This document shows positions 1 through 64,000 of a stretch of 64,000 bases of DNA, in pieces. The stretch is from Alteromonadaceae bacterium M269 (GTDB lineage Bacteria; Pseudomonadota; Gammaproteobacteria; Enterobacterales; Alteromonadaceae). Location: the NCBI GenBank assembly GCA_004353515.1, contig SMNZ01000005.1, positions 372,001 to 436,000 on the forward strand. Direction: 5' to 3'. The notes under the pieces are model-generated. The model ran no database searches and was not told the DNA's origin. It worked only from the letters and a program-made list of their open reading frames with translations. The first letter of the stretch is position 1. The number at the start of each line of letters is the position of its first letter. A program made the position numbers and the translations under genes.

Positions 1-30
1 AAAGGTTACCATTTTTAAAAGGTAACCTTT
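1..30 (-). terminator. Inverted repeat, likely terminator of the DUF3300 gene
   Basis: Perfect 10-bp inverted repeat (AAAGGTTACC / GGTAACCTTT) with a 10-nt A/T loop. It lies 25 bp past the stop codon of the minus-strand gene that ends at 56. The sequence that would carry the U-tract on the minus strand is outside the window, so polarity is inferred from the neighbouring gene. Confidence 0.6.
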
Positions 31-55
31 GGACGGTACGCCCCTATTGAGGTTT

Positions 56-1105
56 TTAGTAATAGCGGCGTTTTTTATAGCGCTTATATCTTTTCTTATA
101 ACCTCGATGTTTATATGAAGAGCGATAGCGTTTCTTATAGCCGTGACCATAGTGCTTTCTTTTAAAGCTACTTCGATAACCCTTTCTATAACTCCCTCTA
201 TAGCCTTTTCTGTATCCCTTTTTATATCCGCGTGAATAGCCTTTGTTGTATGTTGCTCTTGAGAAGGTACCTCGAGAAAACGTTCCTCTAGATCTAGAGA
301 AATGTTTGTCTCCGCCATAGGAACGTCTGACTTTGTTTCTATAGTTAGCGTAGTGCGGATAGTAGCTACGGAATTTTCTGTTGCTGTAATAGCGCTTGTG
401 TCCGTGATTGTAATGCTTCGCTACTTTGCGCCCAAAGTGATAGCTAGGGCTCCAGTAAAATCGGCCTCGTGAGTGATAGTGAGCCGGACGTTTCCAATAG
501 TATGGATTGTTGGCATGTCGCCATCTACCGTAAACAATTCTGGTATCGTAATAAGGGACATAAATAACTTCAGGATTGGCCGAAACGATGCTGATTTCAC
601 CCTCTTCTTCCAGTACCTGAGTATGTTCATTATCAGGTAAAGAGCCATGCTCTTGTGCTTTGGCTCTTAAAGATTGGACACCTGCGAGCAGATCTGCAGG
701 GTGTTGTTGGTAAGCATCTCCCAAGTTCTCTAGCCAATATAAATCGTTGCTTAAGTCTTGAAGCAAGTCGTTAAACGGAACGAGTGCAAGTACGCTTTCA
801 GGCCAGTTTTTAGATTCAGCTTCTATCAGAGCGTCTTCTGGACTTAAATCACTATTTTCCTCACGCCATTCAGCGGCTTGGATAATATCGAGAGGATAGG
901 CTGATGCTTCGAGAATATGGGACAGTAAAGTGTCTGGGTAGAGTGCAATGGGGGCGAGGATTTGCTCGACTTCGCTTTGTTCTATAGCGACTTCTTCTTC
1001 GAATTCCTCATCGAGTTCTTGAGCTTGAACGGCAGAGGAACTCATGACAATACATGAAGTGAAAAGGATTCCCCATAAAAGCACTGACAGCGAACGAAGT
1101 AGCAT
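56..1105 (-). CDS. DUF3300-type secreted envelope protein
   Basis: 349 aa. A hydrophobic N-terminal signal (about residues 1-29, ending AVQAQ) is followed by a short acidic stretch (about 30-43). The DUF3300-like domain (about 45-180) carries ILAPIALYPD, LLSHILEASAYP and AAEWREEN. After about residue 195 the protein is extremely rich in Tyr, Arg, Lys, Gly and His, in loose GYxKGYR-type repeats to the C-terminus, giving a very basic tail. Proteins of this family are exported and of unknown function; I infer an envelope location. An FTSC motif in the signal could be read as a lipobox, but Phe at -3 is poor. It is monocistronic, with a hairpin just downstream. Confidence 0.8.
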   Translation of the reverse strand: MLLRSLSVLLWGILFTSCIVMSSSAVQAQELDEEFEEEVAIEQSEVEQILAPIALYPDTLLSHILEASAYPLDIIQAAEWREENSDLSPEDALIEAESKNWPESVLALVPFNDLLQDLSNDLYWLENLGDAYQQHPADLLAGVQSLRAKAQEHGSLPDNEHTQVLEEEGEISIVSANPEVIYVPYYDTRIVYGRWRHANNPYYWKRPAHYHSRGRFYWSPSYHFGRKVAKHYNHGHKRYYSNRKFRSYYPHYANYRNKVRRSYGGDKHFSRSRGTFSRGTFSRATYNKGYSRGYKKGYRKGYRGSYRKGYRSSFKRKHYGHGYKKRYRSSYKHRGYKKRYKRYKKRRYY

Positions 1106-1266
1106 AGTTGCATCTCCACTTATCGATTACATGCTTAAAACATATAACGTGACAAGACTTAACGGCGACTGAATCTACCAATATGTCATAAAATTGTGAT
1201 AACTGAACTCGTTGGCGCTATGCACTTTTAATAATTTGGGGGTGTAGCGCCAAAAGAGGATGGAGT

Positions 1267-1884
1267 TTACTTTAAGAGGTGAGGATCGAACTCGTGCCCA
1301 AGCTTTTGGGTTTTTGTTTTAATATAACCTTTATTGTCGTCTGTGATGCCATGATCAATAGCAAGCCTTTCGACAACATTAATACCCATCGACTCTAGTG
1401 CCGCAATTTTTTTAGGGTTATTGGTCATCAGCGAGACTTTCTGTACATTGAGTTTATCCAACATGTACTGGCAAATGCTGTAGTCTCTTAAGTCTGCATC
1501 AAAGCCAAGATGCTCGTTTGCTTCTACTGTATCTAAACCGGTGTCTTGTAGGTTGTAAGCTTTAATCTTATTGAGTAAGCCGATGCCACGGCCTTCTTGG
1601 CGTAAGTAAAGCAATACACCGCGTCCTTTATCGACGATATTCTTGAGCGCACGCTCTAGCTGGAACCCACAGTCGCATCTTGTGCTATATAGCGCATCAC
1701 CAGTTAAACACTCAGAGTGAACTCGAATGAGTACAGTGTCATCTTCGCTCCAGTCTCCATAAGAGAGAGCGACGTGTTCTTGATTAGACTCTACCTCGAC
1801 AAAACCGTGAATTTTGAATTTGCCATGCTGAGTTGGCAGATCAGCGGTGCTGATGTAATCGAAACGAGGAGTGGAATCTTTCAT
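1267..1884 (-). CDS. ribA: GTP cyclohydrolase II
   Basis: Catalyses the first step of riboflavin synthesis (GTP to a diaminopyrimidinone phosphate, formate and pyrophosphate) in the cytoplasm. 205 aa from the ATG at 1884. The zinc ligands are visible as C59, C70 and C72 (SECLTGDALYSTRCDCG), followed by LRQEGRGIGL and the TNNPKK motif of stand-alone RibA. The frame is open to a GTG at 1917. I prefer the ATG at 1884 because it has AAAGGTAG upstream and gives the usual RibA length (E. coli about 196 aa). It is not fused to RibB. No FMN riboswitch is seen in the short upstream gap. Confidence 0.95.
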   Translation of the reverse strand: MKDSTPRFDYISTADLPTQHGKFKIHGFVEVESNQEHVALSYGDWSEDDTVLIRVHSECLTGDALYSTRCDCGFQLERALKNIVDKGRGVLLYLRQEGRGIGLLNKIKAYNLQDTGLDTVEANEHLGFDADLRDYSICQYMLDKLNVQKVSLMTNNPKKIAALESMGINVVERLAIDHGITDDNKGYIKTKTQKLGHEFDPHLLK

Positions 1885-1965
1885 TAACTTAAAACTACCT
1901 TTAAATCTAGGTCGCACACTATAGCCAGAAAAAGAGCAGATGCAAGATGGCTAATAGGCGAACAC

Positions 1966-4815
1966 TTAGATTATATCACGATAAGGAATGAAGTCTTTGA
2001 GTGCTTGAGGTTTAGCAACACCATAGCCTTGGGCGTAATCTACGCCGATTTTACCAAGCTCGACCATGATTTCTTTAGATTCAACGAATTCCGCAACAGA
2101 GCCTATACCCATAGCTTTGGCAATATCATTGATAGAGGTCACCATGGCTAAGTCTATCGGATCAGTTAGTAAGTCTTTGACAAAGCCGCCGTCAATCTTA
2201 ACGAAGTCGACCGGGAAGTTTTTCAAGTAGCCATATGACGAAAAACCGCTACCAAAGTCATCAAGCGCAAAGAAACATCCTAATTGTCTGAAGGTTTTAA
2301 TAAACTCCAATGTTTCCTGCATTTTGACAATTGCCATGCTTTCCGTGATTTCAAAGCAGATTTTCTTGTATGGAATCTTATATTTCTCAAAGGCATTTAA
2401 AACGAAAAGACGCAAATCATTGTCGGCTAGCGAGTGTGCACTTAAATTGATATTGCATCGTCCTAGAGCGTCTAGGTGTTCGCGGTTTTCATTAAACCAC
2501 TTAAAGGTGTTATCAATTACCCATCTGTCTATTTTGGCTGTGAGGTCGTAGCGCTCCGCTGCAGGTAAAAAAGCGGCTGGTGGCACAACGTCGTTGTCGG
2601 CGTTACGCATGCGTAACAGGATTTCGTAGTGATGTCCTGAAGCCATCTTCTTCAATGGGATGTAATGTTGGTAATAGAGTTCGAAGCGATCATCTTCAAG
2701 TGCTCTGTTAATGTGATTAACCCATTCAAGTTCGCTTTCATAGCGCTGAATATGTTCATTTTCGTCCGAGTAGGTATGAATCTGGCTCCGCCCTTGTTCT
2801 TTGGCGGTATAACAAGCGGCGTCCGCCATACTCAAGAGTTGCTCTGTGGTGAAAACATTTTCATTATATGGAACTAAGCCGATGCTGATCCCCAATGAAA
2901 AAATACGGTTATCCCAGATGAAACGGAATTCTTTTACGGCGTTAAGTAGCTTATTGGCAATTAAGAAGGAGGTATCTGCATATTCGCCCTCTAGCAAAAC
3001 ACCAAATTCGTCACCGCCAAGTCTGGCGAGTATGCCCTTGTCTGAAATCACGTCATTCAATTGCTGTGACAGCTGTTTTAAGAGGATGTCGCCTGCTTTG
3101 TGACCGCAACTGTCGTTGACGATTTTGAATTGATCGAGGTCCATATACAGCAACGTTAGTGGCTCATTGCTGATCTTTGTTTGTTCCAAGGATTTGCGTA
3201 AACGTTTTTCGAACTCTCTTCTGTTGTATACGCCTGTTAAGGAATCATGAGTCGCCATGTATTCCATGTTGATATCCGATTGTTTGCGTTCCGTGATATC
3301 GATAACAGAGCCATACAGGAGTTTGCGTTCCTCTTCTTCACGCACTTGGGCCGACACCATTCCCCAGAACACACTGCCGTCTTTACGGCGACCTTTGATT
3401 TCTATCCCTGCTGTCGTTTCTTGCTCGAGTAGTCGTCCAACTAGAACATCTCTGTCTTCCGGGCTTGCGTATAGCTGCGAGGTCTTTTTAACCATTTGCA
3501 GCATTTCCTGTTCATTTTCGTAACCAAAAAGCTTGCACATAGCTGGGTTTGTTGTGATGAGATCGCCGTCCAAGGTCGCACTATACAAGCCTTCTGCCGA
3601 ATTTCGGAAGATGTCGTAGAACTGACGAAGATCATTGATAAGATCACCTTGGCGCTGTTGGCGAAACTTAATCAGCACTTCTTCGTGGACCTCAATCGCT
3701 ACAGCTATGATAAGTAAACCAAACAACATCAGTACAATGTAGATCAGGCTGAATGGCATGCTGAGAGAAATACCGTTGAGGTAGAAAGTAATAGAGGTTA
3801 ATGCGGTAACGGCGATTATCATCCAGCCAATAACATAGAGTCTATTGGGTAAGCTATCGTGTTGATTCCGGTATGACATTGACAGAATAAGTTGAAGTCC
3901 AACGTTCACAATAGCCAGCCCTGAAGCAACAATGATTTGCCAGTAACTATCTAAAATGAACCCAGCCAAAACGATAAGTACTGCGCATGTATAGGATGTT
4001 GCTCGCCAGACCATGGGTACACCGTGCAATATGAGATGCGCGACCTTGGTGGAAGCAAAAACGGCCATACCAATGCACAGTGTCGTGATAAGTGAAATGT
4101 AAGAACTGAGCCCACTGACTTGACCAATAATCCCTTCAACATTCAAAAATAGCAGGGCAAAACATAAAGTGGATACGGAAAACCAGAACCGGATAGGGCT
4201 GCGTAAAATTGTGTAAGTGCATAGAAAATACAAAAAAGAGGTTAATAACCCACCGCTTACCAAACCGATAATGACGAGATTAATTTGCTCGGAAGTAGAA
4301 AAGTTCTGTGTCTTCCAATATTCAAGTGCGAAGACCATAGGACCATCATCAATAAAGCGAAGGTAAATGTCCAACTCATCGCCCGGCAATAAGTCCATGG
4401 GAACAGCGAACTGCCTAAAATGGATGGGCCTGTTACTAAAAGGCCTGGCAGCTCCCATGTTGACGGAATTGCGGATGCGCCCCATTTTGTCGATTACAAA
4501 AACATCGACAATATCGAGATTGGGGTTGGAGATAATCATGGCATATTGCTGGCTTTGATTACCTTGATAACTGATATGAATCTTTCCCCAAAGCGCTTGG
4601 TGATCTTCTAGTGGAGAGATATCTAAGTCGGAGATCCAGTCGCCCCGTTTTTTAACATCCGAAAGCTGACTATTTCTGTCTGTTCTTATGAGTTGCAAAA
4701 GTTGGCGAACGTTTTTGTACTCAAAACTCTTATCGACAATGACGCTATCAGCAGAGACCTGATTGCTAACAAAGATGATTCCTAGGAGGAATATAAACCT
4801 AGTGATGAAATGCAT
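1966..4815 (-). CDS. Membrane GGDEF-EAL protein with 7TMR-DISM and PAS domains
   Basis: 949 aa from the ATG at 4815 (frame open to a TTG at 4827; neither has a good Shine-Dalgarno). Signal peptide about 1-22. A periplasmic 7TMR-DISM extracellular-like region (about 25-175) is followed by about seven membrane helices (180-380), a PAS domain (about 398-511), GGDEF (600-604 intact, so probably a competent cyclase) and EAL. The phosphodiesterase site looks complete: EIL at 731-733, NLSAHSL, FEITES, DDFGSG at 852-857, VKIDG and AQGYG. No RxxD inhibitory site precedes GGDEF. It probably makes and/or degrades cyclic-di-GMP in response to a periplasmic ligand; which activity dominates cannot be read from sequence. 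Confidence 0.9.
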   Translation of the reverse strand: MHFITRFIFLLGIIFVSNQVSADSVIVDKSFEYKNVRQLLQLIRTDRNSQLSDVKKRGDWISDLDISPLEDHQALWGKIHISYQGNQSQQYAMIISNPNLDIVDVFVIDKMGRIRNSVNMGAARPFSNRPIHFRQFAVPMDLLPGDELDIYLRFIDDGPMVFALEYWKTQNFSTSEQINLVIIGLVSGGLLTSFLYFLCTYTILRSPIRFWFSVSTLCFALLFLNVEGIIGQVSGLSSYISLITTLCIGMAVFASTKVAHLILHGVPMVWRATSYTCAVLIVLAGFILDSYWQIIVASGLAIVNVGLQLILSMSYRNQHDSLPNRLYVIGWMIIAVTALTSITFYLNGISLSMPFSLIYIVLMLFGLLIIAVAIEVHEEVLIKFRQQRQGDLINDLRQFYDIFRNSAEGLYSATLDGDLITTNPAMCKLFGYENEQEMLQMVKKTSQLYASPEDRDVLVGRLLEQETTAGIEIKGRRKDGSVFWGMVSAQVREEEERKLLYGSVIDITERKQSDINMEYMATHDSLTGVYNRREFEKRLRKSLEQTKISNEPLTLLYMDLDQFKIVNDSCGHKAGDILLKQLSQQLNDVISDKGILARLGGDEFGVLLEGEYADTSFLIANKLLNAVKEFRFIWDNRIFSLGISIGLVPYNENVFTTEQLLSMADAACYTAKEQGRSQIHTYSDENEHIQRYESELEWVNHINRALEDDRFELYYQHYIPLKKMASGHHYEILLRMRNADNDVVPPAAFLPAAERYDLTAKIDRWVIDNTFKWFNENREHLDALGRCNINLSAHSLADNDLRLFVLNAFEKYKIPYKKICFEITESMAIVKMQETLEFIKTFRQLGCFFALDDFGSGFSSYGYLKNFPVDFVKIDGGFVKDLLTDPIDLAMVTSINDIAKAMGIGSVAEFVESKEIMVELGKIGVDYAQGYGVAKPQALKDFIPYRDII

Positions 4816-4984
4816 AGGCGAGTTCAAAGAGATGCCATATTGGATAAGTGTTGAATGTCCATATCAGATTACAAACGACCCTGTTCTTCGCCTTGGTATA
4901 TTGCGTATTTTTTATTCATCTAAATGATGTATACAAAAATAGTTTATTAGATTCAGTATAAACGGTTTTTGTATGATAAATCTA

Positions 4985-5293
4985 TTAGACTGCATTCTTG
5001 GAGATAACGCTATACATATCAAGTAGTTTTTCCTGTTTTTCAGGTTCTAGTGACTCGATCCAAGCAGCCTCGCATAAGTGTTCAATATTGAGAATAAATA
5101 GCGTGTTTTTAAATCTAAAAGTAAGCTGATGTCGGTCAGCTCCTTCCTCTAAGGATACAATGTCGATAATAGGCTTTTGTGAAAACTGCTCAATAAAATT
5201 AATCCACTGCTCATCATCAAGCCAATTAATGCATTGGAGTTTGATAGATCCTTCGTCGAATGAATATTGAATGTTTTGTTCCAACTGCTGCAT
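4985..5293 (-). CDS. Conserved-looking hypothetical protein
   Basis: 102 aa, soluble, with no signal peptide or membrane segment. It is acidic with regularly spaced hydrophobics (for example QLTFRFKNTLFILNIEHLCEAAWIES), suggesting a small alpha/beta fold. I do not recognise the family. The ATG at 5293 has no clear ribosome binding site. It lies 170 bp upstream of the GGDEF-EAL gene on the same strand, so the two could share a transcript, but nothing shows this. Confidence 0.55.
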   Translation of the reverse strand: MQQLEQNIQYSFDEGSIKLQCINWLDDEQWINFIEQFSQKPIIDIVSLEEGADRHQLTFRFKNTLFILNIEHLCEAAWIESLEPEKQEKLLDMYSVISKNAV

Positions 5294-5382
5294 ATAAAAC
5301 TATTTTGATCTCGTGTCGCTGGTCTGTCGTATTAATTTGTGTACTAACTATCGTCTTAAGTTCTTTGAGAACTATTATTGGC

Positions 5383-5653
5383 GCTAGGGGCTATTAGTCT
5401 TTGGTGTATAGGTTTTGTTCTAAATAAAGGCTTTTTGATCGAGGCGTGGACTTGCAGGCTTATAAATATCAGTCAAAAGTGCACAACAAAGAGCAAAATG
5501 CCTTTATGACGAATCCTTCGGACGGCATCTGTTTGTTATTTATACTGCATCAGAGCCTATTCGTTTATATGAATAAACCATATAGTCTCTTGGTTGCCTA
5601 AACAACAAACAACTCGCTGCAAAACTGTACAGTAAAGACTAATAGACCCTAGC
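5383..5653. mobile_element. MITE-like element A with 20-bp terminal inverted repeats
   Basis: The ends are 5383-5402 and, inverted, 5634-5653, matching at 19 of 20 positions (consensus GCTAGGG[G/T]CTATTAGTCTTT). The element is 271 bp, non-coding, and occupies most of the 459-bp gap between the genes at 5293 and 5753. If the repeat is taken from GGG inward, both flanks are TA, as expected for IS630/Tc1-mariner-type target duplication (inference). The same end motif (CTTTGGTGTATA) recurs at 24345-24397. No transposase is present, so it would depend on one elsewhere. Confidence 0.6.
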
Positions 5654-5752
5654 ATATTAGCTGAGATTCCAGTATATCTACAGTGTGAGCAAAAGAGTCT
5701 GTTTATCTGTGCTGTAAGTGCAGCAGATTCTAACAATTAGAAGGTATATCCA

Positions 5753-6082
5753 ATGACTATGTCGTCTTTTCGCAAGGTAACTCTATCTTGTGGTTTATTA
5801 TTTCTCGGTATCTTTTCTCAAGCCCAAGCGGCGGATATAGCAGCAGGTAAATCAAGTTCTGTTGCCTGCGCAGCCTGCCACGGTGGGAACGGTATCTCTG
5901 TTATCCCCAATTACCCTAACTTAGCGGGCCAAAAAGAGTTGTACCTTGTATCGGCGATAAAAGCCTATAGAGATGGTGGGCGTCAAAACCCTATTATGAC
6001 GCAAATGGCATCAAACTTATCAGATGAAGATATCGCTAACTTAGCTGCTTACTTCTCTAGCTTAGATCCCGCAGGGAAATAG
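5753..6082 (+). CDS. Small periplasmic c-type cytochrome (class I, c553-like)
   Basis: 109 aa. Signal peptide about 1-26 (cleaved after AQA), then one haem c site, CAACH, with H43 as proximal ligand. A NxPNLAGQ region follows, and a methionine in NPIMTQM is the likely distal ligand. The C-terminal [16 protein letters not shown] helix is typical of this family. It is a periplasmic electron carrier; the partner is unknown. AAGG lies 8 nt before the ATG at 5753. The HD-hydrolase gene follows after 31 bp and may be co-transcribed. Confidence 0.9.
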
Positions 6083-6113
6083 CCTTTAGGGGCTCACTGG
6101 AAAAAAAGGATTT

Positions 6114-6686
6114 ATGGATCAAAATTTATTAAAAGTTATCGAGTTCTCTTTAGAATTGGAGAAGCTCAAGAATGTCCTTCGTCGGACGAAACCTATCGGT
6201 TTAGATCGCTTTGAAAACAGTGCTGAGCATAGCTGGCAGATTGCGCTGGTGGCTTTGTCGCTTGTTCCTCATGCTAAACAGGCTGTCGATACGGCGAAGG
6301 TTGTTTCTATGCTACTGCTACATGATGTTGTTGAAATCGATACAGGTGATAAGTTTGCCTATGATGCGAATCATGATGATTACGAGAATGAGTTGGCAGC
6401 AGCGAAGCGTATCTTCGGACTGCTGCCGACTGAAACTTGTGACAAGTTCTTAAACTTGTGGATTGAGTTTGAGCAGGCGGAAACTGCAGATGCACGTTTT
6501 GCAAAAGCGGTCGACCGGTTACTGCCTGTTATTCAAAACATCAGTAATAAAGGACAAAGCTGGATCAATCATAAAGTTACTGTCGATCAAGTTCTGCACA
6601 AAAACGCAGGCATAGCCGACTTGAATGATGATTTGTGGTCTTGGGTTAAGGAAGAAGTTGAAAAAACATTTTCCGAACATGTGTAG
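6114..6686 (+). CDS. HD-domain phosphohydrolase (HDDC2/YfbR-like)
   Basis: 190 aa cytoplasmic protein. Metal-binding HD signature: H in NSAEHSW, then LLLHDVVEIDTGD, then a later Asp in the AVDRLLPV region. This pattern is typical of YfbR/HDDC2-type 5'-deoxynucleotidases, which dephosphorylate (deoxy)nucleoside monophosphates; the exact substrate here is not determined. Start ATG at 6114 with AAAGGA upstream. Length fits the family. Confidence 0.85.
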   Translation: MDQNLLKVIEFSLELEKLKNVLRRTKPIGLDRFENSAEHSWQIALVALSLVPHAKQAVDTAKVVSMLLLHDVVEIDTGDKFAYDANHDDYENELAAAKRIFGLLPTETCDKFLNLWIEFEQAETADARFAKAVDRLLPVIQNISNKGQSWINHKVTVDQVLHKNAGIADLNDDLWSWVKEEVEKTFSEHV

Positions 6687-6808
6687 AGCAGCTAATCAGT
6701 TGCTGCATAAAGTTATTAACGATAAAGAGTGATCGTAAAGTGCGATTTATCGGTATGACAATTGACGGTAGCTAGAGCAACACGCTCTAAAATAAAACGG
6801 AACAAGAT

Positions 6809-7474
6809 ATGATAAAACTGCATCACTTGAATAACTCTCGATCACAACGCATTTTATGGATGCTGGAAGAGATTGGTGTTGAATACGAGATCGTTCACCA
6901 TCAACGTGATGCACAGACAAACCTTGCTCCTGAAAGTTTAAAAGCGGTGCATCCATTGGGTAAGTCGCCAGTGTTAGTTGATAACGATGTCGTCATCCCT
7001 GAGTCAGGCGCTATTATTGAGTACCTCGCTCGGACATATGCACCAGAAGCTATGTTACCTAGTGACAACCCTACTGACTTAAGCCAATACGTTTACTGGA
7101 TGCATTTTTCTGAGGGCTCACTGATGCCGCCAATGGTTATGCGTCTCGTGATGGAGAAAATTAAAACCTCACCCAAGCCATTCTTTGCCCGAGGCATCGC
7201 AAATAACATTGCTAACAAGGTGTTAGCGAGTTTTGTAACGCCTAATATTGATAGAAACCTAGGCTATATCGATCAATATTTAGCAGGAAAGGAATGGTTT
7301 GCTGGTGATCATGTCACGGGCGCTGATGTGCAAATGAGTTTCCCGTTAGAAGCGGTGGTTGCAACTGGTGGCGCAAAGTCTTATCCCAATATTACGGCCT
7401 TTGTGAAGCGAGTTCATGAACGAACTGCTTATCAAAGGGCGCTTGAAAAAGGTGGTGATTACGCCTACGCCTAG
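6809..7474 (+). CDS. Glutathione S-transferase family protein
   Basis: 221 aa. Thioredoxin-like N-terminal domain (about 1-80) with NNSRSQR at the glutathione site, a cis-Pro in GKSPVLV, and the PESGAIIEYL signature; all-helical C-terminal domain follows. Cytoplasmic; substrate unknown. Its stop codon shares the CTAG palindrome (7471-7474) with the stop of convergent recQ, so the genes overlap by 4 bp. Confidence 0.9.
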   Translation: MIKLHHLNNSRSQRILWMLEEIGVEYEIVHHQRDAQTNLAPESLKAVHPLGKSPVLVDNDVVIPESGAIIEYLARTYAPEAMLPSDNPTDLSQYVYWMHFSEGSLMPPMVMRLVMEKIKTSPKPFFARGIANNIANKVLASFVTPNIDRNLGYIDQYLAGKEWFAGDHVTGADVQMSFPLEAVVATGGAKSYPNITAFVKRVHERTAYQRALEKGGDYAYA

Positions 7475-9279
7475 CCTAAATGTTTACTGATAGCGTCCAA
7501 AAACTCTTGGCCGTACCGCTCTAATTTAGTCGCACCTACGCCACTAACCTCTAACATTTCTCGGGACGTTTGAGGGAGCTTATCCGCCATATCAACCAGT
7601 GTTGCATCACTAAAGACAACAAAGGGCGGGACTTCTGCTTCGTCCGCAATTTTCTTACGTAAATGTTTAAGCTTCGCGAAGAGGGCTTTGTCGTATTGAC
7701 GAGAATCGAGTGGGTTTTCTTTTTTGGTATTAACACTCAACCTCGGAACTGCGAGTGTTATTTCCTGCTCGCCTTTAAGTACTGCTCGAGCAGCTTCAGT
7801 AAGCTTGAGAACGGAGTTTTGCGTTATATCGATGCGTATCAGGCCTTGGTGGATTAGCTGGTTAATTACATTGTGCCAATAAGCATCAGCTTCGTTTTTG
7901 CCAATCCCAAAAGTCGTGATTCGTTGATGTTCATTTTCGATGATGCGTTTAAGCTGTTTACCTCGGAGCACGTCAACAACGTATTGAATCCCTTCACTCT
8001 GTTTTATGCGGTAAATACAGGAAAGTAGCTTTTGTGCTGCCACGGAACCATTGAATTTTCGTGGTGGATCAATACAGATATCGCAATTTCCACAGGGTTG
8101 GTCATTGTATTCCGCAAAATAGTTGAGGAGTACTTGTCGGCGACAAGTTTGTGATTCTGCAAAGGCTTGCATTGCCGCAAACTTTTGTAATTCGATTTCT
8201 TGTCTTTCGACATTGTCACTCATTGCAATCCAACGTTGAACACGAGAAGCGTCTTTTTCGTTAAATAATAAGAGCGCTTCTGCTGGCAAGCCATCGCGGC
8301 CTGCTCGTCCAGTTTCTTGGTAGTATGCCTCAACACTTCTTGGTAGGTCGTGGTGAATAACGTAGCGAACGTTTGGCTTGTTAATACCCATGCCAAACGC
8401 AACTGTGGCAACAACTATATCGATATTGTCTTGGATAAAGTTACGTTGCACCCGGTTTCTGGTTTCGGCATCATGGCCTGCGTGATAGGCACCGCAGTTA
8501 TACCCTTTTTCTTTAAGCTTACTGACGAGTTCATCAACCTTGGCGCGGCTTCCACAATAGACGATGCCGCTACCTTCTCTGGTCTTAAGGTAGTCACAGA
8601 GTTGATCAAAAGCTTTAAACTTTTGAATTAAGTTATAACGGATATTCGGACGGTCGAAACTGCCTTTGTAGATTGTTGGATTGTTTAGGTTAAGTTGATG
8701 CAGTATATCGTTTCGTGTCGCTAAATCGGCGGTAGCTGTTAACCCCATCATAGGGACGTTTGGAAAAAAGCGTTTGAGCTGACCGAGCTGTCGATACTCG
8801 GGCCTAAAATCATGCCCCCAGCTAGAGACACAGTGAACTTCATCGACAGCAATTAAATCTAGCTGAATGTTTTGTAGACGCTCAATAAAGTCTGGATGAA
8901 TAAGGCGTTCAGGTGCGACATAGATAACTTTGTATTGGCCGTTGTACATGCCATTGTATGTCTCAACTATCTCTTGGGATGTTAGGGAGGATGTTAAGCA
9001 CGCCGCACTAACACCATTGGCTAACAGAGCATCGACTTGGTCTTGCATCAGCGATATTAGCGGTGAAACGACTAAAGTCACACCTGACATAACCAATGCT
9101 GGAACTTGATAGCATAGCGATTTTCCACCACCCGTTGGCATAAGTACAAGAGTATCTTTGCCTTCTAAGGTTGCATCAATAACTTCACGTTGCCCAGCTC
9201 TGAATTCAGAGTAGCCGAAGACATTCTGCAATACCTGATCGGGTGTTTGTGTGGATATTTCTTGTGCGTTAGTTAACAA
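7471..9279 (-). CDS. recQ: ATP-dependent DNA helicase RecQ
   Basis: 602 aa. Superfamily 2 helicase for recombination and fork repair. Walker A TGGGKS at 49-54; the Walker B box reads DEVH (146-149) instead of the usual DEAH; QETGRAGRDG motif VI is intact. The RecQ zinc-binding region (C in QTCRRQV, then CGNCDIC) and winged helix follow, with a C-terminal HRDC domain (about 525-602). The only in-frame start before the conserved region is the TTG at 9279, since an in-frame TAG lies just upstream and no ATG precedes the helicase core. The length matches E. coli RecQ. Confidence 0.95.
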   Translation of the reverse strand: MLTNAQEISTQTPDQVLQNVFGYSEFRAGQREVIDATLEGKDTLVLMPTGGGKSLCYQVPALVMSGVTLVVSPLISLMQDQVDALLANGVSAACLTSSLTSQEIVETYNGMYNGQYKVIYVAPERLIHPDFIERLQNIQLDLIAVDEVHCVSSWGHDFRPEYRQLGQLKRFFPNVPMMGLTATADLATRNDILHQLNLNNPTIYKGSFDRPNIRYNLIQKFKAFDQLCDYLKTREGSGIVYCGSRAKVDELVSKLKEKGYNCGAYHAGHDAETRNRVQRNFIQDNIDIVVATVAFGMGINKPNVRYVIHHDLPRSVEAYYQETGRAGRDGLPAEALLLFNEKDASRVQRWIAMSDNVERQEIELQKFAAMQAFAESQTCRRQVLLNYFAEYNDQPCGNCDICIDPPRKFNGSVAAQKLLSCIYRIKQSEGIQYVVDVLRGKQLKRIIENEHQRITTFGIGKNEADAYWHNVINQLIHQGLIRIDITQNSVLKLTEAARAVLKGEQEITLAVPRLSVNTKKENPLDSRQYDKALFAKLKHLRKKIADEAEVPPFVVFSDATLVDMADKLPQTSREMLEVSGVGATKLERYGQEFLDAISKHLG

Positions 9280-9406
9280 AGAAGAGACAACATTTGGAGA
9301 CTAAACTATTGGTAGTTATTCTAAGGCTTTCGGCTATATGATTGAAGTGATTTATCACAATGATATTGCCAATTCAGTGTAATTTTACTGGGGATATTTA
9401 ACACTT

Positions 9407-9862
9407 ATGGATGCGAAACAGCTGTCTGACTATGTGACTTATGTCTTTAACGAACAACTGCCTTTCAATCGCTTTCTGGGATTTGAAGCAAGTTGGGTAG
9501 CCGAAGATAAGGTTGAGTTGAGATTACCTTGGAAAGATGAACTGATGGGTAATCCACATCAGCGTATCCTGCACGGCGGCGTGACCGCAGCAATTCTGGA
9601 TACTATTGGAGGACTTGTTTCTATCCTGCAAGCGGTAAAAGAGCTTGCTCCTATGGAGCCTGATGAGTTCGCGGGTCGTTTGGCTAAAATGGGTACTATT
9701 GATATGCGGGTGGATTATTTAAGACCGGGTAGAGGGAAGTTATTTATTGCGACAGCTGAAGTTTTGAGGAAAGGAAACAAGGTCGCTGTATGTCGTATGG
9801 AGCTTCATAATCAGGATAATGAACATATAGCGCTTGGCACAGGAACTTATTTGGTAGGTTAA
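9407..9862 (+). CDS. Hotdog-fold thioesterase (PaaI/YigI-like)
   Basis: 151 aa. Hotdog acyl-CoA thioesterase pattern: helix-turn NPHQRILHGGVTAAILDTIGG (His and Gly-Gly of the active-site loop), then MRVDYLRPG and a beta strand ending IALGTGTYLV. It would hydrolyse an acyl- or aryl-CoA; substrate unknown. GGGGAT lies upstream of the ATG at 9407. It sits downstream of and divergent from recQ, as thioesterase genes often do near recQ in gammaproteobacteria (recollection, not checked). Confidence 0.85.
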   Translation: MDAKQLSDYVTYVFNEQLPFNRFLGFEASWVAEDKVELRLPWKDELMGNPHQRILHGGVTAAILDTIGGLVSILQAVKELAPMEPDEFAGRLAKMGTIDMRVDYLRPGRGKLFIATAEVLRKGNKVAVCRMELHNQDNEHIALGTGTYLVG

Positions 9863-9880
9863 CTGCTTCTCCAGAGCTTT

Positions 9881-10780
9881 TTAAACGTAGCAGTTGCGCC
9901 CTTTTTCCTTGGCTCGGTATAAGTTACTGTCGGCATCGGCAAGCAGGGTCTCTGTCGTCAAGTGACGATCAAAGTGGTTTGGAATACAAGCTGAAACACC
10001 CGCACTTGCAGTAACCATGGGATGAATCGCTGATTCGGAGTGTGGAATTTTGAGTTCACGTATGTTTTTCAACAGCTTTTCTGCAACACGATGTGCGCCT
10101 TTAAGGTCTGTGTAGGGCAGCAGTAAAACAAACTCTTCACCGCCAAAACGCGATGCTACATCTTCATCTCTGCGTCGTGTTTCATCAACAGCTCTGGCAA
10201 TTTTCTTTAAACATTCATCGCCTTCGATGTGGCCAAACTGATCGTTGTAAAGCTTGAACTGATCAATATCGACCATAATAGCGGCCAGAGAGTAATTGCC
10301 ACGGATGGCAGCATGCCATTCTTTATTTAGAATTGTTGTGAACTGCATTTTATTCGCGAGACCGGTTAGGCCGTCGGTACAGGCTATAAGCTCAAGCTCC
10401 TTCAGCTTTTTAGCTGTTTTTAAGTGGTTTCTAACGCGATTAAATAAAATACTTTTTAGGGTTGTAGAAGAAAAATAATCAATAGCACCTATGGATAAAA
10501 AAACTTCTTCTTCTTGTTCGCTCACTTCGTCCGACGTCACGATGACAGGAGTGTGTTTAGTGAAGGGGTTCTGAATAAACTTTTGACACAAATCCAAGCT
10601 ATCAACGTTGTCGATTTTGGAACCTAAGAGTATGAGATCAGCATCCAGCTTAACAGCAAGTTCCATTGCTGATTTACTGTCTTGAGCTGCTTTGAAATCA
10701 TAATGGGGCTCGAAAAGTGATGTTAATTCACTAATCCGCTTTTTATTTCCATTAACTACCAATATGGTCTGCATAGCCAC
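9881..10780 (-). CDS. Diguanylate cyclase with degenerate receiver domain
   Basis: 299 aa. N-terminal receiver-like domain (about 1-120), GGDEF domain (about 130-299) with RFGGEEFVLLLPY, so the cyclase site is intact. The receiver lacks its phosphorylation residues: the acidic pair is replaced by NGN in ILVVNGNKK, and the strand-3 Asp position reads LILLGS. It therefore probably acts as a protein-binding or dimerising module, not a phospho-switch (inference). A GTG at 10780 has GAG at good spacing; the ATG at 10774 is the alternative. Convergent with the thioesterase, 18 bp apart. Confidence 0.9.
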   Translation of the reverse strand: MAMQTILVVNGNKKRISELTSLFEPHYDFKAAQDSKSAMELAVKLDADLILLGSKIDNVDSLDLCQKFIQNPFTKHTPVIVTSDEVSEQEEEVFLSIGAIDYFSSTTLKSILFNRVRNHLKTAKKLKELELIACTDGLTGLANKMQFTTILNKEWHAAIRGNYSLAAIMVDIDQFKLYNDQFGHIEGDECLKKIARAVDETRRRDEDVASRFGGEEFVLLLPYTDLKGAHRVAEKLLKNIRELKIPHSESAIHPMVTASAGVSACIPNHFDRHLTTETLLADADSNLYRAKEKGRNCYV

Positions 10781-11133
10781 TGACTTCTCATTTTAAGCGA
10801 TGCTGTTGCTACTCGCTATTGACGTAAAAAACTTATACGGATGATGTTCCAACGTCATTCTATTGGAGTATAAAGAAGCGAATTTATTTAGTGGCAGCAA
10901 AGCGCGCATATATAGGCTCCTTTATTCTATACACTACGTAATATCCTCCAATATGAGCATTTGTCAACCAGTGATATGTATTGCTTCGGGTAATAATCTC
11001 GTCCTATTTATACCTGAGTATCGAAGCATTTTTACTGTGTTGGAGGTATTTGAAATGAAAAAAGCGAAATCTGAAAAGTCTCTCACCCGCTATTTTTCAC
11101 TGTAGAACAATAACCTACTAGGTAATTTAATGC
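10781..11133. other. Intergenic region, mostly featureless
   Basis: 353 bp between two minus-strand genes. An 80-codon plus-strand frame starting TTG at 10863 has no protein-like pattern and I do not call it. Inside it, GGAGG precedes an ATG at 11055 opening a 16-codon basic peptide ending at 11105; see findings. I see no hairpin terminator or repeat. Confidence 0.4.
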
Positions 11134-11610
11134 CTAATTTCTAGGTGGACGGTATGTGAATTCTAGACGGTTGCCGCTAGGTTCTCTGATCATCATATGT
11201 TTACCAGGACCACCATAAGCAAGTTCTGGAGCAAACTCTATTTCAACACCTTCAAACGCTTTTATGCGTTCGTATAGAGTATCTAGTGCTTCAAAACTAG
11301 CGACAGTAATAGCTAAGTGATGAAGGCCGACATTATTCTTTCTGCTGAACTGAACAGCTGTTGATGGATCAGTGGTTTGCCAAAGTGTAATGAACATATT
11401 ACCGTCGCTTACAAATTTAGCAGGATATTTGGGATCTCCGCCCACTTGTTTCCACCCTAATGCTTCAACAAAAAAACGAGTTGATAAGTCTAATTTTGTG
11501 ACAGTTAAACCAATATGGTTGAACCCTGTTGTGAGTGTTTCTTCTTGTGCTGTTGTTGAGAAAGAGAAGGTTCCAACAACCAGTGACAGTGCTATAAGTA
11601 AAGCGCGCAT
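11134..11610 (-). CDS. Secreted VOC-family (glyoxalase/dioxygenase-fold) protein
   Basis: 158 aa from the ATG at 11610 (frame open to an ATG at 11634; the inner start gives a clean signal peptide MRALLIALSLVVGTFSFS ending near TTAQ). The rest is a VOC fold: FNHIGLTVTKLD, FFVEALGW, LHHLAITVASFEALDTLYERI, and GPGKHMMIREPSGNRLEF. The His/Glu metal positions (H in NHIG, H in LHHLA, E in RLEFTY) are present. Export of a VOC protein to the periplasm is less common; enzymatic role unknown. Confidence 0.85.
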   Translation of the reverse strand: MRALLIALSLVVGTFSFSTTAQEETLTTGFNHIGLTVTKLDLSTRFFVEALGWKQVGGDPKYPAKFVSDGNMFITLWQTTDPSTAVQFSRKNNVGLHHLAITVASFEALDTLYERIKAFEGVEIEFAPELAYGGPGKHMMIREPSGNRLEFTYRPPRN

Positions 11611-11847
11611 GTGAAGTTTTCCGATAAGTAACATTGTATTGAACGATCATACCATTTCAGCTTTTTGAACAGGCAAATATGAGACGACGTTCATTTATTT
11701 TGCGGTGTTTATACCGCTTTGCGCTTTATTGACCGAACTAAATATCGGTATATTTCGTAGAAGCAGTAAATAAAAGGTGGGAGTTAAGTTACTGCACTAG
11801 GGATAAGTATTTAACAACATAAGTTAAGCGGGGAGAATTTAAAATAA

Positions 11848-11882
11848 AAATGCGGCTTGTTATTATCTAACAAGCCGCATTT
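11848..11882 (-). terminator. Rho-independent terminator of the cold-shock gene
   Basis: Perfect 14-bp stem (AAATGCGGCTTGTT / AACAAGCCGCATTT) with a 7-nt loop, 23 bp past the csp stop. On the minus strand it runs straight into TTTTTATTTT, a clear U-tract. Confidence 0.92.
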
Positions 11883-11904
11883 AAAGAAATCTTTCAGTAC
11901 TTAA

Positions 11905-12111
11905 TTACTGAGGAATAACGTTGTTAGCACAAGGGCCTTTTTGACCTTGACCAACTTCAAACTCTACCGCTTGACCGTCATTTAGGGTTGCGTAGCCGCC
12001 ACCGTTTCTGATTTCAGAGTGGTGAACAAAAAGATCTTTTCCACCGTCTTCTGGTGTAATAAATCCAAAACCTTTGTCTGCGTTAAACCACTTAACCGTA
12101 CCTTTACTCAT
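11905..12111 (-). CDS. CspA-family cold-shock protein
   Basis: 68 aa single cold-shock domain. RNP1 KGFGFI and RNP2 DLFVHHS are both intact; begins [17 protein letters not shown]. Binds single-stranded nucleic acid, melting mRNA structure. AAGG is 6 nt before the ATG. A long leader and a strong terminator flank it, so it is a monocistronic unit. Which Csp paralogue it is cannot be told from one copy. Confidence 0.95.
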
Positions 12112-12475
12112 TATGACCTTCTTTATAACTTTTCGGTGAACTTAAATAACAATCTACAAGCGAATTCACCATTTCGACGTAGAATCTTGAAGTGTGCCTA
12201 TAGTGCCTAATTCTTAAGCAGAAACATAGTTCTCACAAAGGTAAGGATCCAGATTTCGTAAACTAATACAGACTTTTGACAGTACCTGCACAACTCTCAT
12301 GCTAACAGCTTTATTCCTCAGATGACATTCTTAACTTGCGATTAACATAAAAATTTAAAATATAGCCATAAGTTAAGTGTATCCGCATCATTACTTTGGA
12401 TTTTGGTGTATCACAAATGCCTTGGTAATGATGGTATATAATATTACCACCATGTTTTAAAAAAATGCCAATAAA
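12112..12475 (-). other. Upstream region of the cold-shock gene (probable long 5' leader)
   Basis: 364 bp without a gene between csp and the dsbA terminator. Long untranslated leaders that fold differently at low temperature are known for cspA-type genes, and the space here would fit one. I cannot point to a specific promoter or cold box, so the leader is inference. Confidence 0.35.
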
Positions 12476-12498
12476 AAAGGCTACCTAAGGCAGCCTTT
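12476..12498 (-). terminator. Probable dsbA terminator
   Basis: 10-bp stem (AAAGGCTGCC / GGTAGCCTTT read on minus, one G-U wobble) with a 3-nt loop, followed on the minus strand by TTTTTTAT. On the plus strand the same position is an A-C mismatch, so it works better for minus-strand transcripts. It is 75 bp past the dsbA stop. Confidence 0.75.
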
Positions 12499-12573
12499 CA
12501 TAATATGATGTGTAAACTCTTATCTAACTAAACACAGATGGGCATATACCTCAGCATATTTAGCTTGATTAGG

Positions 12574-13200
12574 TTATTTTTGCTTCGATAACCAAATAAG
12601 CAGATCCACCATATCGTCTGGTGTCATGCCACCTTTGAAAACGGCTTGATATTTACCATTAACAATGAAGGTTGGTACGCCGCGGAGGTGGCGTTGGAAC
12701 TTAGTGATTTCACCGTTATTGCGATTTAGTAGGCTGTTTACACCGAAGCTCTTAGCTTGCTTTTCAAATTTTGCCGCATCGATACCGTTAGCGATGAGCA
12801 TATTCTTCATATCGTCTAGACCAGTAATGGGTCTGCGTTGCTTGTGAATGTGGTTGAATATAGCGCTGACAATCTGTGGTTCTTGTTTCAGTGTTCTGCC
12901 CACTAACATTGCGCGAGTCGCATCGTCTTGAACGCTAGGACTTGCAGAGCGCATGAAGTTAACGTGTATTTTCTTGAACTCGATATCTTCGTCTTTAATT
13001 TGCTTCTTTAACTGTGCGACGATTGGCTCGAAGTTATAACAGTGCGGACACCAAAAAGAGAAGAACTCCATAATTTCCCTATTTGCGGTCGCGTCTTTAG
13101 CAATAATATTATAATGAGTGCCTTCTTTCCAAAGCTCTTGAGCCATGCTGTTAAAAGAAAGGACGAGGGAAACAAAAATAAAACCTACAATTTTTTTCAT
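12574..13200 (-). CDS. dsbA: Periplasmic thiol:disulfide oxidoreductase DsbA
   Basis: 208 aa from the ATG at 13200. The frame is open upstream to 13293, but only the inner start gives a signal peptide (MKKIVGFIFVSLVLSFNSMA). Introduces disulfide bonds into exported proteins and is re-oxidised by DsbB. Active site CPHC at 51-54 in FFSFWCPHCYNF, and the cis-proline loop RGVPTFIVNGKY near the C-terminus. In enterobacteria dsbA follows srkA in one operon; here btuB and its riboswitch lie between them. Confidence 0.95.
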   Translation of the reverse strand: MKKIVGFIFVSLVLSFNSMAQELWKEGTHYNIIAKDATANREIMEFFSFWCPHCYNFEPIVAQLKKQIKDEDIEFKKIHVNFMRSASPSVQDDATRAMLVGRTLKQEPQIVSAIFNHIHKQRRPITGLDDMKNMLIANGIDAAKFEKQAKSFGVNSLLNRNNGEITKFQRHLRGVPTFIVNGKYQAVFKGGMTPDDMVDLLIWLSKQK

Positions 13201-13386
13201 ATCACTACATGTCGTTATTAAAAGTGGAATTGATAGAAGACTATCATAGCTCGTCGAAAAATCCGACATACCCTTAACTTTGATAAGAAACAAACTGTTA
13301 ACGGTATATAACGTTGCCCCCGCCGTTCATGAAAATGCCTGTTTCGCTGCATTTCCAAAAATTTGAGGATTAGAGTGTGCTTTTTA

Positions 13387-13411
13387 CAGGCCAGACACTG
13401 AATCCGGCCTG
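13387..13411 (-). terminator. Hairpin downstream of btuB, possible terminator
   Basis: 9-bp stem CAGGCCGGA / TCTGGCCTG on the minus strand (one G-U), 7-nt loop, 11 bp past the btuB stop. It is followed by TAAAAAG rather than a U-tract, so it may only protect the 3' end. Confidence 0.4.
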
Positions 13412-13421
13412 AATACTTCGA

Positions 13422-15284
13422 TTAAAGCTTAGCACTGATACCGAAATAGGCTGCTCTGTCACTGGTATTAAAACCAGCAACCTCAGTGTACTCGCGATCG
13501 AATAGGTTTTCGATTCGCAGGCGCACGGTTAGGTGTTCAGAGATCTTATAGGCGGCGTTCAGGCCAAAGATAATGTAATCGCTCAGCTCAACATTGCCGA
13601 TATCAATGGCATCTTTTGATAAACGGGCATTGCCGCTGATGTTGAGCTTATCGTTAACCGGGTAGATAACAACAGCATTGGCAATATGTTTTGGTCTGCG
13701 AATGCGATCTAAACCGGCACTGGTTTCAGTATCATTGTACGTGTAGTTAGCTTTTAGGTTGATCCCGTTAGCAAATCGCTGCTGAACATCAAGTTCAATA
13801 CCAGTAGAGTCTGTCTCACCAGGGAGTTGCAGGAACCCTTGGAATTGAGCGCCATCAAAAATAATTTCGTCTTCGATACTTTGATCAAAATAAACAGCCC
13901 CTGCACTAAAGCCTTGGCTGTTTGAGTATTCAACGCCTATATCAAAACCTTCGCTTTCTTCTTCATTAAGTTGCAGACCAGCTGCATCTCCGAAAGCAAA
14001 CGGACCATTGTTAAAGTCTTGTTCAAATAAGCTGGGCGCTCTGAAACCTGTGCCATAGGTTGCTTTATACTTTAGCTGCTCTGTAGCAGAGAGTGATTGT
14101 AAATACACACCACTTAATCGAACGCTAGTGAAAGAGCCAAATGTTTCATTGTCGTCATAACGTAACCCGGCAGTTAGGTAGAGCTCATCAGTAGCCTGAA
14201 CTTGATAATCAAAAAAGGCGCCGCGCTGAAAACGTTGAATACCTGTTGCTTCGTTTTCTTCATTTTCGATATCAATACCGTAAATGAGCCAATGCTGTGC
14301 TAATTGAGTTTGGCCGACATAATCAAGCCTTTCAACGCTGCCCTCTGTAGCAAAGCCTGCTTCGTTATTGCTGAAGAATTGACGTTCAACATCTGTTTTT
14401 GCAACACCTAGGGTGTGAGATGAGTTATCACCTGTGTAACCGAGAGATAATCGAACAGTCGTACTTTCGTTGTCACTGCTACAAGTATCGGTCGGTGCGA
14501 AAGTCGTATTATCAAAACACGAATCAAATTGTGTTTCTCCATCAACATCGCGCACGACAAGTTGTGCTCTCAAATTTTGGCGGATATTAACGCCAGCTTT
14601 AACGTGAATAGTGGTGTTGTCGTAGCCGTCTTCTTCACCACTGACGTCATTTGTGGAAGCATTGAACCCGTCCGTAGAAAAGTCACTGACACCAACATAG
14701 AAGTCACCGAGATCATTAGTTGCCCCAACATCAGCATTGAACAACCGGCTGCTGAAACGGCCGAGTTCAGCACTAACGGAGCCGATTAATGGTTGATTGC
14801 TGTCGTTGGTAGTAATGTTGATGACACCACCGGCATCTGCACCGTAAGCGAGACCTTGTGTTCCACGAAGAATTTCAACTCGCTGAACCTGACTAGTCAG
14901 GATGTCATCAAAAATAGGTGTGACCTGAGGTGCTGTTGGATCAGATAACTCTACGCCGTCGATATAAAGCTGTGTTCTATAACCTTCTTCTCCACGAATT
15001 CTCAGCGTTGTGTTTTTGCCCGCACCACCAGAGTTAGACACGCCAACACCGGTTTGAGTACGTAAAATATCTGCAAGGCTGATAAAACCTAGAGCTTCTA
15101 TTTCATCACTTTCTATCACTGAGACACTAGCAGCTGTTTGGTTGGTCGGTGTTGCGACACGGTTTGCAACAACAGTAATTTTTTCAATGTCGTTGGCGTT
15201 ACTATTGGCTTCTTCAGCAGAAGAAATAAAAGGTGTAAGCAGTAAGCTGACGCTTATTGCCTTAGTCAGGGAATTTAGTTTCAT
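13422..15284 (-). CDS. btuB: TonB-dependent vitamin B12 receptor BtuB
   Basis: 620 aa from the ATG at 15284 (the upstream TTG at 15326 falls in the regulatory leader). Signal peptide about 1-23, TonB box region IEKITVVANR (about 33-42), plug domain with LRIRGEEGYRTQLYIDGVEL and VQRVEILRGTQGLAYGADAGGVINI, then a 22-strand barrel ending FGISAKL. Length equals E. coli BtuB (614). The cobalamin riboswitch directly upstream supports the substrate assignment independently of the protein. Outer-membrane transporter for cobalamin energised by TonB-ExbBD. Confidence 0.92.
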   Translation of the reverse strand: MKLNSLTKAISVSLLLTPFISSAEEANSNANDIEKITVVANRVATPTNQTAASVSVIESDEIEALGFISLADILRTQTGVGVSNSGGAGKNTTLRIRGEEGYRTQLYIDGVELSDPTAPQVTPIFDDILTSQVQRVEILRGTQGLAYGADAGGVINITTNDSNQPLIGSVSAELGRFSSRLFNADVGATNDLGDFYVGVSDFSTDGFNASTNDVSGEEDGYDNTTIHVKAGVNIRQNLRAQLVVRDVDGETQFDSCFDNTTFAPTDTCSSDNESTTVRLSLGYTGDNSSHTLGVAKTDVERQFFSNNEAGFATEGSVERLDYVGQTQLAQHWLIYGIDIENEENEATGIQRFQRGAFFDYQVQATDELYLTAGLRYDDNETFGSFTSVRLSGVYLQSLSATEQLKYKATYGTGFRAPSLFEQDFNNGPFAFGDAAGLQLNEEESEGFDIGVEYSNSQGFSAGAVYFDQSIEDEIIFDGAQFQGFLQLPGETDSTGIELDVQQRFANGINLKANYTYNDTETSAGLDRIRRPKHIANAVVIYPVNDKLNISGNARLSKDAIDIGNVELSDYIIFGLNAAYKISEHLTVRLRIENLFDREYTEVAGFNTSDRAAYFGISAKL

Positions 15285-15349
15285 GGGTATACTCAAGTTA
15301 CACACTCCACCCGAGTGTGAAGTCAATCCGCCTGCTTCAATAAAGCAGG

Positions 15350-15640
15350 CACCTGATGTAGGCCGGTATCCGGACTCTTAATCGACAGATGCTTAACCCA
15401 AGCATGTTGTCAGCATCATTACCTTCCCGTTAAAAAACTAAACAGTGGTTAACAATGATGCTCGTTACGTAGAAAACAAATATCCGTCATCTTTCAATTA
15501 CCCTTTCGGTGAGTTTTGAAAGCTGATGAGTATAAAAGTTTTTGTGTAACAATTAATTACCGTTGCGGGGGCAGTACTGGTATTGCACCAGTTTCCCGTT
15601 TATCTGTCGGCATTTCCCCGACAGCACCTAAATCGGCGGA
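15350..15640 (-). promoter_or_regulatory. Cobalamin (AdoCbl) riboswitch controlling btuB
   Basis: Read on the minus strand the aptamer core is plain: a GGTGC helix near 15628, GGGAAACTGGTGCAATACC (around 15580-15600), CTGCCCCCGCAACGG (around 15558-15572), and the B12 box GAGTCCGGATACCGGCC at 15361-15377. Between the CGCAAC segment and the B12 box are about 180 nt holding two extra hairpins (15483-15533 and 15413-15461), more than usual. Downstream a hairpin at 15330-15350 (GCCTGCTT/AAGCAGGC) lacks a U-tract, so control is probably on translation. When cobalamin binds, btuB expression should fall. Confidence 0.93.
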
Positions 15641-15641
15641 G

Positions 15642-15647
15642 ATTATA
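15642..15647 (-). promoter_or_regulatory. Putative -10 box of the btuB transcript
   Basis: TATAAT on the minus strand, a perfect sigma70 -10, placed so that transcription would start close to the first riboswitch helix. No strong -35 at 17 bp is seen. Confidence 0.5.
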
Positions 15648-15691
15648 TACCCAGACTACCTCAATACGCTAATTGACCGTGCTCAGGTCTT

Positions 15692-16660
15692 TTAGAAAAG
15701 TGTCAGAGGAGACTCTTGAAGAGCGGCATATTGTTCTTTTAACGCAAGAATTTGATTTTCCCAATATTTGTCTTCTGCAAACCATGGGAATGCCTGTGGG
15801 AAAGCGGGATCTTGCCAACGCCTACATAACCAAGCCATGTAATGCACAATACGCATAGCACGTAACGGTTCAATGAGTTTGAGCTCAGATTTATCAAAGT
15901 CGCAAAACTCTTGATAAGCTTCAAGCATAACATCGAGTTGTAAAATACACTGAGCTCGGTCACCTGAAAGCATCATCCATAAATCTTGGATTGCGGGTCC
16001 AGTGCGGCAATCGTCTAAGTCGACAAAAGAAGGCCCATCTCGCCATAGAATATTTCCCGGGTGGCAATCGCCATGTAAACGAATGACACTGGTTGGTGCG
16101 TATAATCCCTGAGCAAGCTCAACAACTTGATCCAATATCGTGAAGAAGGGTAAGTGTAAGTGTGCAGGAATGAGCTCGCTCTGCTTTAGTATTTGTTGCG
16201 GTTCTTTCAGGTGACTTTCTATGGTGAATTGAGGGCGATGTTCAAAGCTTTTACTGGCTGAAACCTGATGAATCCTGCCAATAAAGCGTCCCATCCACTC
16301 GAGTTGGTCGAGGTTGTCGACTTCGAACTCGCGACCGCCAACTGACGGGTAGATGGCAAAATTAAAGCCTTGATATTCGAGTAACGTCTTTCCATCAAAG
16401 CTTATCGGAGCTACGAGAGGAACGTCGTGAGACTGCAACTCAAGCGCAAAACTATGCTCTTCTAAAAGTTGCTCTTGGTTCCACCGTTGAGGTCGATAAA
16501 ACTTAACCACATAGCGTTTATTTTCATCACCGATGAACTGATATACGCGATTCTCATAGCTATTGAGCGCTAATAAGCCCGACTCAACGCGAATGGTTGT
16601 TGTCTCAATTGCATCCAGTATTAAGTCAGGTGATAGGCCTGAAAAGTCAAAAGTTGCCAT
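15692..16660 (-). CDS. srkA: Stress response kinase A (YihE/RdoA family)
   Basis: 322 aa cytoplasmic Ser/Thr kinase with an aminoglycoside-phosphotransferase-like fold; in E. coli it counters stress-induced programmed death and is Cpx-regulated. Diagnostic segments: LNSYENRVYQF, VVKFYRPQRW (ATP-site Lys), RLHGDCHPGNILWRDG (catalytic loop), FVDLDDCRTGPAIQDLWMM (metal site) and IEPLRAMRIVHYMAWL. Full length. Its ATG overlaps the ccoG stop by one base (TAATG at 16658-16662), so the two are translationally coupled. Confidence 0.95.
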   Translation of the reverse strand: MATFDFSGLSPDLILDAIETTTIRVESGLLALNSYENRVYQFIGDENKRYVVKFYRPQRWNQEQLLEEHSFALELQSHDVPLVAPISFDGKTLLEYQGFNFAIYPSVGGREFEVDNLDQLEWMGRFIGRIHQVSASKSFEHRPQFTIESHLKEPQQILKQSELIPAHLHLPFFTILDQVVELAQGLYAPTSVIRLHGDCHPGNILWRDGPSFVDLDDCRTGPAIQDLWMMLSGDRAQCILQLDVMLEAYQEFCDFDKSELKLIEPLRAMRIVHYMAWLCRRWQDPAFPQAFPWFAEDKYWENQILALKEQYAALQESPLTLF

Positions 16661-18093
16661 TATTGGAAAATAAACGTCGTCGGTTCTTCTACTTCAACAG
16701 GCGTGCCTTGAGTATCGCTGCCTGCTACTTTGATCTTGATGTTAGTGATTGTTTCATCAAGTTCTCTCTCATCTATCGCTACGCTAATAGGCACACTGAA
16801 TGCTTCACCGCCCTCAACGGTAACCAGAGATTCTCCACTAAAGCGATGGCCTGGTAAACCTAGGATGGAAATTTCGTAAATGCTTTTCAGTTGAGACTTA
16901 TTCAGTATTTTTAGGGTATACACGTTTTCGATCAGCCCGTCATTAGTTTCCCTAGAGAGCGCGCCTCGGTCTCGAATGATATCGACTTCAAGCGGAATTC
17001 GGGTGGCTATCTCTAACACAAGTAAGCCTACCATAACCGCCAAAACAACCGCGTAACCAACTAATTTAGGGCGCATAACTTTTGTTGTACCGCCCGCCAG
17101 CTGGTGCTCAGAGGTAAAACTGATGAGTCCTTTTTCGTAATTCATTTTGTCCATAACGCCGTTACAGGCGTCAACGCAAGCACCGCAATTGATGCATTCG
17201 TATTGAAGGCCATTGCGAATATCAATACCTGTTGGGCAAACTTGCACACATAGGTTGCAGTCGATGCAGTCGCCCAGTTCTTTTTGTTGCAACTGTTCTT
17301 TCGTCATTTTACGACTGCGAGGGCCGCGCTTTTCACCCCGCTTAGCGTTATAAGCAACGGTTAGCGTGTCTTTATCAAACATGGCAGATTGGAAACGGGC
17401 GTAAGGACAAATGTGCGTACACATAATTTCTCGCATCCAACCTGCATTTCCGTATGTGCAGAAGGTAAAAAAGATGACAGAGAAAGTTGCCCAGAACGGT
17501 GCTTCTCCAGTGAAGAATTCGACGAATAACACTTCGATCGGCGTGAAGTAGCCAACGAAAACAAGAGCGGTTAGTAAAGCCGTTGCGACCCAAGCTAGAT
17601 GTTTTAACAATTTACGCCAGAACTTATCAAAGTCCATCGGTCTTTCATCGAGCTTAATACGCTTATTTCTGCTCCCTTCGATTTGCTCTTCAAACCAAAT
17701 ATAGATGAAGGTCCAGGTTGTTTGTGGGCACATAAAGCCGCACCAAACGCGGCCTGCAAATGTTGTGACAAAGAATAGCGCAAAGGCTGCGACGATAAAT
17801 ATCCAGGCCAGTAGTGTTAGGTCTTGTGGCCATAGTGTGAGGCCAAAAATGTTAAAGCGTTGTGCACCGATATCGAGCAGAATGGCTTGATGGCCATTGA
17901 ATTGAATCCACGGCAAGATAACAAAAAGGCCGAGAAAGAATAATCCAAAGAAACGCCTAAGCGTTTCAAGCATCCCTTCCACTTTCCTGACGTATATATG
18001 GCTTCGTGGGCCGTAATGATTATCGTGCTTTTGAGCGTCAGGTTTATGAACTTTGACAGGCGTTATGACCTTGACGGGAATGCGATCATTCAT
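16660..18093 (-). CDS. ccoG: Cytochrome c oxidase accessory protein CcoG (RdxA/FixG)
   Basis: 477 aa inner-membrane polyferredoxin used in copper handling for cbb3 oxidase assembly. About five membrane helices, the GRVWCGFMCPQTTWTF motif, and two 4Fe-4S clusters (CIDCNLCVQVCP and CINCGACVDACN, about residues 262-310). A C-terminal Ig-like FixG domain (about 375-477) follows the last helix. The ATG at 18093 has AGGA at 7 nt. First gene of a ccoG-srkA unit; no ccoNOPQ genes are in the window. Confidence 0.95.
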   Translation of the reverse strand: MNDRIPVKVITPVKVHKPDAQKHDNHYGPRSHIYVRKVEGMLETLRRFFGLFFLGLFVILPWIQFNGHQAILLDIGAQRFNIFGLTLWPQDLTLLAWIFIVAAFALFFVTTFAGRVWCGFMCPQTTWTFIYIWFEEQIEGSRNKRIKLDERPMDFDKFWRKLLKHLAWVATALLTALVFVGYFTPIEVLFVEFFTGEAPFWATFSVIFFTFCTYGNAGWMREIMCTHICPYARFQSAMFDKDTLTVAYNAKRGEKRGPRSRKMTKEQLQQKELGDCIDCNLCVQVCPTGIDIRNGLQYECINCGACVDACNGVMDKMNYEKGLISFTSEHQLAGGTTKVMRPKLVGYAVVLAVMVGLLVLEIATRIPLEVDIIRDRGALSRETNDGLIENVYTLKILNKSQLKSIYEISILGLPGHRFSGESLVTVEGGEAFSVPISVAIDERELDETITNIKIKVAGSDTQGTPVEVEEPTTFIFQ

Positions 18094-18388
18094 GAAAACG
18101 TCCTATTTCTTAACTGCTCAAATTATATCAGCCAAATCTGTAATGTGCTTGATTATAGTCAATAAATTGCTAGATAGGGCTTTATCTGGACTAGCGTTAA
18201 CGATCAGTTAACAACAATGTAACGCTATGGTAATTAAGTTGTGTTTCTTTTAGGCTGTTGTTTACTTTGGGCGCTAACTCTAAGGCCTTGAGCACCTATT
18301 TATAAATTCACATAAGTAAATACGCTTCGTATGAGAGGATGATTAGCGTAATATAAAATCGCCATCTGTAACTTGCAGTAAACCTTGA
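18094..18388. other. Divergent intergenic region
   Basis: 295 bp between ccoG (minus) and the 119-aa gene (plus); it must hold both promoters. AT-rich, with no hairpin, repeat or recognisable operator seen. An FNR site, which could be expected before ccoG, was looked for and not found as a clear TTGATnnnnATCAA. Confidence 0.3.
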
Positions 18389-18748
18389 ATGAAAAAGAAT
18401 CTGATTATCTTAGCTGAAATTTTAGTGTTGTTCGTATTCTTGCGTTCGGACTTTGCAGCCTATTTTCTTGATGATTTGAGAGCTGCAACGGCTGATAAGA
18501 TAGAAGCGATTGCGACGATGCCTGAGAGAAGAGAGCTGCAAAAACTGAGGGATTCAATTAGGCCTCATATCGCGAATATGAACGATGCTCAAAAGTCTTA
18601 TCTTGAGGACGTCACAGAAAACAAAGACAAGCTCAACCGTTTTTACTATCTATATTGCGTCAATAAAGATCTGAACCCTTATGTCTACGGTGCTAACCTC
18701 GTGTATTTCTGTGGTGAGGTTAGTCGTATGGGACTGGTATCTAGTTAG
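18389..18748 (+). CDS. Hypothetical membrane-anchored protein
   Basis: 119 aa. One N-terminal hydrophobic helix (about 4-20, LIILAEILVLFVFL) acting as signal or anchor, then a charged helical region (ATADKIEAIATMPERRELQKLRDSIRPHI) and a C-terminal part with two Cys (YLYCVNK, VYFCGEV) that could form a disulfide outside the cytoplasm. Family not recognised. No obvious Shine-Dalgarno before the ATG. It stands alone between two minus-strand units. Confidence 0.6.
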   Translation: MKKNLIILAEILVLFVFLRSDFAAYFLDDLRAATADKIEAIATMPERRELQKLRDSIRPHIANMNDAQKSYLEDVTENKDKLNRFYYLYCVNKDLNPYVYGANLVYFCGEVSRMGLVSS

Positions 18749-18775
18749 CCCTAGATTAGTTAGGGCGTTCAGATT

Positions 18776-21700
18776 CTAATCATGTTCATCTAAATGCTTG
18801 CGAAGCGCAGTTAGGCTCTCTCTCAGCTTATTGAATGCCTGTTTAAATTCATCTGTGTCGTGGCTGTTTTGCTTAAACAAACCTTCCAGCGTCGTTGCAT
18901 GCTCTAGTAAAGTAGTCAGTGCAAAGCGCTTCAATTCAGGCAACATCCGGTATAAATGTAATTGCGCGCTGTTAAGCTGGTTGTTGTGAATTTCTTCAGC
19001 AAAGAGATCGAGGCTATCTGAACATCCGGGTAAGTACTGTCTGAGTTTATCGAAGAACTTACCAATGTTGTTGCCATGGTTGACGATAGCCAAAGGTATG
19101 TCGACACCTGGAGGCATTAAGCAACAGATGCAGAGCGAGCGGGCTTCTTCTACTAAGATAGGCAAGTTGTGCTGCTCATCCATTTTCAGTGTCAGGTCAA
19201 TTTCGGCAAACTTTTCGCCAATGGGTTGGAAACCAAATGACCCTGCTGCTCCCTTGATTGCATGAGCAATATCTTGCATCAATTCTTGGTCGTGCTCTGA
19301 CGTTGCTTTTTCGAACCGTTGGACCTGATTTTTGAGGTCGTCAAAGTAAGTCTTAATTAAACTCAACATCTCGTCATTGCTTAGTAAACCGTTAGCGTAT
19401 GAGTCTGTTGTTAAATAGTGAGATAGCTTTTCAATGAACTCGCGTCTTACAAAGGGTTTAGCTAAGTGATCTGAGAAACCTAACTTCATGTAGTTTTGAA
19501 TTTCTTGTTTCAGACTATTTGCAGTCAATGCAATGATGGGGGTACTACAACCCTGCTCTCGGATTTTTTTAAGCGCCTTGATACCGTCCATTTCCGGCAT
19601 TTGTATATCCATCAAAATCAGATCAAACTGATGGTAATAAGCTTCCTCTACAGCTTTTACCCCGTTCTCCACAGCAACGACGTGGGTATTCATTCTCTTT
19701 AAGAGTAAAGTTACGAGTTCTCGGTTGCTGGGGTGATCGTCTGCGACCAGTATTTTAGCTTGATTGAAGTCTGGCAAGGCATCTTCGTTGGTTAGCGATG
19801 GACCTTCTGACTTCCAAATGTCTTCTTCTTTCTCTATCCACTCAGCGCCCTCTTTAATGCTGAGTGGAATGGAAAGCTTAAATTCAGAGCCATGCCCTAG
19901 TTGGCTAATAACATTGATTTGGCCGCCAAGGCCTTGCGCCAAACGTGAAGAAATACTCAATCCTAATCCAGTGCCACCGAATTTCCGGCTAATAGTGTTA
20001 TCGCCTTGCTGGAATGGGTTAAATAGCTGATCAAGCTGTTCTTGTGCCATACCAACACCAGAGTCTTTAACGAAGAACTCTAATTGTTGGTCTTTAATAC
20101 GAACAGTAATGGAGATGAAGCCTGTATCGGTAAACTTCAGGGCGTTATTGGTTAAGTTGAAAAGTATTTGTTTCAGCCGCGTTGGATCGGTGTTGACTGA
20201 GTTGGGTAGCGGATACTGATAATCTAATTCAAATGTTAACCCTTTGTCTCTAGCCCTCTTACCAACCACAGACTCAACTTGAGCCAACACGACAAATAGC
20301 GGCGTAGGGATAGATTCGAAGTCGAGTTTATCGGCCTCTATTTTAGTTATATCCAAAATATCATTAATGACCGCCAGTAAGTGATTACCGTTGTCAGCGA
20401 TAATCTTAAGCACCCTTCGCTGTTCTGAGATATCAATATCACCCTGTAAAACACCATCCGCATACCCAATAATCGACGTTAACGGCGTTCGGATTTCGTG
20501 ACTCATATTGGCGAGGAATTGCCCTTTAGCATGGCTGGCTTCTTGAGCTTTGGTTATCGCCTTTTCCAGAGCCTTATTGGCATCCGAAAGGGCAGAGGTA
20601 CGTTGAATAACCTTCTCTTCCAGTTGCGTGGTTAGCTCTAGATTTTCTTTATTGGTAAGTCTGACTTTGTCAGCCAGTGCAAAGGCTAGTAACAGGCAAT
20701 CGGCGGCATTACCTAACTGGCCTAGCAGGTATATATTGACATCGAAACCAGGCAGGATGCCCAGGTTCATTAGGTTGCCAACGAAATTAGGGATCGCGAC
20801 AGACAAAAATGCAAAGGTGAAGTACCTTGCGGGCGAGTAGCCTTTAAGCCAGGCATTAATGCTGGCGTATAAACCAAAGAATAGGCTGCAGGTCGTCATC
20901 AAAGAGGCGAGTAAAATGCCTATTCCTTGACTGAATATCGATACGAGAGCACAAAACAGGCTCACCCAGGCAACCGCGACTAAGGCTTTAGCAACACGTG
21001 GGCTATATGTCCTTAGCTGAAGAAACTCAATAATAAAATAGGAAGTTGCCCAGTTACCTAAGAGATAAGGCGCCATGAGCCAACGAGAAGTATCTTTAGG
21101 AAAGATGAACTCTATTGCGCCGAAAACAAGAGACCACCCTAGCATGTAAAACAGGGTAGATACGGCATAATACAAATATTGGCGCTGGCCAGAACCCCAA
21201 TAAATAAACAGGTTATATAGCCCTAAAGATAAGCATATTCCTAGGGTTAGCCAGATAATGACACTTTCTAATCCGAGCTCGTAACTTGCTTGTTCGGATG
21301 GATATAAAACCAGCTTGATTGGAGCGAAAAAGAAATCACTGTCAAAGACCATCAACAGCGTCGCTTTTTCTTGCGGTTGTAACTCTATGTGCGCACCGTA
21401 ATGCAAATCTATAGGGTTCTTAGCATGTAATCCGCTGGAGAGTCTTTGGATGTTTCCTTGTTCTGGATAAATGGCGATGTCGATACTTTCGACAACGGAA
21501 CCATAAGGGTAAACATACCAAGCACTTTGTTCAGTGTTGTTCACCAAATCCACGGCAACCAGGTAACGATCACCAAAGGTATTGGTGCTATCGTGTTCTG
21601 ACAAGTTACTCAGCCATTGAGAAAGCTCTTGTTGGCTATCCGGTAATTCTCCGCTTGGCAGTGAATAATAGGTGACCATTTTAGTAAAGTCTTGGCGATC

Positions 21701-21844
21701 AATATCTGAAATATTGACCGTCTTTACTTCTGCGCCGTAGCCAACAAAAGATATAAGTAGCGCTGCAAAAGCTAATAAATAGCTAAAAAGCTTAGTTGTT
21801 GGATTTTTAAGTGCGATGCTACGTTGAGCAAAATTAAAATACAT
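18776..21844 (-). CDS. Hybrid sensor histidine kinase: 7TMR-DISM, HisKA, HATPase, REC, HPt
   Basis: 1022 aa. Signal anchor (about 20-38), periplasmic 7TMR-DISM-type domain (40-185), seven membrane helices (190-395), coiled coil, HisKA with H449 in NMSHEIRTP, HATPase (DSGVGM, GGTGLGLS), receiver with D746 (LILMDIQMPEMDG), HPt with H861 (AHAIKGAAGSFGF). The last ~100 residues form a further helical bundle without a phosphorylatable His at the equivalent place, possibly a degenerate second HPt. No output domain, so the phosphate must pass to another regulator. Its ATG lies 11 bp inside the end of the upstream TonB receptor gene. Confidence 0.92.
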   Translation of the reverse strand: MYFNFAQRSIALKNPTTKLFSYLLAFAALLISFVGYGAEVKTVNISDIDRQDFTKMVTYYSLPSGELPDSQQELSQWLSNLSEHDSTNTFGDRYLVAVDLVNNTEQSAWYVYPYGSVVESIDIAIYPEQGNIQRLSSGLHAKNPIDLHYGAHIELQPQEKATLLMVFDSDFFFAPIKLVLYPSEQASYELGLESVIIWLTLGICLSLGLYNLFIYWGSGQRQYLYYAVSTLFYMLGWSLVFGAIEFIFPKDTSRWLMAPYLLGNWATSYFIIEFLQLRTYSPRVAKALVAVAWVSLFCALVSIFSQGIGILLASLMTTCSLFFGLYASINAWLKGYSPARYFTFAFLSVAIPNFVGNLMNLGILPGFDVNIYLLGQLGNAADCLLLAFALADKVRLTNKENLELTTQLEEKVIQRTSALSDANKALEKAITKAQEASHAKGQFLANMSHEIRTPLTSIIGYADGVLQGDIDISEQRRVLKIIADNGNHLLAVINDILDITKIEADKLDFESIPTPLFVVLAQVESVVGKRARDKGLTFELDYQYPLPNSVNTDPTRLKQILFNLTNNALKFTDTGFISITVRIKDQQLEFFVKDSGVGMAQEQLDQLFNPFQQGDNTISRKFGGTGLGLSISSRLAQGLGGQINVISQLGHGSEFKLSIPLSIKEGAEWIEKEEDIWKSEGPSLTNEDALPDFNQAKILVADDHPSNRELVTLLLKRMNTHVVAVENGVKAVEEAYYHQFDLILMDIQMPEMDGIKALKKIREQGCSTPIIALTANSLKQEIQNYMKLGFSDHLAKPFVRREFIEKLSHYLTTDSYANGLLSNDEMLSLIKTYFDDLKNQVQRFEKATSEHDQELMQDIAHAIKGAAGSFGFQPIGEKFAEIDLTLKMDEQHNLPILVEEARSLCICCLMPPGVDIPLAIVNHGNNIGKFFDKLRQYLPGCSDSLDLFAEEIHNNQLNSAQLHLYRMLPELKRFALTTLLEHATTLEGLFKQNSHDTDEFKQAFNKLRESLTALRKHLDEHD

Positions 21845-24140
21845 AGTTGACGCCTACACCTAACTGCCTGCCTTCACCTTTGAAGTCCTGTAGAGAGCCG
21901 AATAAATTTGCTAAATCGAAAAGTAGGTTGCTGTACTCTTCGTCCGTAAGATTTTTAACCCATGCTGATAAGCCCCAACGATTAGTCTCGTAGCTAATAC
22001 GCGCATTCCAAAGTGTGAAATCGCCCTGGCTAGTAAACGGGTTTTGGTTTTGATCAAAAAAGAAATCTGACTGGTAGTCGAAATCGACGTGAAAGGTCAA
22101 GTCTGCCTGGTTTAGATTGACCCGATAGTCTGCTTGGCCTGATACATTGTACTCTGAAGTGAAAGGCAAGCGATTGTCCCGAACAGCATTTCCGGCTGCA
22201 TCAAAGAATTCTTCAAGGTTCGCTTCAGGCAAATACCCAACAGATAGTTTAGTCGTCAGGTTGTTTGTCAGAGCCGCATTAATTTCCAACTCAGCACCGT
22301 AAATCTCAGACTCACCCACGTTGGTTAGCAGCTGCAGTGGCGGAGCGCCTGCTTCAATAGCAGACTGATTCATAAAGACTTGTTGATTTTGGTAATCGTA
22401 AAAGAAAGCACTAGCATATAAGTTAACGCGATTATTCCAGTTTTTCCTTAAACCGACTTCGTAGGCATTGAGGTTTTCGGCGCCATAGTCGTTTCTGAGC
22501 GCTTCTTCCTCAGTCGTAATTAACGCTCCATTGTAACCACCACTTTTGAAGCCTCTTGCGAAGCTAACAAAGTAAGACAAAGAGTCACTGTATTGATGAT
22601 TTATCGCAATTTTTCCAGAAATATCATCATCGCTGACATCATCTGAGATATCCCATCCCGGCACTGTTAGCCCTTGCTGGTCATTCGCTGCGAGAGCGAC
22701 ATTAATTTGGCCTACTGCACGGTAATCCGTAGTCTCGTCTGTATACCTTATGCCGGCACTGATACTGGTTTTTTCAGTAAGTTTGTAGTCAACATTGGCG
22801 AACGCAGAGTAAGAGTCCGTATCTATCTGATTGTTATAAAAGAAAGTTGCTGCATTTGAAAATAAAGCCTCGGATGCACGGAAATCCCGGAAAAGGTCGA
22901 AGAAGTTTGCTTGTCGTACCGAGTCCCTTAAGTAGTACAGGCCACCTATGATGTAAGCTTTCTCGGTTTCGTGGTGTAAGCGAAACTCCTGAGTGAAGGT
23001 ATCGGTAAATACATCCTGCCCACCCTCTCCCAAGCTGGCCGGGCTTGCGTCGCTATTAAAGAAATGGATGCGATCCAGTTTGTCAAAGCTTGTTAAGCTG
23101 ACAAAATAAGTATCATCGCTAAAACGGTAGGTATTCTGGAGGTTGATGCCTCTAGCACTCGTTTCATGCGGACTATTGTTGTTGATATTGTTATTAACTG
23201 ATACGTCAAAGAAATCATCTGAACCATCGTTAAAGCCGAACGCATCTGTACACAATCCATCTCTGGCTTGCCCCGGGGTACAGAACGTTGCTGGCAATCC
23301 TGTATTAGGATCGAAACTAGCAACTACACCTACGCTACCCGAAGGATTGACTACACCATCCCACTCAGTTGCATGAAGCCTAGCAATCACTTCCCACTGG
23401 TCAAAATTACCTAATGCGGAAAAGCGTATATTACTTTGGCGTAGGCCTGCTTCAGGCGCCAGCTCAAATAAATTATTGGTTGAGTATTCGAAGTCCTGAT
23501 GGCTGGCCGCTATTCTAAAAGCGACATCATCATTCAGTGCGAAATTAAACGCACCTTGTAATGCTATGGTGTCTCTTTCTGCAACACTAGCGTCTATGTA
23601 GCCAGACGTTTCAAATTGAGGCTTCCGTGAAGTGATGAGGACTGCACCGCCTGTTGTATTGCGACCAAAAAGTGTGCCTTGCGGACCGCGTAATACTTGG
23701 ACAGATTCGACATCGTATAAATTGACGAGTTGGGCATTAGCTGAACCGCTGGCAACGCCATCGGTATAAACACCGACAGGGGAGGTCGTTGACGTGTTGT
23801 AATCAATACTACCCACACCACGAATATTGACGGCAGGAGGCGTTCCCTCTGCAGCATTTTGAGTTATCTTGAAATTTGGAGAAACTGAAGATAAAGCTGT
23901 TGTGTCTTTGAGCTGACGATTCAGCAATTCATTGCCATTGATAACACTAATGGAAATAGCTACTTCGTTGATAGCTTGTTCACGTTTTTGAGCCGTGACT
24001 TGGATAACTTCTATTTCGGATGTTTCTTCCGGAGACTCTTTGATATCACTGGTTTGATCTAAAGCAGAGTCATTATTAGCGAAAATAGGGAAATTGATCG
24101 TAAAACTAAATAAAGATGCTAAAAGCACTTTACGTCGCAT
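21834..24140 (-). CDS. TonB-dependent outer-membrane receptor
   Basis: 768 aa from the ATG at 24140, which has GAGGT 5 nt upstream (frame open to 24164). Signal peptide about 1-21 (ending IFAN). TonB box region IEVIQVTAQKR, plug with NIRGVGSI, VQVLRGPQGTLFGRNTTGGAV, and a long barrel ending GVGVNYVF. It belongs to the big group of marine and sphingomonad receptors whose ligands cannot be told from sequence. The plug lacks a FecA-like signalling extension. Overlap with the kinase gene indicates one operon, and the kinase may sense the same ligand (inference). Confidence 0.9.
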   Translation of the reverse strand: MRRKVLLASLFSFTINFPIFANNDSALDQTSDIKESPEETSEIEVIQVTAQKREQAINEVAISISVINGNELLNRQLKDTTALSSVSPNFKITQNAAEGTPPAVNIRGVGSIDYNTSTTSPVGVYTDGVASGSANAQLVNLYDVESVQVLRGPQGTLFGRNTTGGAVLITSRKPQFETSGYIDASVAERDTIALQGAFNFALNDDVAFRIAASHQDFEYSTNNLFELAPEAGLRQSNIRFSALGNFDQWEVIARLHATEWDGVVNPSGSVGVVASFDPNTGLPATFCTPGQARDGLCTDAFGFNDGSDDFFDVSVNNNINNNSPHETSARGINLQNTYRFSDDTYFVSLTSFDKLDRIHFFNSDASPASLGEGGQDVFTDTFTQEFRLHHETEKAYIIGGLYYLRDSVRQANFFDLFRDFRASEALFSNAATFFYNNQIDTDSYSAFANVDYKLTEKTSISAGIRYTDETTDYRAVGQINVALAANDQQGLTVPGWDISDDVSDDDISGKIAINHQYSDSLSYFVSFARGFKSGGYNGALITTEEEALRNDYGAENLNAYEVGLRKNWNNRVNLYASAFFYDYQNQQVFMNQSAIEAGAPPLQLLTNVGESEIYGAELEINAALTNNLTTKLSVGYLPEANLEEFFDAAGNAVRDNRLPFTSEYNVSGQADYRVNLNQADLTFHVDFDYQSDFFFDQNQNPFTSQGDFTLWNARISYETNRWGLSAWVKNLTDEEYSNLLFDLANLFGSLQDFKGEGRQLGVGVNYVF

Positions 24141-24220
24141 GTTTACCTCATATTGGCAAAGCATCCATTCGTTGCATCTGTCAATTGGCTTGTTAGCCTG
24201 AGTTATAAGAATGTAGCTAT

Positions 24221-24327
24221 ATCCCCGTCATCTTTGAAAATGCCCATTCGTTGGCTGCACGCTTTCACCACAGTCTCAGAGTTACTCTAAGCTATCGTGG
24301 ATTTATTTTGCTGCCATGCGTTTCCAA
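24221..24327. repeat. Dispersed palindromic repeat of the GTCATCTTT type
   Basis: Begins CCCCGTCATCTTTGAAAATG, continues CGTTGGCTGCACGC, and ends GCTGCCATGCGTTTCCAA; the halves form a long imperfect hairpin. The leading motif recurs at 15481-15534 and, inverted, at 36258-36280. It resembles repeats I recall from intergenic regions of marine gammaproteobacteria (not checked). It lies upstream of the TonB receptor gene. Confidence 0.5.
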
Positions 24328-24344
24328 TGAGTTTGGGTTTAGGG

Positions 24345-24397
24345 GGCTTTCAGTCTTTGGTAGTGGTTTTATTTTTATACACCAAAGCCCGATAGAC
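24345..24397. repeat. Short inverted-repeat element sharing ends with element A
   Basis: About 53 bp: GGGCTTTCAGTCTTTGGT ... ACCAAAGCCCGATAGACC, pairing with a few mismatches around an A/T loop. Its right end read inverted (GGTCTATCGGGCTTTGGTGTAT) resembles the left end of the 5383-5653 element (GGGCTATTAGTCTTTGGTGTAT). Probably an internally deleted relative. With the repeat just before it, it fills the 344-bp-plus gap between 24164 and 24508. Confidence 0.45.
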
Positions 24398-24508
24398 CTT
24401 CATATTCTATCATGCAAAAGATGACAAAAAGCTAGGCTTATTAGCGCTTTTTACGCTTTTAGATAAAAATTATAGTTTAATATAGTGATATAAATACAAT
24501 TAAGTACC

Positions 24509-24913
24509 TTAAAAGTCATCCCATGAAGGTTCGTCATCAAAGAATAAAGGCTGTTTGAGAAACCAAGCTCTTGCTTCCTCCAATGTTTTAACGCGGATAA
24601 ACTTGATGGCAGGGTAGCGCTTAAACAAAGGAATTAATCGAGCTCCTTGTTTGTCGTCTCGAACTATCCAGCATTCTGCGATTTGGTTACGCCTATCAAA
24701 GTCTTCAAACAGCTTGGTGTCTTTGAGTTGTATTTCATGTGCAGGCCAATGGGACATATCTGACAGTATTCCCCAAGGTCTATTTCGCATGCTTTGTGCA
24801 GCTGTTGCGAAATCGAGTAAGTACTGAAGATCCTTATCTAGTTGAGCTTTGTTATGCATTCTTGCACACAAAACATCTCCTCGAATATCAATAGAATAAT
24901 GGGGGCTTGTCAT
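24509..24913 (-). CDS. STAS-like (SpoIIAA-like) small protein
   Basis: 134 aa soluble protein. Alternating strands and helices, beginning MTSPHYSIDIRGDVLCARM with LLDFATAAQSM, WGILSDMSHWP, ECWIVRDDKQGARLIPLF and TLEEARAWFLKQ, resemble the SpoIIAA/STAS-like fold found in marine gammaproteobacterial hypothetical proteins. Role unknown. No phosphorylatable Ser motif of true anti-sigma antagonists is visible. Weak ribosome binding site. Monocistronic. Confidence 0.6.
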   Translation of the reverse strand: MTSPHYSIDIRGDVLCARMHNKAQLDKDLQYLLDFATAAQSMRNRPWGILSDMSHWPAHEIQLKDTKLFEDFDRRNQIAECWIVRDDKQGARLIPLFKRYPAIKFIRVKTLEEARAWFLKQPLFFDDEPSWDDF

Positions 24914-24986
24914 GTATTTGTACCAATCTACCTTGATAAGTGCTTACTCAACAGACCCGAAGCATAGCAAAGGAAGTCTCAACAAT

Positions 24987-25026
24987 AAAATAGCCTGTTA
25001 GGTATTTGCACCTAACAGGCTATTTT
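24987..25026 (-). terminator. Strong terminator of the ADC-like/FAD oxidoreductase operon
   Basis: Perfect 17-bp stem (AAAATAGCCTGTTAGGT and its complement) with a 6-nt loop, 22 bp past the stop at 25049. It ends in TTTTATTG on the minus strand and in TTTTCT on the plus strand, so it may work in both directions. Confidence 0.88.
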
Positions 25027-25048
25027 CTATCCATTGAAGAGTTAAGGC

Positions 25049-27217
25049 TTAGTGACTTTTCTTAAATGGAGCAAAACCATTTTCGCCATTGATGGATTCC
25101 GGGTATCCACAAATAGCACGAGAGGTTGACATACCTGCCATTACTGCTGCCTCAACACATCCGGCATTTACACCTGTGTTGATCCAATCTCCAGTTATGT
25201 AGAGATTATTAAAGGCGGTTGCATTGGTATCTAACCGGTACTGACTGCTGTTTTTGACCGACATCACATAACGTTCCGAAGGATCGACATTGCTTCGCCA
25301 ATACTGTGAATCAAATCTAGCTATGCCTTGCTGATTCTCCGGATCCGTCAGTGTCTCCCATTGGAAACTGTCCGCAGTTGCCAACTTAGTCCAAAGCCAG
25401 TGCACATCATGCTTTAAGAAATTCTGTGCGTTGCTTTTAGCAACAGCGGTGGTTTCTTTAGGGAAGTCGTGATGTTCTTTGCTCGGATAATCTGCGATAG
25501 GTTGTACGCTACAGAAATAAGCGACGTTTTTAGGATCCAACCCATCTTGCCAATCTTCTCTACATAGTAATTGGTTCATTGCTGCCCAAGTGTCGTATGG
25601 TTCTACAAAAGCACTAAGAATGGGCTCTTCTCCATTCGATGAAGGTGTTTCCCAACCTAGCTGGTCAAAGCCAACATCTGTCCAAACTTGGAATGCTTGA
25701 GTAGCAACAGCTTTTAGTTCTTCGCTACATTTCTTGAGTTTTTCATCATTCTCCAAAAGCTGTGGACAAAGATGAGGCAAGCTTGCAACGGAAATACCGA
25801 AAATGACCTTATCAAACTGTTGACCGACTTCTAATGTCACCTGAGGCAAAGGTTTTTTAAAGTGCTCCTCGTATACACTGGGCCAATCTGTCCAAAATGA
25901 CTCCAAATTGATGTCATGTTTCTTGATAAGCGCTGCTTGTTCATTATCCACTTGGTCAAGCAGTGGCTGGGATGGCCAGCACGGTAAACCTTTAACATAA
26001 ACAAAGGGTTGATAGGCTTTAGACTTAAGTGCGACTTGCTGTGTTAGCTTAATTTCAGTGACTTGACCGTCATCACATTTTAATTCATCGACTTTGTGGA
26101 AGTATTCAAACTTAACGCCGCGTCTTTCTAACAGTTGATAGATAGGTGAGAAAATGGTGTCGCCCATACCGGCCTGCATTTTCCACATAACACCACCGTG
26201 ATAGCACAACGCAATGCGCGACATGGCTAAGAGTGCAACACCGGCTTCTAAGTTTGGTTTCTGATAGTCACCATTTTCATAACCGAAAACGAGATCATAG
26301 AAACCGCGTATCGGTGCAGAGTCGACAGTAAATGTCGTGTTTGCGCCGTTTATTGTTAGCCACTCCATCAAATCCCATTGGTTCAAGTAACCAAATCCAC
26401 GACTGTAGACTTTGTCTTCCAACATCCCTTTGGTACAGGTGATCGCTAAGTCAGCACTGATATATAGGCGACGTAATTCATCATTACCGTCCAGCAGATG
26501 GATAAACTCTTTATCTAGCCATTTTTTAAGCCAGTTAATCCAGCTGTGCAGAGCCCGGTGATGTTTTTCGTGTTCAGCGTCATCTGCTGATTCAGCTGTT
26601 TGCATAAATTCATGGACCAGAGATGTAAACAACTGGGCGTCGCTTTTAACCTTATCTACATCGTGTTTGACCGTGTGTACGATATGCTGAAACCAGGTCT
26701 CATCCTCGTGTGAAGTGTCGGCATTTGCAGCAGCGGAATGACTTCTCAGCTGTTTAGTAAACTCAATGATCCAGTAGTAAATGAGTCGTAGTAAACCCCA
26801 AAATGAGATATCTAGGCTGCCGTCTGCTGGATTACCTGGAATTCTTGGAAACTCGATACCCCAACTCTTCCACTCGTTTTTGATTTTTTCTTGTAAAACG
26901 ATGTAATCGTGAGGTTTGAACGCTTCGTCAAACGTTGCGAGTGGGTCTCCTGCAGGCCTGTCTAAATCGGCATAAACTTTCTCTAACGTTTTAAATGAGT
27001 TTACATAAGCACCAAACCATACGTGTAGCCCATGTTCTTCTATACGTTGTCCGTATTCCGCATTTCTACCACTAGCGCCTTTTCCTCCCAAGCGCCATCC
27101 CATTTGATAGACAGTGATGTCGTATTTATCCTGCCAGTTATCTTGCTCAGTTAAGTAACAGGCAGAGGTCATTGCAGCGACACCGCTTCCTAGAATCGCA
27201 ATTTTTTCTTTAGCCAT
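25049..27217 (-). CDS. FAD-dependent oxidoreductase (amine oxidase / phytoene desaturase-like)
   Basis: 722 aa from the ATG at 27217 (AAGGA at 7 nt; frame open to 27265). N-terminal dinucleotide-binding fold IAILGSGVAAMTSACYL, then GWRLGGKGASGRN, the GG-type FAD motif of amine oxidases and phytoene desaturases, and HGLHVWFGAYVNSF. The C-terminal FAD segment is LYITGDWINTGVNAGCVEAAV. A long central insertion (about 150-300) is helical and charged. No signal peptide. Substrate unknown; the preceding gene is a decarboxylase-fold protein whose stop codon is embedded in this gene's Shine-Dalgarno (TAAGGA). Confidence 0.85.
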   Translation of the reverse strand: MAKEKIAILGSGVAAMTSACYLTEQDNWQDKYDITVYQMGWRLGGKGASGRNAEYGQRIEEHGLHVWFGAYVNSFKTLEKVYADLDRPAGDPLATFDEAFKPHDYIVLQEKIKNEWKSWGIEFPRIPGNPADGSLDISFWGLLRLIYYWIIEFTKQLRSHSAAANADTSHEDETWFQHIVHTVKHDVDKVKSDAQLFTSLVHEFMQTAESADDAEHEKHHRALHSWINWLKKWLDKEFIHLLDGNDELRRLYISADLAITCTKGMLEDKVYSRGFGYLNQWDLMEWLTINGANTTFTVDSAPIRGFYDLVFGYENGDYQKPNLEAGVALLAMSRIALCYHGGVMWKMQAGMGDTIFSPIYQLLERRGVKFEYFHKVDELKCDDGQVTEIKLTQQVALKSKAYQPFVYVKGLPCWPSQPLLDQVDNEQAALIKKHDINLESFWTDWPSVYEEHFKKPLPQVTLEVGQQFDKVIFGISVASLPHLCPQLLENDEKLKKCSEELKAVATQAFQVWTDVGFDQLGWETPSSNGEEPILSAFVEPYDTWAAMNQLLCREDWQDGLDPKNVAYFCSVQPIADYPSKEHHDFPKETTAVAKSNAQNFLKHDVHWLWTKLATADSFQWETLTDPENQQGIARFDSQYWRSNVDPSERYVMSVKNSSQYRLDTNATAFNNLYITGDWINTGVNAGCVEAAVMAGMSTSRAICGYPESINGENGFAPFKKSH

Positions 27218-27227
27218 GATTTCGTCC

Positions 27228-28175
27228 TTAACTGGGTTGTATTTCGGTTGCGGCTTCTTGATCAAAGTCCATCAAGACATTGAATGGTAATATGGCTTTT
27301 TGACTACCGAGCTCCAAACCAAAAGCTTGATCGAGTCTGAAGGTGTCGACCTGGTGCAGAATCACCTCGAACTCACCGCTATAGATCTGCGCATGGTGGA
27401 TCTTTTTGATAACGGATGGTGAATGAACAACATTCTGATAGACCGCATTAACGCCATCACCATCAGGGAATTGCTTAAACAATATTTGGTCCATTTGTGG
27501 ATGCACAAAGCCTGCTAGCATTTGCTTCAATACGTTTAAGTCAAAGTGGAATGCCTCGTCCTCACTGCTTAAGAGGGTGAAGGCTTCTTTGACTAAATCG
27601 ACAAAATTACTGAATTTATTGCTGCTACCAGCCTTTGTTTGCACCACTTCAATAAGTTGGTGCTTTGCCATTTTTGTCGACGGCGTAAATGGCTGAAATG
27701 CATCGACAGAGAGTGAGAAAAAGTCGGGTGAGCCGCCTATAGCTGGCATCTCGCAATCACAAAGGTATTTGTTGTAACCCCAAACATTAATACCGTTGAT
27801 CAAAGCATAAATATTGTTGACGCATATAAACGCTGGGTACCAATAAATGTGGTCAACTTTACCTTTGACGAGCTTAGCAATGGGTAACCAAACGATAACA
27901 TCAGTTTCTTGCATCCAGCCCTGATTCTTAAATTCAGGATTTAAGCTGGATATGTTTTCTATATCAGTAAAGGTTAGCAAAGTGTAAGTTGATAAAGGTG
28001 CATAAGAAATATCACCGGATGCTGCGAGGTTTAGTGTTTCATCGACATACTTCTTGATGTTTTCAGCTTTACCTTTAACGAAAAAACCATACTGATTGGC
28101 ATTGATCATTCTGCAAGGAGGTTTCGCAACCACGGAACCTGGGAAACGGGCGTAGAGTGGGGGTTGGTTAGGCAT
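27228..28175 (-). CDS. Acetoacetate decarboxylase-family protein
   Basis: 315 aa from the ATG at 28175 (GGAG at 6 nt; a second in-frame ATG at 28187 is less well placed). The ADC-fold signature is clear: ETDVIVWLPI, WYPAFICVNNIYALINGINVWGYNKYL. K136 in GYNKY aligns with the Schiff-base Lys of true ADC (GYPKK), but the neighbouring Lys that lowers its pKa is Tyr here. The protein is also longer than ADC (about 245 aa), with an extra C-terminal domain. It may bind or transform a keto compound without being a decarboxylase. First gene of a two-gene operon. Confidence 0.8.
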   Translation of the reverse strand: MPNQPPLYARFPGSVVAKPPCRMINANQYGFFVKGKAENIKKYVDETLNLAASGDISYAPLSTYTLLTFTDIENISSLNPEFKNQGWMQETDVIVWLPIAKLVKGKVDHIYWYPAFICVNNIYALINGINVWGYNKYLCDCEMPAIGGSPDFFSLSVDAFQPFTPSTKMAKHQLIEVVQTKAGSSNKFSNFVDLVKEAFTLLSSEDEAFHFDLNVLKQMLAGFVHPQMDQILFKQFPDGDGVNAVYQNVVHSPSVIKKIHHAQIYSGEFEVILHQVDTFRLDQAFGLELGSQKAILPFNVLMDFDQEAATEIQPS

Positions 28176-28217
28176 TAACGACTCCATTTTCTTAGTAAGA
28201 AAGTAAACAGTGAAATT

Positions 28218-28260
28218 GTGCGGTTTTAACTGTCTATTTTTGGCAACAGAAAAACCGCAC
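28218..28260. repeat. Inverted repeat in the leader of the ADC-like gene
   Basis: 10-bp perfect arms (GTGCGGTTTT / AAAACCGCAC) with an inner CTGT/ACAG pairing, 43 bp upstream of the ADC-like start. No U-tract on the minus strand, so not a simple terminator there. It could be an operator or leader structure. Confidence 0.5.
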
Positions 28261-28310
28261 TTTCCTATACTAGCGTCCCTTTTCAGTACGGGCGATTTTT
28301 TTCTCTGCTG

Positions 28311-28380
28311 TAGGAGCAGAATTTATTCGCGAAATGTGATGCATGTGAAGGTTTATTCACCGTTAAAGTGCGATCCTACA
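28311..28380. repeat. REP/BIME-like GTAGGAGC repeat
   Basis: Outer ends GTAGGAGC and GATCCTAC are roughly inverted; inside are small hairpins (GAATTTATTCGC and GTGAAGGTTTATTCAC). The CTGTAGGAGC start also appears, inverted, at 40414-40423. Similar GTAGGAGC repeats are known in Pseudomonas and relatives. It lies between divergent genes. Confidence 0.45.
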
Positions 28381-28475
28381 AGGTGATGTCACTCTATAAC
28401 CTTTGTCCTGTAGAAAACATAAAAAAACTACTGCAAAATTGAGTATCAAAGATGAACAACCTCTAGTAGTAAAAG

Positions 28476-28817
28476 ATGTCTGAGCAAAAATACCAACGCA
28501 TATGGAAAACAGTAAAAGCGATACCTGTAGGTAAAGTCTCGACCTATGGACAAATAGCGGATCTCGCAGGTTTACCTGGCAGAGCCAGGCTTGTCGGTAA
28601 GGCGATGGGATATGCACCAGATGACTTACAAGTGCCATGGTACAGAGTCATGCGCTCCACTGGACAGTTTGCTTTTGCAGCAGGTACCGATTTGGCAAAA
28701 AAACAAAAAGGCCTGCTGCAGGAAGAAGGCGTTGTTGTCCATAACAACAGAGTGAAGCTTTCAGAGTTTCAGTGGCAGCCTGATCTAGCAGAGTTGTTGT
28801 TCAAGCTAGAGTTTTAG
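28476..28817 (+). CDS. Alkyltransferase-like protein (ATL, MGMT family)
   Basis: 113 aa. DNA-binding half of MGMT: GKVSTYGQIADLAGLPGRARLVGKAM (helix-turn-helix with arginine finger), then PWYRVMRSTG where methyltransferases have PCHRV. The alkyl-acceptor Cys is Trp, so it cannot transfer alkyl groups. Known ATLs bind O6-alkylguanine and hand it to nucleotide excision repair. Most bacterial ATLs read PWHRV; PWYRV is a variant. Length matches E. coli YbaZ class. Confidence 0.9.
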   Translation: MSEQKYQRIWKTVKAIPVGKVSTYGQIADLAGLPGRARLVGKAMGYAPDDLQVPWYRVMRSTGQFAFAAGTDLAKKQKGLLQEEGVVVHNNRVKLSEFQWQPDLAELLFKLEF

Positions 28818-28846
28818 AACGATTCAGTGAGCTACTCAATCTAAGG

Positions 28847-29506
28847 TTATTTATCCAACCAAGCTTTTACAGGTTCTATCCACTCTGGAATGGGACGGTA
28901 AAATGCGCCATGCTCTAGTCCTGTATTGATCTGAATTTCTTCAAACGAGCTATAGGTTCTGCCGTTTTTCCTTAACGGAGTGCAAGAACCAGCGCCATCA
29001 GAGGCTTCATAGATAGATAACACGCGTCCATAGAGTTTGATGTTTTGCTCTAAGATGGAGGGGTTGCATGTCGCCAAAAGGATTATTCCGAGCTGGTCAT
29101 TATAAAGTCTTTGCGCTGTATAGGCTGTCAGAGAACCGCCTCTCGAAAACCCCATTAAAGTAATATTACCTGGTGAAACTCCTGCCGATAGCAATCGTCT
29201 GACCTGACCCGCTAACTTTTTGGTATATCGGCCAAAATCAGTATTAGCTTCTCTATGGTGGGCGATAAGGTGGAAATCGGCGTCCTCTGCCAGGGCTTCT
29301 TTTATGGCTGGGAAGGTATATTTCCCCCAACGAGGGTGAACGGGTTCTGGATTTTCTCCCTCAACAATATAACCGTGAGAATAGAAAACATAGCGAACAT
29401 TCGGATCGATAGGGGTAGGTAATTCTTCTGACACTGTTCCTGTTTTGGCGCCGAATGACAACAGGATAGACAGCAAAATTGCCGTATATTTAGATAGAAG
29501 GCTCAT
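28847..29506 (-). CDS. Secreted alpha/beta hydrolase of the sortase locus
   Basis: 219 aa. Signal peptide (about 1-20), then an alpha/beta hydrolase fold: YVFYSHGYIVEG (oxyanion region), nucleophile elbow GFSRGG, and a C-terminal His in TGLEHGAFYRP. Ser-His and probably an Asp (YEASDGAG) complete the triad. Start ATG overlaps the sortase stop by one base (TAATG) and has GGAG upstream, so it is co-translated with sortase. It may trim or release envelope components; substrate unknown. Confidence 0.8.
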   Translation of the reverse strand: MSLLSKYTAILLSILLSFGAKTGTVSEELPTPIDPNVRYVFYSHGYIVEGENPEPVHPRWGKYTFPAIKEALAEDADFHLIAHHREANTDFGRYTKKLAGQVRRLLSAGVSPGNITLMGFSRGGSLTAYTAQRLYNDQLGIILLATCNPSILEQNIKLYGRVLSIYEASDGAGSCTPLRKNGRTYSSFEEIQINTGLEHGAFYRPIPEWIEPVKAWLDK

Positions 29507-30174
29507 TAAATTTTCTCCAATTCTTTTTCTTTTATGGATGAGTGATTATCTCGTGCGGATACCTGTTCAGCTCTCACAATGTAGCGATAGTCTGGATTTG
29601 GTTCGATACTGTCGAACGGATAACAAGTGATGAGAGTTAACAGGTTGTAGGGCGAGTCTTCTAACACATTAACTTGGGTTTCATGAGCGATTCTAATTTC
29701 CCTGATTTTATAGTCGAACTCGCCCTCATGAGTCGCAATTTGGATAATATCTCCTGATTCCAAATCTTTGAGTCGACGAAAGTGAGTATCTCGATGACCA
29801 ACAATAACGCTATTGCCTACTTTCCCTGGCATAGGCGTTTGTGGCATATGCCCTGGGCCAAAGGCAAGAGTTGAACCGTCAGCCCCTTCCAAAGTGTATA
29901 AATCATCTCCATTGATGGTGAGTTTAGCGACAGGCCAGGTATCTGCCCAAGACCAAGGTTTAACCGGTGAAAGGCTCTCCTGTGACTCCGCCCAAGCACT
30001 CTCTACGAGTACCTGAGCTACTGCGGCCTTGGCATATATGTAAGTACCTTGACCAAATTGATAGCAACCTAACGCAAGCAGTATAAGCACGATTTTGTGT
30101 CTGTAAGCAAACTGGAAAATGCGTGCCACCCGGCTCCTGCGCTTTATCGACGATGAGTAGTAAGAAGTTTGCAT
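29506..30174 (-). CDS. Class GN (marine proteobacterial) sortase
   Basis: 222 aa. N-terminal basic segment and one membrane helix (about 27-53), then a sortase domain: H127 in VIVGHRDTHF, catalytic C184 in LTLITCYPF, R201 in YRYIVRAE. Transpeptidase that cuts the LPxT-type sorting signal of the protein encoded just upstream and joins it to an envelope acceptor. Start lies 31 bp inside the end of the target gene, indicating coupling. In Gram-negatives this class is usually paired with one dedicated target, as here. Confidence 0.93.
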   Translation of the reverse strand: MQTSYYSSSIKRRSRVARIFQFAYRHKIVLILLALGCYQFGQGTYIYAKAAVAQVLVESAWAESQESLSPVKPWSWADTWPVAKLTINGDDLYTLEGADGSTLAFGPGHMPQTPMPGKVGNSVIVGHRDTHFRRLKDLESGDIIQIATHEGEFDYKIREIRIAHETQVNVLEDSPYNLLTLITCYPFDSIEPNPDYRYIVRAEQVSARDNHSSIKEKELEKI

Positions 30175-32384
30175 ATTGAAATCACTATGAGTAGAAGGCC
30201 AATCAGGAGCTTTAACTGCGCTGGTGTTGCCGTTTGAGGTAACGAACTAGCATGCTGTCTAGTGTTTGAACCAGCAGGTAAATGGTTGGGTACAGCTTTA
30301 TCGATAGCCACAGTATTCAGAGGACGGCTAGGTGTTACATCAACCGCTACCAAGCTAGTAAATTCGCTGACTAAATGGTGTGTTAGTGCAGTTGTCTCGA
30401 TTGCTTTGTTAATTTCGGCGCTGTTCGATGCACGGCGCCTGTCTGTGGTTAATTGTGTGATCTTATTTCTGGCCCAAAGCACGTTTAAACCTGAAGGCTC
30501 TTCTTGATACTCCTTTAACGCAAGGTTAGATACTGCAGGTGGAAACGACTTCGACCAGTGCGTTTTTGTTAGTTGGCCGGAGGCGGTTAGTGCGTATCCC
30601 AGCGTATTACCTTTATAGCTGATAAGCAGAGGTTGTCCGGCGTAGAGGTCGGGAATTTTACTGGGATAGGCCTCTACGCCAGACGGGAAATCTAGCTGTA
30701 TATTGCTTAATACAGGTTGGTTAATTTGAGCGAACAAATGCTGCATTTTTTCGCCCACATGATTGATGTTGTTGATATAGGTAAAATGACCCCGCCCTGT
30801 TTTAGCTGCTTCAGACATAAAATAAGTATTTGGGGCGGAGCCAATACCAACCGTAAATAGACGACTATTGCCCAGGTTTCTGTCGATCAGTCGCATAAGT
30901 TGCTCTTCGTTACCAACACTGCCGTCGGTAATAAAGATAAGTTGTCGTAGTCGGGTCTCAGATTGGAGACTCGATGTCTCTGAACTCTCGATATGTTGGA
31001 AAGCAAGAGAGAGTGCTTTTGCCATTTCTGTTCCGCCACCTGCTCTCAGATCCCGTACAAACTTTCTAGCATCGATAATGTTCTCTGGACTAGCTTCCTG
31101 AAAAGATGACCAATAAGCATGAGCACCAGAGTTGAACACAATAATATTGAAGTTGTCTTTCTCTGTTAACGTCTCCATCCCGAAAATCAAAGATGACTTG
31201 GCTTGCTCTATCGACTGCCCCTGCATTGAACCAGAAATATCAAGAATAAAGGTGACATCTCGTGGAATAACGCTTTGTTCATCATTTGAAATATTAGGGG
31301 GCAACAACATCAACATGCCATATTCTTGTCCTTGATGTACTTGAGTAAAATGGCTTACAAGTGGCTTTGATTCATCCTGGCGGCGCCAACTCAACATGAA
31401 ATCTCTGTCTGCTTTAGCTCTTTGTTTGAGGAACACATCGAAGCGACTAGCAGTGGTCGGTAGGATATCAATTGCGTGACTACTGCTTTGTATTTGCGTT
31501 ACTTCAAAGCCTGTATCTATATTTGCTTGCACAACAAGTTCATTTTCGTCCTCAAACTGCGTTTTGAAGGGGGGGGTTATGCGAAGTGCTTCTGAGATTG
31601 GAACAGAATGTGCTGAAAGCTCGCCATACCACTCTTCATTACGATAAGAATTAGATGAAGAATTTCTGTTCTTAATTAAAGGAAATCCTGAATCCAAAGA
31701 TTCTGGAATATATCGAGGTGTTAACGTTGACGGAAAACGCAAACTGAATTCACCCTGATTGTATTGAATAAGTTGTTGGTATTCGATCGTGACTTCAACG
31801 GTTTCAAAAGGACCGATATTGGCAATAGCGTTTGTAAAAAGATTCGGCCTTTCTTGTTCTATAAGGCTGGCTTTTCTGCCAGACTTTTTGGCTTGTTGAA
31901 AAATTTTCTTAGCTTTCTTCTTGGGATGAACCTGACCTTCAAACTCTCGTGATCCAACTTTTAGTTTGAGGTGATCAACAGCCGCATTTTCCGGTAATGG
32001 AAATACGTAAGTGCCATTTACCCAATCCGTACTTGGATTCCTAAATTGCTGTGTAATAGTGACTCTACCGACCATGCCTGTTACACGAATATCAACATCC
32101 GTTTTTACAACAGGGCTCATCAGCTGAAATGCCTCATTTTCAGTATCGAGGAGTAAGCTTCCTTGCTTTAGCTGAGATGAGCCTCCTTCAAAACGATAAA
32201 AAGATAAGTCTGTCGTTGCATGGGCTGGTGGAACAAAAGCGACCAGTATGAATAACGATGAAATAATTAAAAGCATGTACTCACTTACACAATACCTATT
32301 AGTCTTAAAGTAGATAGCCGTGTTTAACTTCAGTAATAGTAATTCCGTTTTTAGAAGAGTATTAATGTAAGTGAGCACTTGCAT
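30144..32384 (-). CDS. Dedicated sortase target: VIT and von Willebrand A domain protein
   Basis: 746 aa from an ATG at 32384 with AGGA at 7 nt; a second ATG at 32276 would give a cleaner signal peptide (MLLIISSLFILVAFVPPAHA) and is the likely functional alternative. Domains: VIT (about 60-190, with VTITQQFRNPS and PKKKAKKIFQQAKKSGRKASL), vWA (about 365-540, MIDAS DISGSM, ITDGSVGNE), and a C-terminal sorting signal LPQTA (715-719), hydrophobic stretch, and RR end. Membrane-anchored at the outer face of the inner membrane until cut by the neighbouring sortase (established for the family; not shown here). Confidence 0.92.
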   Translation of the reverse strand: MQVLTYINTLLKTELLLLKLNTAIYFKTNRYCVSEYMLLIISSLFILVAFVPPAHATTDLSFYRFEGGSSQLKQGSLLLDTENEAFQLMSPVVKTDVDIRVTGMVGRVTITQQFRNPSTDWVNGTYVFPLPENAAVDHLKLKVGSREFEGQVHPKKKAKKIFQQAKKSGRKASLIEQERPNLFTNAIANIGPFETVEVTIEYQQLIQYNQGEFSLRFPSTLTPRYIPESLDSGFPLIKNRNSSSNSYRNEEWYGELSAHSVPISEALRITPPFKTQFEDENELVVQANIDTGFEVTQIQSSSHAIDILPTTASRFDVFLKQRAKADRDFMLSWRRQDESKPLVSHFTQVHQGQEYGMLMLLPPNISNDEQSVIPRDVTFILDISGSMQGQSIEQAKSSLIFGMETLTEKDNFNIIVFNSGAHAYWSSFQEASPENIIDARKFVRDLRAGGGTEMAKALSLAFQHIESSETSSLQSETRLRQLIFITDGSVGNEEQLMRLIDRNLGNSRLFTVGIGSAPNTYFMSEAAKTGRGHFTYINNINHVGEKMQHLFAQINQPVLSNIQLDFPSGVEAYPSKIPDLYAGQPLLISYKGNTLGYALTASGQLTKTHWSKSFPPAVSNLALKEYQEEPSGLNVLWARNKITQLTTDRRRASNSAEINKAIETTALTHHLVSEFTSLVAVDVTPSRPLNTVAIDKAVPNHLPAGSNTRQHASSLPQTATPAQLKLLIGLLLIVISICKLLTTHRR

Positions 32385-32408
32385 TTTAATTCCTTTGCTT
32401 AATGTTGA

Positions 32409-33152
32409 TTAGTGTTGGGCGTCAGCAGCTGCAGTTAATACAGGTTTTTTCGCTTCAATTTTTATCACGACACGACGGTCAAAAAAGTCATTCTCAAAGC
32501 TCTGTTTTTCGTCTAATGGTTGTGATTCGCCGAAAGCCAAAGATTGTATTTGATTAGATTTAACACCTTGGCTTTTTAGGTAGTTTTTAACGCTAATAAC
32601 ACGTTGTTCTGATAGTGCTTCGTTGTAACTTTGATCACCTCTTCTGTCGGAATGTCCTTCAAGGACTACTTGAGTATTCTCATTGTTCAATAAACTTTGA
32701 GCGATAATATCGAGTTGTTTTTGGTAATGAGGCTGAAGATTATGTGAAGCAGTTTTGAATTGAATGCTTGTTTCAACAGGAGCAACTATTTGTTCTAATT
32801 CTGTCTGCAAAGAGACCAATCTCACTTGCTCAAGTTGAGAAGCTTTTTGGTTTGCTAACAGTAAAGCCTCTTCGTACTCTTTCTCGAGTAATGCTAAAGA
32901 CTGTTTATTCTCGTTTATTTCTTGGTTTGCAAGTTCAAGGTTTTTAGTGTCGTTGTAGTCATCTCCCATAACAACACCAAAAATTCCACCAACTAAGCCG
33001 CCAACTGGGCCTCCTATAGCAGCGCCGATGAGCACGCCGGATCCTAACCCGACTAATTCGTTTTTGGCTCTTCGCTTGTCGTCTATCTCAGCAGCGGCCA
33101 AGTTGGTAGAAAATGCAAAAATAAGTGCTGATGTGATTAATGTCTTCTTCAT
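32409..33152 (-). CDS. pdsO: Sortase-system OmpA-family protein PdsO
   Basis: 247 aa from the ATG at 33152 (GGAG at 5 nt). Signal peptide (MKKTLITSALIFAFSTNLAAA), a glycine-zipper segment (GSGVLIGAAIGGPVGGLVGGIFGVVMG), a coiled coil (about 75-115), and a C-terminal OmpA/MotB peptidoglycan-binding domain (VVLEGHSDRRGD, LSEQRVISVKNYL). It would anchor the system to peptidoglycan. Same strand as and 24 bp upstream of the sortase target gene; divergent from pdsRS. Confidence 0.9.
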   Translation of the reverse strand: MKKTLITSALIFAFSTNLAAAEIDDKRRAKNELVGLGSGVLIGAAIGGPVGGLVGGIFGVVMGDDYNDTKNLELANQEINENKQSLALLEKEYEEALLLANQKASQLEQVRLVSLQTELEQIVAPVETSIQFKTASHNLQPHYQKQLDIIAQSLLNNENTQVVLEGHSDRRGDQSYNEALSEQRVISVKNYLKSQGVKSNQIQSLAFGESQPLDEKQSFENDFFDRRVVIKIEAKKPVLTAAADAQH

Positions 33153-33387
33153 GTGTGTTCTCCGCAAAGTGGTTTGGTATTAGTTATCTAAGAGCTTAAA
33201 GACTATTCGCTCTCGCTATGGTTTGTATTAAACAGGCACTTTGTGGCCTTCCAACATGGGAATCGTGGAAATGTGGCTATCAAATGTGGCGAAAAAATGG
33301 AAATTTGCCCCAGACCTTATCCTGCCCCTTAAATAGTGAGCAAATTGCTATATCATTCAGCTTTCGTTGTTGTTTGGAGGTTGGCGT

Positions 33388-34086
33388 ATGTCTAAAAGAA
33401 TTGCTTTGGTAGAAGATGATCTGGCGATTAGAGAGAATTATGCTGCTGCCCTAACTAAGCAGGGCTATGAAGTTCTTGGCTATGCTGACAAGCCAAGTGC
33501 TGAAGCTGCCTTTAATCAACGACTACCTGATTTAGCCATTATTGATATTGGCCTTGAAGATGAGATAGATGGTGGCTTTGCGTTGTGTCAGCAACTAAGA
33601 AGCTTATCTAAGAGCTTGCCCATTATCTTTTTTACAGCAAGAGATAATGACTACGATACTATTGTCGGCTTGCGCATGGGGGCAGATGATTACCTGACAA
33701 AAGACATTAGCTTGCCTCATTTGATTGCTAGAATTGCGGCATTATTCAGACGCTCTGAGCTTTTGGCCCAGCCTCAAACGCAAGATGATCTTATAAAGAA
33801 TGGCGATTTAGTCATGGATACGAATCGGATGACGGTGACTTGGAAAGCCCAACCTATTGAGTTAACAGTTACAGAGTTTTGGATGCTGCATGCTATTGCT
33901 AAATATGCTGGTCATGTTAAGAGCCGCCAGCAACTTATGGACGAGTCACAAATGGTTGTCGATGACACGACGATCACGTCACATATTAAGCGTATTAGAA
34001 AGAAGTTTGTGCAACTCGATAGCGACTTTGATCGTATAGAAACCGTGTATGGTATGGGCTATCGCTGGAAAAACGCCTCATGCTAA
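33388..34086 (+). CDS. pdsR: Sortase-system response regulator PdsR
   Basis: 232 aa from the ATG at 33388 (GGAGG at 7 nt; an upstream in-frame ATG is weaker). Receiver with acidic pair D10-D11 and phospho-acceptor D53 (LAIIDIGL), K in YLTKD, and an OmpR-type winged helix (ELTVTEFWML, HIKRIRKKF, VYGMGYRWK). Divergently transcribed from pdsO, so it most likely controls the sortase operon. Its last 7 bp overlap pdsS. Confidence 0.92.
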   Translation: MSKRIALVEDDLAIRENYAAALTKQGYEVLGYADKPSAEAAFNQRLPDLAIIDIGLEDEIDGGFALCQQLRSLSKSLPIIFFTARDNDYDTIVGLRMGADDYLTKDISLPHLIARIAALFRRSELLAQPQTQDDLIKNGDLVMDTNRMTVTWKAQPIELTVTEFWMLHAIAKYAGHVKSRQQLMDESQMVVDDTTITSHIKRIRKKFVQLDSDFDRIETVYGMGYRWKNASC

Positions 34087-36233
34087 AGCTTAGAATTGGT
34101 ATAAGAATAAAGCTTCTCTTTTTATCTTTATTCCTTTTTGCGATTCCATGGTTGGGCTATCAATATGTTTGGGAAATGGAAAGCTACTTGAGGACTGGAC
34201 AAGAACAGACATTGGTAGGTACTGCGAGAGCGGTGGCAACAGCTCTGCATGAACGACCTAAACTCTTCGACAACCATGCAAGTTATCTTTCTGATGTAAA
34301 ACCGGGGACTGATCTCTATGCGCACAATATTATTGACCCCATCCAGCTAGACGGCAGGTTGGTTGATTGGATCGACTATTCGCACCTAGCTGTTCACTAC
34401 GGCGCAGAGCATTTGTTAGAAGCGAACGTTGCTTATCAACCTGATAGCTTAAGCTTCAACCATATGGTGGGTAAGTATAGAAACTACTTATATGCTTACT
34501 TTGAAGTTAAGGACGATCAAGTGGTGCTGCGTGGTGAGAATAGCCTACGTGTTGATCGCAATGATCACCTGCAAATCGCGCTGCTGGATGCGCAAGATAA
34601 CTTCCATCGTTATATAGTCGCTACCGATTCTCCCGGGTGGGTTAATGCTTATTTGTTGGATGAGAACCTAGCGTCTACTCGACCGAAGGAGCTTGAGACA
34701 GATATCCAAGGTCACTGGCGCTTAACCGAAGATGGTTATATTTTAGAAATACGACTGCCTCTCAGTGCTTTATCGAGCAAAATTGCCTTTGCTATTGTCG
34801 ATGTTGATGAGCCTGATTCGAGGCAAGTTAAATACAGTGTGGGTACTGCGAACCCCAATCAATCAGGTTCATTAGGGACAGTATTAGTTCCGTCACCTGA
34901 GATTGAAAATATTGTCGACGGTTTAAAATATTCTAATGCTAGAGTTTGGGTGTTAGATCGTCATAGACGTGTGTTGGCGCGATCAGGTGAAATACAGCGA
35001 GCCACAGGTATTAATCCAAGACGCTCCTCTAATAATGGTCCTTCCTGGTGGAGTCATATCGAACAGAACTGGCTATTACCGCTTTATTATCGTGTATTAA
35101 CCGAGCCACCTTCAGACTTTATCGACGAATTGCAGAATGCCTTTGAGCTTCAAGGTCGAGATATTGATCAAGCGTTGGTGGGCAACCCTGATTCTCTTTG
35201 GCGCCTGAGCCCTGATAAAAAAGCAGTTATTTTATCGGCTGCTCACCCAATTTGGATTGAAGATGAGGTTATGGGTGCTGTTGTTGTAGAACAAACCACT
35301 CACGGTATTCGCAGTTTAAGAAACAAAGCGTTAGAGAAACTCTTCAATATTATTCTAGCGGTTGTTGGCTTTGGAACTTTGGCGTTATTTATTTTTGCAT
35401 CGCGCATTTCGAGCAGAGTTAGGAAGCTGAGAAATGACACCGAACAAGCTATTGATGTGAACGGAAAGATTATCGGGAATATCGAGCCTTCAAGAACATT
35501 AGATGAGATTGGCGATCTATCTCGCTCTTTCCATAATGTTCTGGAGAAACTGGGGCAATACAATACTTACCTGGAAAATATGTCATCGCGTTTATCTCAT
35601 GAACTGAGAACACCTGTGGCCATTGTGAATTCTTCGCTTGAAAATCTGCAAATGGAGAACACACATTCTGAATCAAGCCCTTATATTCGAAGGGCGAAGG
35701 AAGGAATTCAACGTTTGAGTAAGATCCTGAGTAACATGAGTGAAGCCACGCGTTTAGAAAACTCACTGCGCTCAACGGATAGAGAAGACTTCGTAGCGAA
35801 TGAAGTTGTATCTGGGTGTGTTGAAGGTTATCGATTAGCTTACCCTAGCAGGAAATTAGTCACTAAAGTGACTGATAATGTAGCCGCACTGAATGGTTCA
35901 CCTGAGCTATTTGCGCAAATGATGGATAAAGTCGTCGCAAATGCTGTGGAGTTCAGTGAGGATGATTCAGAAATAGAAGTCACTTTAGAGAAGAAAGGGC
36001 AAAAAGCGTTACTTAAGATCTGTAATAAAGGTCGTTTGCTCCCGGACAACATGCAAAATGAACTCTTCGATTCAATGGTATCGGTTAGGAGTCAGAAAGA
36101 TATTCAACAACCGCATTTAGGATTAGGGCTATACATCGCTAAAATCATTGCGGACTATCATAAAGCTGATATCACAATAGCGAATAATGATGAAAAAGAT
36201 GGCGTCTGTGTCACTATTACGTTTAGTCATTAA
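34080..36233 (+). CDS. pdsS: Sortase-system sensor histidine kinase PdsS
   Basis: 717 aa. First membrane helix (about 9-28), a large periplasmic region (about 30-415), second helix (about 420-442), HAMP-like linker, HisKA with H507 in SRLSHELRTPVAI, HATPase (GLGLYIAKIIADYHKAD). The periplasmic part at about 80-255 reads like a CBM9/DOMON-like beta-sandwich (IQLDGRLVDWIDYSHL, YAYFEVKDDQVVLR, LQIALLD, ILEIRLPLSAL). That suggests sensing of a glycan or haem-like ligand (inference). 7-bp overlap with pdsR. Confidence 0.9.
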   Translation: MLKLRIGIRIKLLFLSLFLFAIPWLGYQYVWEMESYLRTGQEQTLVGTARAVATALHERPKLFDNHASYLSDVKPGTDLYAHNIIDPIQLDGRLVDWIDYSHLAVHYGAEHLLEANVAYQPDSLSFNHMVGKYRNYLYAYFEVKDDQVVLRGENSLRVDRNDHLQIALLDAQDNFHRYIVATDSPGWVNAYLLDENLASTRPKELETDIQGHWRLTEDGYILEIRLPLSALSSKIAFAIVDVDEPDSRQVKYSVGTANPNQSGSLGTVLVPSPEIENIVDGLKYSNARVWVLDRHRRVLARSGEIQRATGINPRRSSNNGPSWWSHIEQNWLLPLYYRVLTEPPSDFIDELQNAFELQGRDIDQALVGNPDSLWRLSPDKKAVILSAAHPIWIEDEVMGAVVVEQTTHGIRSLRNKALEKLFNIILAVVGFGTLALFIFASRISSRVRKLRNDTEQAIDVNGKIIGNIEPSRTLDEIGDLSRSFHNVLEKLGQYNTYLENMSSRLSHELRTPVAIVNSSLENLQMENTHSESSPYIRRAKEGIQRLSKILSNMSEATRLENSLRSTDREDFVANEVVSGCVEGYRLAYPSRKLVTKVTDNVAALNGSPELFAQMMDKVVANAVEFSEDDSEIEVTLEKKGQKALLKICNKGRLLPDNMQNELFDSMVSVRSQKDIQQPHLGLGLYIAKIIADYHKADITIANNDEKDGVCVTITFSH

Positions 36234-36257
36234 ACGAGTGAGTTATCTATAAGTAAT

Positions 36258-36280
36258 ACCCGTTGAAAGATGACGAGTAT
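36258..36280 (-). repeat. Inverted copy of the GTCATCTTT dispersed motif
   Basis: On the minus strand reads ATACTCGTCATCTTTCAACG, matching the start of the repeat at 24221 and the hairpin at 15481. Only one end is present. It sits in the 58-bp gap between pdsS and the next gene. Confidence 0.4.
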
Positions 36281-36291
36281 AAAGGAGCATC

Positions 36292-37107
36292 ATGCGAGCA
36301 CTTAATATTGACCCTAACGCTAAGGTAGCAGTCGTCACCGGTGCCAGTGGTGGGATTGGCCGCGCTTTGAGTATTGAGTTACTGGGCAAAAATCATGATA
36401 TGCAGGTTGTCGCGATAGGTCGTAATCAAGCTAAGTTGGATGAAGTTGTTAATGCATTCCCGAATAGAGTGACTGCGATAGCTTGTGACCTGACATCAAC
36501 CAAAGAAAGAGAAGCATTGCTAACATCTTTGAAGGCTCTCTCACAGATTGATTTTCTCATTCACTGTGCCGCCATGATCCACCCTTTAAAGCAGTTATCG
36601 GATATTAGTGAAGACGAGTGGCAAGTCGCTCAGACCTTGAATATTGATGTTCCACTGTTTATGACAACTGCTTTGCTCCCGAAAATGAAAAATGGTCGCG
36701 TGATGTTTTTGACTAGCGACTCAGAACTACAGCCCGTCGTGGGCGCTGGTCCATACTGTATTAACAAAAGTGCATTACATATGATGTGGCAATGCCTTAA
36801 AGCTGAGTATCAAGGCACGCAAAACAATATCAAGAATAGGTATTCCTCTAAAAGTATTCATTTTGGCTTGGTTGCGCCGGGCAATGTTGATACATCAATG
36901 CAACAAGCAATTCGTGAAACGGATAAGGCTATTTTGCCTCTGGCTCCCTTATTAGAACAAGCTTATCGACAAGGGCAATTGCTAAAACCCGAATATGTTG
37001 CACAGTTTTTACGCTGGTTATTGTGTGAAGTTGATTCAGAGCAATACAGCCAAAAAATTTGGAATATATACGCTGAGCTTTCTCACCAGAATTGGTTGAA
37101 AGCGTAG
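36292..37107 (+). CDS. Short-chain dehydrogenase/reductase
   Basis: 271 aa. NAD(P)-binding TGASGGIGRAL near the N-terminus, LIHCAAM, catalytic Ser in FLTSDSE, and YCINK as the YxxxK motif; LVAPGNVDTSM follows. Classical SDR of the sepiapterin/benzil reductase-like type; substrate unknown. AAAGGAG precedes the ATG. The FAD oxidase gene begins 10 bp after its stop, so the two form an operon. Confidence 0.9.
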   Translation: MRALNIDPNAKVAVVTGASGGIGRALSIELLGKNHDMQVVAIGRNQAKLDEVVNAFPNRVTAIACDLTSTKEREALLTSLKALSQIDFLIHCAAMIHPLKQLSDISEDEWQVAQTLNIDVPLFMTTALLPKMKNGRVMFLTSDSELQPVVGAGPYCINKSALHMMWQCLKAEYQGTQNNIKNRYSSKSIHFGLVAPGNVDTSMQQAIRETDKAILPLAPLLEQAYRQGQLLKPEYVAQFLRWLLCEVDSEQYSQKIWNIYAELSHQNWLKA

Positions 37108-37117
37108 GGTACTGACA

Positions 37118-38470
37118 GTGAATTCCACGCTCGTAAAAGCATTTAACTCACTAAGCACTGACATTAATGGCGACATTCACTTCCCTGGAACTGAACCTTA
37201 TAATCAAGCTTGCAAGCTATATAATGGCCGCGTTAAACGATCACCTCTGGTGATTATTCAACCTGAAAATACAGAAGATGTTTGTAAAGCAATAAAGTTT
37301 GCAGGGCAGCACAATCTTAAAGTGACAGCTAAAGGTGGAGGACACTCTGCCTGTGGAACTTGTTTGGTCGACAATGGGCTTGCTCTGGACATGTCGAAAA
37401 TGAAACGAATCGATATGTATCCGGAACAGCATCTCGTTAAGGTTTCTGCGGGAGTCCTGAATAAGGAATTAGACAGAGCGACACTCAAACACTCGCAAGC
37501 ATTACCTCTTGGTACTTGTGGTGATGTTGGTGTGATTGGCTCGACTATAGGTGGTGGAATCGGCTTTTTATCGCGTGCCTATGGCTTGGCTTGTGACAAT
37601 ATTATCTCGGCTTCCGTTATTAATGCAGAAGGGAAGCTACTGAATGTGAGTAGTGATGAGAACTCGGATTTATTGTGGGCACTGAAAGGTGGCGGCGGAA
37701 GCCAGTTAGGTATAGTGACGGATATCACCTACCGTACCTTCGATATGCCAGCTCGAGTATACGGCGGAACCATAGATTGGTCTTTAGAATATGGAAGTTA
37801 TATATTAAAGCGCTACAGCGATTTTATGCTGACCGCGCCAAATAATCATTTTCTCTACGCTTATATCTCATTTTCGGAAAAAGCTGATGCCAAAATTTCG
37901 GTTATGGGCTTTGCGATGGATAAACCTGAAGTTTGTGAAAAGCTATTTGCAGATATCAGTGCATGGTGCCCTAACGCAGAAACGAATTTAGGTTTTAGGA
38001 ATTATCTGGATGTTCAGTCAAATAATTATGCTGACGGCTTGGCTATTTATTGGAAAAATGGTGTTGTTCAGTCAGGGCTCTCCGATGAGTTTTGCCAAAG
38101 TTTGGTGGAGTGTTTTGAAGCCTGTCCAAGCTTAAGCGGCGGTATTATGCTGGATCCTTTAGGTGGAGCGATCAGCAATATTGGTGAAACTGATACAGCA
38201 TTTTGCCATCGAAACTCGACCTTCATTTGTAGTGTCACAGGGTTAGCGCTAGGCGATAAGATCTCGCCAGAGGTTGAACGGTGGGTACAAGAAAGTCACG
38301 CTAAACTATCTAAGCATTATAACGGGTTAGTATACGCTAACTACGAAGATGTTGAGATTAATGAAGTAAGTCATTACTTTGGACAAAATAAAGAAAAATT
38401 AAGAAGTTTAAAAAGTAGATTTGATCCAAGTGGGATCTTTTATGGCAGCTTAGGACGTGAAAATAGTTGA
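37118..38470 (+). CDS. FAD-linked oxidase (BBE/6-hydroxynicotine oxidase-like)
   Basis: 450 aa, GTG start at 37118 with AGGG upstream. FAD-binding PCMH domain: GGGHSACG supplies the His for 8-alpha covalent linkage, and LGTCGDVGVIGSTIGGGIG has a Cys where bicovalent berberine-bridge-type enzymes have theirs, so FAD may be doubly attached (inference). A C-terminal BBE-like end (FDPSGIFYGSLG) is present. It probably oxidises an alcohol or amine and reduces oxygen. No signal peptide. Operon partner of the SDR. Confidence 0.88.
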   Translation: MNSTLVKAFNSLSTDINGDIHFPGTEPYNQACKLYNGRVKRSPLVIIQPENTEDVCKAIKFAGQHNLKVTAKGGGHSACGTCLVDNGLALDMSKMKRIDMYPEQHLVKVSAGVLNKELDRATLKHSQALPLGTCGDVGVIGSTIGGGIGFLSRAYGLACDNIISASVINAEGKLLNVSSDENSDLLWALKGGGGSQLGIVTDITYRTFDMPARVYGGTIDWSLEYGSYILKRYSDFMLTAPNNHFLYAYISFSEKADAKISVMGFAMDKPEVCEKLFADISAWCPNAETNLGFRNYLDVQSNNYADGLAIYWKNGVVQSGLSDEFCQSLVECFEACPSLSGGIMLDPLGGAISNIGETDTAFCHRNSTFICSVTGLALGDKISPEVERWVQESHAKLSKHYNGLVYANYEDVEINEVSHYFGQNKEKLRSLKSRFDPSGIFYGSLGRENS

Positions 38471-38539
38471 AAATTAGCCTGTTCCTAGGGAGCAGTATTC
38501 AGGGCAAATTACCGAGCTGAGGATAATCTAATATTGAAG

Positions 38540-38605
38540 TCAGGACCGAAGAATTTCCTTTTAAGTGTGAAGTATTTCTACTTAAAAAGAGAATTCCGAT
38601 CCTGA
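38540..38605. terminator. Long imperfect hairpin between convergent genes
   Basis: Outer arms TCAGGA/TCCTGA and inner CTTTTAAGT/ACTTAAAAAG with GAATT pairings between. It lies between the stop of the FAD oxidase (38470) and the stop of the PEP-CTERM gene (38621) and could end transcription from both sides. There is also a CAGTATTCAGG/CCTGAATACTGG pair reaching back to 38491. Confidence 0.55.
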
Positions 38606-38620
38606 ATACTGGTATGGCGT

Positions 38621-39310
38621 TTACTTCAATTGATACTTTCTAACGAATATGGTAGATAGCGCGAAAAGAGCAAGTAAAAATATACCGCTAGGCTCAGGAA
38701 TATTAGCTGTCACCGTTGGGGCGAAAGCGATATTCGATGATGCTCCCGAACTGAGAGTGTCTCCACCTACACTATCGAATAATGTAAATACTAGACCAAA
38801 GCTTTGTCGTTCCCCCCTAATAACTTCTTGCGCGTAATTTAACAATGCTGTGTTATTAAATGTATTGAGTCCTGTTCTTAGTGTCCCTGTTCTAAATAAA
38901 AACTCATCTACATCGGGACGATTGTTAAAGGTAATGCTGTTTTCGTCAAAGATTGAATCTTGCGCAAAAACGTTAAATCCACCTGGCTCCCGTTGAGTGT
39001 CCCCCTGAAAAATGGACAAACTAAAATCTGATAGGAATAAATCAGTTGTGAGGTTTGATAAATCAAAAGAGAGGTAGGCTATCCTCGTTCCTGGTGATGC
39101 TGCCGGTGTTATAGAAGTTGAAAGATCGGCGGTGTCGGAACGTCCGACTCTTAAAATAGTCTCTGAACCAAAGTTACGATCGGGGTCACCTGAGTTGACG
39201 AAAGCATCAGCTGAAGTGGTTATTGTTATTAGTGATGCATAAGCTGGTGAGCACAAGAATAGTGCTAAGGTTAGTATTTTGAGGGGGGTGAAACGAAAAG
39301 TAATATACAT
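38621..39310 (-). CDS. PEP-CTERM protein with DNRLRE-like domain
   Basis: 229 aa. Signal peptide (about 1-25, ending PAYA), a beta-rich domain beginning ITTSADAFVNSGDPDRNFGSE, the form of the DNRLRE domain, and a C-terminal PEP-CTERM signal (PEP at 205-207, hydrophobic helix, then RKYQLK). PEP-CTERM proteins are cut by an exosortase (XrtA type) and usually go with exopolysaccharide loci. None is in the window, so the processing enzyme must be elsewhere. AAGGA precedes the ATG. Confidence 0.88.
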   Translation of the reverse strand: MYITFRFTPLKILTLALFLCSPAYASLITITTSADAFVNSGDPDRNFGSETILRVGRSDTADLSTSITPAASPGTRIAYLSFDLSNLTTDLFLSDFSLSIFQGDTQREPGGFNVFAQDSIFDENSITFNNRPDVDEFLFRTGTLRTGLNTFNNTALLNYAQEVIRGERQSFGLVFTLFDSVGGDTLSSGASSNIAFAPTVTANIPEPSGIFLLALFALSTIFVRKYQLK

Positions 39311-39475
39311 TTGTAATTCCTTTGCAAAGTAATAAGAAGTTGAATGGGCCAGTCAATGGTTAGTATTTTTCTGACCGTCTTATGTATCTGCTTTTCTTAG
39401 GAATTCTTAATTAAGATAAGTTTCTTGGAAGCTTAATTGGGAAGGGTGAAAATATGGAAAGCTTGTTAAGTTTTA

Positions 39476-39497
39476 GGGGCAGTTGTTAGGCTGCCCC
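39476..39497 (-). terminator. Possible terminator of the YebC/YeeN-like gene
   Basis: 7-bp G/C stem (GGGGCAG / CTGCCCC) with an 8-nt loop, 18 bp past the stop at 39515. It is followed on the minus strand by TAAAACTT, a weak U-tract. Confidence 0.45.
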
Positions 39498-39514
39498 ATG
39501 CATTGTCGTCGTTC

Positions 39515-40237
39515 TTACCTAACAACGATAGCGTTGTGATACACGTCTTGAACGTCGTCGCAGTCTTCAAGCATGTCCATAAACTTGTCAAATAGTGCAA
39601 CGTCATCACCTGAAACTTCGGTTTCTGTTTGAGGAACAAAAGTGATCTCTTCGACGTCAAACGCAATGTCTGGCATTGCAGCTGTGAGCGCGCTTCTTAC
39701 TGCAAAGAACTCAGTGTGAGGGGCAAAAACAGTGGTAACGCCTTCTTCACATTCCACGTCAGTGACGTCGACATCAGCTTCCATCAGTATCTCCAGGATG
39801 GCGTCTTCGTCATCGCCTTTGAATGAGATAATTGCCTGATGATCAAACATATGCGCAACCGCACCCGGAGCGCCGATTTTGGCATTAGTTTTGGTGAAGC
39901 AGTTACGAACATCAGTAATTGTGCGGTTGTTATTGTCTGTTAAGCAATCAACGATAACCATGCAGCTTCCTGGGCCATAACCTTCATAGCGTGCTGGGTG
40001 GAAGTCTTCACCTGCACCGCCTTTGGCTTTTTCTATGGCTTTCTCGATAACGTGGCTTGGAACTTGGTCTTTTTTAGCTTTATCAATGAGACGACGCAAA
40101 GCAAGGTTAGCTTCAGGATCTGGCGATCCATTTTTGGCACATACGTATATCTCTTTTCCGTACTTAGAGTAAACTTTGGTTTTGGCGCCCGCCGTTTTAG
40201 CCATTGCAACTTTGCGAACTTCGTACTTTCTTCCCAT
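39515..40237 (-). CDS. YebC/PmpR-family protein (YeeN-like)
   Basis: 240 aa from the ATG at 40237 (GAGG at 9 nt). Whole-length match to the family by eye: [67 protein letters not shown], and VYHNAIVV at the end. The start MGRKYEV and the K-rich N-terminus resemble E. coli YeeN more than YebC. YebC-type proteins were long called transcription regulators; recent work links them to translation through proline stretches (recollection). Confidence 0.92.
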
Positions 40238-40312
40238 CGATTGGAGCCTCAAAAAAAACTTGCGTGGGATTCTATACCAATTGATTGGATAAATTAACCA
40301 TCACTCAGGCTA

Positions 40313-40341
40313 TATAGCTAAATCACTATTAAATGCGATAT
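40313..40341. repeat. Solo end of the 52076-52342 element
   Basis: TATAGCTAAATCACTATTAA and the following ATGCGAT match the terminal repeat of the MITE-like element at 52076-52342, with one difference. No partner end is seen nearby, so this is a relic or a solo terminal repeat. Confidence 0.5.
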
Positions 40342-40382
40342 TCGGCGGGATTGAAAATGAATGAAGACAAGGCAGGTAGATG

Positions 40383-40423
40383 TTGGCTTGGTGGGGCCAA
40401 GTCAAATCTGGCTCCTACAGGAC
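40383..40423. repeat. Hairpin and inverted GTAGGAGC (REP-like) motif
   Basis: GGCTTGG/CCAAGTC forms a small hairpin, followed by GGCTCCTACAG, the reverse complement of the CTGTAGGAGC end of the repeat at 28311. It is directly downstream of arfB and may also act at its 3' end. Confidence 0.4.
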
Positions 40424-40852
40424 TTTGCCACGTAAGCTCTTAACATTGCTTCGTCTCGTTTTATTATCTAAACGGCGTATGCGTGAGGCTTTGGTTGGTT
40501 TAGTCGGTCTTCTGGCTTTTTGAACAATAGCAACACTTTTGATTAGCTGCACCAAACGCTCTATGGCATCGACTCTATTGCGCTCTTGCGTTCGGTGTTG
40601 TTGCGCTTTAAGAATAATTATTCCTTCTTTCGTGATACGTTTATCTTTCAGTCTTAACAGGCCTTGTTTATAAAAGTCAGGTAAGGATGACGCGTTGATA
40701 TCAAAGCGCAAATGGATTGCAGACGAAACTTTATTCACATTTTGTCCGCCAGCACCTTGCGCTCTGATCGCTGATAGCTCGATCTCTTCTTCTTTTAGTG
40801 TTACCGAGTTGGAGATAACAAGGTAATCGGGCTCGTCATTCATGGTATTCAT
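40415..40852 (-). CDS. arfB: Alternative ribosome-rescue factor ArfB
   Basis: 145 aa from the ATG at 40852. Releases peptidyl-tRNA on stalled non-stop ribosomes. RF-type GGQ at 35-37 (AIRAQGAGGQNVNKVSSAIHL), and the basic C-terminal tail rich in Arg/Lys (KARRPTKPTKASRIRRLDNKTRR) that enters the mRNA channel. The stop of the upstream SDR reads TAACATG into this start, suggesting reinitiation; earlier in-frame starts (40885 TTG, 40876 ATG) overlap the SDR gene. Length matches E. coli ArfB. Confidence 0.93.
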   Translation of the reverse strand: MNTMNDEPDYLVISNSVTLKEEEIELSAIRAQGAGGQNVNKVSSAIHLRFDINASSLPDFYKQGLLRLKDKRITKEGIIILKAQQHRTQERNRVDAIERLVQLIKSVAIVQKARRPTKPTKASRIRRLDNKTRRSNVKSLRGKVL

Positions 40853-40853
40853 G

Positions 40854-41618
40854 TTAGCGAACGTAGGATGCGCCATTGACGTCAATTGTTGCGCCTGTCA
40901 TGTGTCTTACAACATCAGAGCATAGGAAAGCAGCGGTTTCACCAATTTCTTCAGGCTGCGCTAAATCACCCAGTGGAATTTCACGTGTTGCTTCTTCGTG
41001 TCCCATTTCGTTGAGGATATTAGTAGCAAGATCGGTTTCGGTAAAACCAGGGGTGATTGCAAAGGCGAGGATATTTTCTTTTGCAAAGCCTCTAGCAATC
41101 GACTTTGTTAATGCCAGCATACCACCTTTGGCAGCTGCATAGTGCATGTAGTCTGGTCCGTCACCTCTGTGTCCTGCTCGGCTGGCAATATTAATGATAC
41201 GACCGCCCGATTGCCTTGAACGGAAATGGTTAATTGCATCGCGACACAAGTCTGCTGCCGCCACTAAGTTAAGTTGTAAGGTATTGCCCCAAGTGTCAGA
41301 CCATAGCTCGTCATCGGCTTCAACACCTGCGGTATATTGAGTTCCCGCATTGTTGATAACCACATCTATAGTATGCATCTCTGCTAACACTTCTTTCCAC
41401 ATGACACTTGCTGCGCCCGGTTGTGTCAGGTCGGCTTGGAACATTCTGTGTGAGTCTGGGTTTTCCATGGCTTGGATAACTTGCTCAGTTTTCTCACGGT
41501 TATTTGCGTAATGCAACGCAACGCGAGCTCCTTGTTTAGCAACAGCTATTGCAATGGCAGCTCCTATGCCTCTTGAAGCGCCAGTAACGAGTATATTTTT
41601 TCCTGAAAGCACAGACAT
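40854..41618 (-). CDS. Short-chain dehydrogenase (FabG-like)
   Basis: 254 aa from the ATG at 41618 (AGGA upstream; frame open to 41657). GASRGIGAAIA, DVVINNAGTQYT, INIASRAGHRGDGPDYMHYAAAKGG (Ser-Tyr-Lys), ITPGFTETDLAT and a C-terminal MTGATIDVNGASYVR: complete classical SDR of the 3-oxoacyl-ACP reductase type. Substrate unknown. Its stop is adjacent to the arfB start. Confidence 0.9.
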   Translation of the reverse strand: MSVLSGKNILVTGASRGIGAAIAIAVAKQGARVALHYANNREKTEQVIQAMENPDSHRMFQADLTQPGAASVMWKEVLAEMHTIDVVINNAGTQYTAGVEADDELWSDTWGNTLQLNLVAAADLCRDAINHFRSRQSGGRIINIASRAGHRGDGPDYMHYAAAKGGMLALTKSIARGFAKENILAFAITPGFTETDLATNILNEMGHEEATREIPLGDLAQPEEIGETAAFLCSDVVRHMTGATIDVNGASYVR

Positions 41619-42082
41619 ATTCCTAGGTTTGTCATAAATTGGGCTTAAACTTACCAAATATCAGCCATCAGAAATAGTAACTAACAGTGCTCTGTATCTT
41701 TAATGAGTATCAGTTGATGTTTACAGAGAAATCAAACATGTGCTCTTCCTGGGTGAGATTTGCTTTTTGCGCAAAGGTTAGTAACAAAGTTTGTATTGAA
41801 TCAGATGTAACAAAAAAATTATTCTGCAAAGGAACTTATCGGGCCATTAACCTGCCAAAGTTCATGAGTTGGTTGATCTAAGGTGCTAACTTTCTGAACG
41901 AAATACATACAAAGGTAAATGTATTTTGATAATGATAAGATAAACTACTCAGAGAAAATGTTCTGTATTGCAATTCTAATTCTGAATTTAACATGAACTT
42001 GAGGCTGGAAGCCTTGATCATGAAACTAAATGCTACTTAATATTAAGCAGACGAATTCTTGAAAGAAATCAAGGTGAATATA
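41619..42082. other. Upstream region of the channel/vWA operon
   Basis: 464 bp with no convincing gene; a 64-codon plus frame (41687-41881) is Cys-rich with no family pattern. GATAATGATAAG at 41928-41939 resembles half of a Fur-type site, but this is weak. The operon promoter must be here, since the neighbouring gene to the left is on the other strand. Confidence 0.35.
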
Positions 42083-42613
42083 ATGCGCTTAGTCATATTA
42101 CTATCGACTCTAACAATGACCGGGTTTTTGGCTGGCTGTGCGAGTGCACAGGCTCAATCTCATGAAAGTGCATCTTCACAAAGTGTTACTGACTGTACAA
42201 ACCTGACGCTTGATGGACGTGGGGATGATGAGTTAACCAAGGAAGAACGGATTAAAAAGTTAGAAGGTACGTTATACGACTCGGTTGACCGCTATGACAC
42301 TTGTTTAGGGCAGGCTATCGCTGCTGGTGGCGGAGGTGGAGCCGGTGGAGGCGCTGGTGCAGGAACTGGAAACCAGGGGGAAGGCAGTGGGAGCGGCGGT
42401 TCTGCAAGTACGACTGAAGAGCCAGTGACAGAAGTCCCTCCTCAGGAACAGGATATCCCTGAGACTGAAGCCAGTGGAAATGTACCTAAAGATATTCCTC
42501 CGGCAGACAATGATTCTGTCTTACAAAGACAAATCAGAGAGTTAGCAATGAAAGAGAAAGACCCGAAGAAGAGAGAAGAACTTTGGGATCTGTATCGGAA
42601 GTATAAAAAATAA
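42083..42613 (+). CDS. Lipoprotein with glycine-rich linker (first gene of operon)
   Basis: 176 aa from the ATG at 42083 (AAGGTG upstream; frame open to a TTG at 42059). Lipoprotein signal with lipobox LAGC. After the Cys comes a short domain with two further Cys (TDCTNL, YDTCLGQA) that may pair, an almost pure Gly/Ala/Ser linker of about 30 residues, an acidic Pro/Glu part, and a charged C-terminal helix (MKEKDPKKREELWDLYRKYKK). Family unknown. It probably bridges a membrane and a partner through the flexible linker. Confidence 0.75.
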   Translation: MRLVILLSTLTMTGFLAGCASAQAQSHESASSQSVTDCTNLTLDGRGDDELTKEERIKKLEGTLYDSVDRYDTCLGQAIAAGGGGGAGGGAGAGTGNQGEGSGSGGSASTTEEPVTEVPPQEQDIPETEASGNVPKDIPPADNDSVLQRQIRELAMKEKDPKKREELWDLYRKYKK

Positions 42614-42695
42614 TTAAAATTTGGCGGCTGATTCTGGCTGTCAGATGGGCTTTATTCAGCTATACATAAAGCCAGTTCAACAAAGGAAATAAACA

Positions 42696-43922
42696 ATGAG
42701 CAAACGCTTTTTATTGTGGATGATGTTAAGTAGCCTCGTCGTACTTAGTGGTTGTCAAACGACGGGACGTTCAAGTACAGCTGTTGGACCGAGTGTCGGA
42801 CCGACGGTAGCGACGCCTCTGGGGGAAGAGAAAAAAAACTATAACATCAATTCTAATATCTTCCTTGATGTTGCTATTCCTGTTTTCGATCCTGGTATTC
42901 CAGAAGATTTAGATAAGTTAGAAAAAGATTCAATTTGGCCACAACTGAGACGGGCAGAAGCGAACAGGTTCTCATTGATGACCAAAGAAGCGCTTCAGAA
43001 AACCGGTGTTTTCGGTTCGGTCAGTGTAGCGCCGTCACCACAAGTGACATCAGAGCTTTATGTACTAGGTAAGATCATTGAATCTAATAGTGAAGATGTC
43101 GAAATAAGCATCGAAGTTGTTGATATCAGTGGTAGACGTTGGGGCAAGGAGACCTTTAAACATCGTGTTAGTCCTGGGTTTTATCGGGATAAAAGAAACG
43201 ATGGTGAGGATTCATACGGCCCCATTTTTGAAGATATTGCAGACCATGTTGTTAGCTTGTTGAAGCGCAAAAGAGAAGCACAAAAGGAAGAGCTGAAACA
43301 CATTGCTGATATTCGTTTTGCCCAAAGCTTCTCACCGGAAGCTTTCTCTCAGCATATAACGACAGATAGAAACGGTTATGTTTCACTCGTTAGCTTGCCA
43401 GCTGAAAATGACCCCGCGTATAGCCGTATTCGTCCGCTACGTGTTCAAGATCAGCTATTTCTAGACCGTATTCAATCTCAATACGAAGGCTTTTCTGCGA
43501 AAGTCGATGAGAGTTATCTGACTTGGCAGGAAGAGACTTTGCCTGTGATTTTGGATGCAAAAAAAGCGAAAAGGCAGTCTGTTGCAAGAGGTATTTTAGG
43601 AGCTGTACTTATAGGTGCAGCGGTTGCAGGGGCAGTAGATAGCGACTCTTCTGGATTGCAGGATGTTGCTACAGTAGGCGCGGCTATTGGTGGTGGTTTG
43701 TTAGTAAAATCAGCACTTGATAAAAACCGAGAAGCGAAAGTTCATTCAGCAACTATAGATGAGCTTGGAGAGTCTCTTGATATTGAGATTGACCCACAGC
43801 TAGTTGAGCTTGAAGACAAGACCATTGAGTTAACGGGTACAGCGCAAGAGCAGTACACTCAGTGGAAGTCCCACTTGAAGAAAATTTACGAGCTTGAGCA
43901 AACTCCTGACGTTGAATTATAA
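42696..43922 (+). CDS. Lipoprotein with CsgG/FlgO-like N-terminal half
   Basis: 408 aa. Lipobox LSGC at about 17-20. Residues about 50-190 resemble CsgG/FlgO/TolB-N-type folds (FLDVAIPVFDPGIP, ANRFSLMTKEALQKTGVFGSVSV, ELYVLGKIIESNSEDVEISIEVVD). The middle is charged. Two glycine-rich hydrophobic stretches (GILGAVLIGAAVAGAV and VGAAIGGGLLVKSAL, about 290-335) could be membrane-inserting or a glycine zipper. A helical C-terminus follows. Good ribosome site (AAAGGAAA). Probably an outer-membrane-associated component. Confidence 0.7.
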   Translation: MSKRFLLWMMLSSLVVLSGCQTTGRSSTAVGPSVGPTVATPLGEEKKNYNINSNIFLDVAIPVFDPGIPEDLDKLEKDSIWPQLRRAEANRFSLMTKEALQKTGVFGSVSVAPSPQVTSELYVLGKIIESNSEDVEISIEVVDISGRRWGKETFKHRVSPGFYRDKRNDGEDSYGPIFEDIADHVVSLLKRKREAQKEELKHIADIRFAQSFSPEAFSQHITTDRNGYVSLVSLPAENDPAYSRIRPLRVQDQLFLDRIQSQYEGFSAKVDESYLTWQEETLPVILDAKKAKRQSVARGILGAVLIGAAVAGAVDSDSSGLQDVATVGAAIGGGLLVKSALDKNREAKVHSATIDELGESLDIEIDPQLVELEDKTIELTGTAQEQYTQWKSHLKKIYELEQTPDVEL

Positions 43923-43933
43923 GGAAACCGCAT

Positions 43934-45361
43934 TTGTTAGATGATGCCTTAAAGGATCAAAAGAAAAACGCTAATCAACAATACGCCAAAATAGGTAAAG
44001 CACTGGCAGTTTTAGCTGCTGTAGTAGTGCTTGCTGTTGTTGGCAAAACATTTATTAGCTCCCCTGCACCTGAAGATGTCGTGAACAGTGAGCCTGTTCC
44101 TTCAGTTGCTGGCACAACTAATGTCGATAACGAACAAGCGCGAGATGAGTTTAAGCGTGCATTAGCTGATTTCGACCAGAGTTATACAGATGCAATGGCA
44201 AGCCAAGCACTGGCACGCTGGGCACCTGATGAGCTGCAACAAACCAAAGATGTTTATGACAAAGCGGTCAGTGCATTTGCTGGTAGTCGTTATGTCGATG
44301 CTCTGCAGGCAATAGAGACTGCTCATAAAGACGCACAAGGCTTAGTTAATCGATGGGATCAGGCGTTTCAAGAATCCTTCAGGCAAGCACAAGATGCGTT
44401 TGAAAATAACGAATCGCGTAAGGCTGACTTGCATCTAACACAAGCGCTTAAGTTAAAGCCTGATAATACAGATGCTCTGGCCTTGAAGCAGCGACTATCT
44501 AAGCTTCCGGATATTGAACAGCTACTCGAAGACGTCAGAATTGCACAAACTGAGAATAGCTTGGAACGTGAAGTCGAAGCGATACGTAAGATTATCGAGC
44601 TAGACCCTGCTAGAACTGAAATGGCGCAGCGTCTTGCTGTGGTTAATGAAGCACTTAAGAAAGCTGAATATCAACGTCATATTTCGCAAGGGATGTCAGC
44701 GTTAAATAACGGGCAACTGAGCCAAGCGCAAAATGCGCTGACTAAGGCTAAAAGGCTCTATCCCAATAACAAAGAAGTTCAGGTTTTGGAAACGGAGATC
44801 GCTGCGCAATCCGCCAGCAATCAGCGTCAGATTTGGCGAGACCAAATAAAAGATCTTGTTAATCAGGATGACTGGCAAAACGTATTAGCCATCTCAGAGC
44901 GAGCAAAAAAAGCTTTCCCAACGGATAAGCAGTTTGTCGATTCCTCGGCACTTGCTAATGATATCTTGTCACGCTCTCAACGCATCGACCGATATTTAGC
45001 CCAGCCAGATCGTCTCAAAGACTCGGGTATTCACGCCAATGCAACCGCTTTTGCAGAAGCTTCTCAAGAAGTTGCTCAAAACAGCTTAGGGCTTGTTTTA
45101 AAGTTGGAACAATTCAATGCGGTGCTGGAGACTTTCGCAGAACCCGTTCCTGTTCTAGTTAAATCGGATGGTAAAACCAATATTGTTGTCGTTGGTACAG
45201 GTCGAGTTGGGATGACGAAAGAAAAGTCTATAGAACTCAAAGCTGGGACTTATGTTTTTGAAGGAAGCCGCAAGGGGTATCGCAATGTTAGAGTGACACT
45301 AACTGTAGATCCTTTTGCAGAAAATCAAGAAGTGACGGTAGTGTGTAATGAACGAATTTGA
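43934..45361 (+). CDS. Membrane-anchored TPR protein
   Basis: 475 aa with a TTG start at 43934 (AAGGA at 8 nt; no in-frame ATG before the membrane helix). One N-terminal helix (about 25-45), then about 380 residues of TPR-like helices with patterns such as ALKLKPDNTDALALKQRL, IIELDPARTEMAQRL and AKRLYPNNKEVQVLETEI. The C-terminal 80 residues are a beta sandwich of PEGA type (VGMTKEKSIELKAGTYVFEGSRKGYRNVRV). Predicted periplasmic scaffold. Its 3' end overlaps the next gene by 14 bp. Confidence 0.78.
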   Translation: MLDDALKDQKKNANQQYAKIGKALAVLAAVVVLAVVGKTFISSPAPEDVVNSEPVPSVAGTTNVDNEQARDEFKRALADFDQSYTDAMASQALARWAPDELQQTKDVYDKAVSAFAGSRYVDALQAIETAHKDAQGLVNRWDQAFQESFRQAQDAFENNESRKADLHLTQALKLKPDNTDALALKQRLSKLPDIEQLLEDVRIAQTENSLEREVEAIRKIIELDPARTEMAQRLAVVNEALKKAEYQRHISQGMSALNNGQLSQAQNALTKAKRLYPNNKEVQVLETEIAAQSASNQRQIWRDQIKDLVNQDDWQNVLAISERAKKAFPTDKQFVDSSALANDILSRSQRIDRYLAQPDRLKDSGIHANATAFAEASQEVAQNSLGLVLKLEQFNAVLETFAEPVPVLVKSDGKTNIVVVGTGRVGMTKEKSIELKAGTYVFEGSRKGYRNVRVTLTVDPFAENQEVTVVCNERI

Positions 45362-47333
45362 TAGCAGTATTCGCCAAGCAAAGAAAACGCATGCGGTACG
45401 TAACGCTATTGCAGGTGTCATTTTAGTTCTTGCTGCTATTGCTCTGATTTTATGGTTGGTGGTAATAGAAGCGTTTACCATAGTTGTACAACCAGAAAAA
45501 GCGAGGAACATTGCTCGATTCAGTTTAGAGAGCGGAATTGGCTATGTATCGGGTAACACGCTGTATAAAATTAGTGGTCGTGTTGTTTTACTTGCTGAGG
45601 CAGACAAGTTTATTCCATCAACCGCCGTTATCGATAACAATAGTCAGCCTGTTGTTAATATTGTATTGCAGCCTGTCCCGGGTGAGATTAAAGGCTCAGT
45701 TCAGGGTGAACATGGTGAAACAGCTTGGTTTCTCGATAGTGAACTCAAACAAATCGGAAGTGAATATGGGGTTTCATTAAAACCCGGTAATTACACCGTT
45801 GGCATAGACAGTCCTCATCACCAAGTTGAACAGATTGATGTTGAAGTCAAAAGTGGCGAAGTTTTCGCTTGGGAACCTCAACTAGTCGCCATTCAAGGTC
45901 AGCTAAATATACAAAGCACGCCATCAGATGCGACTGTATTCATTGATAATGAAGAAGCTGGTAAGACGCCGTTAGTTCAAAATGTTGAAGCAAAGAAATA
46001 CTCAATCAAAGTTGAGCGAACTGGGTTTGAGCCAACTACCGAAGTGATTGATGTGACGAGGCAACGTCCAGAAGCACTTAGGCGCTATAATCTTAAGCCA
46101 CTGTCTGCTGCGTTATCTCTAACATTGGAGCCTGCTGGTGGAACTCTGCTTGTCGATAACAAGGTTGTTAATGACAGTCGCCGTATTCCTCTTGATTCCA
46201 ATAAACAACATGTTGTGAGCTACCAAAAGCCTGGTTACTTCACCGAAACAAAAACTTATTCTGTGAAAGCAGGTCAAACAATTTCGGATGCTTTTAAGCT
46301 GCGCGAGAATATTGGTGACGTGAGCATTCGCAGTAACCCTGTTGCTAGTCTAACAGTTAATGGTCGAAGCGCTGGAAGTACACCTTTTAATCAAAAGCTT
46401 AGAGCGGTTGACTATAAAGTAGTCATAAGTAAACCAGGTTATCGCTCTGTTGAACGCACTATCACACCCTCAAGCGAAGCAAAGACAACTTTAGATATTC
46501 AGTTGCTAACTGAATATGAAGCAAGACGCAGAGAAGGCAAACCCTCGGTTGCCCAAACTATGGGTATTCAGTTTGTCCAAGTGAAACCCACAGCGTTTTC
46601 AATGGGCTCAAAAAGCAATGAAAAGGGACGCCGTCGCAATGAGTTTGTTAAGGAAGTCGATTTCACTCGCTCTATTTATGTGAGTCGCCATGAAATAACT
46701 GAATCTCAGTTTGCACGCTTTAAAGGCGCTTCAAGTACGAGTAATTTACCCGCTTCGGATATGAGCTGGTTCGAAGCCATTCGGTTCTGTAACTGGCTAA
46801 GTGAGCAAGAAGGGCTTCCTAAATTTTATCGGATCCAAAATGGCCGTTATCAGGGTATCAATCCTTCTGCGAATGGGTTTAGATTGCCCACAGAAGCCGA
46901 ATGGGAATGGTTAGCTAGAAAAGGTAAACGAGCAACTGAAACTGCCTTTGTCTGGGGGAATTCTGAAAAGCTCCCCGAAGAAGCGGGTAATTTCGGTGAT
47001 GAGTCTATCAAATCTCAAACCGCACTCTACTTCAAAGATTACGATGACGGCTACGCGAATAAAGCGCCGGTCGGCAGTTTTAAAGCGGATCGCTTAGGCC
47101 TATACGATTTAGCGGGCAATGTTAGTGAATGGGTTCACGACTCTTACACCAACCAGCCACCGTTGAAAGCACAAGGTTTAGTTGATGACTTTGGTTCTCC
47201 AAGGGGAGAGGGACACGTGTTCAAAGGTGGACACTATCTCAATGGACAGATTCAAGACGTTCGTGCGGCCTATCGAGAACCGTCGAGTTCGCCGCTGCCT
47301 ACGTTGGGCTTCCGTATCGTACGTTATGAATAA
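45348..47333 (+). CDS. Membrane protein with PEGA repeats and FGE-fold domain
   Basis: 661 aa. Membrane helix (about 18-42), then several PEGA domains (best at about 185-240, LNIQSTPSDATVFIDNEEAG, and 325-380, VSIRSNPVASLTVNGRSAG), and a C-terminal formylglycine-generating-enzyme/SUMF1-like domain (about 400-661; MSWFEAIRFCNWLSEQEG, FRLPTEAEWEWLARKG, GLYDLAGNVSEWVHDSY, GGHYLNG, LGFRIVRYE). The catalytic Cys pair of true FGE is not seen, so it is probably a binding or structural version. Starts inside the TPR gene (14-bp overlap). Confidence 0.85.
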   Translation: MNEFDSSIRQAKKTHAVRNAIAGVILVLAAIALILWLVVIEAFTIVVQPEKARNIARFSLESGIGYVSGNTLYKISGRVVLLAEADKFIPSTAVIDNNSQPVVNIVLQPVPGEIKGSVQGEHGETAWFLDSELKQIGSEYGVSLKPGNYTVGIDSPHHQVEQIDVEVKSGEVFAWEPQLVAIQGQLNIQSTPSDATVFIDNEEAGKTPLVQNVEAKKYSIKVERTGFEPTTEVIDVTRQRPEALRRYNLKPLSAALSLTLEPAGGTLLVDNKVVNDSRRIPLDSNKQHVVSYQKPGYFTETKTYSVKAGQTISDAFKLRENIGDVSIRSNPVASLTVNGRSAGSTPFNQKLRAVDYKVVISKPGYRSVERTITPSSEAKTTLDIQLLTEYEARRREGKPSVAQTMGIQFVQVKPTAFSMGSKSNEKGRRRNEFVKEVDFTRSIYVSRHEITESQFARFKGASSTSNLPASDMSWFEAIRFCNWLSEQEGLPKFYRIQNGRYQGINPSANGFRLPTEAEWEWLARKGKRATETAFVWGNSEKLPEEAGNFGDESIKSQTALYFKDYDDGYANKAPVGSFKADRLGLYDLAGNVSEWVHDSYTNQPPLKAQGLVDDFGSPRGEGHVFKGGHYLNGQIQDVRAAYREPSSSPLPTLGFRIVRYE

Positions 47334-47343
47334 GGCGAGAAGA

Positions 47344-47514
47344 ATGATGAAACAGAATCAGATGCCAAATAGCAGGCAAAGTAAAACTAGTCGTAGAAAA
47401 CACTGGCTTTTAGTGGCCGCTATTGTTGGCCTATTAACAACGGCTTTTGCAGCAGTTGCGCTGCAAGGCAAAATTAGCTTGGACTCACCTGTTAGCTTCC
47501 CGGTGGATATTTAA
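47344..47514 (+). CDS. Small single-pass membrane protein of the operon
   Basis: 56 aa, from the ATG at 47344 (AGGCGAG upstream; alternatives 47326 and 47347). Basic N-terminus (NSRQSKTSRRKHW), one helix (about 21-41, LLVAAIVGLLTTAFAAVAL) and a short outer tail. N-in, C-out topology by the positive-inside rule. It fits exactly between the FGE-fold gene (stop 47333) and the channel gene (ATG 47517), which supports it being real. Comparable small subunits occur in other channel complexes. Confidence 0.65.
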   Translation: MMKQNQMPNSRQSKTSRRKHWLLVAAIVGLLTTAFAAVALQGKISLDSPVSFPVDI

Positions 47515-47516
47515 CT

Positions 47517-48302
47517 ATGGCAAATGAAAACTCAAAGAACCCTTTTATTGTCGGCTTAATCGTACTTGTGAGCGCCATAGTTGTCGTGCATCTCGCTTAT
47601 GTTGGTTACATCATTCCATCTGCTAACGCTGTATTGGCAGTAGATGGTGCAGCGGGAGCGCGAAACTTCTTTGTGATCATCAAAGACTTGGAACAGGAAG
47701 TGTGCTTTATCGCTATGATTTGGTGTAGTTACTTCATCATAAGCAAGAGTACAGCGCTGTTTAATGACCGCTTTTTGTTTAAGGTAGACTTCTTATCTGA
47801 TCAAGACAAAAACGGTGAAATCAATTTAACTGAAGCTTTGAATAAGCTTGAAGAAAGTGAGTTTAGAGATAAGCCTGTATTCCAAACTTGGATCACTTGT
47901 ATTCGTCGTTTTATCCATACTGAAGATGTGCAAAATGCGTCTGACGCTATTCAAGCCAGTGTCGATTCATTGGCTGTGAGACTCGAAGCGGAAAACTCGA
48001 TGATCCGTTACTTGATTTGGGCTATTCCGTCGATTGGCTTCATCGGTACAGTGCGTGGTATCGGACAAGCCTTAGCGCAAGCGGACAAAGCACTGGCAGG
48101 CGATATTTCTGGAATGACTGACAGCTTGGGTGTGGCTTTTAATTCAACATTGGTTGCTTTGTTTATCAGTATTATTTTGATGTTCTTACTGCATCAACTT
48201 CAACGTCTTCAAGATGGTTTGGTTGTCGATACTCAAGCGCACTGTGAGAAGTATCTTTTGCGCCACCTACACAGAAATAAGAGTCAGCAAGTTAGCGCAT
48301 AA
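47517..48302 (+). CDS. MotA/TolQ/ExbB-like ion channel protein with EF-hand-like loop
   Basis: 261 aa. Helices at about 9-32, 59-77, 162-185 and 203-226. The C-terminal half carries the family core: MIRYLIWAIPSIGFIGTVRGIGQAL and MTDSLGVAFNSTLVALFISIILMFLL. Four helices and a mid-length cytoplasmic loop resemble MotA more than ExbB. In that loop residues 95-106 (DQDKNGEINLTE) fit a canonical EF-hand calcium loop (D1, D3, N5, E7, N9, E12). With the ExbD-like helices of the next two genes it should form the motor of the operon (inference). Confidence 0.85.
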   Translation: MANENSKNPFIVGLIVLVSAIVVVHLAYVGYIIPSANAVLAVDGAAGARNFFVIIKDLEQEVCFIAMIWCSYFIISKSTALFNDRFLFKVDFLSDQDKNGEINLTEALNKLEESEFRDKPVFQTWITCIRRFIHTEDVQNASDAIQASVDSLAVRLEAENSMIRYLIWAIPSIGFIGTVRGIGQALAQADKALAGDISGMTDSLGVAFNSTLVALFISIILMFLLHQLQRLQDGLVVDTQAHCEKYLLRHLHRNKSQQVSA

Positions 48303-48320
48303 GCTCTGTAAGGATTATTA

Positions 48321-49391
48321 ATGAGACGCCGTTCAGCTGACGGATTTAACTTAGCTTTCCTCGATGTGATGGCCTGTGGATTAGGGGCTGTCATACTGAT
48401 TTTTATGCTGGTGAAGTTTCACGCGCAAACCGCAATTCCGAGTGATGAAATAGAGCGCCTAAAAGCAGAACTGGAACAATTAACTAGCGTTCAACAAGCG
48501 TTGAATGAAGATGTAAAAAAAGCCAGCGAAGCAAATGCTAGAAAGAGCAGTGAAGTTGCTCTAACTAAAGAGCAAATCGAAGCGTTAATTAAACAAGCTC
48601 AGGACAATCAAAAGAGTGTCGATGAAAAACTCTATGCCTTGGCTAATCTAGAAACAGCCGCTGCGGCAGCGGCACCTAAACAAGCGGATGATTCACTCAC
48701 CATACAAGGTACGGGTGAGGAAAACTATCTGTTAGGTTTGAAAGTTGAGGGGCGTCATATAGGCATACTCGTGGATTACAGTGCTTCTATGACCGAGCAA
48801 AAGCTTGCTGAAATTATCAAACGTAAAATAGGTTCGGATGCAGAAAAGCAAAACGCTCCCAAATGGCAACGGACATTGAGAGTGGCAAGGTGGCTTTTAG
48901 CGAGAGCACCTAAAACCTCCGAAGTGGCCGTGGTTGCCTTTAATAAAGAAGCTCAGTCTCTTGGCTCAAAACCAATAGTATCGGCAGGCAATGAGGCTGA
49001 TCTCCAAGCATTATCAAGCGAGTTGAGTAAGCTGGTTCCAGCCAATGGTACCAATCTGCAACTGGCACTTAAAAAGATGGTTGAGGTAAACCCTGATATG
49101 ACAAACCTCTATGTCATTACAGATGGTTTGCCAACGTTAGCAGATCCAGATGATAAACAGTTAACACGTAACCTCCGTTGTCGTTCCTTTGGTGGTCGAG
49201 CTTCGACAATCAGCGGAGAATGTCGCGCTATTTTGTTTAATCGCAGTTATCAGAGTGCCGGGTTAGGCAATACAGAAGTTAACGTTATTCTGCTACCTCT
49301 TGAAGGTGACCCCGATGCGTCTCATATGTACTGGGATTGGACATCTGATACAGGTGGTTTGACACTCACGCCTGCGGATAGTTGGCCATGA
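48321..49391 (+). CDS. ExbD-like helix fused to coiled coil and vWA domain (1)
   Basis: 356 aa. Residues 8-32 (FNLAFLDVMACGLGAVILIFML) look like the ExbD/TolR membrane helix, including the D15 that would carry ions. A coiled coil follows (about 40-110), then an Ala/Gln linker and a von Willebrand A domain (about 145-330) with MIDAS D152-x-S154-x-S156, T244 and D268 (ITDG). The usual ExbD periplasmic domain is absent. AAGGA at 7 nt before the ATG. The stop overlaps the next gene's start (ATGA). Confidence 0.85.
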   Translation: MRRRSADGFNLAFLDVMACGLGAVILIFMLVKFHAQTAIPSDEIERLKAELEQLTSVQQALNEDVKKASEANARKSSEVALTKEQIEALIKQAQDNQKSVDEKLYALANLETAAAAAAPKQADDSLTIQGTGEENYLLGLKVEGRHIGILVDYSASMTEQKLAEIIKRKIGSDAEKQNAPKWQRTLRVARWLLARAPKTSEVAVVAFNKEAQSLGSKPIVSAGNEADLQALSSELSKLVPANGTNLQLALKKMVEVNPDMTNLYVITDGLPTLADPDDKQLTRNLRCRSFGGRASTISGECRAILFNRSYQSAGLGNTEVNVILLPLEGDPDASHMYWDWTSDTGGLTLTPADSWP

Positions 49392-50347
49392 AGCGAACAC
49401 GTGAACAGTTAGAGGTTTTCAACCTCTCATTCCTCGATATTATCTCCTGTGCATTCGGCGCAATCGTTATGCTGATCCTACTGGCAAAAAACGGTGAAGA
49501 AGGCGACTACAAAGATACGAGTGAGCTCACTAAGTTGTTGCTAGGAATCACGCAATCTGAAAGTGAAAACGAAAAGCTCACCACGACATTGGATACACTT
49601 AACCAGCAGATTAAAGACCTTGATGCTCAAGCTCAAACTGTGACGGCAGAGAAGGCTCAACTCGAGAGCGATATTGCAGCTGCCAAAGAGTTGCAGATTC
49701 AACTTGATGAGTCTGCGTCGGGGCTGCAGGAAACGATAGAAGAACGAAAACGCGCTGCGCTCAATCGAAATACAGCTGATGAACGCGATGAAGAGGTCGG
49801 CGGTATCCCGGTTGATAGCGAATACGTGATTTTTATTGTTGATACGTCTGGCAGTATGAAACAGATGTGGAATAGAGTCCTAAAGCAAATGGATAACATT
49901 CTGAATAACCATCCGAAAGTTAAAGGCTTTCAGGTTATGAATGATATGGGGCGTTATTTGGCTGGTGCAAAAGGTCGATGGCATAAAGATACACCACGTA
50001 TTCGCTCGACTATTTTGGCACAAATGCAGAATTGGTCGGCGTTTTCAAACAGTAGCCCGGTGGAAGGCCTTCAAGAGGCTTTGAAGACTTACGCAAAACC
50101 GAGAGCCAGCTTATCGATTTATATATTAGGTGATGAATATACGGGCGGTTCTTACGATCCTGTAATCAATACGTTGAATGAGCTGAATACCGATAGAAGA
50201 ACAGGCGATCGCATCGCTCGGGTTCACGCGATTGGTTTTATTCCTAATGTAACTGGCAGTAATTTTCAGACAACTCGACAGTTCGGTACGCTAATGAGAG
50301 AAGTTACTCGCCAAAATCGAGGAACCTTTATTGCGTTACCGAACTAA
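49388..50347 (+). CDS. ExbD-like helix fused to coiled coil and vWA domain (2)
   Basis: 319 aa from the ATG at 49388 (frame open to a TTG at 49382). Same design as the preceding gene: membrane helix with D17 (FNLSFLDIISCAFGAIVML), a long coiled coil (about 42-125), and a vWA domain (about 145-319) with MIDAS D152-x-S154-x-S156 (VDTSGSM) and ILGDEY. The two share the FNL(A/S)FLD motif but diverge in the vWA part, so they are probably distinct subunits of a heteromer. Last gene of the operon; 4-bp overlap with the gene before. Confidence 0.85.
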   Translation: MKRTREQLEVFNLSFLDIISCAFGAIVMLILLAKNGEEGDYKDTSELTKLLLGITQSESENEKLTTTLDTLNQQIKDLDAQAQTVTAEKAQLESDIAAAKELQIQLDESASGLQETIEERKRAALNRNTADERDEEVGGIPVDSEYVIFIVDTSGSMKQMWNRVLKQMDNILNNHPKVKGFQVMNDMGRYLAGAKGRWHKDTPRIRSTILAQMQNWSAFSNSSPVEGLQEALKTYAKPRASLSIYILGDEYTGGSYDPVINTLNELNTDRRTGDRIARVHAIGFIPNVTGSNFQTTRQFGTLMREVTRQNRGTFIALPN

Positions 50348-50518
50348 CGTTTGGATATTGAGTCATCCGTGTCAGGAGCGTTTTGATAATTGAATGGCGT
50401 GAATTGATTGGTTGTCTAAATTATGAATTAACTACAACTGCCATTAATAAGCTCAGATAATAAGAAGAAAAATTAATTTAAAAATAGTTGGGTTTAAATA
50501 TAACCTTTTGTTTTAAAA

Positions 50519-50707
50519 CTAAATATTCGAAAGAAGGGCATTCTTTTCTTTCTGAATGCGCATATAAATCTCTGAACGATGTACATCGACATCTTTAGGT
50601 GCATTGACACCAATGCGGACTTGGTTGCCTTTAACAGTTAGCACTGTCACTGTAACAGAGTCACCAATCATCATGGTTTCTCCAACTTTTCGGGTGAGAA
50701 TTAACAT
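50519..50707 (-). CDS. csrA: Carbon storage regulator CsrA
   Basis: 62 aa RNA-binding dimer that blocks or stabilises mRNAs at GGA motifs. [37 protein letters not shown]: full match to gammaproteobacterial CsrA, including the RNA-contacting Arg44 region. Convergent with the channel/vWA operon. The usual neighbours alaS and tRNA-Ser are not adjacent on the side visible here. Confidence 0.97.
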
Positions 50708-51013
50708 CGTTTTATCCTTAGAGGTCGTGGTTGGGTAGGATAAAGATCATGCATTACTGATTTGTTATGGTCAATTAATTTCTTATTATGCCTTATTCAA
50801 TTTTAGTAACTTAAACTTAACAATGCGCAATAAAGGTCACTAAACAGACGATTGTTTTGCCCTTTGTAAGTTAGTCGCCTAATAGAACGGCACTTATGGT
50901 ATCTATAACTTATGCTTGGTGTGACCTAAGCCTCATTAGCTTGTTTATTTATTTACCTTCTGGTTTACTCGTAAAATACAACTAAAGTCTAATAAAAGTG
51001 CGTTTGAATTAAA
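50708..51013. other. Intergenic region upstream of csrA
   Basis: 306 bp between divergent genes. AT-rich; promoters for csrA and for the WD40-like gene should be here. No hairpin, repeat or recognisable operator was found. Confidence 0.3.
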
Positions 51014-52066
51014 TTGAATCAGAGTTTTTCCCATTCGCTAATAATTAAAGCAGTGGCTTTTTCTATATTTTTGAAGAGTCGCTATAGAAGCAGTTTCGTA
51101 TTCGCACTCTTATTTCTATTCTTAGGGTGCTCATCTCCTGAGCCAGATATACGCTCTACAGGACAATATAGGTTTACTGAAGAATTTGTTGTAACGGCTG
51201 ATCTTTCCGATGATGGTACCAAAAGTGTCATTGTGACTGACTTTCCACATATAAGTGTCTGGGATAACCACTCTCACGCGTTGATTGCGCGTTGGAATGC
51301 TGATCTTCTTGGGGTTGTTCCCCTATTCGTTAGTATCTCTTATGACAATCGACAGTTATTGGTAACAGGCGAAACTCAGGTTGTGTTATTGGATATCGAA
51401 CAAAATGCAGAAGTAGGTCGATGGCCAATTGCCTCAATCGTTGATGATAAAAAAGTGACGTCAGCTGGGTATTTCATGCGGGGCCAGTTGTTTGCACTAG
51501 GTTTGAACGACGGTAGTGTCATAGTGGCGGATATTAATGATGGTGTTTTTAAAAAAGCTTACTTACATGAGAGTAATGTCACCCATTTAGTGGTAGATGA
51601 GTTCGGTCAATACCTGTATACAGCGGCACATGATGGTGCGGTCAATAAAGTTTCACTAGCTGATTTAGAAGTGGTTCAAACACGTCAGTTTGAGCACAGG
51701 CTCTCTTCTTTGAATCTCGACAATGATTTCGGGCGTTTGTTTATTTCTGACACATTGGACGAACAAGTTGTTGTCGATAGTCAATCTCTTAAGACGGTTG
51801 GAACATTAGACTATTTTGAACGTTGGCGTTGGTTTAGAGAGGCGCTATTTGTCGAAAACAGTCGATTCTTAATTACAGCATCTTCGAAGACAGGTATGTC
51901 TTTATGGAATATAGAGACTGGGGAACAGGTAGGCTTCTGGGATGCTAAGGTGTATTCGTTTGCTTCTCACGTCTCTAAGATGACAATTAACAAGGACAAT
52001 CAGTTAGTCACATTGACGAACGATGCCGTTGTCGAGTTTTGGGACTATGCCGCTGCACTGAGATAA
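51014..52066 (+). CDS. Lipoprotein with WD40-like beta-propeller
   Basis: About 331-350 aa. The protein has a lipoprotein signal with LFLGC, then repeats of propeller type (VTADLSDDGTKSVIVTDF, ISVWDNHSHALIARW, LYTAAHDGAVNKVSL, MSLWNIETGEQVGFW, VEFWDYAA). The start is uncertain: TTG at 51014 is the outermost, but TTG at 51071 would give the shortest clean signal (MKSRYRSSFVFALLFLFLGC), and neither has a strong ribosome site. Probably an outer-membrane-anchored periplasmic scaffold; partner unknown. Confidence 0.75.
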   Translation: MNQSFSHSLIIKAVAFSIFLKSRYRSSFVFALLFLFLGCSSPEPDIRSTGQYRFTEEFVVTADLSDDGTKSVIVTDFPHISVWDNHSHALIARWNADLLGVVPLFVSISYDNRQLLVTGETQVVLLDIEQNAEVGRWPIASIVDDKKVTSAGYFMRGQLFALGLNDGSVIVADINDGVFKKAYLHESNVTHLVVDEFGQYLYTAAHDGAVNKVSLADLEVVQTRQFEHRLSSLNLDNDFGRLFISDTLDEQVVVDSQSLKTVGTLDYFERWRWFREALFVENSRFLITASSKTGMSLWNIETGEQVGFWDAKVYSFASHVSKMTINKDNQLVTLTNDAVVEFWDYAAALR

Positions 52067-52075
52067 AGGAACACT

Positions 52076-52342
52076 TATAGCTAAATCAATATTAAATGCG
52101 ATAGTCAGTTGGAATAAAAAACGGTTTAGGCAAGGTTAATGATTGAAGGCATAGCCGGTCTACGTCGAGATCATTAAGTGTAGAATAAACCGTTTTTCAA
52201 CCAACCTTTTAGGCGCCCTCCAGCCTACTTGTTTCTTTGTTATACCTGCTCACAAGGCAATCAGCATTCTTTCACAGGTATGCCTTGAATCAAACAGGCT
52301 GGACTGGCGCTGACAATCGCATTTAATACTGATTTAGCTATA
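52076..52342. mobile_element. MITE-like element B with 33-bp terminal inverted repeats
   Basis: Ends at 52076-52108 and, inverted, 52310-52342 agree at 31 of 33 positions (TATAGCTAAATCA[A/G]TATTAA, then ATGCGAT[A/T]GTCAG). Element length 267 bp, non-coding, with an internal inverted pair (AAACGGTTTA at about 52120 and TAAACCGTTT at 52186). TA dinucleotides at the borders fit a TA target duplication (inference). A solo end lies at 40313. It fills the gap between the WD40-like and EamA genes and may alter transcription between them. Confidence 0.65.
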
Positions 52343-52398
52343 TCTCTATTTACTGGTAAAATGGGGGCAATTCACATTCTTCTGAATTAAGGGCTCTA

Positions 52399-53274
52399 TT
52401 GAACTGGATTTTCTTCACGCTTACCGCCGTAGTTATGCAAACATTTCGCAACGCGTTGCAAAGCAAATTGAGTCAAGATGTAACGACATCCGGAGTAACT
52501 CTCGCTCGATTTATCTTCGCACCACCAGTTGCTTTGGTTTATCTGCTCCTTCTTTATCAATTCTCAGCGCAAAGCATTCCTCAGTTCAGTTCGATGTTTG
52601 TTGTAACCGTATTCTTGGCTGCTTTTTCTCAGATTGCTGCTACCTCTTTGATGGTGATTCTATTTAAACAACGAAACTTTGCAGTGGGAGCTGGCTTAGC
52701 CAAAAGCGAAGCGCTAGTAGCTGGCGTTCTTGGGACGATTTTCTTTGGTAGTCAGCTTAATCTCTTTGGTTGGATCGGTATTTTAGTTGGTGCTGTTGCA
52801 GTTTTTGTTCTGAGTGGTGGAACTCGTTTAAAACAAATGAGTTTGAAAACCGTATTGATAGGATTGGCTTGCGGAACTTGCTTTGCTTTCACTTCGCTAT
52901 TGGTGCGAGAAGCCAGTTATACACTTGATGTCCCTTTTCCTCATAGTGCAGCCTGGGTTTTATTGTGGGTCTTGTGTATACAGACAGTGACTATGCTGCT
53001 CTATATTGGCGTGCGACATAAACAGACTTTTAAAGTGTTGAGGCAGCACGCAAAAACAACATTAGCAACCAGTATGACAAGTTGCTTGGGATCGATTTGT
53101 TGGTTTAGCGCGATGGCTTTACAGCATGTGGCTTATGTTAAAACGTTGGGACAAGTTGAAGTACTGTTGACCATGATCATTTCAGCACTTTGGCTGAAAA
53201 CACGAGTAAAGTCGCATGAAGTCGTCGGCCTATTACTTATTGCTATTGCGGCAATTTTAGTTATGTGGGCTTAG
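52399..53274 (+). CDS. EamA/DMT-family membrane transporter
   Basis: 291 aa, ten predicted helices in two EamA halves (about 1-135 and 150-291). Start TTG at 52399 with AAGGG upstream. The family exports or imports small metabolites (drug/metabolite transporter superfamily); substrate unknown. The conserved KSEALVAGVLGTIFFG in the first half and KTLGQVEVLLTMIIS in the second are typical. yigZ follows after 21 bp, so they may be co-transcribed. Confidence 0.88.
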   Translation: MNWIFFTLTAVVMQTFRNALQSKLSQDVTTSGVTLARFIFAPPVALVYLLLLYQFSAQSIPQFSSMFVVTVFLAAFSQIAATSLMVILFKQRNFAVGAGLAKSEALVAGVLGTIFFGSQLNLFGWIGILVGAVAVFVLSGGTRLKQMSLKTVLIGLACGTCFAFTSLLVREASYTLDVPFPHSAAWVLLWVLCIQTVTMLLYIGVRHKQTFKVLRQHAKTTLATSMTSCLGSICWFSAMALQHVAYVKTLGQVEVLLTMIISALWLKTRVKSHEVVGLLLIAIAAILVMWA

Positions 53275-53295
53275 AGGGAACACAAGAGTATTCGT

Positions 53296-53907
53296 ATGTC
53301 AGCTGAGAGTTATAAAGTACCTGCAGAGGATTGGCAAACTGAGCTAGAGATTAAGCGCAGTAAGTTTTTGACCTTTGTCGGTAACGCAACAAGCAAGGTA
53401 AAAGCCGATAGCTTTATAAAGCAATTGCGGGATCTTCACCCTAAAGCAAATCACGTTTGTTGGGCGTATATTGCAGGTTCTCCGCAATCGACAACCCGAT
53501 CGATGAGCGACGATGGTGAACCCAGCGGTACAGCCGGTATGCCCATGCTGAAAGTGATAGAACACAGCGGCCTTGGAGACATTGTTGTTGCAGTTGTACG
53601 TTATTTTGGCGGTACTAAGTTGGGTACTGGTGGACTACAGCGTGCCTATTCAGATGCGGTTTCTCAGGCACTTGAGGATTTACCGACACAAGTTAAAGTA
53701 AGTCGGACCACAATTCTCCTTGAGTATGACTATGCTCACGACGGTAGTATCACTCAGCTTATAAATCGATATGACACAGAAAATGTTGTTGCAGAATATT
53801 TGGATAGAGTCCACCTACAGATTGATATAGCACAAACTGAGCAGGCACAGTTCAAATCAGAGGTTGTGAATGTCACCGCGGGTGGCGTCGAAATCCAAGA
53901 ACTTTAA
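53296..53907 (+). CDS. yigZ: YigZ/IMPACT-family protein (UPF0029)
   Basis: 203 aa. N-terminal IMPACT domain: LEIKRSKFLTFVGN, HPKANHVCWAYI, MSDDGEPSGTAGMP, VAVVRYFGGTKLGTGGLQRAYSDAV; C-terminal DUF1949-like part. Function in bacteria is unclear; the eukaryotic relative regulates translation. Convergent with the next gene, 4 bp apart. Confidence 0.92.
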   Translation: MSAESYKVPAEDWQTELEIKRSKFLTFVGNATSKVKADSFIKQLRDLHPKANHVCWAYIAGSPQSTTRSMSDDGEPSGTAGMPMLKVIEHSGLGDIVVAVVRYFGGTKLGTGGLQRAYSDAVSQALEDLPTQVKVSRTTILLEYDYAHDGSITQLINRYDTENVVAEYLDRVHLQIDIAQTEQAQFKSEVVNVTAGGVEIQEL

Positions 53908-53911
53908 GCCA

Positions 53912-56068
53912 TCATAAGTTCGGCCTGCCTTTGTCTCCTTGTGAATAATCACAAACACCGTCAGGGAACGTTGTTTTCAGTGCTTCGATGTGAGGCGTCA
54001 TATTGCGGGGAGAATAAAACCCTCGATTTAGTGCCTCTTCAACACTAACTCTATGGCACTCGAATATGCTTCCTTGCCAAGGGCCACCTGCTTGTATTCG
54101 ACTGTTAGTGTAGATTGGGAAGTGCTCGCTACATTGTCCTTTTTCTTGGTGATTCCATTCTCCATTCCAAACATCTGGACCTGCAAATAGTATGTTACCG
54201 TTTTCGCCAAAACAGGTATCTTGGAGTTGTTCCGGCTTTACTTGCCACTTTGGTAAATCTGGCGTTTGTCGGATGTTTTGCATCCATTGATCAATAAATT
54301 CAAAAGCCTCTTTTAGTGGCGTGTAGTTTTCGTCAGCTACCCAAATGACTTGGTTTTTATAGTGCCCTAGAGCTTGTTGTAGCCTCAACCTAGCGCTAAA
54401 GGATGCAGACATATGATGCATATCTAGCTTGTCTTCCAAATAATGTCTGATATCAATAGTGGGTAGGTTATTGTGTCCGACAAATACTTGTCCTGAGTAG
54501 TATGCACTCTCAATCGCTTTTTTATTGGGATGTTGCCGTATTGCTGGATTGGCCTCGGAAGCTTGCGTCATATTATGGCGACTCCACAGGCTGAGCCAAA
54601 GAGCTGCCTTTTTATTTTTCTCAAGTGTCCATATCTTCTCTGGCTTCATCTCGCTCATTGGTTTCCAGCTGCCAATGTTCCAGTTTAGATGTAGGAACGT
54701 TTCTGGAGAAATATCACCTGAGCGCAGAGCTTCTAATCCATACTGAACCCCGACGTTACCCCAAGCTGAATTTGCATAGTTTTGGTTGTCTCGTCCATAA
54801 AGGTTCACCATATCTTCCCAGTAATTCCACTGGGTGCTCTCCACAATATCGTCGGCGAAAAACTCGCGCAGAAAACCCTGAGCAGGGTTATGCACAAAGG
54901 TTGATAAACCAAACCAACCATTGATGCACTCGCTATTTCCTTTGCTTCTCACCGGCCAGCGGCCAGCAATGAGTTGGTTAACAGGCTCCAACCAGGCACT
55001 GAGGTGCGTATCACCATTTTTTGCATTCATGCCTTCGAGTTTTTGCCTATTCTCCCAATCTTGCCAGAACTCTGGAGCGTCAGATTTAAAGGAGTAATAG
55101 GCGTTGAGTAGGTCACAATCTAATGCATAGATGGTCTGACTGACCATATCGGGATAGGAATACAATGGTAGAGCAGCGTCTAATATTCCTTCGGAGTTCT
55201 GTCCAATCAGATATTGCGCAAGTCCACCGCCTGAACCCCCTATGCCAACGGTATAAAGAGGTTCGCCATATAAACTAGTAAATTGCTTTTTAACTCTCCT
55301 AGCTGTGTCTTCTGCCAATAGCATATTGTATGTGTAGCTTGTCTTATTTCCGGTAGAAGTGATAACGGCGTAGCCTTGTTCAAGCTGTTCCTGACGTCTG
55401 TTAAGAAGTCGCTCGAGCCTTAGTCTGCCTTGACGAAAACCAATGCCTGAGCCCCCTTCAAACTGATAAATCAGCCTTTTATTCCAATTGCCGGTTTTTG
55501 TTCGTGATGCGAGATCTTGCGCAGTAACAGGGACAACTAGCGTATAGATATAGCGGTTGATTGTCCCTTGTTCTATTCGGAATAAATGGGTGTATTCTCG
55601 CGGTGGATTTTTGTCGAAGATAACCAGTTCGTTATCGCTTAATCGGGCCGCATACTTTGTGGTCGTGGGCAAACTACAGTCTTTGCTGTATCCGATAATA
55701 TGCTTGGCTTTGCCAATATTTTCGACACTATCATAGATGGGGACTCCCCAACCTTGATCATTGTCTGGCACAGGTTGGCCTAATTTGCTATCTAGAGACA
55801 TGCAATAGAAGGGATATTGAGGAGGACCTGCATAAAGTGGCTCTACAGGACCTAATTCACCAAGTGCTATCGGGAAGTTAAACGTTTCCTCAGGGCGCTC
55901 TATCTCACGAATATGCTGTTTAAGATCGAGATAAGGAGGGGAGTTTTCCTGAGGTGGTAGAGACTTTACTTGCCTATCCGTATATTTGTCTTCAGGCATC
56001 AACCAAAGCCCGAGAATAGCGAACAAAGATAAAACAACGAATACAACTAATAACTTACGTTTAAACAT
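53912..56068 (-). CDS. DUF6351-like exported hydrolase
   Basis: 718 aa from the ATG at 56068 (GGTGGTGAG upstream; frame open to a GTG at 56080). N-terminal signal anchor (about 4-24). The centre has an alpha/beta-hydrolase nucleophile motif VGIGGSGGGLAQYL, and the pattern NRRQEQLEQGYAVITSTGNKTSY precedes it. Late His and Asp residues could complete a triad. Ten or so Cys after the signal suggest disulfides. Resembles the DUF6351 family (tannase/feruloyl-esterase-like), which is secreted; substrate unknown. Monocistronic. Confidence 0.7.
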   Translation of the reverse strand: MFKRKLLVVFVVLSLFAILGLWLMPEDKYTDRQVKSLPPQENSPPYLDLKQHIREIERPEETFNFPIALGELGPVEPLYAGPPQYPFYCMSLDSKLGQPVPDNDQGWGVPIYDSVENIGKAKHIIGYSKDCSLPTTTKYAARLSDNELVIFDKNPPREYTHLFRIEQGTINRYIYTLVVPVTAQDLASRTKTGNWNKRLIYQFEGGSGIGFRQGRLRLERLLNRRQEQLEQGYAVITSTGNKTSYTYNMLLAEDTARRVKKQFTSLYGEPLYTVGIGGSGGGLAQYLIGQNSEGILDAALPLYSYPDMVSQTIYALDCDLLNAYYSFKSDAPEFWQDWENRQKLEGMNAKNGDTHLSAWLEPVNQLIAGRWPVRSKGNSECINGWFGLSTFVHNPAQGFLREFFADDIVESTQWNYWEDMVNLYGRDNQNYANSAWGNVGVQYGLEALRSGDISPETFLHLNWNIGSWKPMSEMKPEKIWTLEKNKKAALWLSLWSRHNMTQASEANPAIRQHPNKKAIESAYYSGQVFVGHNNLPTIDIRHYLEDKLDMHHMSASFSARLRLQQALGHYKNQVIWVADENYTPLKEAFEFIDQWMQNIRQTPDLPKWQVKPEQLQDTCFGENGNILFAGPDVWNGEWNHQEKGQCSEHFPIYTNSRIQAGGPWQGSIFECHRVSVEEALNRGFYSPRNMTPHIEALKTTFPDGVCDYSQGDKGRPNL

Positions 56069-56385
56069 ATTACTCACCACCCTTTAACTACATGTTGGTA
56101 ATGGACTTACTTAATATGACAGCGATTCAAAACCTTAAAAAAATACAAATGCCTTGAATAAAGTTTAGTCAAAGGAAGAGTGATAATTCCAAGTGGATCG
56201 AGGGGGTTTTTAGTAAGGTATTGAATTTAAGTTGTATTTAGTCGACTTTTAGCTGCCAATATTGGTGGTGGTCAAAAACGTTACAAATAATGACGGTATC
56301 AATAGAAATATTAGGCTTAAAAATAGCCATATAGCCCCGAAATATTGAGGCTATATGGTTTGATATTTACCTGCCGAAGTTTGGA
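56069..56385. other. Intergenic region with one terminator
   Basis: 317 bp between two minus-strand genes. Apart from the hairpin at 56327-56358 nothing is recognised. The DUF6351-like gene's promoter should lie in 56090-56320. Confidence 0.3.
56327..56358 (-). terminator. Terminator of the 103-aa secreted protein gene
   Basis: Perfect 10-bp stem CCATATAGCC / GGCTATATGG, 12-nt loop; continues into TATTTTTAAG on the minus strand. It is 27 bp past the stop at 56386. Confidence 0.8.
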
Positions 56386-56697
56386 TTAATTTATCAAAAA
56401 GTAGTTTGAATCCAGATAGCCATTGGCATTAGTGCAGCTTCCAATAAATTGAACGTCAGCCTTTGCCAGGTGTGCAGCTAAGACTTGTGAAATAAACCGA
56501 TCTCTTTGCTCTATTGCACCTCGTAGTTGCACAAACTGAGTGTTATTACATACTCCCCAACCCGAATGTTTATACGCAAAGAATACCCCTGAATCGGCAT
56601 TAAATTGCACTCGGTCGATTTTAGTAACGGGTGTTTCTACAGCAGATGCGAAAAACGAGGTTAGCAATGTAGAAAGTAATAAGCCTTTATACTTCAT
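56386..56697 (-). CDS. Small secreted hypothetical protein
   Basis: 103 aa. Signal peptide (about 1-19, ending ASA), then a compact domain with two Cys (WGVCNNTQF, IGSCTNANG) that likely form a disulfide. AGGAATTAATACA precedes the ATG. I do not recognise a function; similar short periplasmic proteins are seen in Vibrio-like genomes (recollection). Own terminator; monocistronic. Confidence 0.7.
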   Translation of the reverse strand: MKYKGLLLSTLLTSFFASAVETPVTKIDRVQFNADSGVFFAYKHSGWGVCNNTQFVQLRGAIEQRDRFISQVLAAHLAKADVQFIGSCTNANGYLDSNYFLIN

Positions 56698-56934
56698 TGT
56701 ATTAATTCCTTAAATTGTTATTAAAGCTGAACATTTATTGCGAATGCTTACATGCAGATGTTCGTACTTAGCTTTGCAGACGTAAGTAAAAGTAGTGGTA
56801 ATGTATGAATTGTGAGGTGGAGATTATCAAGCCAAAATCCTTTTTAGTTATGCATGGTTATTTTCGTGCTTATTATAAGCATAGCTTGTGTATGAGAGCT
56901 ACTCGTCATCCCCTATACACAAGCTGCCCTTTCC

Positions 56935-59900
56935 TTATTCTTGGTTAGTTTCTTTTTTGATGTTAGAACGCCAATACCCCTGTTTTCCAACTGTGCGCCA
57001 AGCCCATTTAATCCAGCTAATAAATGAAATACTGAGCCAGATAACCCAGACCAGCATAATGGCTTTGTAGAACCAGGTTGAAATGCTAACTACGTTAACC
57101 TCTGGCAATGTGCCATCTGATTTATCCGCGAACCAGGAAAGATGGTTTCCATAAGATTGATAGCCTTCAATGCCCATACTGGGTGAACTCAATAAGCTGA
57201 TAGGGACAATAGCAATCAAAGAGATGATAGCAATAACGGAAAGGCCGTATAGCAGCAACTGTGTGAAGTTAAACGCAACTGTAGATATTGCTTTTGGTCG
57301 ATACTGGCTCGCAGTAATGGAGGCGAACCAAATGGCTGTCAGCATTAAAATGCCCCAATTATTCAAGCTTAATCCCACACCTAATATGATCCAATTGACG
57401 GTATTTAGAGGTGAGAATTTAACGCGAGATAAAAGCGCAGCAATAACGATAAAGGCTAAGAACTCGACCCAATATAGAATAGCTGGCCCAAGTATTGGCC
57501 CATCAACCCATAAGATCCAACGCTGATTACTGAGATTTACCTTAGTAGTCATGTTACTGGTGGGAGCATTTAGATGAATTGCTGGTGGAGAGAGAAACAT
57601 TGCCTCTTCAGTGTTTGCACGCATACTAATATTGATTTCGTGCTTCCCTGGCGCTACTGGAATACTGAGCTTACCTGCTTCGGGCTGCAAATTGATAAGC
57701 TTACCGTCTGTTCTAACCTCTTTGAGTTGGTATTCGGCTGGTAGGTCAACCGTGTGTTCGCCACCGCGTGTACTGCGATAAGTGAAAGACAAATTGAGCG
57801 TGGAAGTTCGCGTACCTTGATTAATGTCGAGCTTAGCTGAGTCTATAGCCAACACGTCACCTTTAACGGCTTCCGGTCGGGTTGTTTCTATCGTTAACGT
57901 TTCTCCTGCTTGTGGATAGAAGATGTAAGTAAAATAATCCTGTCCATCAGGTTCTTCATAAACCATGGGAAGCCCTGATAATTCGACATGCCAAGATGGA
58001 CTTGCAATTATTTGCCATTCTTCAATGTAATTTTGGTTGTTACTAGCGGTAAACGTTGTTAGCGATTGTCGCCCTATCGATGAGTACCACTCAAAGTCTT
58101 CTTCTCCAACTGGAATGGTTACGACTACGTGATTATTCTCAACAGTAGTTTCTCTGCTAATCACGCGTTCCCCCGCGAGTAGAGGAATCCTGACATTGAC
58201 AGAACCCAGTGTTGGAGCAATACGTTCGACGGTCGTTGTGACTTTCCAAAGCTGGTCGATAGACAGCTCTCTCGTTATCTGAACATAAGGTTGGGTGTTG
58301 TAACGAGTGGATGTTTGTTCGTCAGCCTGTTGTTTGACTGTAGCTAGAAACTCTAAGGTATTGCCGTTTAATATACCGTTGTTTGTGCCCACAATTTCCC
58401 ATGCTTCTGTTGGTTTTATGGCAACTGATTTAGGAAGCTCAAGGAATCGAAGTTGCAAGTTCTCTACTGGAGCCAACCGCCCAACTAATGACAGCTCTGA
58501 GATTCCCTTTGGAACTGGAATATAGATCCATTTGTCGACTTTGATACTTGTCTGCAAAGCTTCTTGGTTGAGTATGATTTGTTCTGCTCGCCAGAACTCT
58601 GAACGCGGCAGTGCTATTGCTGTTTCCGCATAAGCATGAATTTGTGCCTTAAGCGTCAATTGTTGCGTATTAGCACTAACTTCAAGATGATTTATTGAAG
58701 CGCAACTCGGTGCGCACAAGGGTGCTTCAGTCAAGCGTGTTTTTAATTCATCGAGTAACGCTTGATTAGGCAAATCACTTGCATCTGCATTTTGTGAGTA
58801 CAAAGGCGATAGCAAAAAGAGCACGCAAGTCGCTGCAATGTGTTGCTGTTTTATTTTTTCCACCGCTGCCTTTAGCGCATCCTTAGAGACGAGGTAAAGC
58901 CAACCAATAATCACCAATATACTGAGTATCTTAAGGAATCGATTGAGTGAGGCTGAGAGCATAACAATGTCGAATGTCTGTCCTTTTGCAACAGGACTAG
59001 ACCAGCTAATCTGGTGTTGATTCCATTTCCAGTTAGGGACCCCAGAGCCTGCTTGAATTAAAGCGTCCGATTGATATCGCTCTAAGCTACTGCTTTTACG
59101 AAGTCTTGAGCCAGTGACTGTCATTCTTTCTACTTCGTTGTATGAGGATAAAGTCCCTGTCTCCGGATCAATTCGCCTTTTTGTATTACTTGGTACTTCA
59201 GAAAATTGTACCCCTGCAAAATCCGGCTCACCAAACATATCAAACACATCGCCTGATGCGTAACTGGTATTTCGTTGCTCTAGCTGAGGGTGTATAACAC
59301 TGCGAATTTGTGTGGCACTGAAAAATAAAATAGCGCCAACGGCAATAATAGCGCTGGTCATCCAGTACGCATTAACCCATGGTTTGAGGCGTTCAAAGGG
59401 TTGATGTTTGTTAATTGTGATAGCAATGATCAGATTTAAAACGGCAACGATAGGAGCGCCGCCTTCTTGATAAATGAATAGCAGCATAATGCCCGTTGCT
59501 ATACCTGCTGTAATACTAATCAGTCGGCCTGCCGCGATAGACGCTAGCAATACGATAAAGCTCGCCCAAATTGACCAATTCCCCCACCAACTGTCGGTGA
59601 CTCGGTCTGCACCAAACACTGCGAATAGCTTATTACCAGGTGGTACGTTCAGTGTTATCGAAACGCTTTCGAAGTCACTACCCCAACCAGTAACTGGAAG
59701 CTCTTTTGAATAGTTAATGATGCCTCGTGCTTTGATATTAAGATCGGGATAGCGGTTCTCAACCCCTCGTTCGTCTTGCTCGAGGGTTGTGATTAATACT
59801 GAACCATCCTGATCTTCAGCAGACTCAAGCACAAAAGGTGAGGGCATTTGTAAACGCCAGTCTTCAAGCATATTACCTGTAAGTCTGTCGTTAAATGTAT

Positions 59901-60984
59901 AGAGTGAGTTATCGAATGATAGCCATAGAGTGCGTTCCAATGAGAGTTGATTTTCTAAATGCAGAGGCTTTCCTCTATGCTGAATATCGTAGGTGAGCAC
60001 GTTTTGCGGTGTGACTAGATAACTGGGTAAGTCGTACCATTCATCCGGCATATAAGCCTGGCTGCTGTCAAAAACTCGTGCACCGCTTAACTTTCCAATT
60101 CTCAGCGTTTCTTCTGGGGAGAATACCCAAATCTCCTCGTTAGGCCATTGGTTTGAGATTTCTGGACGTTTCCAAGAGAGTAACTCTGGTGGTGCATAAG
60201 CTAAGATATTGAGTTCCCATTCCCCAGGTTTTAGCTTGGCATATAAGATCCCTTCCGCATCTAAAAAAGCCGGAACTTCGCCCTCTATACCACTGAGCTT
60301 GAAACCCTCTGGCAGAACTTTCCCTAATGCTATCTCCCGCGATTTTCCTGACACATTAAGCGCTAAGTAGGTTTCTAATTTGATGTAAGGACCGTCTGTT
60401 ATATGCCTGGCAACATTAATTTCAATACTATCCTGTACCGATTCGCTCTGTTCTGACTGTTGGAGCCAAAGTTCACCACTTTCAATTTTGGGAAAAGGAA
60501 CTTCTTGCTGATCGATGGTTAGATTGACTAACGGATAAGTTGACGGGACTAAGATGCTTTCTGGTGTTTCATTCCAATTAAACCGACCTGTAATCCGGTA
60601 TTTGCCAGCTTTAAGTTGAACCGCAGGATTGCCTTTGTGGCGAATAATAGGCACTGGTTGGTTATTGGCTAGAACACTGTGTGGCCAGTACGCACCGTCA
60701 CCAGGCAACGGAATAATGCTCTCTTCAAGAATATTCCATGCTTGTTCAAATGTCGCACCTTGGTCGTCAGCATTAATGACTAACGCACTTGGCCAAGCAC
60801 ATAAATGACTTTCAGGTACTGTATATTTGGCATGATTGATAAAGGGGCATTCTAGATATTCGCTGCCATCTAAAACCCAAGCTTGCCATTCTTGTATGGG
60901 CTTAGGGATATTCTCTTGTGCAAAAAGAGGTAGAGAGAAAAGCCATAGCAGGCAAAAGCGCATAATAATTTGATTCATCTTCAC
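56935..60984 (-). CDS. Large exported multi-pass membrane protein of unknown function
   Basis: 1349 aa. GTG at 60984 has AAGGA at the best spacing; the ATG at 60978 is the alternative. Signal peptide (about 1-22). A long beta-rich periplasmic region (25-470), about four helices (475-575), a short soluble segment, another helix (about 685-705), then a second beta-rich region (about 745-1135), and about five helices at the C-terminus (1145-1330). No catalytic motif seen. The layout of two periplasmic domains with three helix groups suggests a transport or sensing scaffold. It is monocistronic. Confidence 0.65.
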   Translation of the reverse strand: MKMNQIIMRFCLLWLFSLPLFAQENIPKPIQEWQAWVLDGSEYLECPFINHAKYTVPESHLCAWPSALVINADDQGATFEQAWNILEESIIPLPGDGAYWPHSVLANNQPVPIIRHKGNPAVQLKAGKYRITGRFNWNETPESILVPSTYPLVNLTIDQQEVPFPKIESGELWLQQSEQSESVQDSIEINVARHITDGPYIKLETYLALNVSGKSREIALGKVLPEGFKLSGIEGEVPAFLDAEGILYAKLKPGEWELNILAYAPPELLSWKRPEISNQWPNEEIWVFSPEETLRIGKLSGARVFDSSQAYMPDEWYDLPSYLVTPQNVLTYDIQHRGKPLHLENQLSLERTLWLSFDNSLYTFNDRLTGNMLEDWRLQMPSPFVLESAEDQDGSVLITTLEQDERGVENRYPDLNIKARGIINYSKELPVTGWGSDFESVSITLNVPPGNKLFAVFGADRVTDSWWGNWSIWASFIVLLASIAAGRLISITAGIATGIMLLFIYQEGGAPIVAVLNLIIAITINKHQPFERLKPWVNAYWMTSAIIAVGAILFFSATQIRSVIHPQLEQRNTSYASGDVFDMFGEPDFAGVQFSEVPSNTKRRIDPETGTLSSYNEVERMTVTGSRLRKSSSLERYQSDALIQAGSGVPNWKWNQHQISWSSPVAKGQTFDIVMLSASLNRFLKILSILVIIGWLYLVSKDALKAAVEKIKQQHIAATCVLFLLSPLYSQNADASDLPNQALLDELKTRLTEAPLCAPSCASINHLEVSANTQQLTLKAQIHAYAETAIALPRSEFWRAEQIILNQEALQTSIKVDKWIYIPVPKGISELSLVGRLAPVENLQLRFLELPKSVAIKPTEAWEIVGTNNGILNGNTLEFLATVKQQADEQTSTRYNTQPYVQITRELSIDQLWKVTTTVERIAPTLGSVNVRIPLLAGERVISRETTVENNHVVVTIPVGEEDFEWYSSIGRQSLTTFTASNNQNYIEEWQIIASPSWHVELSGLPMVYEEPDGQDYFTYIFYPQAGETLTIETTRPEAVKGDVLAIDSAKLDINQGTRTSTLNLSFTYRSTRGGEHTVDLPAEYQLKEVRTDGKLINLQPEAGKLSIPVAPGKHEINISMRANTEEAMFLSPPAIHLNAPTSNMTTKVNLSNQRWILWVDGPILGPAILYWVEFLAFIVIAALLSRVKFSPLNTVNWIILGVGLSLNNWGILMLTAIWFASITASQYRPKAISTVAFNFTQLLLYGLSVIAIISLIAIVPISLLSSPSMGIEGYQSYGNHLSWFADKSDGTLPEVNVVSISTWFYKAIMLVWVIWLSISFISWIKWAWRTVGKQGYWRSNIKKETNQE

Positions 60985-61142
60985 ACCAGTTTCCTTGTGA
61001 TACTGCCGTCATTTTGCCTCGGCGATTATTAATAAAGCAAATGTAAATGCGTTTGGTTGTATTTGGTGGGAGCAATTTGCAACGGCTTTAAGTGCCAACG
61101 TGATTGATATAATCTATTTGGGTCGTTTTGATTGGAATGTAT

Positions 61143-62165
61143 ATGTGGAATAGATCCATTTGGATATTTTTGTGTATTGCCTGTTTGCTTTTTAACTCAA
61201 CTAGTGCTTCTGGAATAGACGAAGAAGACTCAGCAATTTTAATTCTCTTGTCCGACGGTGATGTGTTGGGCGCTGCAGAGCTCATCAATAAATCTCATAA
61301 AGGTAATGCAATTTACGAGAACATATTGGTGCTCTATCAAAATAATGACAAAGCAACCTTTGAATCCTCATTGACATTTCTTAGTGGTAGGGCAAAAAAG
61401 GGAGAGGTGTTAGCGTCAAGAACATTAGCTGATTATTACTATTACCATGAAAAGGATCGTGAGACTGCGCAAAGTTGGTATAGGTTGGCAGCAAGTCAAG
61501 GGGATAGTATTTCCGAAATGACGGAATTAGTTACAGAGATATTTGTCAATAAAGATGAATCTCGGATAACTGAATTAAAGGCTTTGGCGGATGAAGGGTA
61601 CATTAGTGCGGCATATAATCTTGGTATTTTTTACAATAAAAAAGGTGATCTAGAGAGTAAAAAGCTCGCTAGAAGTTATTTCAAATATGCATCTCAGTAT
61701 GGTCACGCAAAGGCTACTTACAACATGGCAGTGTATTACAAGCAGGACGGAGATATAGAGAGCTATATGAAGTTGTTATCTGACTCCGCGGATAAAGGCT
61801 TTTGGTCTGCTAGGTTTCAGTATGGGGTTGAACTGTATAGAGGAAGGTATATTGAAAGAGATATACCAAAGTTTATTGAGTACATGGAAGTGTTATCAGA
61901 GGAAGGTGTGACTAAAGCCTCAGTTGGGCTTGGCTCTTACTATAACGAAAGTGCTAAAACCATCGAAGATTATGAGAAGACAGAAATTTATTACTCAAGA
62001 GCTGCTTATGCAGGTAATGAAGAAGTCCTTGAATGGCTCATTGTTTACTATGAGCATAGGTTAGCGCATGAAGTAAATGAGGCTATGGCTCAAAAGTTAA
62101 AGGATATGAAATTATTGTTTAAGGATGCTAAGAGTACCGAAAAACAGGAAGTTCCAGCAGGATAA
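61143..62165 (+). CDS. Sel1-repeat secreted protein
   Basis: 340 aa from the ATG at 61143 (GGA at 6 nt; frame open to 61128). Signal peptide (about 1-22, ending STSA), then Sel1-like repeats of 36-38 residues: SRTLADYYYYHEKDRETAQSW, ISAAYNLGIFYNKKGDLES, AKATYNMAVYYKQDGDIES, WSARFQYGVELYRGRYIERD, TKASVGLGSYYNESAKTIED. Usually a protein-protein scaffold in the periplasm. Base composition is more AT-rich than most of the window. The next gene is 20 bp downstream. Confidence 0.82.
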   Translation: MWNRSIWIFLCIACLLFNSTSASGIDEEDSAILILLSDGDVLGAAELINKSHKGNAIYENILVLYQNNDKATFESSLTFLSGRAKKGEVLASRTLADYYYYHEKDRETAQSWYRLAASQGDSISEMTELVTEIFVNKDESRITELKALADEGYISAAYNLGIFYNKKGDLESKKLARSYFKYASQYGHAKATYNMAVYYKQDGDIESYMKLLSDSADKGFWSARFQYGVELYRGRYIERDIPKFIEYMEVLSEEGVTKASVGLGSYYNESAKTIEDYEKTEIYYSRAAYAGNEEVLEWLIVYYEHRLAHEVNEAMAQKLKDMKLLFKDAKSTEKQEVPAG

Positions 62166-62185
62166 GTTATTTGGGAGTATGAAGT

Positions 62186-62935
62186 ATGCAAGATAAAGAA
62201 CGTTGGGACATACTGCTTGAAAAACTTTCAAAGATAGTTACAAAGATTGGATTTAATTCTTCTGTACTTATCGATCAAGAATCTGGGATTGTCAGTTGGG
62301 AGCAAGAATCAAATGATATTGTTCTGCTCTTATCGCTTATACCTGCGCAGCCAAATAGCAAGGATATATGCTTTTGGATTCAGATAGGTATAGAGTCTAA
62401 AGAGATTAAAAATATAATTGATAGCTTAAAACTTTGGAACTGTGACCCGAATAGTTTTAGCTCAATTGATAGAGCCTATAAAAGAGAAAGGATAGCCAAT
62501 GTTAACTTTTTTCAACTGTTAAGGTCTTTTTCTCATCCACTCGCCAAAGCTACTTATGCATTTAACATCGATAAAATTGAAGATGAGCTGGAAAAGCTTG
62601 AAGAGTCAATTGATTTTGCTCAGACTAAGCTGCTTTATAAATTTTTAGATGCACAGTTCATAGCGAAGGAGCTGTATATATTGGGAGAAAGTAAGAAGAG
62701 TAAACTAGTGTATGGCTTAAGCTCAAGTGATCCTTATATATTTTCGGCATTGTTATACAGAACCCATGGCTTTCCTAGCGAAGCCATCGAAATGCTTGAA
62801 CGTGGGCTAGTCAGGGATATAAAAGAAAACAGTGTTAGTTGGGAAGGGAATGTGTTGAAAGAAGTAAATGAAATAACCCAGTGTAGGTACGGTAAAGTAA
62901 TTAATTATCTTCGAAAGCAACTGCTAAGGTACTAA
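62186..62935 (+). CDS. Hypothetical cytoplasmic protein paired with Sel1 gene
   Basis: 249 aa, no signal peptide. GGAG precedes the ATG. The N-terminal half is mixed alpha/beta (VLIDQESGIVSWEQ, ICFWIQIGIES); the C-terminal half is helical with weak TPR-like periodicity (YIFSALLYRTHGFPSEAIEMLERGLVRD). Family not recognised. Strongly AT-rich, like the Sel1 gene before it, so both may have been acquired together (inference). Co-transcribed with it. Confidence 0.6.
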   Translation: MQDKERWDILLEKLSKIVTKIGFNSSVLIDQESGIVSWEQESNDIVLLLSLIPAQPNSKDICFWIQIGIESKEIKNIIDSLKLWNCDPNSFSSIDRAYKRERIANVNFFQLLRSFSHPLAKATYAFNIDKIEDELEKLEESIDFAQTKLLYKFLDAQFIAKELYILGESKKSKLVYGLSSSDPYIFSALLYRTHGFPSEAIEMLERGLVRDIKENSVSWEGNVLKEVNEITQCRYGKVINYLRKQLLRY

Positions 62936-62966
62936 AGCTATCTTAACCTACCTACACAACGTTTAT

Positions 62967-63200
62967 TTATTCCTTATAAATTTCCGCTAATACCATGACT
63001 GCTTCTTTCGCTGCTGGCTCTAGTCCCTCTCCGCCTAGGTTCGTATGTTCGATAATGAGCTTTTTCATTGATAAGGCCCAGAATTTTTTCATATGGGTGG
63101 CAGATACTTCAACTACATTGTCGTTATGCAGGTTGTTGTTCACGATTTGATTCAACATTTTTATCAAATGAGTGACTTGTGCACAGGGAGTTTTCGTCAT
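62967..63200 (-). CDS. fdsD: Formate dehydrogenase delta subunit (FdsD)
   Basis: 77 aa from the ATG at 63200. The HMKKFWALSMKKLIIEH and NLGGEGLEPAAKEAV segments match the FdsD family (HLRKFWxPRM... GGEGLDPLV). Small subunit of the NAD-linked, soluble Mo/W formate dehydrogenase. Begins one base after the fdhD stop (TAAAATG), in the usual fdsGBACD order where fdsC is fdhD. The catalytic subunits should lie to the right, outside the window. Confidence 0.8.
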   Translation of the reverse strand: MTKTPCAQVTHLIKMLNQIVNNNLHNDNVVEVSATHMKKFWALSMKKLIIEHTNLGGEGLEPAAKEAVMVLAEIYKE

Positions 63201-63201
63201 T

Positions 63202-64000
63202 TTATGTATTCTCTGAAAAACGATTGGTGTAACACACATGCCTCTGGGGACGGGCGAATCCTATCAAGCTTAGATTCGCATCTTCTGCGAGCTTTACAGC
63301 CAAAGATGTAGGTGCTGATACTGATACCAGTGAATGAATACCCGCCGTTACCGCTTTGTGGACCATTTCATAACTTGCCCTGCTGGACACCAATGTGAAT
63401 CCTGAATCTGTATTGACGGCAGATTGCTTTATGGCTCCAATCAGCTTGTCTAGCGCATTGTGTCGCCCTATATCTTCACGAACCAGCTGGATATCTCCTT
63501 GAGCTGAACACCAAGCGGCTCCATGACACGCACCTGTCTGCGCTTGCAATGGTTGATGTTTTTCTAATTGGTGAACTGCATTCTGTATAGCGTGATCTGT
63601 GAGTTGATACGCTGATTTGAGAGGCTTTAGTGGACGAATTGCTTGTTCAAGCGACTCTGATCCGCACAAACCACAGCCTGTTCTACCTGTTAGATTACGA
63701 CGGTGTGTTTTGAGCTCTGATAGCCGCCTTGGGCTGATCTGGATGTGAAGTTCTATGCCTTTATCATTTTCGACAATATCTAAATCACGAAGCTCACTCT
63801 CTGACTGAATAATGTTTTCAGTTAAGCTAAAACCCAGCGCAAAATCTGCTAAGTGTGTTGGGCTTGCCATCATAACCACATGTGAAATGCCGTTATAAAC
63901 TAACGCGATAGGAACTTCCTCGATTAGCGTATCGCTAGCGTGGCTTAGTTGATCATTTTGCCAGCGCACGACTTCTCTGGTTATGGTTGCAGAGTTTGTT
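63202..64000 (-). CDS. fdhD: Formate dehydrogenase sulfurtransferase FdhD (5'-partial)
   Basis: Transfers sulfur from IscS to the molybdenum/tungsten cofactor of formate dehydrogenase. Motifs: VPIALVYNGISHVVMMASP, the CxxC sulfur-carrier loop in RTGCGLCGSES, ACHGAAWC, DIGRHNALDKLIG, and SRASYEMV. The frame is still open at the right edge of the window, with residues resembling the FdhD N-terminus (ITREVVRW) before the GTG at 63969. I therefore treat the gene as starting beyond 64000, not at that GTG. Confidence 0.93.
   Translation of the reverse strand, partial: TNSATITREVVRWQNDQLSHASDTLIEEVPIALVYNGISHVVMMASPTHLADFALGFSLTENIIQSESELRDLDIVENDKGIELHIQISPRRLSELKTHRRNLTGRTGCGLCGSESLEQAIRPLKPLKSAYQLTDHAIQNAVHQLEKHQPLQAQTGACHGAAWCSAQGDIQLVREDIGRHNALDKLIGAIKQSAVNTDSGFTLVSSRASYEMVHKAVTAGIHSLVSVSAPTSLAVKLAEDANLSLIGFARPQRHVCYTNRFSENT

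Follow-up and report, generated by a model that had tools for sequence, protein, structure and literature searches.

Eight plus-strand genes (g1 to g8), closely packed at positions 42083-50347 of the window (the whole 64,000-nucleotide stretch of DNA that was analyzed), are a real, co-inherited operon. The core of the motor that they would encode has already been predicted, and in the open-access literature we did not find the remaining parts described. New here are the conserved tail of the short protein g5, a cysteine-less FGE fold, and the compact and extended architectures of the operon. We infer from sequence and predicted structure both that the encoded assembly is ion driven and that it is a machine, and we consider it reasonably probable that it exerts force across the envelope. 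Only a handful of ion-driven motors are known to transmit force across the envelope of bacteria, namely Ton, Tol, flagellar stators, T9SS/gliding, and Zorya. If the proposal is true, this would be a further trans-envelope ion motor, and it would place a cysteine-less FGE fold and a short secreted peptide in a motor context.

Eight genes that stay together

The spacings from g1 to g8 in the window's list of open reading frames are, in order, 82, 11, -14, 10, 2, 18, and -4 bp (negative values are overlaps). This bears out the first-pass annotation, which had described eight packed plus-strand genes with these spacings. Both flanking genes lie on the minus strand, at 40854-41657 upstream and 50519-50707 downstream. 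Judged by eye, the downstream neighbor is csrA-like. In a promoter scan, promoter-like sites at the locus were fewer than in shuffled sequences and terminator-like sites were at about the shuffle level, so the scan defined no transcript.

Table 1. Positions of the eight genes and of selected features in the window
Feature	Position	Strand	Description
g1	42083-42613	+	176-aa lipoprotein, LAGC, Cys codon 42137-42139
g2	42696-43922	+	408-aa lipoprotein, Cys codon 42753-42755, +2 not Asp; PelC/CsgG/FlgT/TolB-N type domain
g3	43934-45361	+	475-aa single-helix anchor (hydrophobic segment ~23-41) with TPR repeats and a conserved C-terminal domain
g4	45348-47333	+	661-aa single-helix anchor (hydrophobic segment ~22-40) with PEGA repeats (best match at 45897-46064) and an FGE-fold domain at 46569-47324
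g5	47344-47514	+	Short protein of 56 aa with a signal peptide or TM helix; C-terminal end ISLDSPVSFPVDI-stop
FPVDI-stop tail of g5	47497-47514	+	Sole exact match to this DNA pattern in the window's genome
g6	47517-48302	+	261-aa TolQ/ExbB-fold channel, extra N-terminal helix 9-49
g6 invariant residues	E59 47691-47693; T178 48048-48050; T211 48147-48149	+	
g7 (vWA1)	48321-49391	+	Membrane helix D15 48363-48365, coiled coil, MIDAS-type DxSxS 48774-48788, C-terminal WP
g8 (vWA2)	49388-50347	+	Membrane helix D17 49436-49438, coiled coil, MIDAS-type DxSxS 49841-49855

We collected loci through matches to g2, g6, or g8 and scored all eight genes by profile matches. The profiles were derived from 19 of the 54 loci, so these 19 match by construction. 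The genes co-occur more than by chance: all eight were present on one strand in 42 of the 54 loci, a count that excludes five loci (L031-L035) where a weak g6 relative has different neighbors. Three system members without some genes (L132-L134) were added later, giving 42 of 57; L135 and L136 are nonmembers. Gene order was identical in 41 of the 42 complete loci, and contig ends cut 11 of the loci without the full set (among the 57). The g2 and g8 profiles matched in the same 11 of 200 genomes of a phylum sample. In a class sample of 369 genomes, which overlaps the phylum sample, g2 matched in 27 and g8 in 28, with 24 shared (Fisher p 2e-30, uncorrected for kinship). Here, a strong g8 match was one with E<1e-70, a cut set after the table had been viewed; 41 of the 369 genomes matched at 1e-3, and 28 passed. 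We concluded that the eight genes stay together across distantly related bacteria and behave as one unit.

For the seven larger genes, distance matrices compared pairwise gave correlations of 0.76-0.96. Correlated distances are expected for any genes inherited together. Among the irregular loci, g6 is located behind g8 in G149, and g2 is absent from the stretch examined in two genomes of one family (G370 and G270). In G370, the g4 match also stops after ~390 of 665 positions, and transposase-like ORFs separate g3 from g4. The 18 kb examined in G270 contained neither g6 nor the tail.

The complete loci have two architectures. The compact one occurs in 25 of 42 loci, including that of the window, and extended loci add an FHA protein and further lipoproteins. 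A plasmid search with g6 gave three weak partial matches.

The channel and its paired vWA proteins

The first-pass annotation had called g6 a MotA/TolQ/ExbB-type channel, and both its family and its fold agree. It matched Pfam MotA_ExbB (PF01618) at 6e-14, above the cut-off, and its model (pLDDT 89.3) matched TolQ (8odt) with a Z score of 15.4 and 3.9 A across 209 residues and ExbB (5sv1) with a Z score of 13.9. When the g6 sequence was searched against solved structures, only MotA was returned, at 0.45. T178 and T211, which we take to be pore positions of the MotA/TolQ/ExbB family, are invariant in all 42 relatives.

The proteins encoded by g7 and g8 have one hydrophobic segment each, and the aspartate within it (D15 in g7 and D17 in g8) is invariant in 42/42. 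The DxSxS motif, presumably the MIDAS metal-site motif of vWA domains, is likewise kept in both proteins in 42/42. Against VWA_2, with its cut-off of 27 bits, g7 scored above (7e-7, 30.3 bits) and g8 below (0.015, 16.3 bits). Searches of solved structures with g8 mostly hit coiled coils, along with a few weak matches to vWA domains. Neither protein matched an ExbD, TolR, or OmpA family in Pfam at E 0.1; they matched vWA instead. The earlier description of two single-helix partners with a membrane aspartate and a vWA head is supported, with g8 below the Pfam cut-off.

Zorya ZorAB likewise uses a MotA/TolQ-type channel for a task other than those of Tol, Ton, and the flagellum, and an anti-phage system of that kind would use its ion motor to read the envelope. 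PADLOC returned weak ZorA matches to g6 (4e-4), and a ZorA row appeared in the fold search at a Z score of 10.5, under the tool's telling level for helical proteins. However, the remaining PADLOC matches were weak and came from the coiled-coil proteins g7 and g8. None of the eight proteins matched a ZorB or an effector family, and g6 does not have the long ZorA-type tail. OmpA-type anchor, nuclease, and helicase families were absent from the Pfam matches of the eight. The gene order, kept over deep divergence, also seems unlike that of a defense island. We give the defense reading almost no credence.

The genes g6 to g8 share their arrangement with a closer counterpart. A motor without TolR/ExbD, in which a TolQ-like channel is encoded next to two heterologous pore-helix (TPH) vWA proteins with a pore aspartate, was predicted in Proteobacteria and Verrucomicrobia with an Idiomarina loihiensis query (Mol Biol Evol 2025 msaf138, PMC12204202). 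In the main text of that paper, AlphaFold3 models of TolQ with the paired pore-helix vWA family agree with the motor proposed here, and a TPR gene is assigned to a different vWA family. The terms "PEGA," "formylglycine," and "CsgG" are absent from the main text, to which our comparison is confined; gene clusters are shown in its Fig. 4c. The passages compared describe neither a short protein with a tail nor one with an FHA domain. The parts of PMC12505986 and PMC4619616 that we consulted contain nothing on this operon. In the open-access literature (most subscription papers and bioRxiv preprints being outside this scope), we found no description of the full parts list or of the function. The first-pass annotation had pointed to no named system with this composition. 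This stands insofar as no named family or defense system matches the whole set, but the motor core had been predicted in 2025 in the text cited above.

Anchors, lipoproteins, and the short protein

We found that g4 matched the Pfam families FGE-sulfatase at 8e-37 and PEGA at 1.5e-28 and that g3 matched TPR_2 at 2.7e-6. Two PEGA-bearing anchors had been annotated at first; PEGA was confirmed for g4 and not supported for g3, since none of 14 g3-family members matched it at E 0.01. One of the 14 matched CarboxypepD_reg at 0.0068. The last 110 matched residues of g4 are free of cysteine in 41/42. The catalytic cysteines of FGE sit near the C terminus of the domain. On this reading of its sequence, g4 has the FGE fold without the cysteines of the enzyme.

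In T9SS, an ion motor works together with a protein of the FGE fold. The operon might therefore be a T9SS- or gliding-like secretion or surface motor, with g4 in the place that GldK/PorK holds beside GldLM, and the FGE domain of g4 did match GldK at 9e-22 and PorK structures at 1e-24. In contrast to the T9SS core, g4 has an N-terminal membrane helix in place of a lipobox and carries PEGA repeats. FGE enzymes matched it equally well or better, and its GldK score was 77.9 bits, far below the 350-bit cut-off. Other T9SS families were absent from the Pfam and NCBIfam matches of the eight proteins. This makes a T9SS-like motor very unlikely in our judgment.

In the alignment, g1 has an N-terminal helix, a Gly/Ser linker, and a conserved C-terminal hook (QIREAA..DP..REKLWxEYRKYK). 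A lipobox-like pattern is present in 20/42 of its relatives and missing in 22/42, so lipidation of g1 is not universal; for g2, the pattern is present in 39/42. The model of g2 had a pLDDT of 74.6, with residues 301-349 unreliable. Residues ~50-195 matched PelC/CsgG/FlgT-type folds (best VIA rows, Z 10-12), and the single Foldseek match below 1e-3 was PelC, at 7.6e-4. The fold thus supports the initial guess that g2 is CsgG/FlgO-like; its sequence, searched against solved structures, gave nothing useful. It shares a lipobox with PelC and CsgG. Unlike FlgT, PelC, and CsgG, g2 continues after this domain into a long helix that includes a hydrophobic, Gly-rich stretch.

The same g2 domain matched the N-terminal domain of TolB (Z 9-11). 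Together with the TolQ-like fold of g6, and with an Asp/Thr pore pair as in TolQR and ExbBD, this could point to a further system of the Tol-Pal kind that constricts or stabilizes the outer membrane. We examined 27 genomes hand-picked from ~45, 26 with the operon and one with remnants, and all 27 already matched TolB_N. None of the TolA, TolR, and Pal families was among the Pfam matches of the eight proteins, and no TolA/TonB-type transducer was recognized among them. In addition, vWA heads here replace the ExbD/TolR domains, and g6 has an extra N-terminal helix. A second Tol-Pal is, in our estimate, distinctly unlikely. A flagellar accessory role was rejected from the same genomes: nine of the 27 had no flagellin match, and six of those nine had the complete set. 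We concluded that the operon coexists with Tol-Pal and is also present in flagellin-less genomes. The other three flagellin-less genomes comprise G237, without a g1 match only; G100, cut by a contig end; and G242, with remnants. Judged by eye, a cluster of flagellar genes surrounds the operon in G017 (L023).

A loose A-x-A pattern follows the hydrophobic run of g5 in 39/42 relatives, so g5 may be a secreted peptide. The annotation of a 56-aa membrane protein was right about the size and the hydrophobic run, and the label "membrane protein" needs refining accordingly. From its sequence, g5 is short and probably secreted, with a fixed C-terminal tail. Among 11 genomes, hand-picked from the same ~45, FPVDI-stop occurred once, at g5, in nine; it was absent from the other two, whose g5 tails are FPIDI and FPADI. 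The tail pattern was broadened once these exceptions were seen. The idea that the tail sorts many client proteins is not supported, because the exact FPVDI-stop was confined to g5 in nine of these 11 genomes and occurred nowhere in the other two.

A candidate force machine

In the machine that we favor, five g6 subunits would enclose a single g7 paired with a single g8, making the rotor a heterodimer and the motor asymmetric. Ions passing both aspartates would turn the g7/g8 helices inside the g6 pentamer. The vWA heads would grip the periplasmic parts of g3/g4 via their metal sites, g1/g2 would carry the force to the outer membrane, and the g5 tail would latch onto one of these components. 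As for the output, the weakest step, our best guess is a tentative one: the motor would pull on or gate an assembly of outer-membrane lipoproteins, for export or remodeling at that membrane, in addition to Tol-Pal. We regard as something of a long shot a motor with an obligate two-kind rotor organized around a tiny secreted g5 peptide, whose tail would be a bound latch of a g2 ring or which would itself be the cargo that the ring exports. After signal removal, mature g5 would have ~15-20 residues in the compact type, with the fixed tail at its end, and one ion motor would power a latch or an export step at the outer membrane that is dedicated to this peptide.

Alternatively, the vWA heads could gate ion flow through g6 while g3, g4, and g2 serve as antennae that read the envelope, with the signal passing to the cytoplasm and, in extended loci, to the FHA protein. 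Consistent with such a sensor, FHA domains scored above the Pfam cut-off in both extra proteins, L099 and L114, and FHA and weak DnaK-like matches were found with profile A6. FHA-like and PP2C-like genes also adjoin weak g6 relatives, and in L032 and L135 a single-vWA gene is present there as well. The compact type, however, has no such extra gene, and the invariant pore aspartates and threonines are motor-like. We think a sensor unlikely.

Returning to the force machine, the conserved parts list makes its heterodimeric rotor, metal-site heads, and outer-membrane end directly testable. Named Methylophaga strains carry the operon, so a deletion strain may be obtainable.

Co-inheritance of the eight genes

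The operon comprises two lipoprotein genes (g1 and g2), anchor genes with TPR repeats (g3) and with PEGA repeats and an FGE fold (g4), a short gene with a conserved tail (g5), a TolQ/ExbB-type channel gene (g6), and a pair of vWA genes (g7 and g8). Its intergenic distances are 82, 11, -14, 10, 2, 18, and -4 bp from g1 to g8, and a minus-strand gene lies on either side.

Feature coordinates in the window and in loci of other genomes
Feature	Sequence	Position	Strand	Basis
Protein with PEP-CTERM-like C-terminal ending (IPEPSGIFLLALFALSTIFVRK)	Window	38621-39310	-	By eye
Operon g1-g8	Window	42083-50347	+	
csrA-like gene, after operon	Window	50519-50707	-	By eye
WD-repeat-like lipoprotein, after operon	Window	51014-52066	+	By eye
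Operon within flagellar cluster	L023 (genome G017)	61-19499		
Decayed operon	L118	9400-14400		
Transposase-like ORFs separating g3 from shortened g4; no g2	L133	4693-6254		
Cassette with weak g6 relative	L032	1500-12500		
Cassette with weak g6 relative	L135	3100-7800		
Cassette with weak g6 relative	L031	9100-13300		
Channel gene with two small proteins	L033	8672-11075		

We searched 59 genomes, including M269, with g6; 13 genomes matched at 1e-3, with nine reaching 1.2e-49 or lower. A species-genome scan gave ten further loci, nine from Methylophaga and one from a MAG labelled Alphaproteobacteria. Among 369 genomes of the class, the g2 profile matched 27, with a single copy in each, and the g8 profile matched 41, 28 of them strongly; g2 and strong g8 matches coincided in 24. 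Of the three genomes with g2 only, G156 and G346 are interrupted by contig ends, and in G242 the operon is decayed. Four genomes had g8 only: in G270 and G370, no g2 was found next to the other genes; in G368, the contig is short; and in G373, the matches are broken. In a phylum sample of 200 genomes, the two profiles matched the identical 11 genomes, nine of which belong to one family outside the window's class.

The first-pass annotation had grouped the eight genes as one candidate ion-driven envelope machine. We found that 42 of 54 loci carry all seven profile genes and the g5 tail on a single strand. The window's gene order is kept in 41 of these 42; in the exception, L106, g6 lies behind g8. 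Pairwise distances for the seven genes across the 42 loci correlated at 0.76 to 0.96, as expected for genes inherited together. Ten of the 12 incomplete loci are truncated by the end of their contig. In L117, g1 alone has no match, and a g1-like C terminus is readable there. L118 retains g1-g3 remnants with breaks among repeated transposase-like ORFs, and its genome has no flagellin match. Three loci fetched later were all incomplete: G270 lacks g2, and neither g6 nor the tail was found within the 18 kb fetched; G370 lacks g2, and its g4 match is limited to the first ~390 positions; G368 is truncated at a contig end. In the family of L133 (f116), g6 lies behind g8.

Channel, vWA pair, anchors, and lipoproteins

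g6 matches Pfam MotA_ExbB (6e-14) and is the weakest of six such matches in the M269 genome (5.6 Mb). Its predicted model (mean pLDDT, 89.3) best matched TolQ (8odt; Z 15.4, 3.9 Å, 209 residues), followed by ExbB (5sv1; Z 13.9); matches to ZorA (Z about 10) and MotA (Z about 9 to 10) fell under the tool's telling level for helical proteins. Because the TolQ-matched part begins only at residue ~42, the N-terminal helix (residues 9 to 49) is extra. E59, T178, and T211 of g6 are invariant in the 42 complete loci, as are the membrane-helix Asp of g7 and that of g8. A single hydrophobic segment and a coiled coil are found in both g7 and g8, together with a vWA domain that scores above the Pfam cutoff in g7 and below it in g8. 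DxSxS is present in both proteins at all 42 loci. W355-P356 of g7 is likewise invariant (42/42) and forms the extreme C terminus in 16 aligned rows.

g4 combines a single hydrophobic segment with PEGA repeats and an FGE-fold domain resembling FGE enzymes and PorK structures. In 41 of 42 relatives, the last 110 matched residues contain no Cys. FGE enzymes carry their cysteines in this region, and g4 is therefore probably not an enzyme. PEGA had initially been assigned to both anchors; none of 14 g3 family members matched it, and g3 has TPR repeats and one hydrophobic segment. The predicted model of the lipoprotein g2 (pLDDT, 74.6; residues 19 to 45 and 301 to 349 unreliable) contains a domain resembling CT253, XCC0632, PelC, FlgT, CsgG, and TolB-N (Z 10 to 12), and PelC was the sole Foldseek match below 1e-3. 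In g1, a low-complexity linker joins two conserved ends.

The short gene and two operon architectures

We detected g5, which has 56 residues in the window, through its tail at all 42 complete loci. The tail, F-P-x-[DN]-I-stop, varies little (LPIDI in L025, YPVDI in L119, and MPSDI in the incomplete L117). Exact FPVDI-stop occurred once in 9 of 11 genomes tested, each time at g5 by position, and was absent from the other 2, whose g5 tails are FPIDI and FPADI. An A-x-A site (loose pattern) follows the hydrophobic run at 39 of 42 loci, which suggests that g5 has a cut signal peptide and that the compact type would yield a free peptide of about 15 to 20 residues.

Compact loci, defined by no match to five accessory profiles within the fetched stretch, number 25 of 42. 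The profiles were seeded from five of the 14 extended loci and from 14 extra proteins. Those 14 loci carry a TPR gene, whose TonB_C match is weak and below cutoff, and two additional lipoprotein-like genes; in 13 of them an extra gene lies between g6 and g7, and the M48 peptidase profile matched in ten, weakly in one. Three further loci have the extra gene alone. The accessory lipoprotein and TPR genes vary in position relative to the operon. By eye, extended loci place a disordered-looking linker of very roughly 50 to 150 residues before the same g5 tail. We found an FHA domain in the extra protein of L099 and L114 (9e-10 and 2e-12; the two members scanned for it) and none at 0.01 in that of L028 and L029. 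The extra protein also has a weak DnaK-like stretch (0.017).

A midpoint-rooted tree, with long branches for L116, L106, and L098, separated 23 compact loci from the 19 others with full support. In compact L102 and L112, which fell among the 19, the extra gene may have been lost; their g4 has an N-terminal extension that is FHA-like by eye and unreported by Pfam. In the compact loci viewed, flanking genes mostly differ; one upstream gene is common to L124 and L126, which are closely related.

Known systems and a proposed mechanism

A TolB_N match is present in every one of the 27 genomes tested; the operon is therefore no substitute for Tol-Pal. Nor is it an obligate flagellar part, because nine of the 27 lack a flagellin match and six of these nine have the complete operon. 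In G017, FlgK/FlgL-like genes precede the operon, and flagellin and FliD/FliS-like genes follow it. Membership in GldK or PADLOC Zorya was rejected, the operon proteins scoring far off.

In PMC12204202, tolQ homologs are found together with "TMH-tethered vWA homologs" that mostly come in heterologous pairs, without tolR/exbD, and the AlphaFold3 models place a Thr ring around the pore Asp. As described there, that system matches the operon's motor core in kind, and the two are probably one family. The words PEGA, formylglycine, and CsgG are absent from the paper's main text; its gene clusters are in the figures and supplement. Our other searches of the open-access literature found no account of the whole operon.

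ExbBD and TolQR are 5:2 complexes. ZorAB has been described as another. Beyond the fold assignments, we infer each step that follows. By analogy with these three, a g6 pentamer would surround the helices of g7 and g8. A g7/g8 heterodimer is the simplest reading because the two genes differ and both occur in all 42 complete loci. Ion passage over the two Asp would rotate the pair, and this rotation would be transmitted to the periplasm by the coiled coils and vWA heads, whose metal-site motifs suggest a grip there on acidic ligands of g3 or g4. g2 would form the outer-membrane end and g1 a flexible tether. As a first guess, the output would be an outer-membrane lipoprotein assembly, gated or remodelled.

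Weak g6 relatives in L032, L135, and L031 belong to a different cassette, in which a channel occurs alongside FHA-, PP2C-, and trypsin-like proteins and, in L032, a kinase (by eye). L032 and L135 have a single vWA protein with the helix SALDLFASGMGAFILI or similar (by eye). This cassette looks like a signalling-linked cousin of the operon motor. In L033, a channel gene is followed by two small proteins that each have a membrane helix of the same type (NLSFLDTLSCSLGG and MSLLDIISCALGA) and no vWA heads in sight, possibly forming a minimal paired-partner motor.
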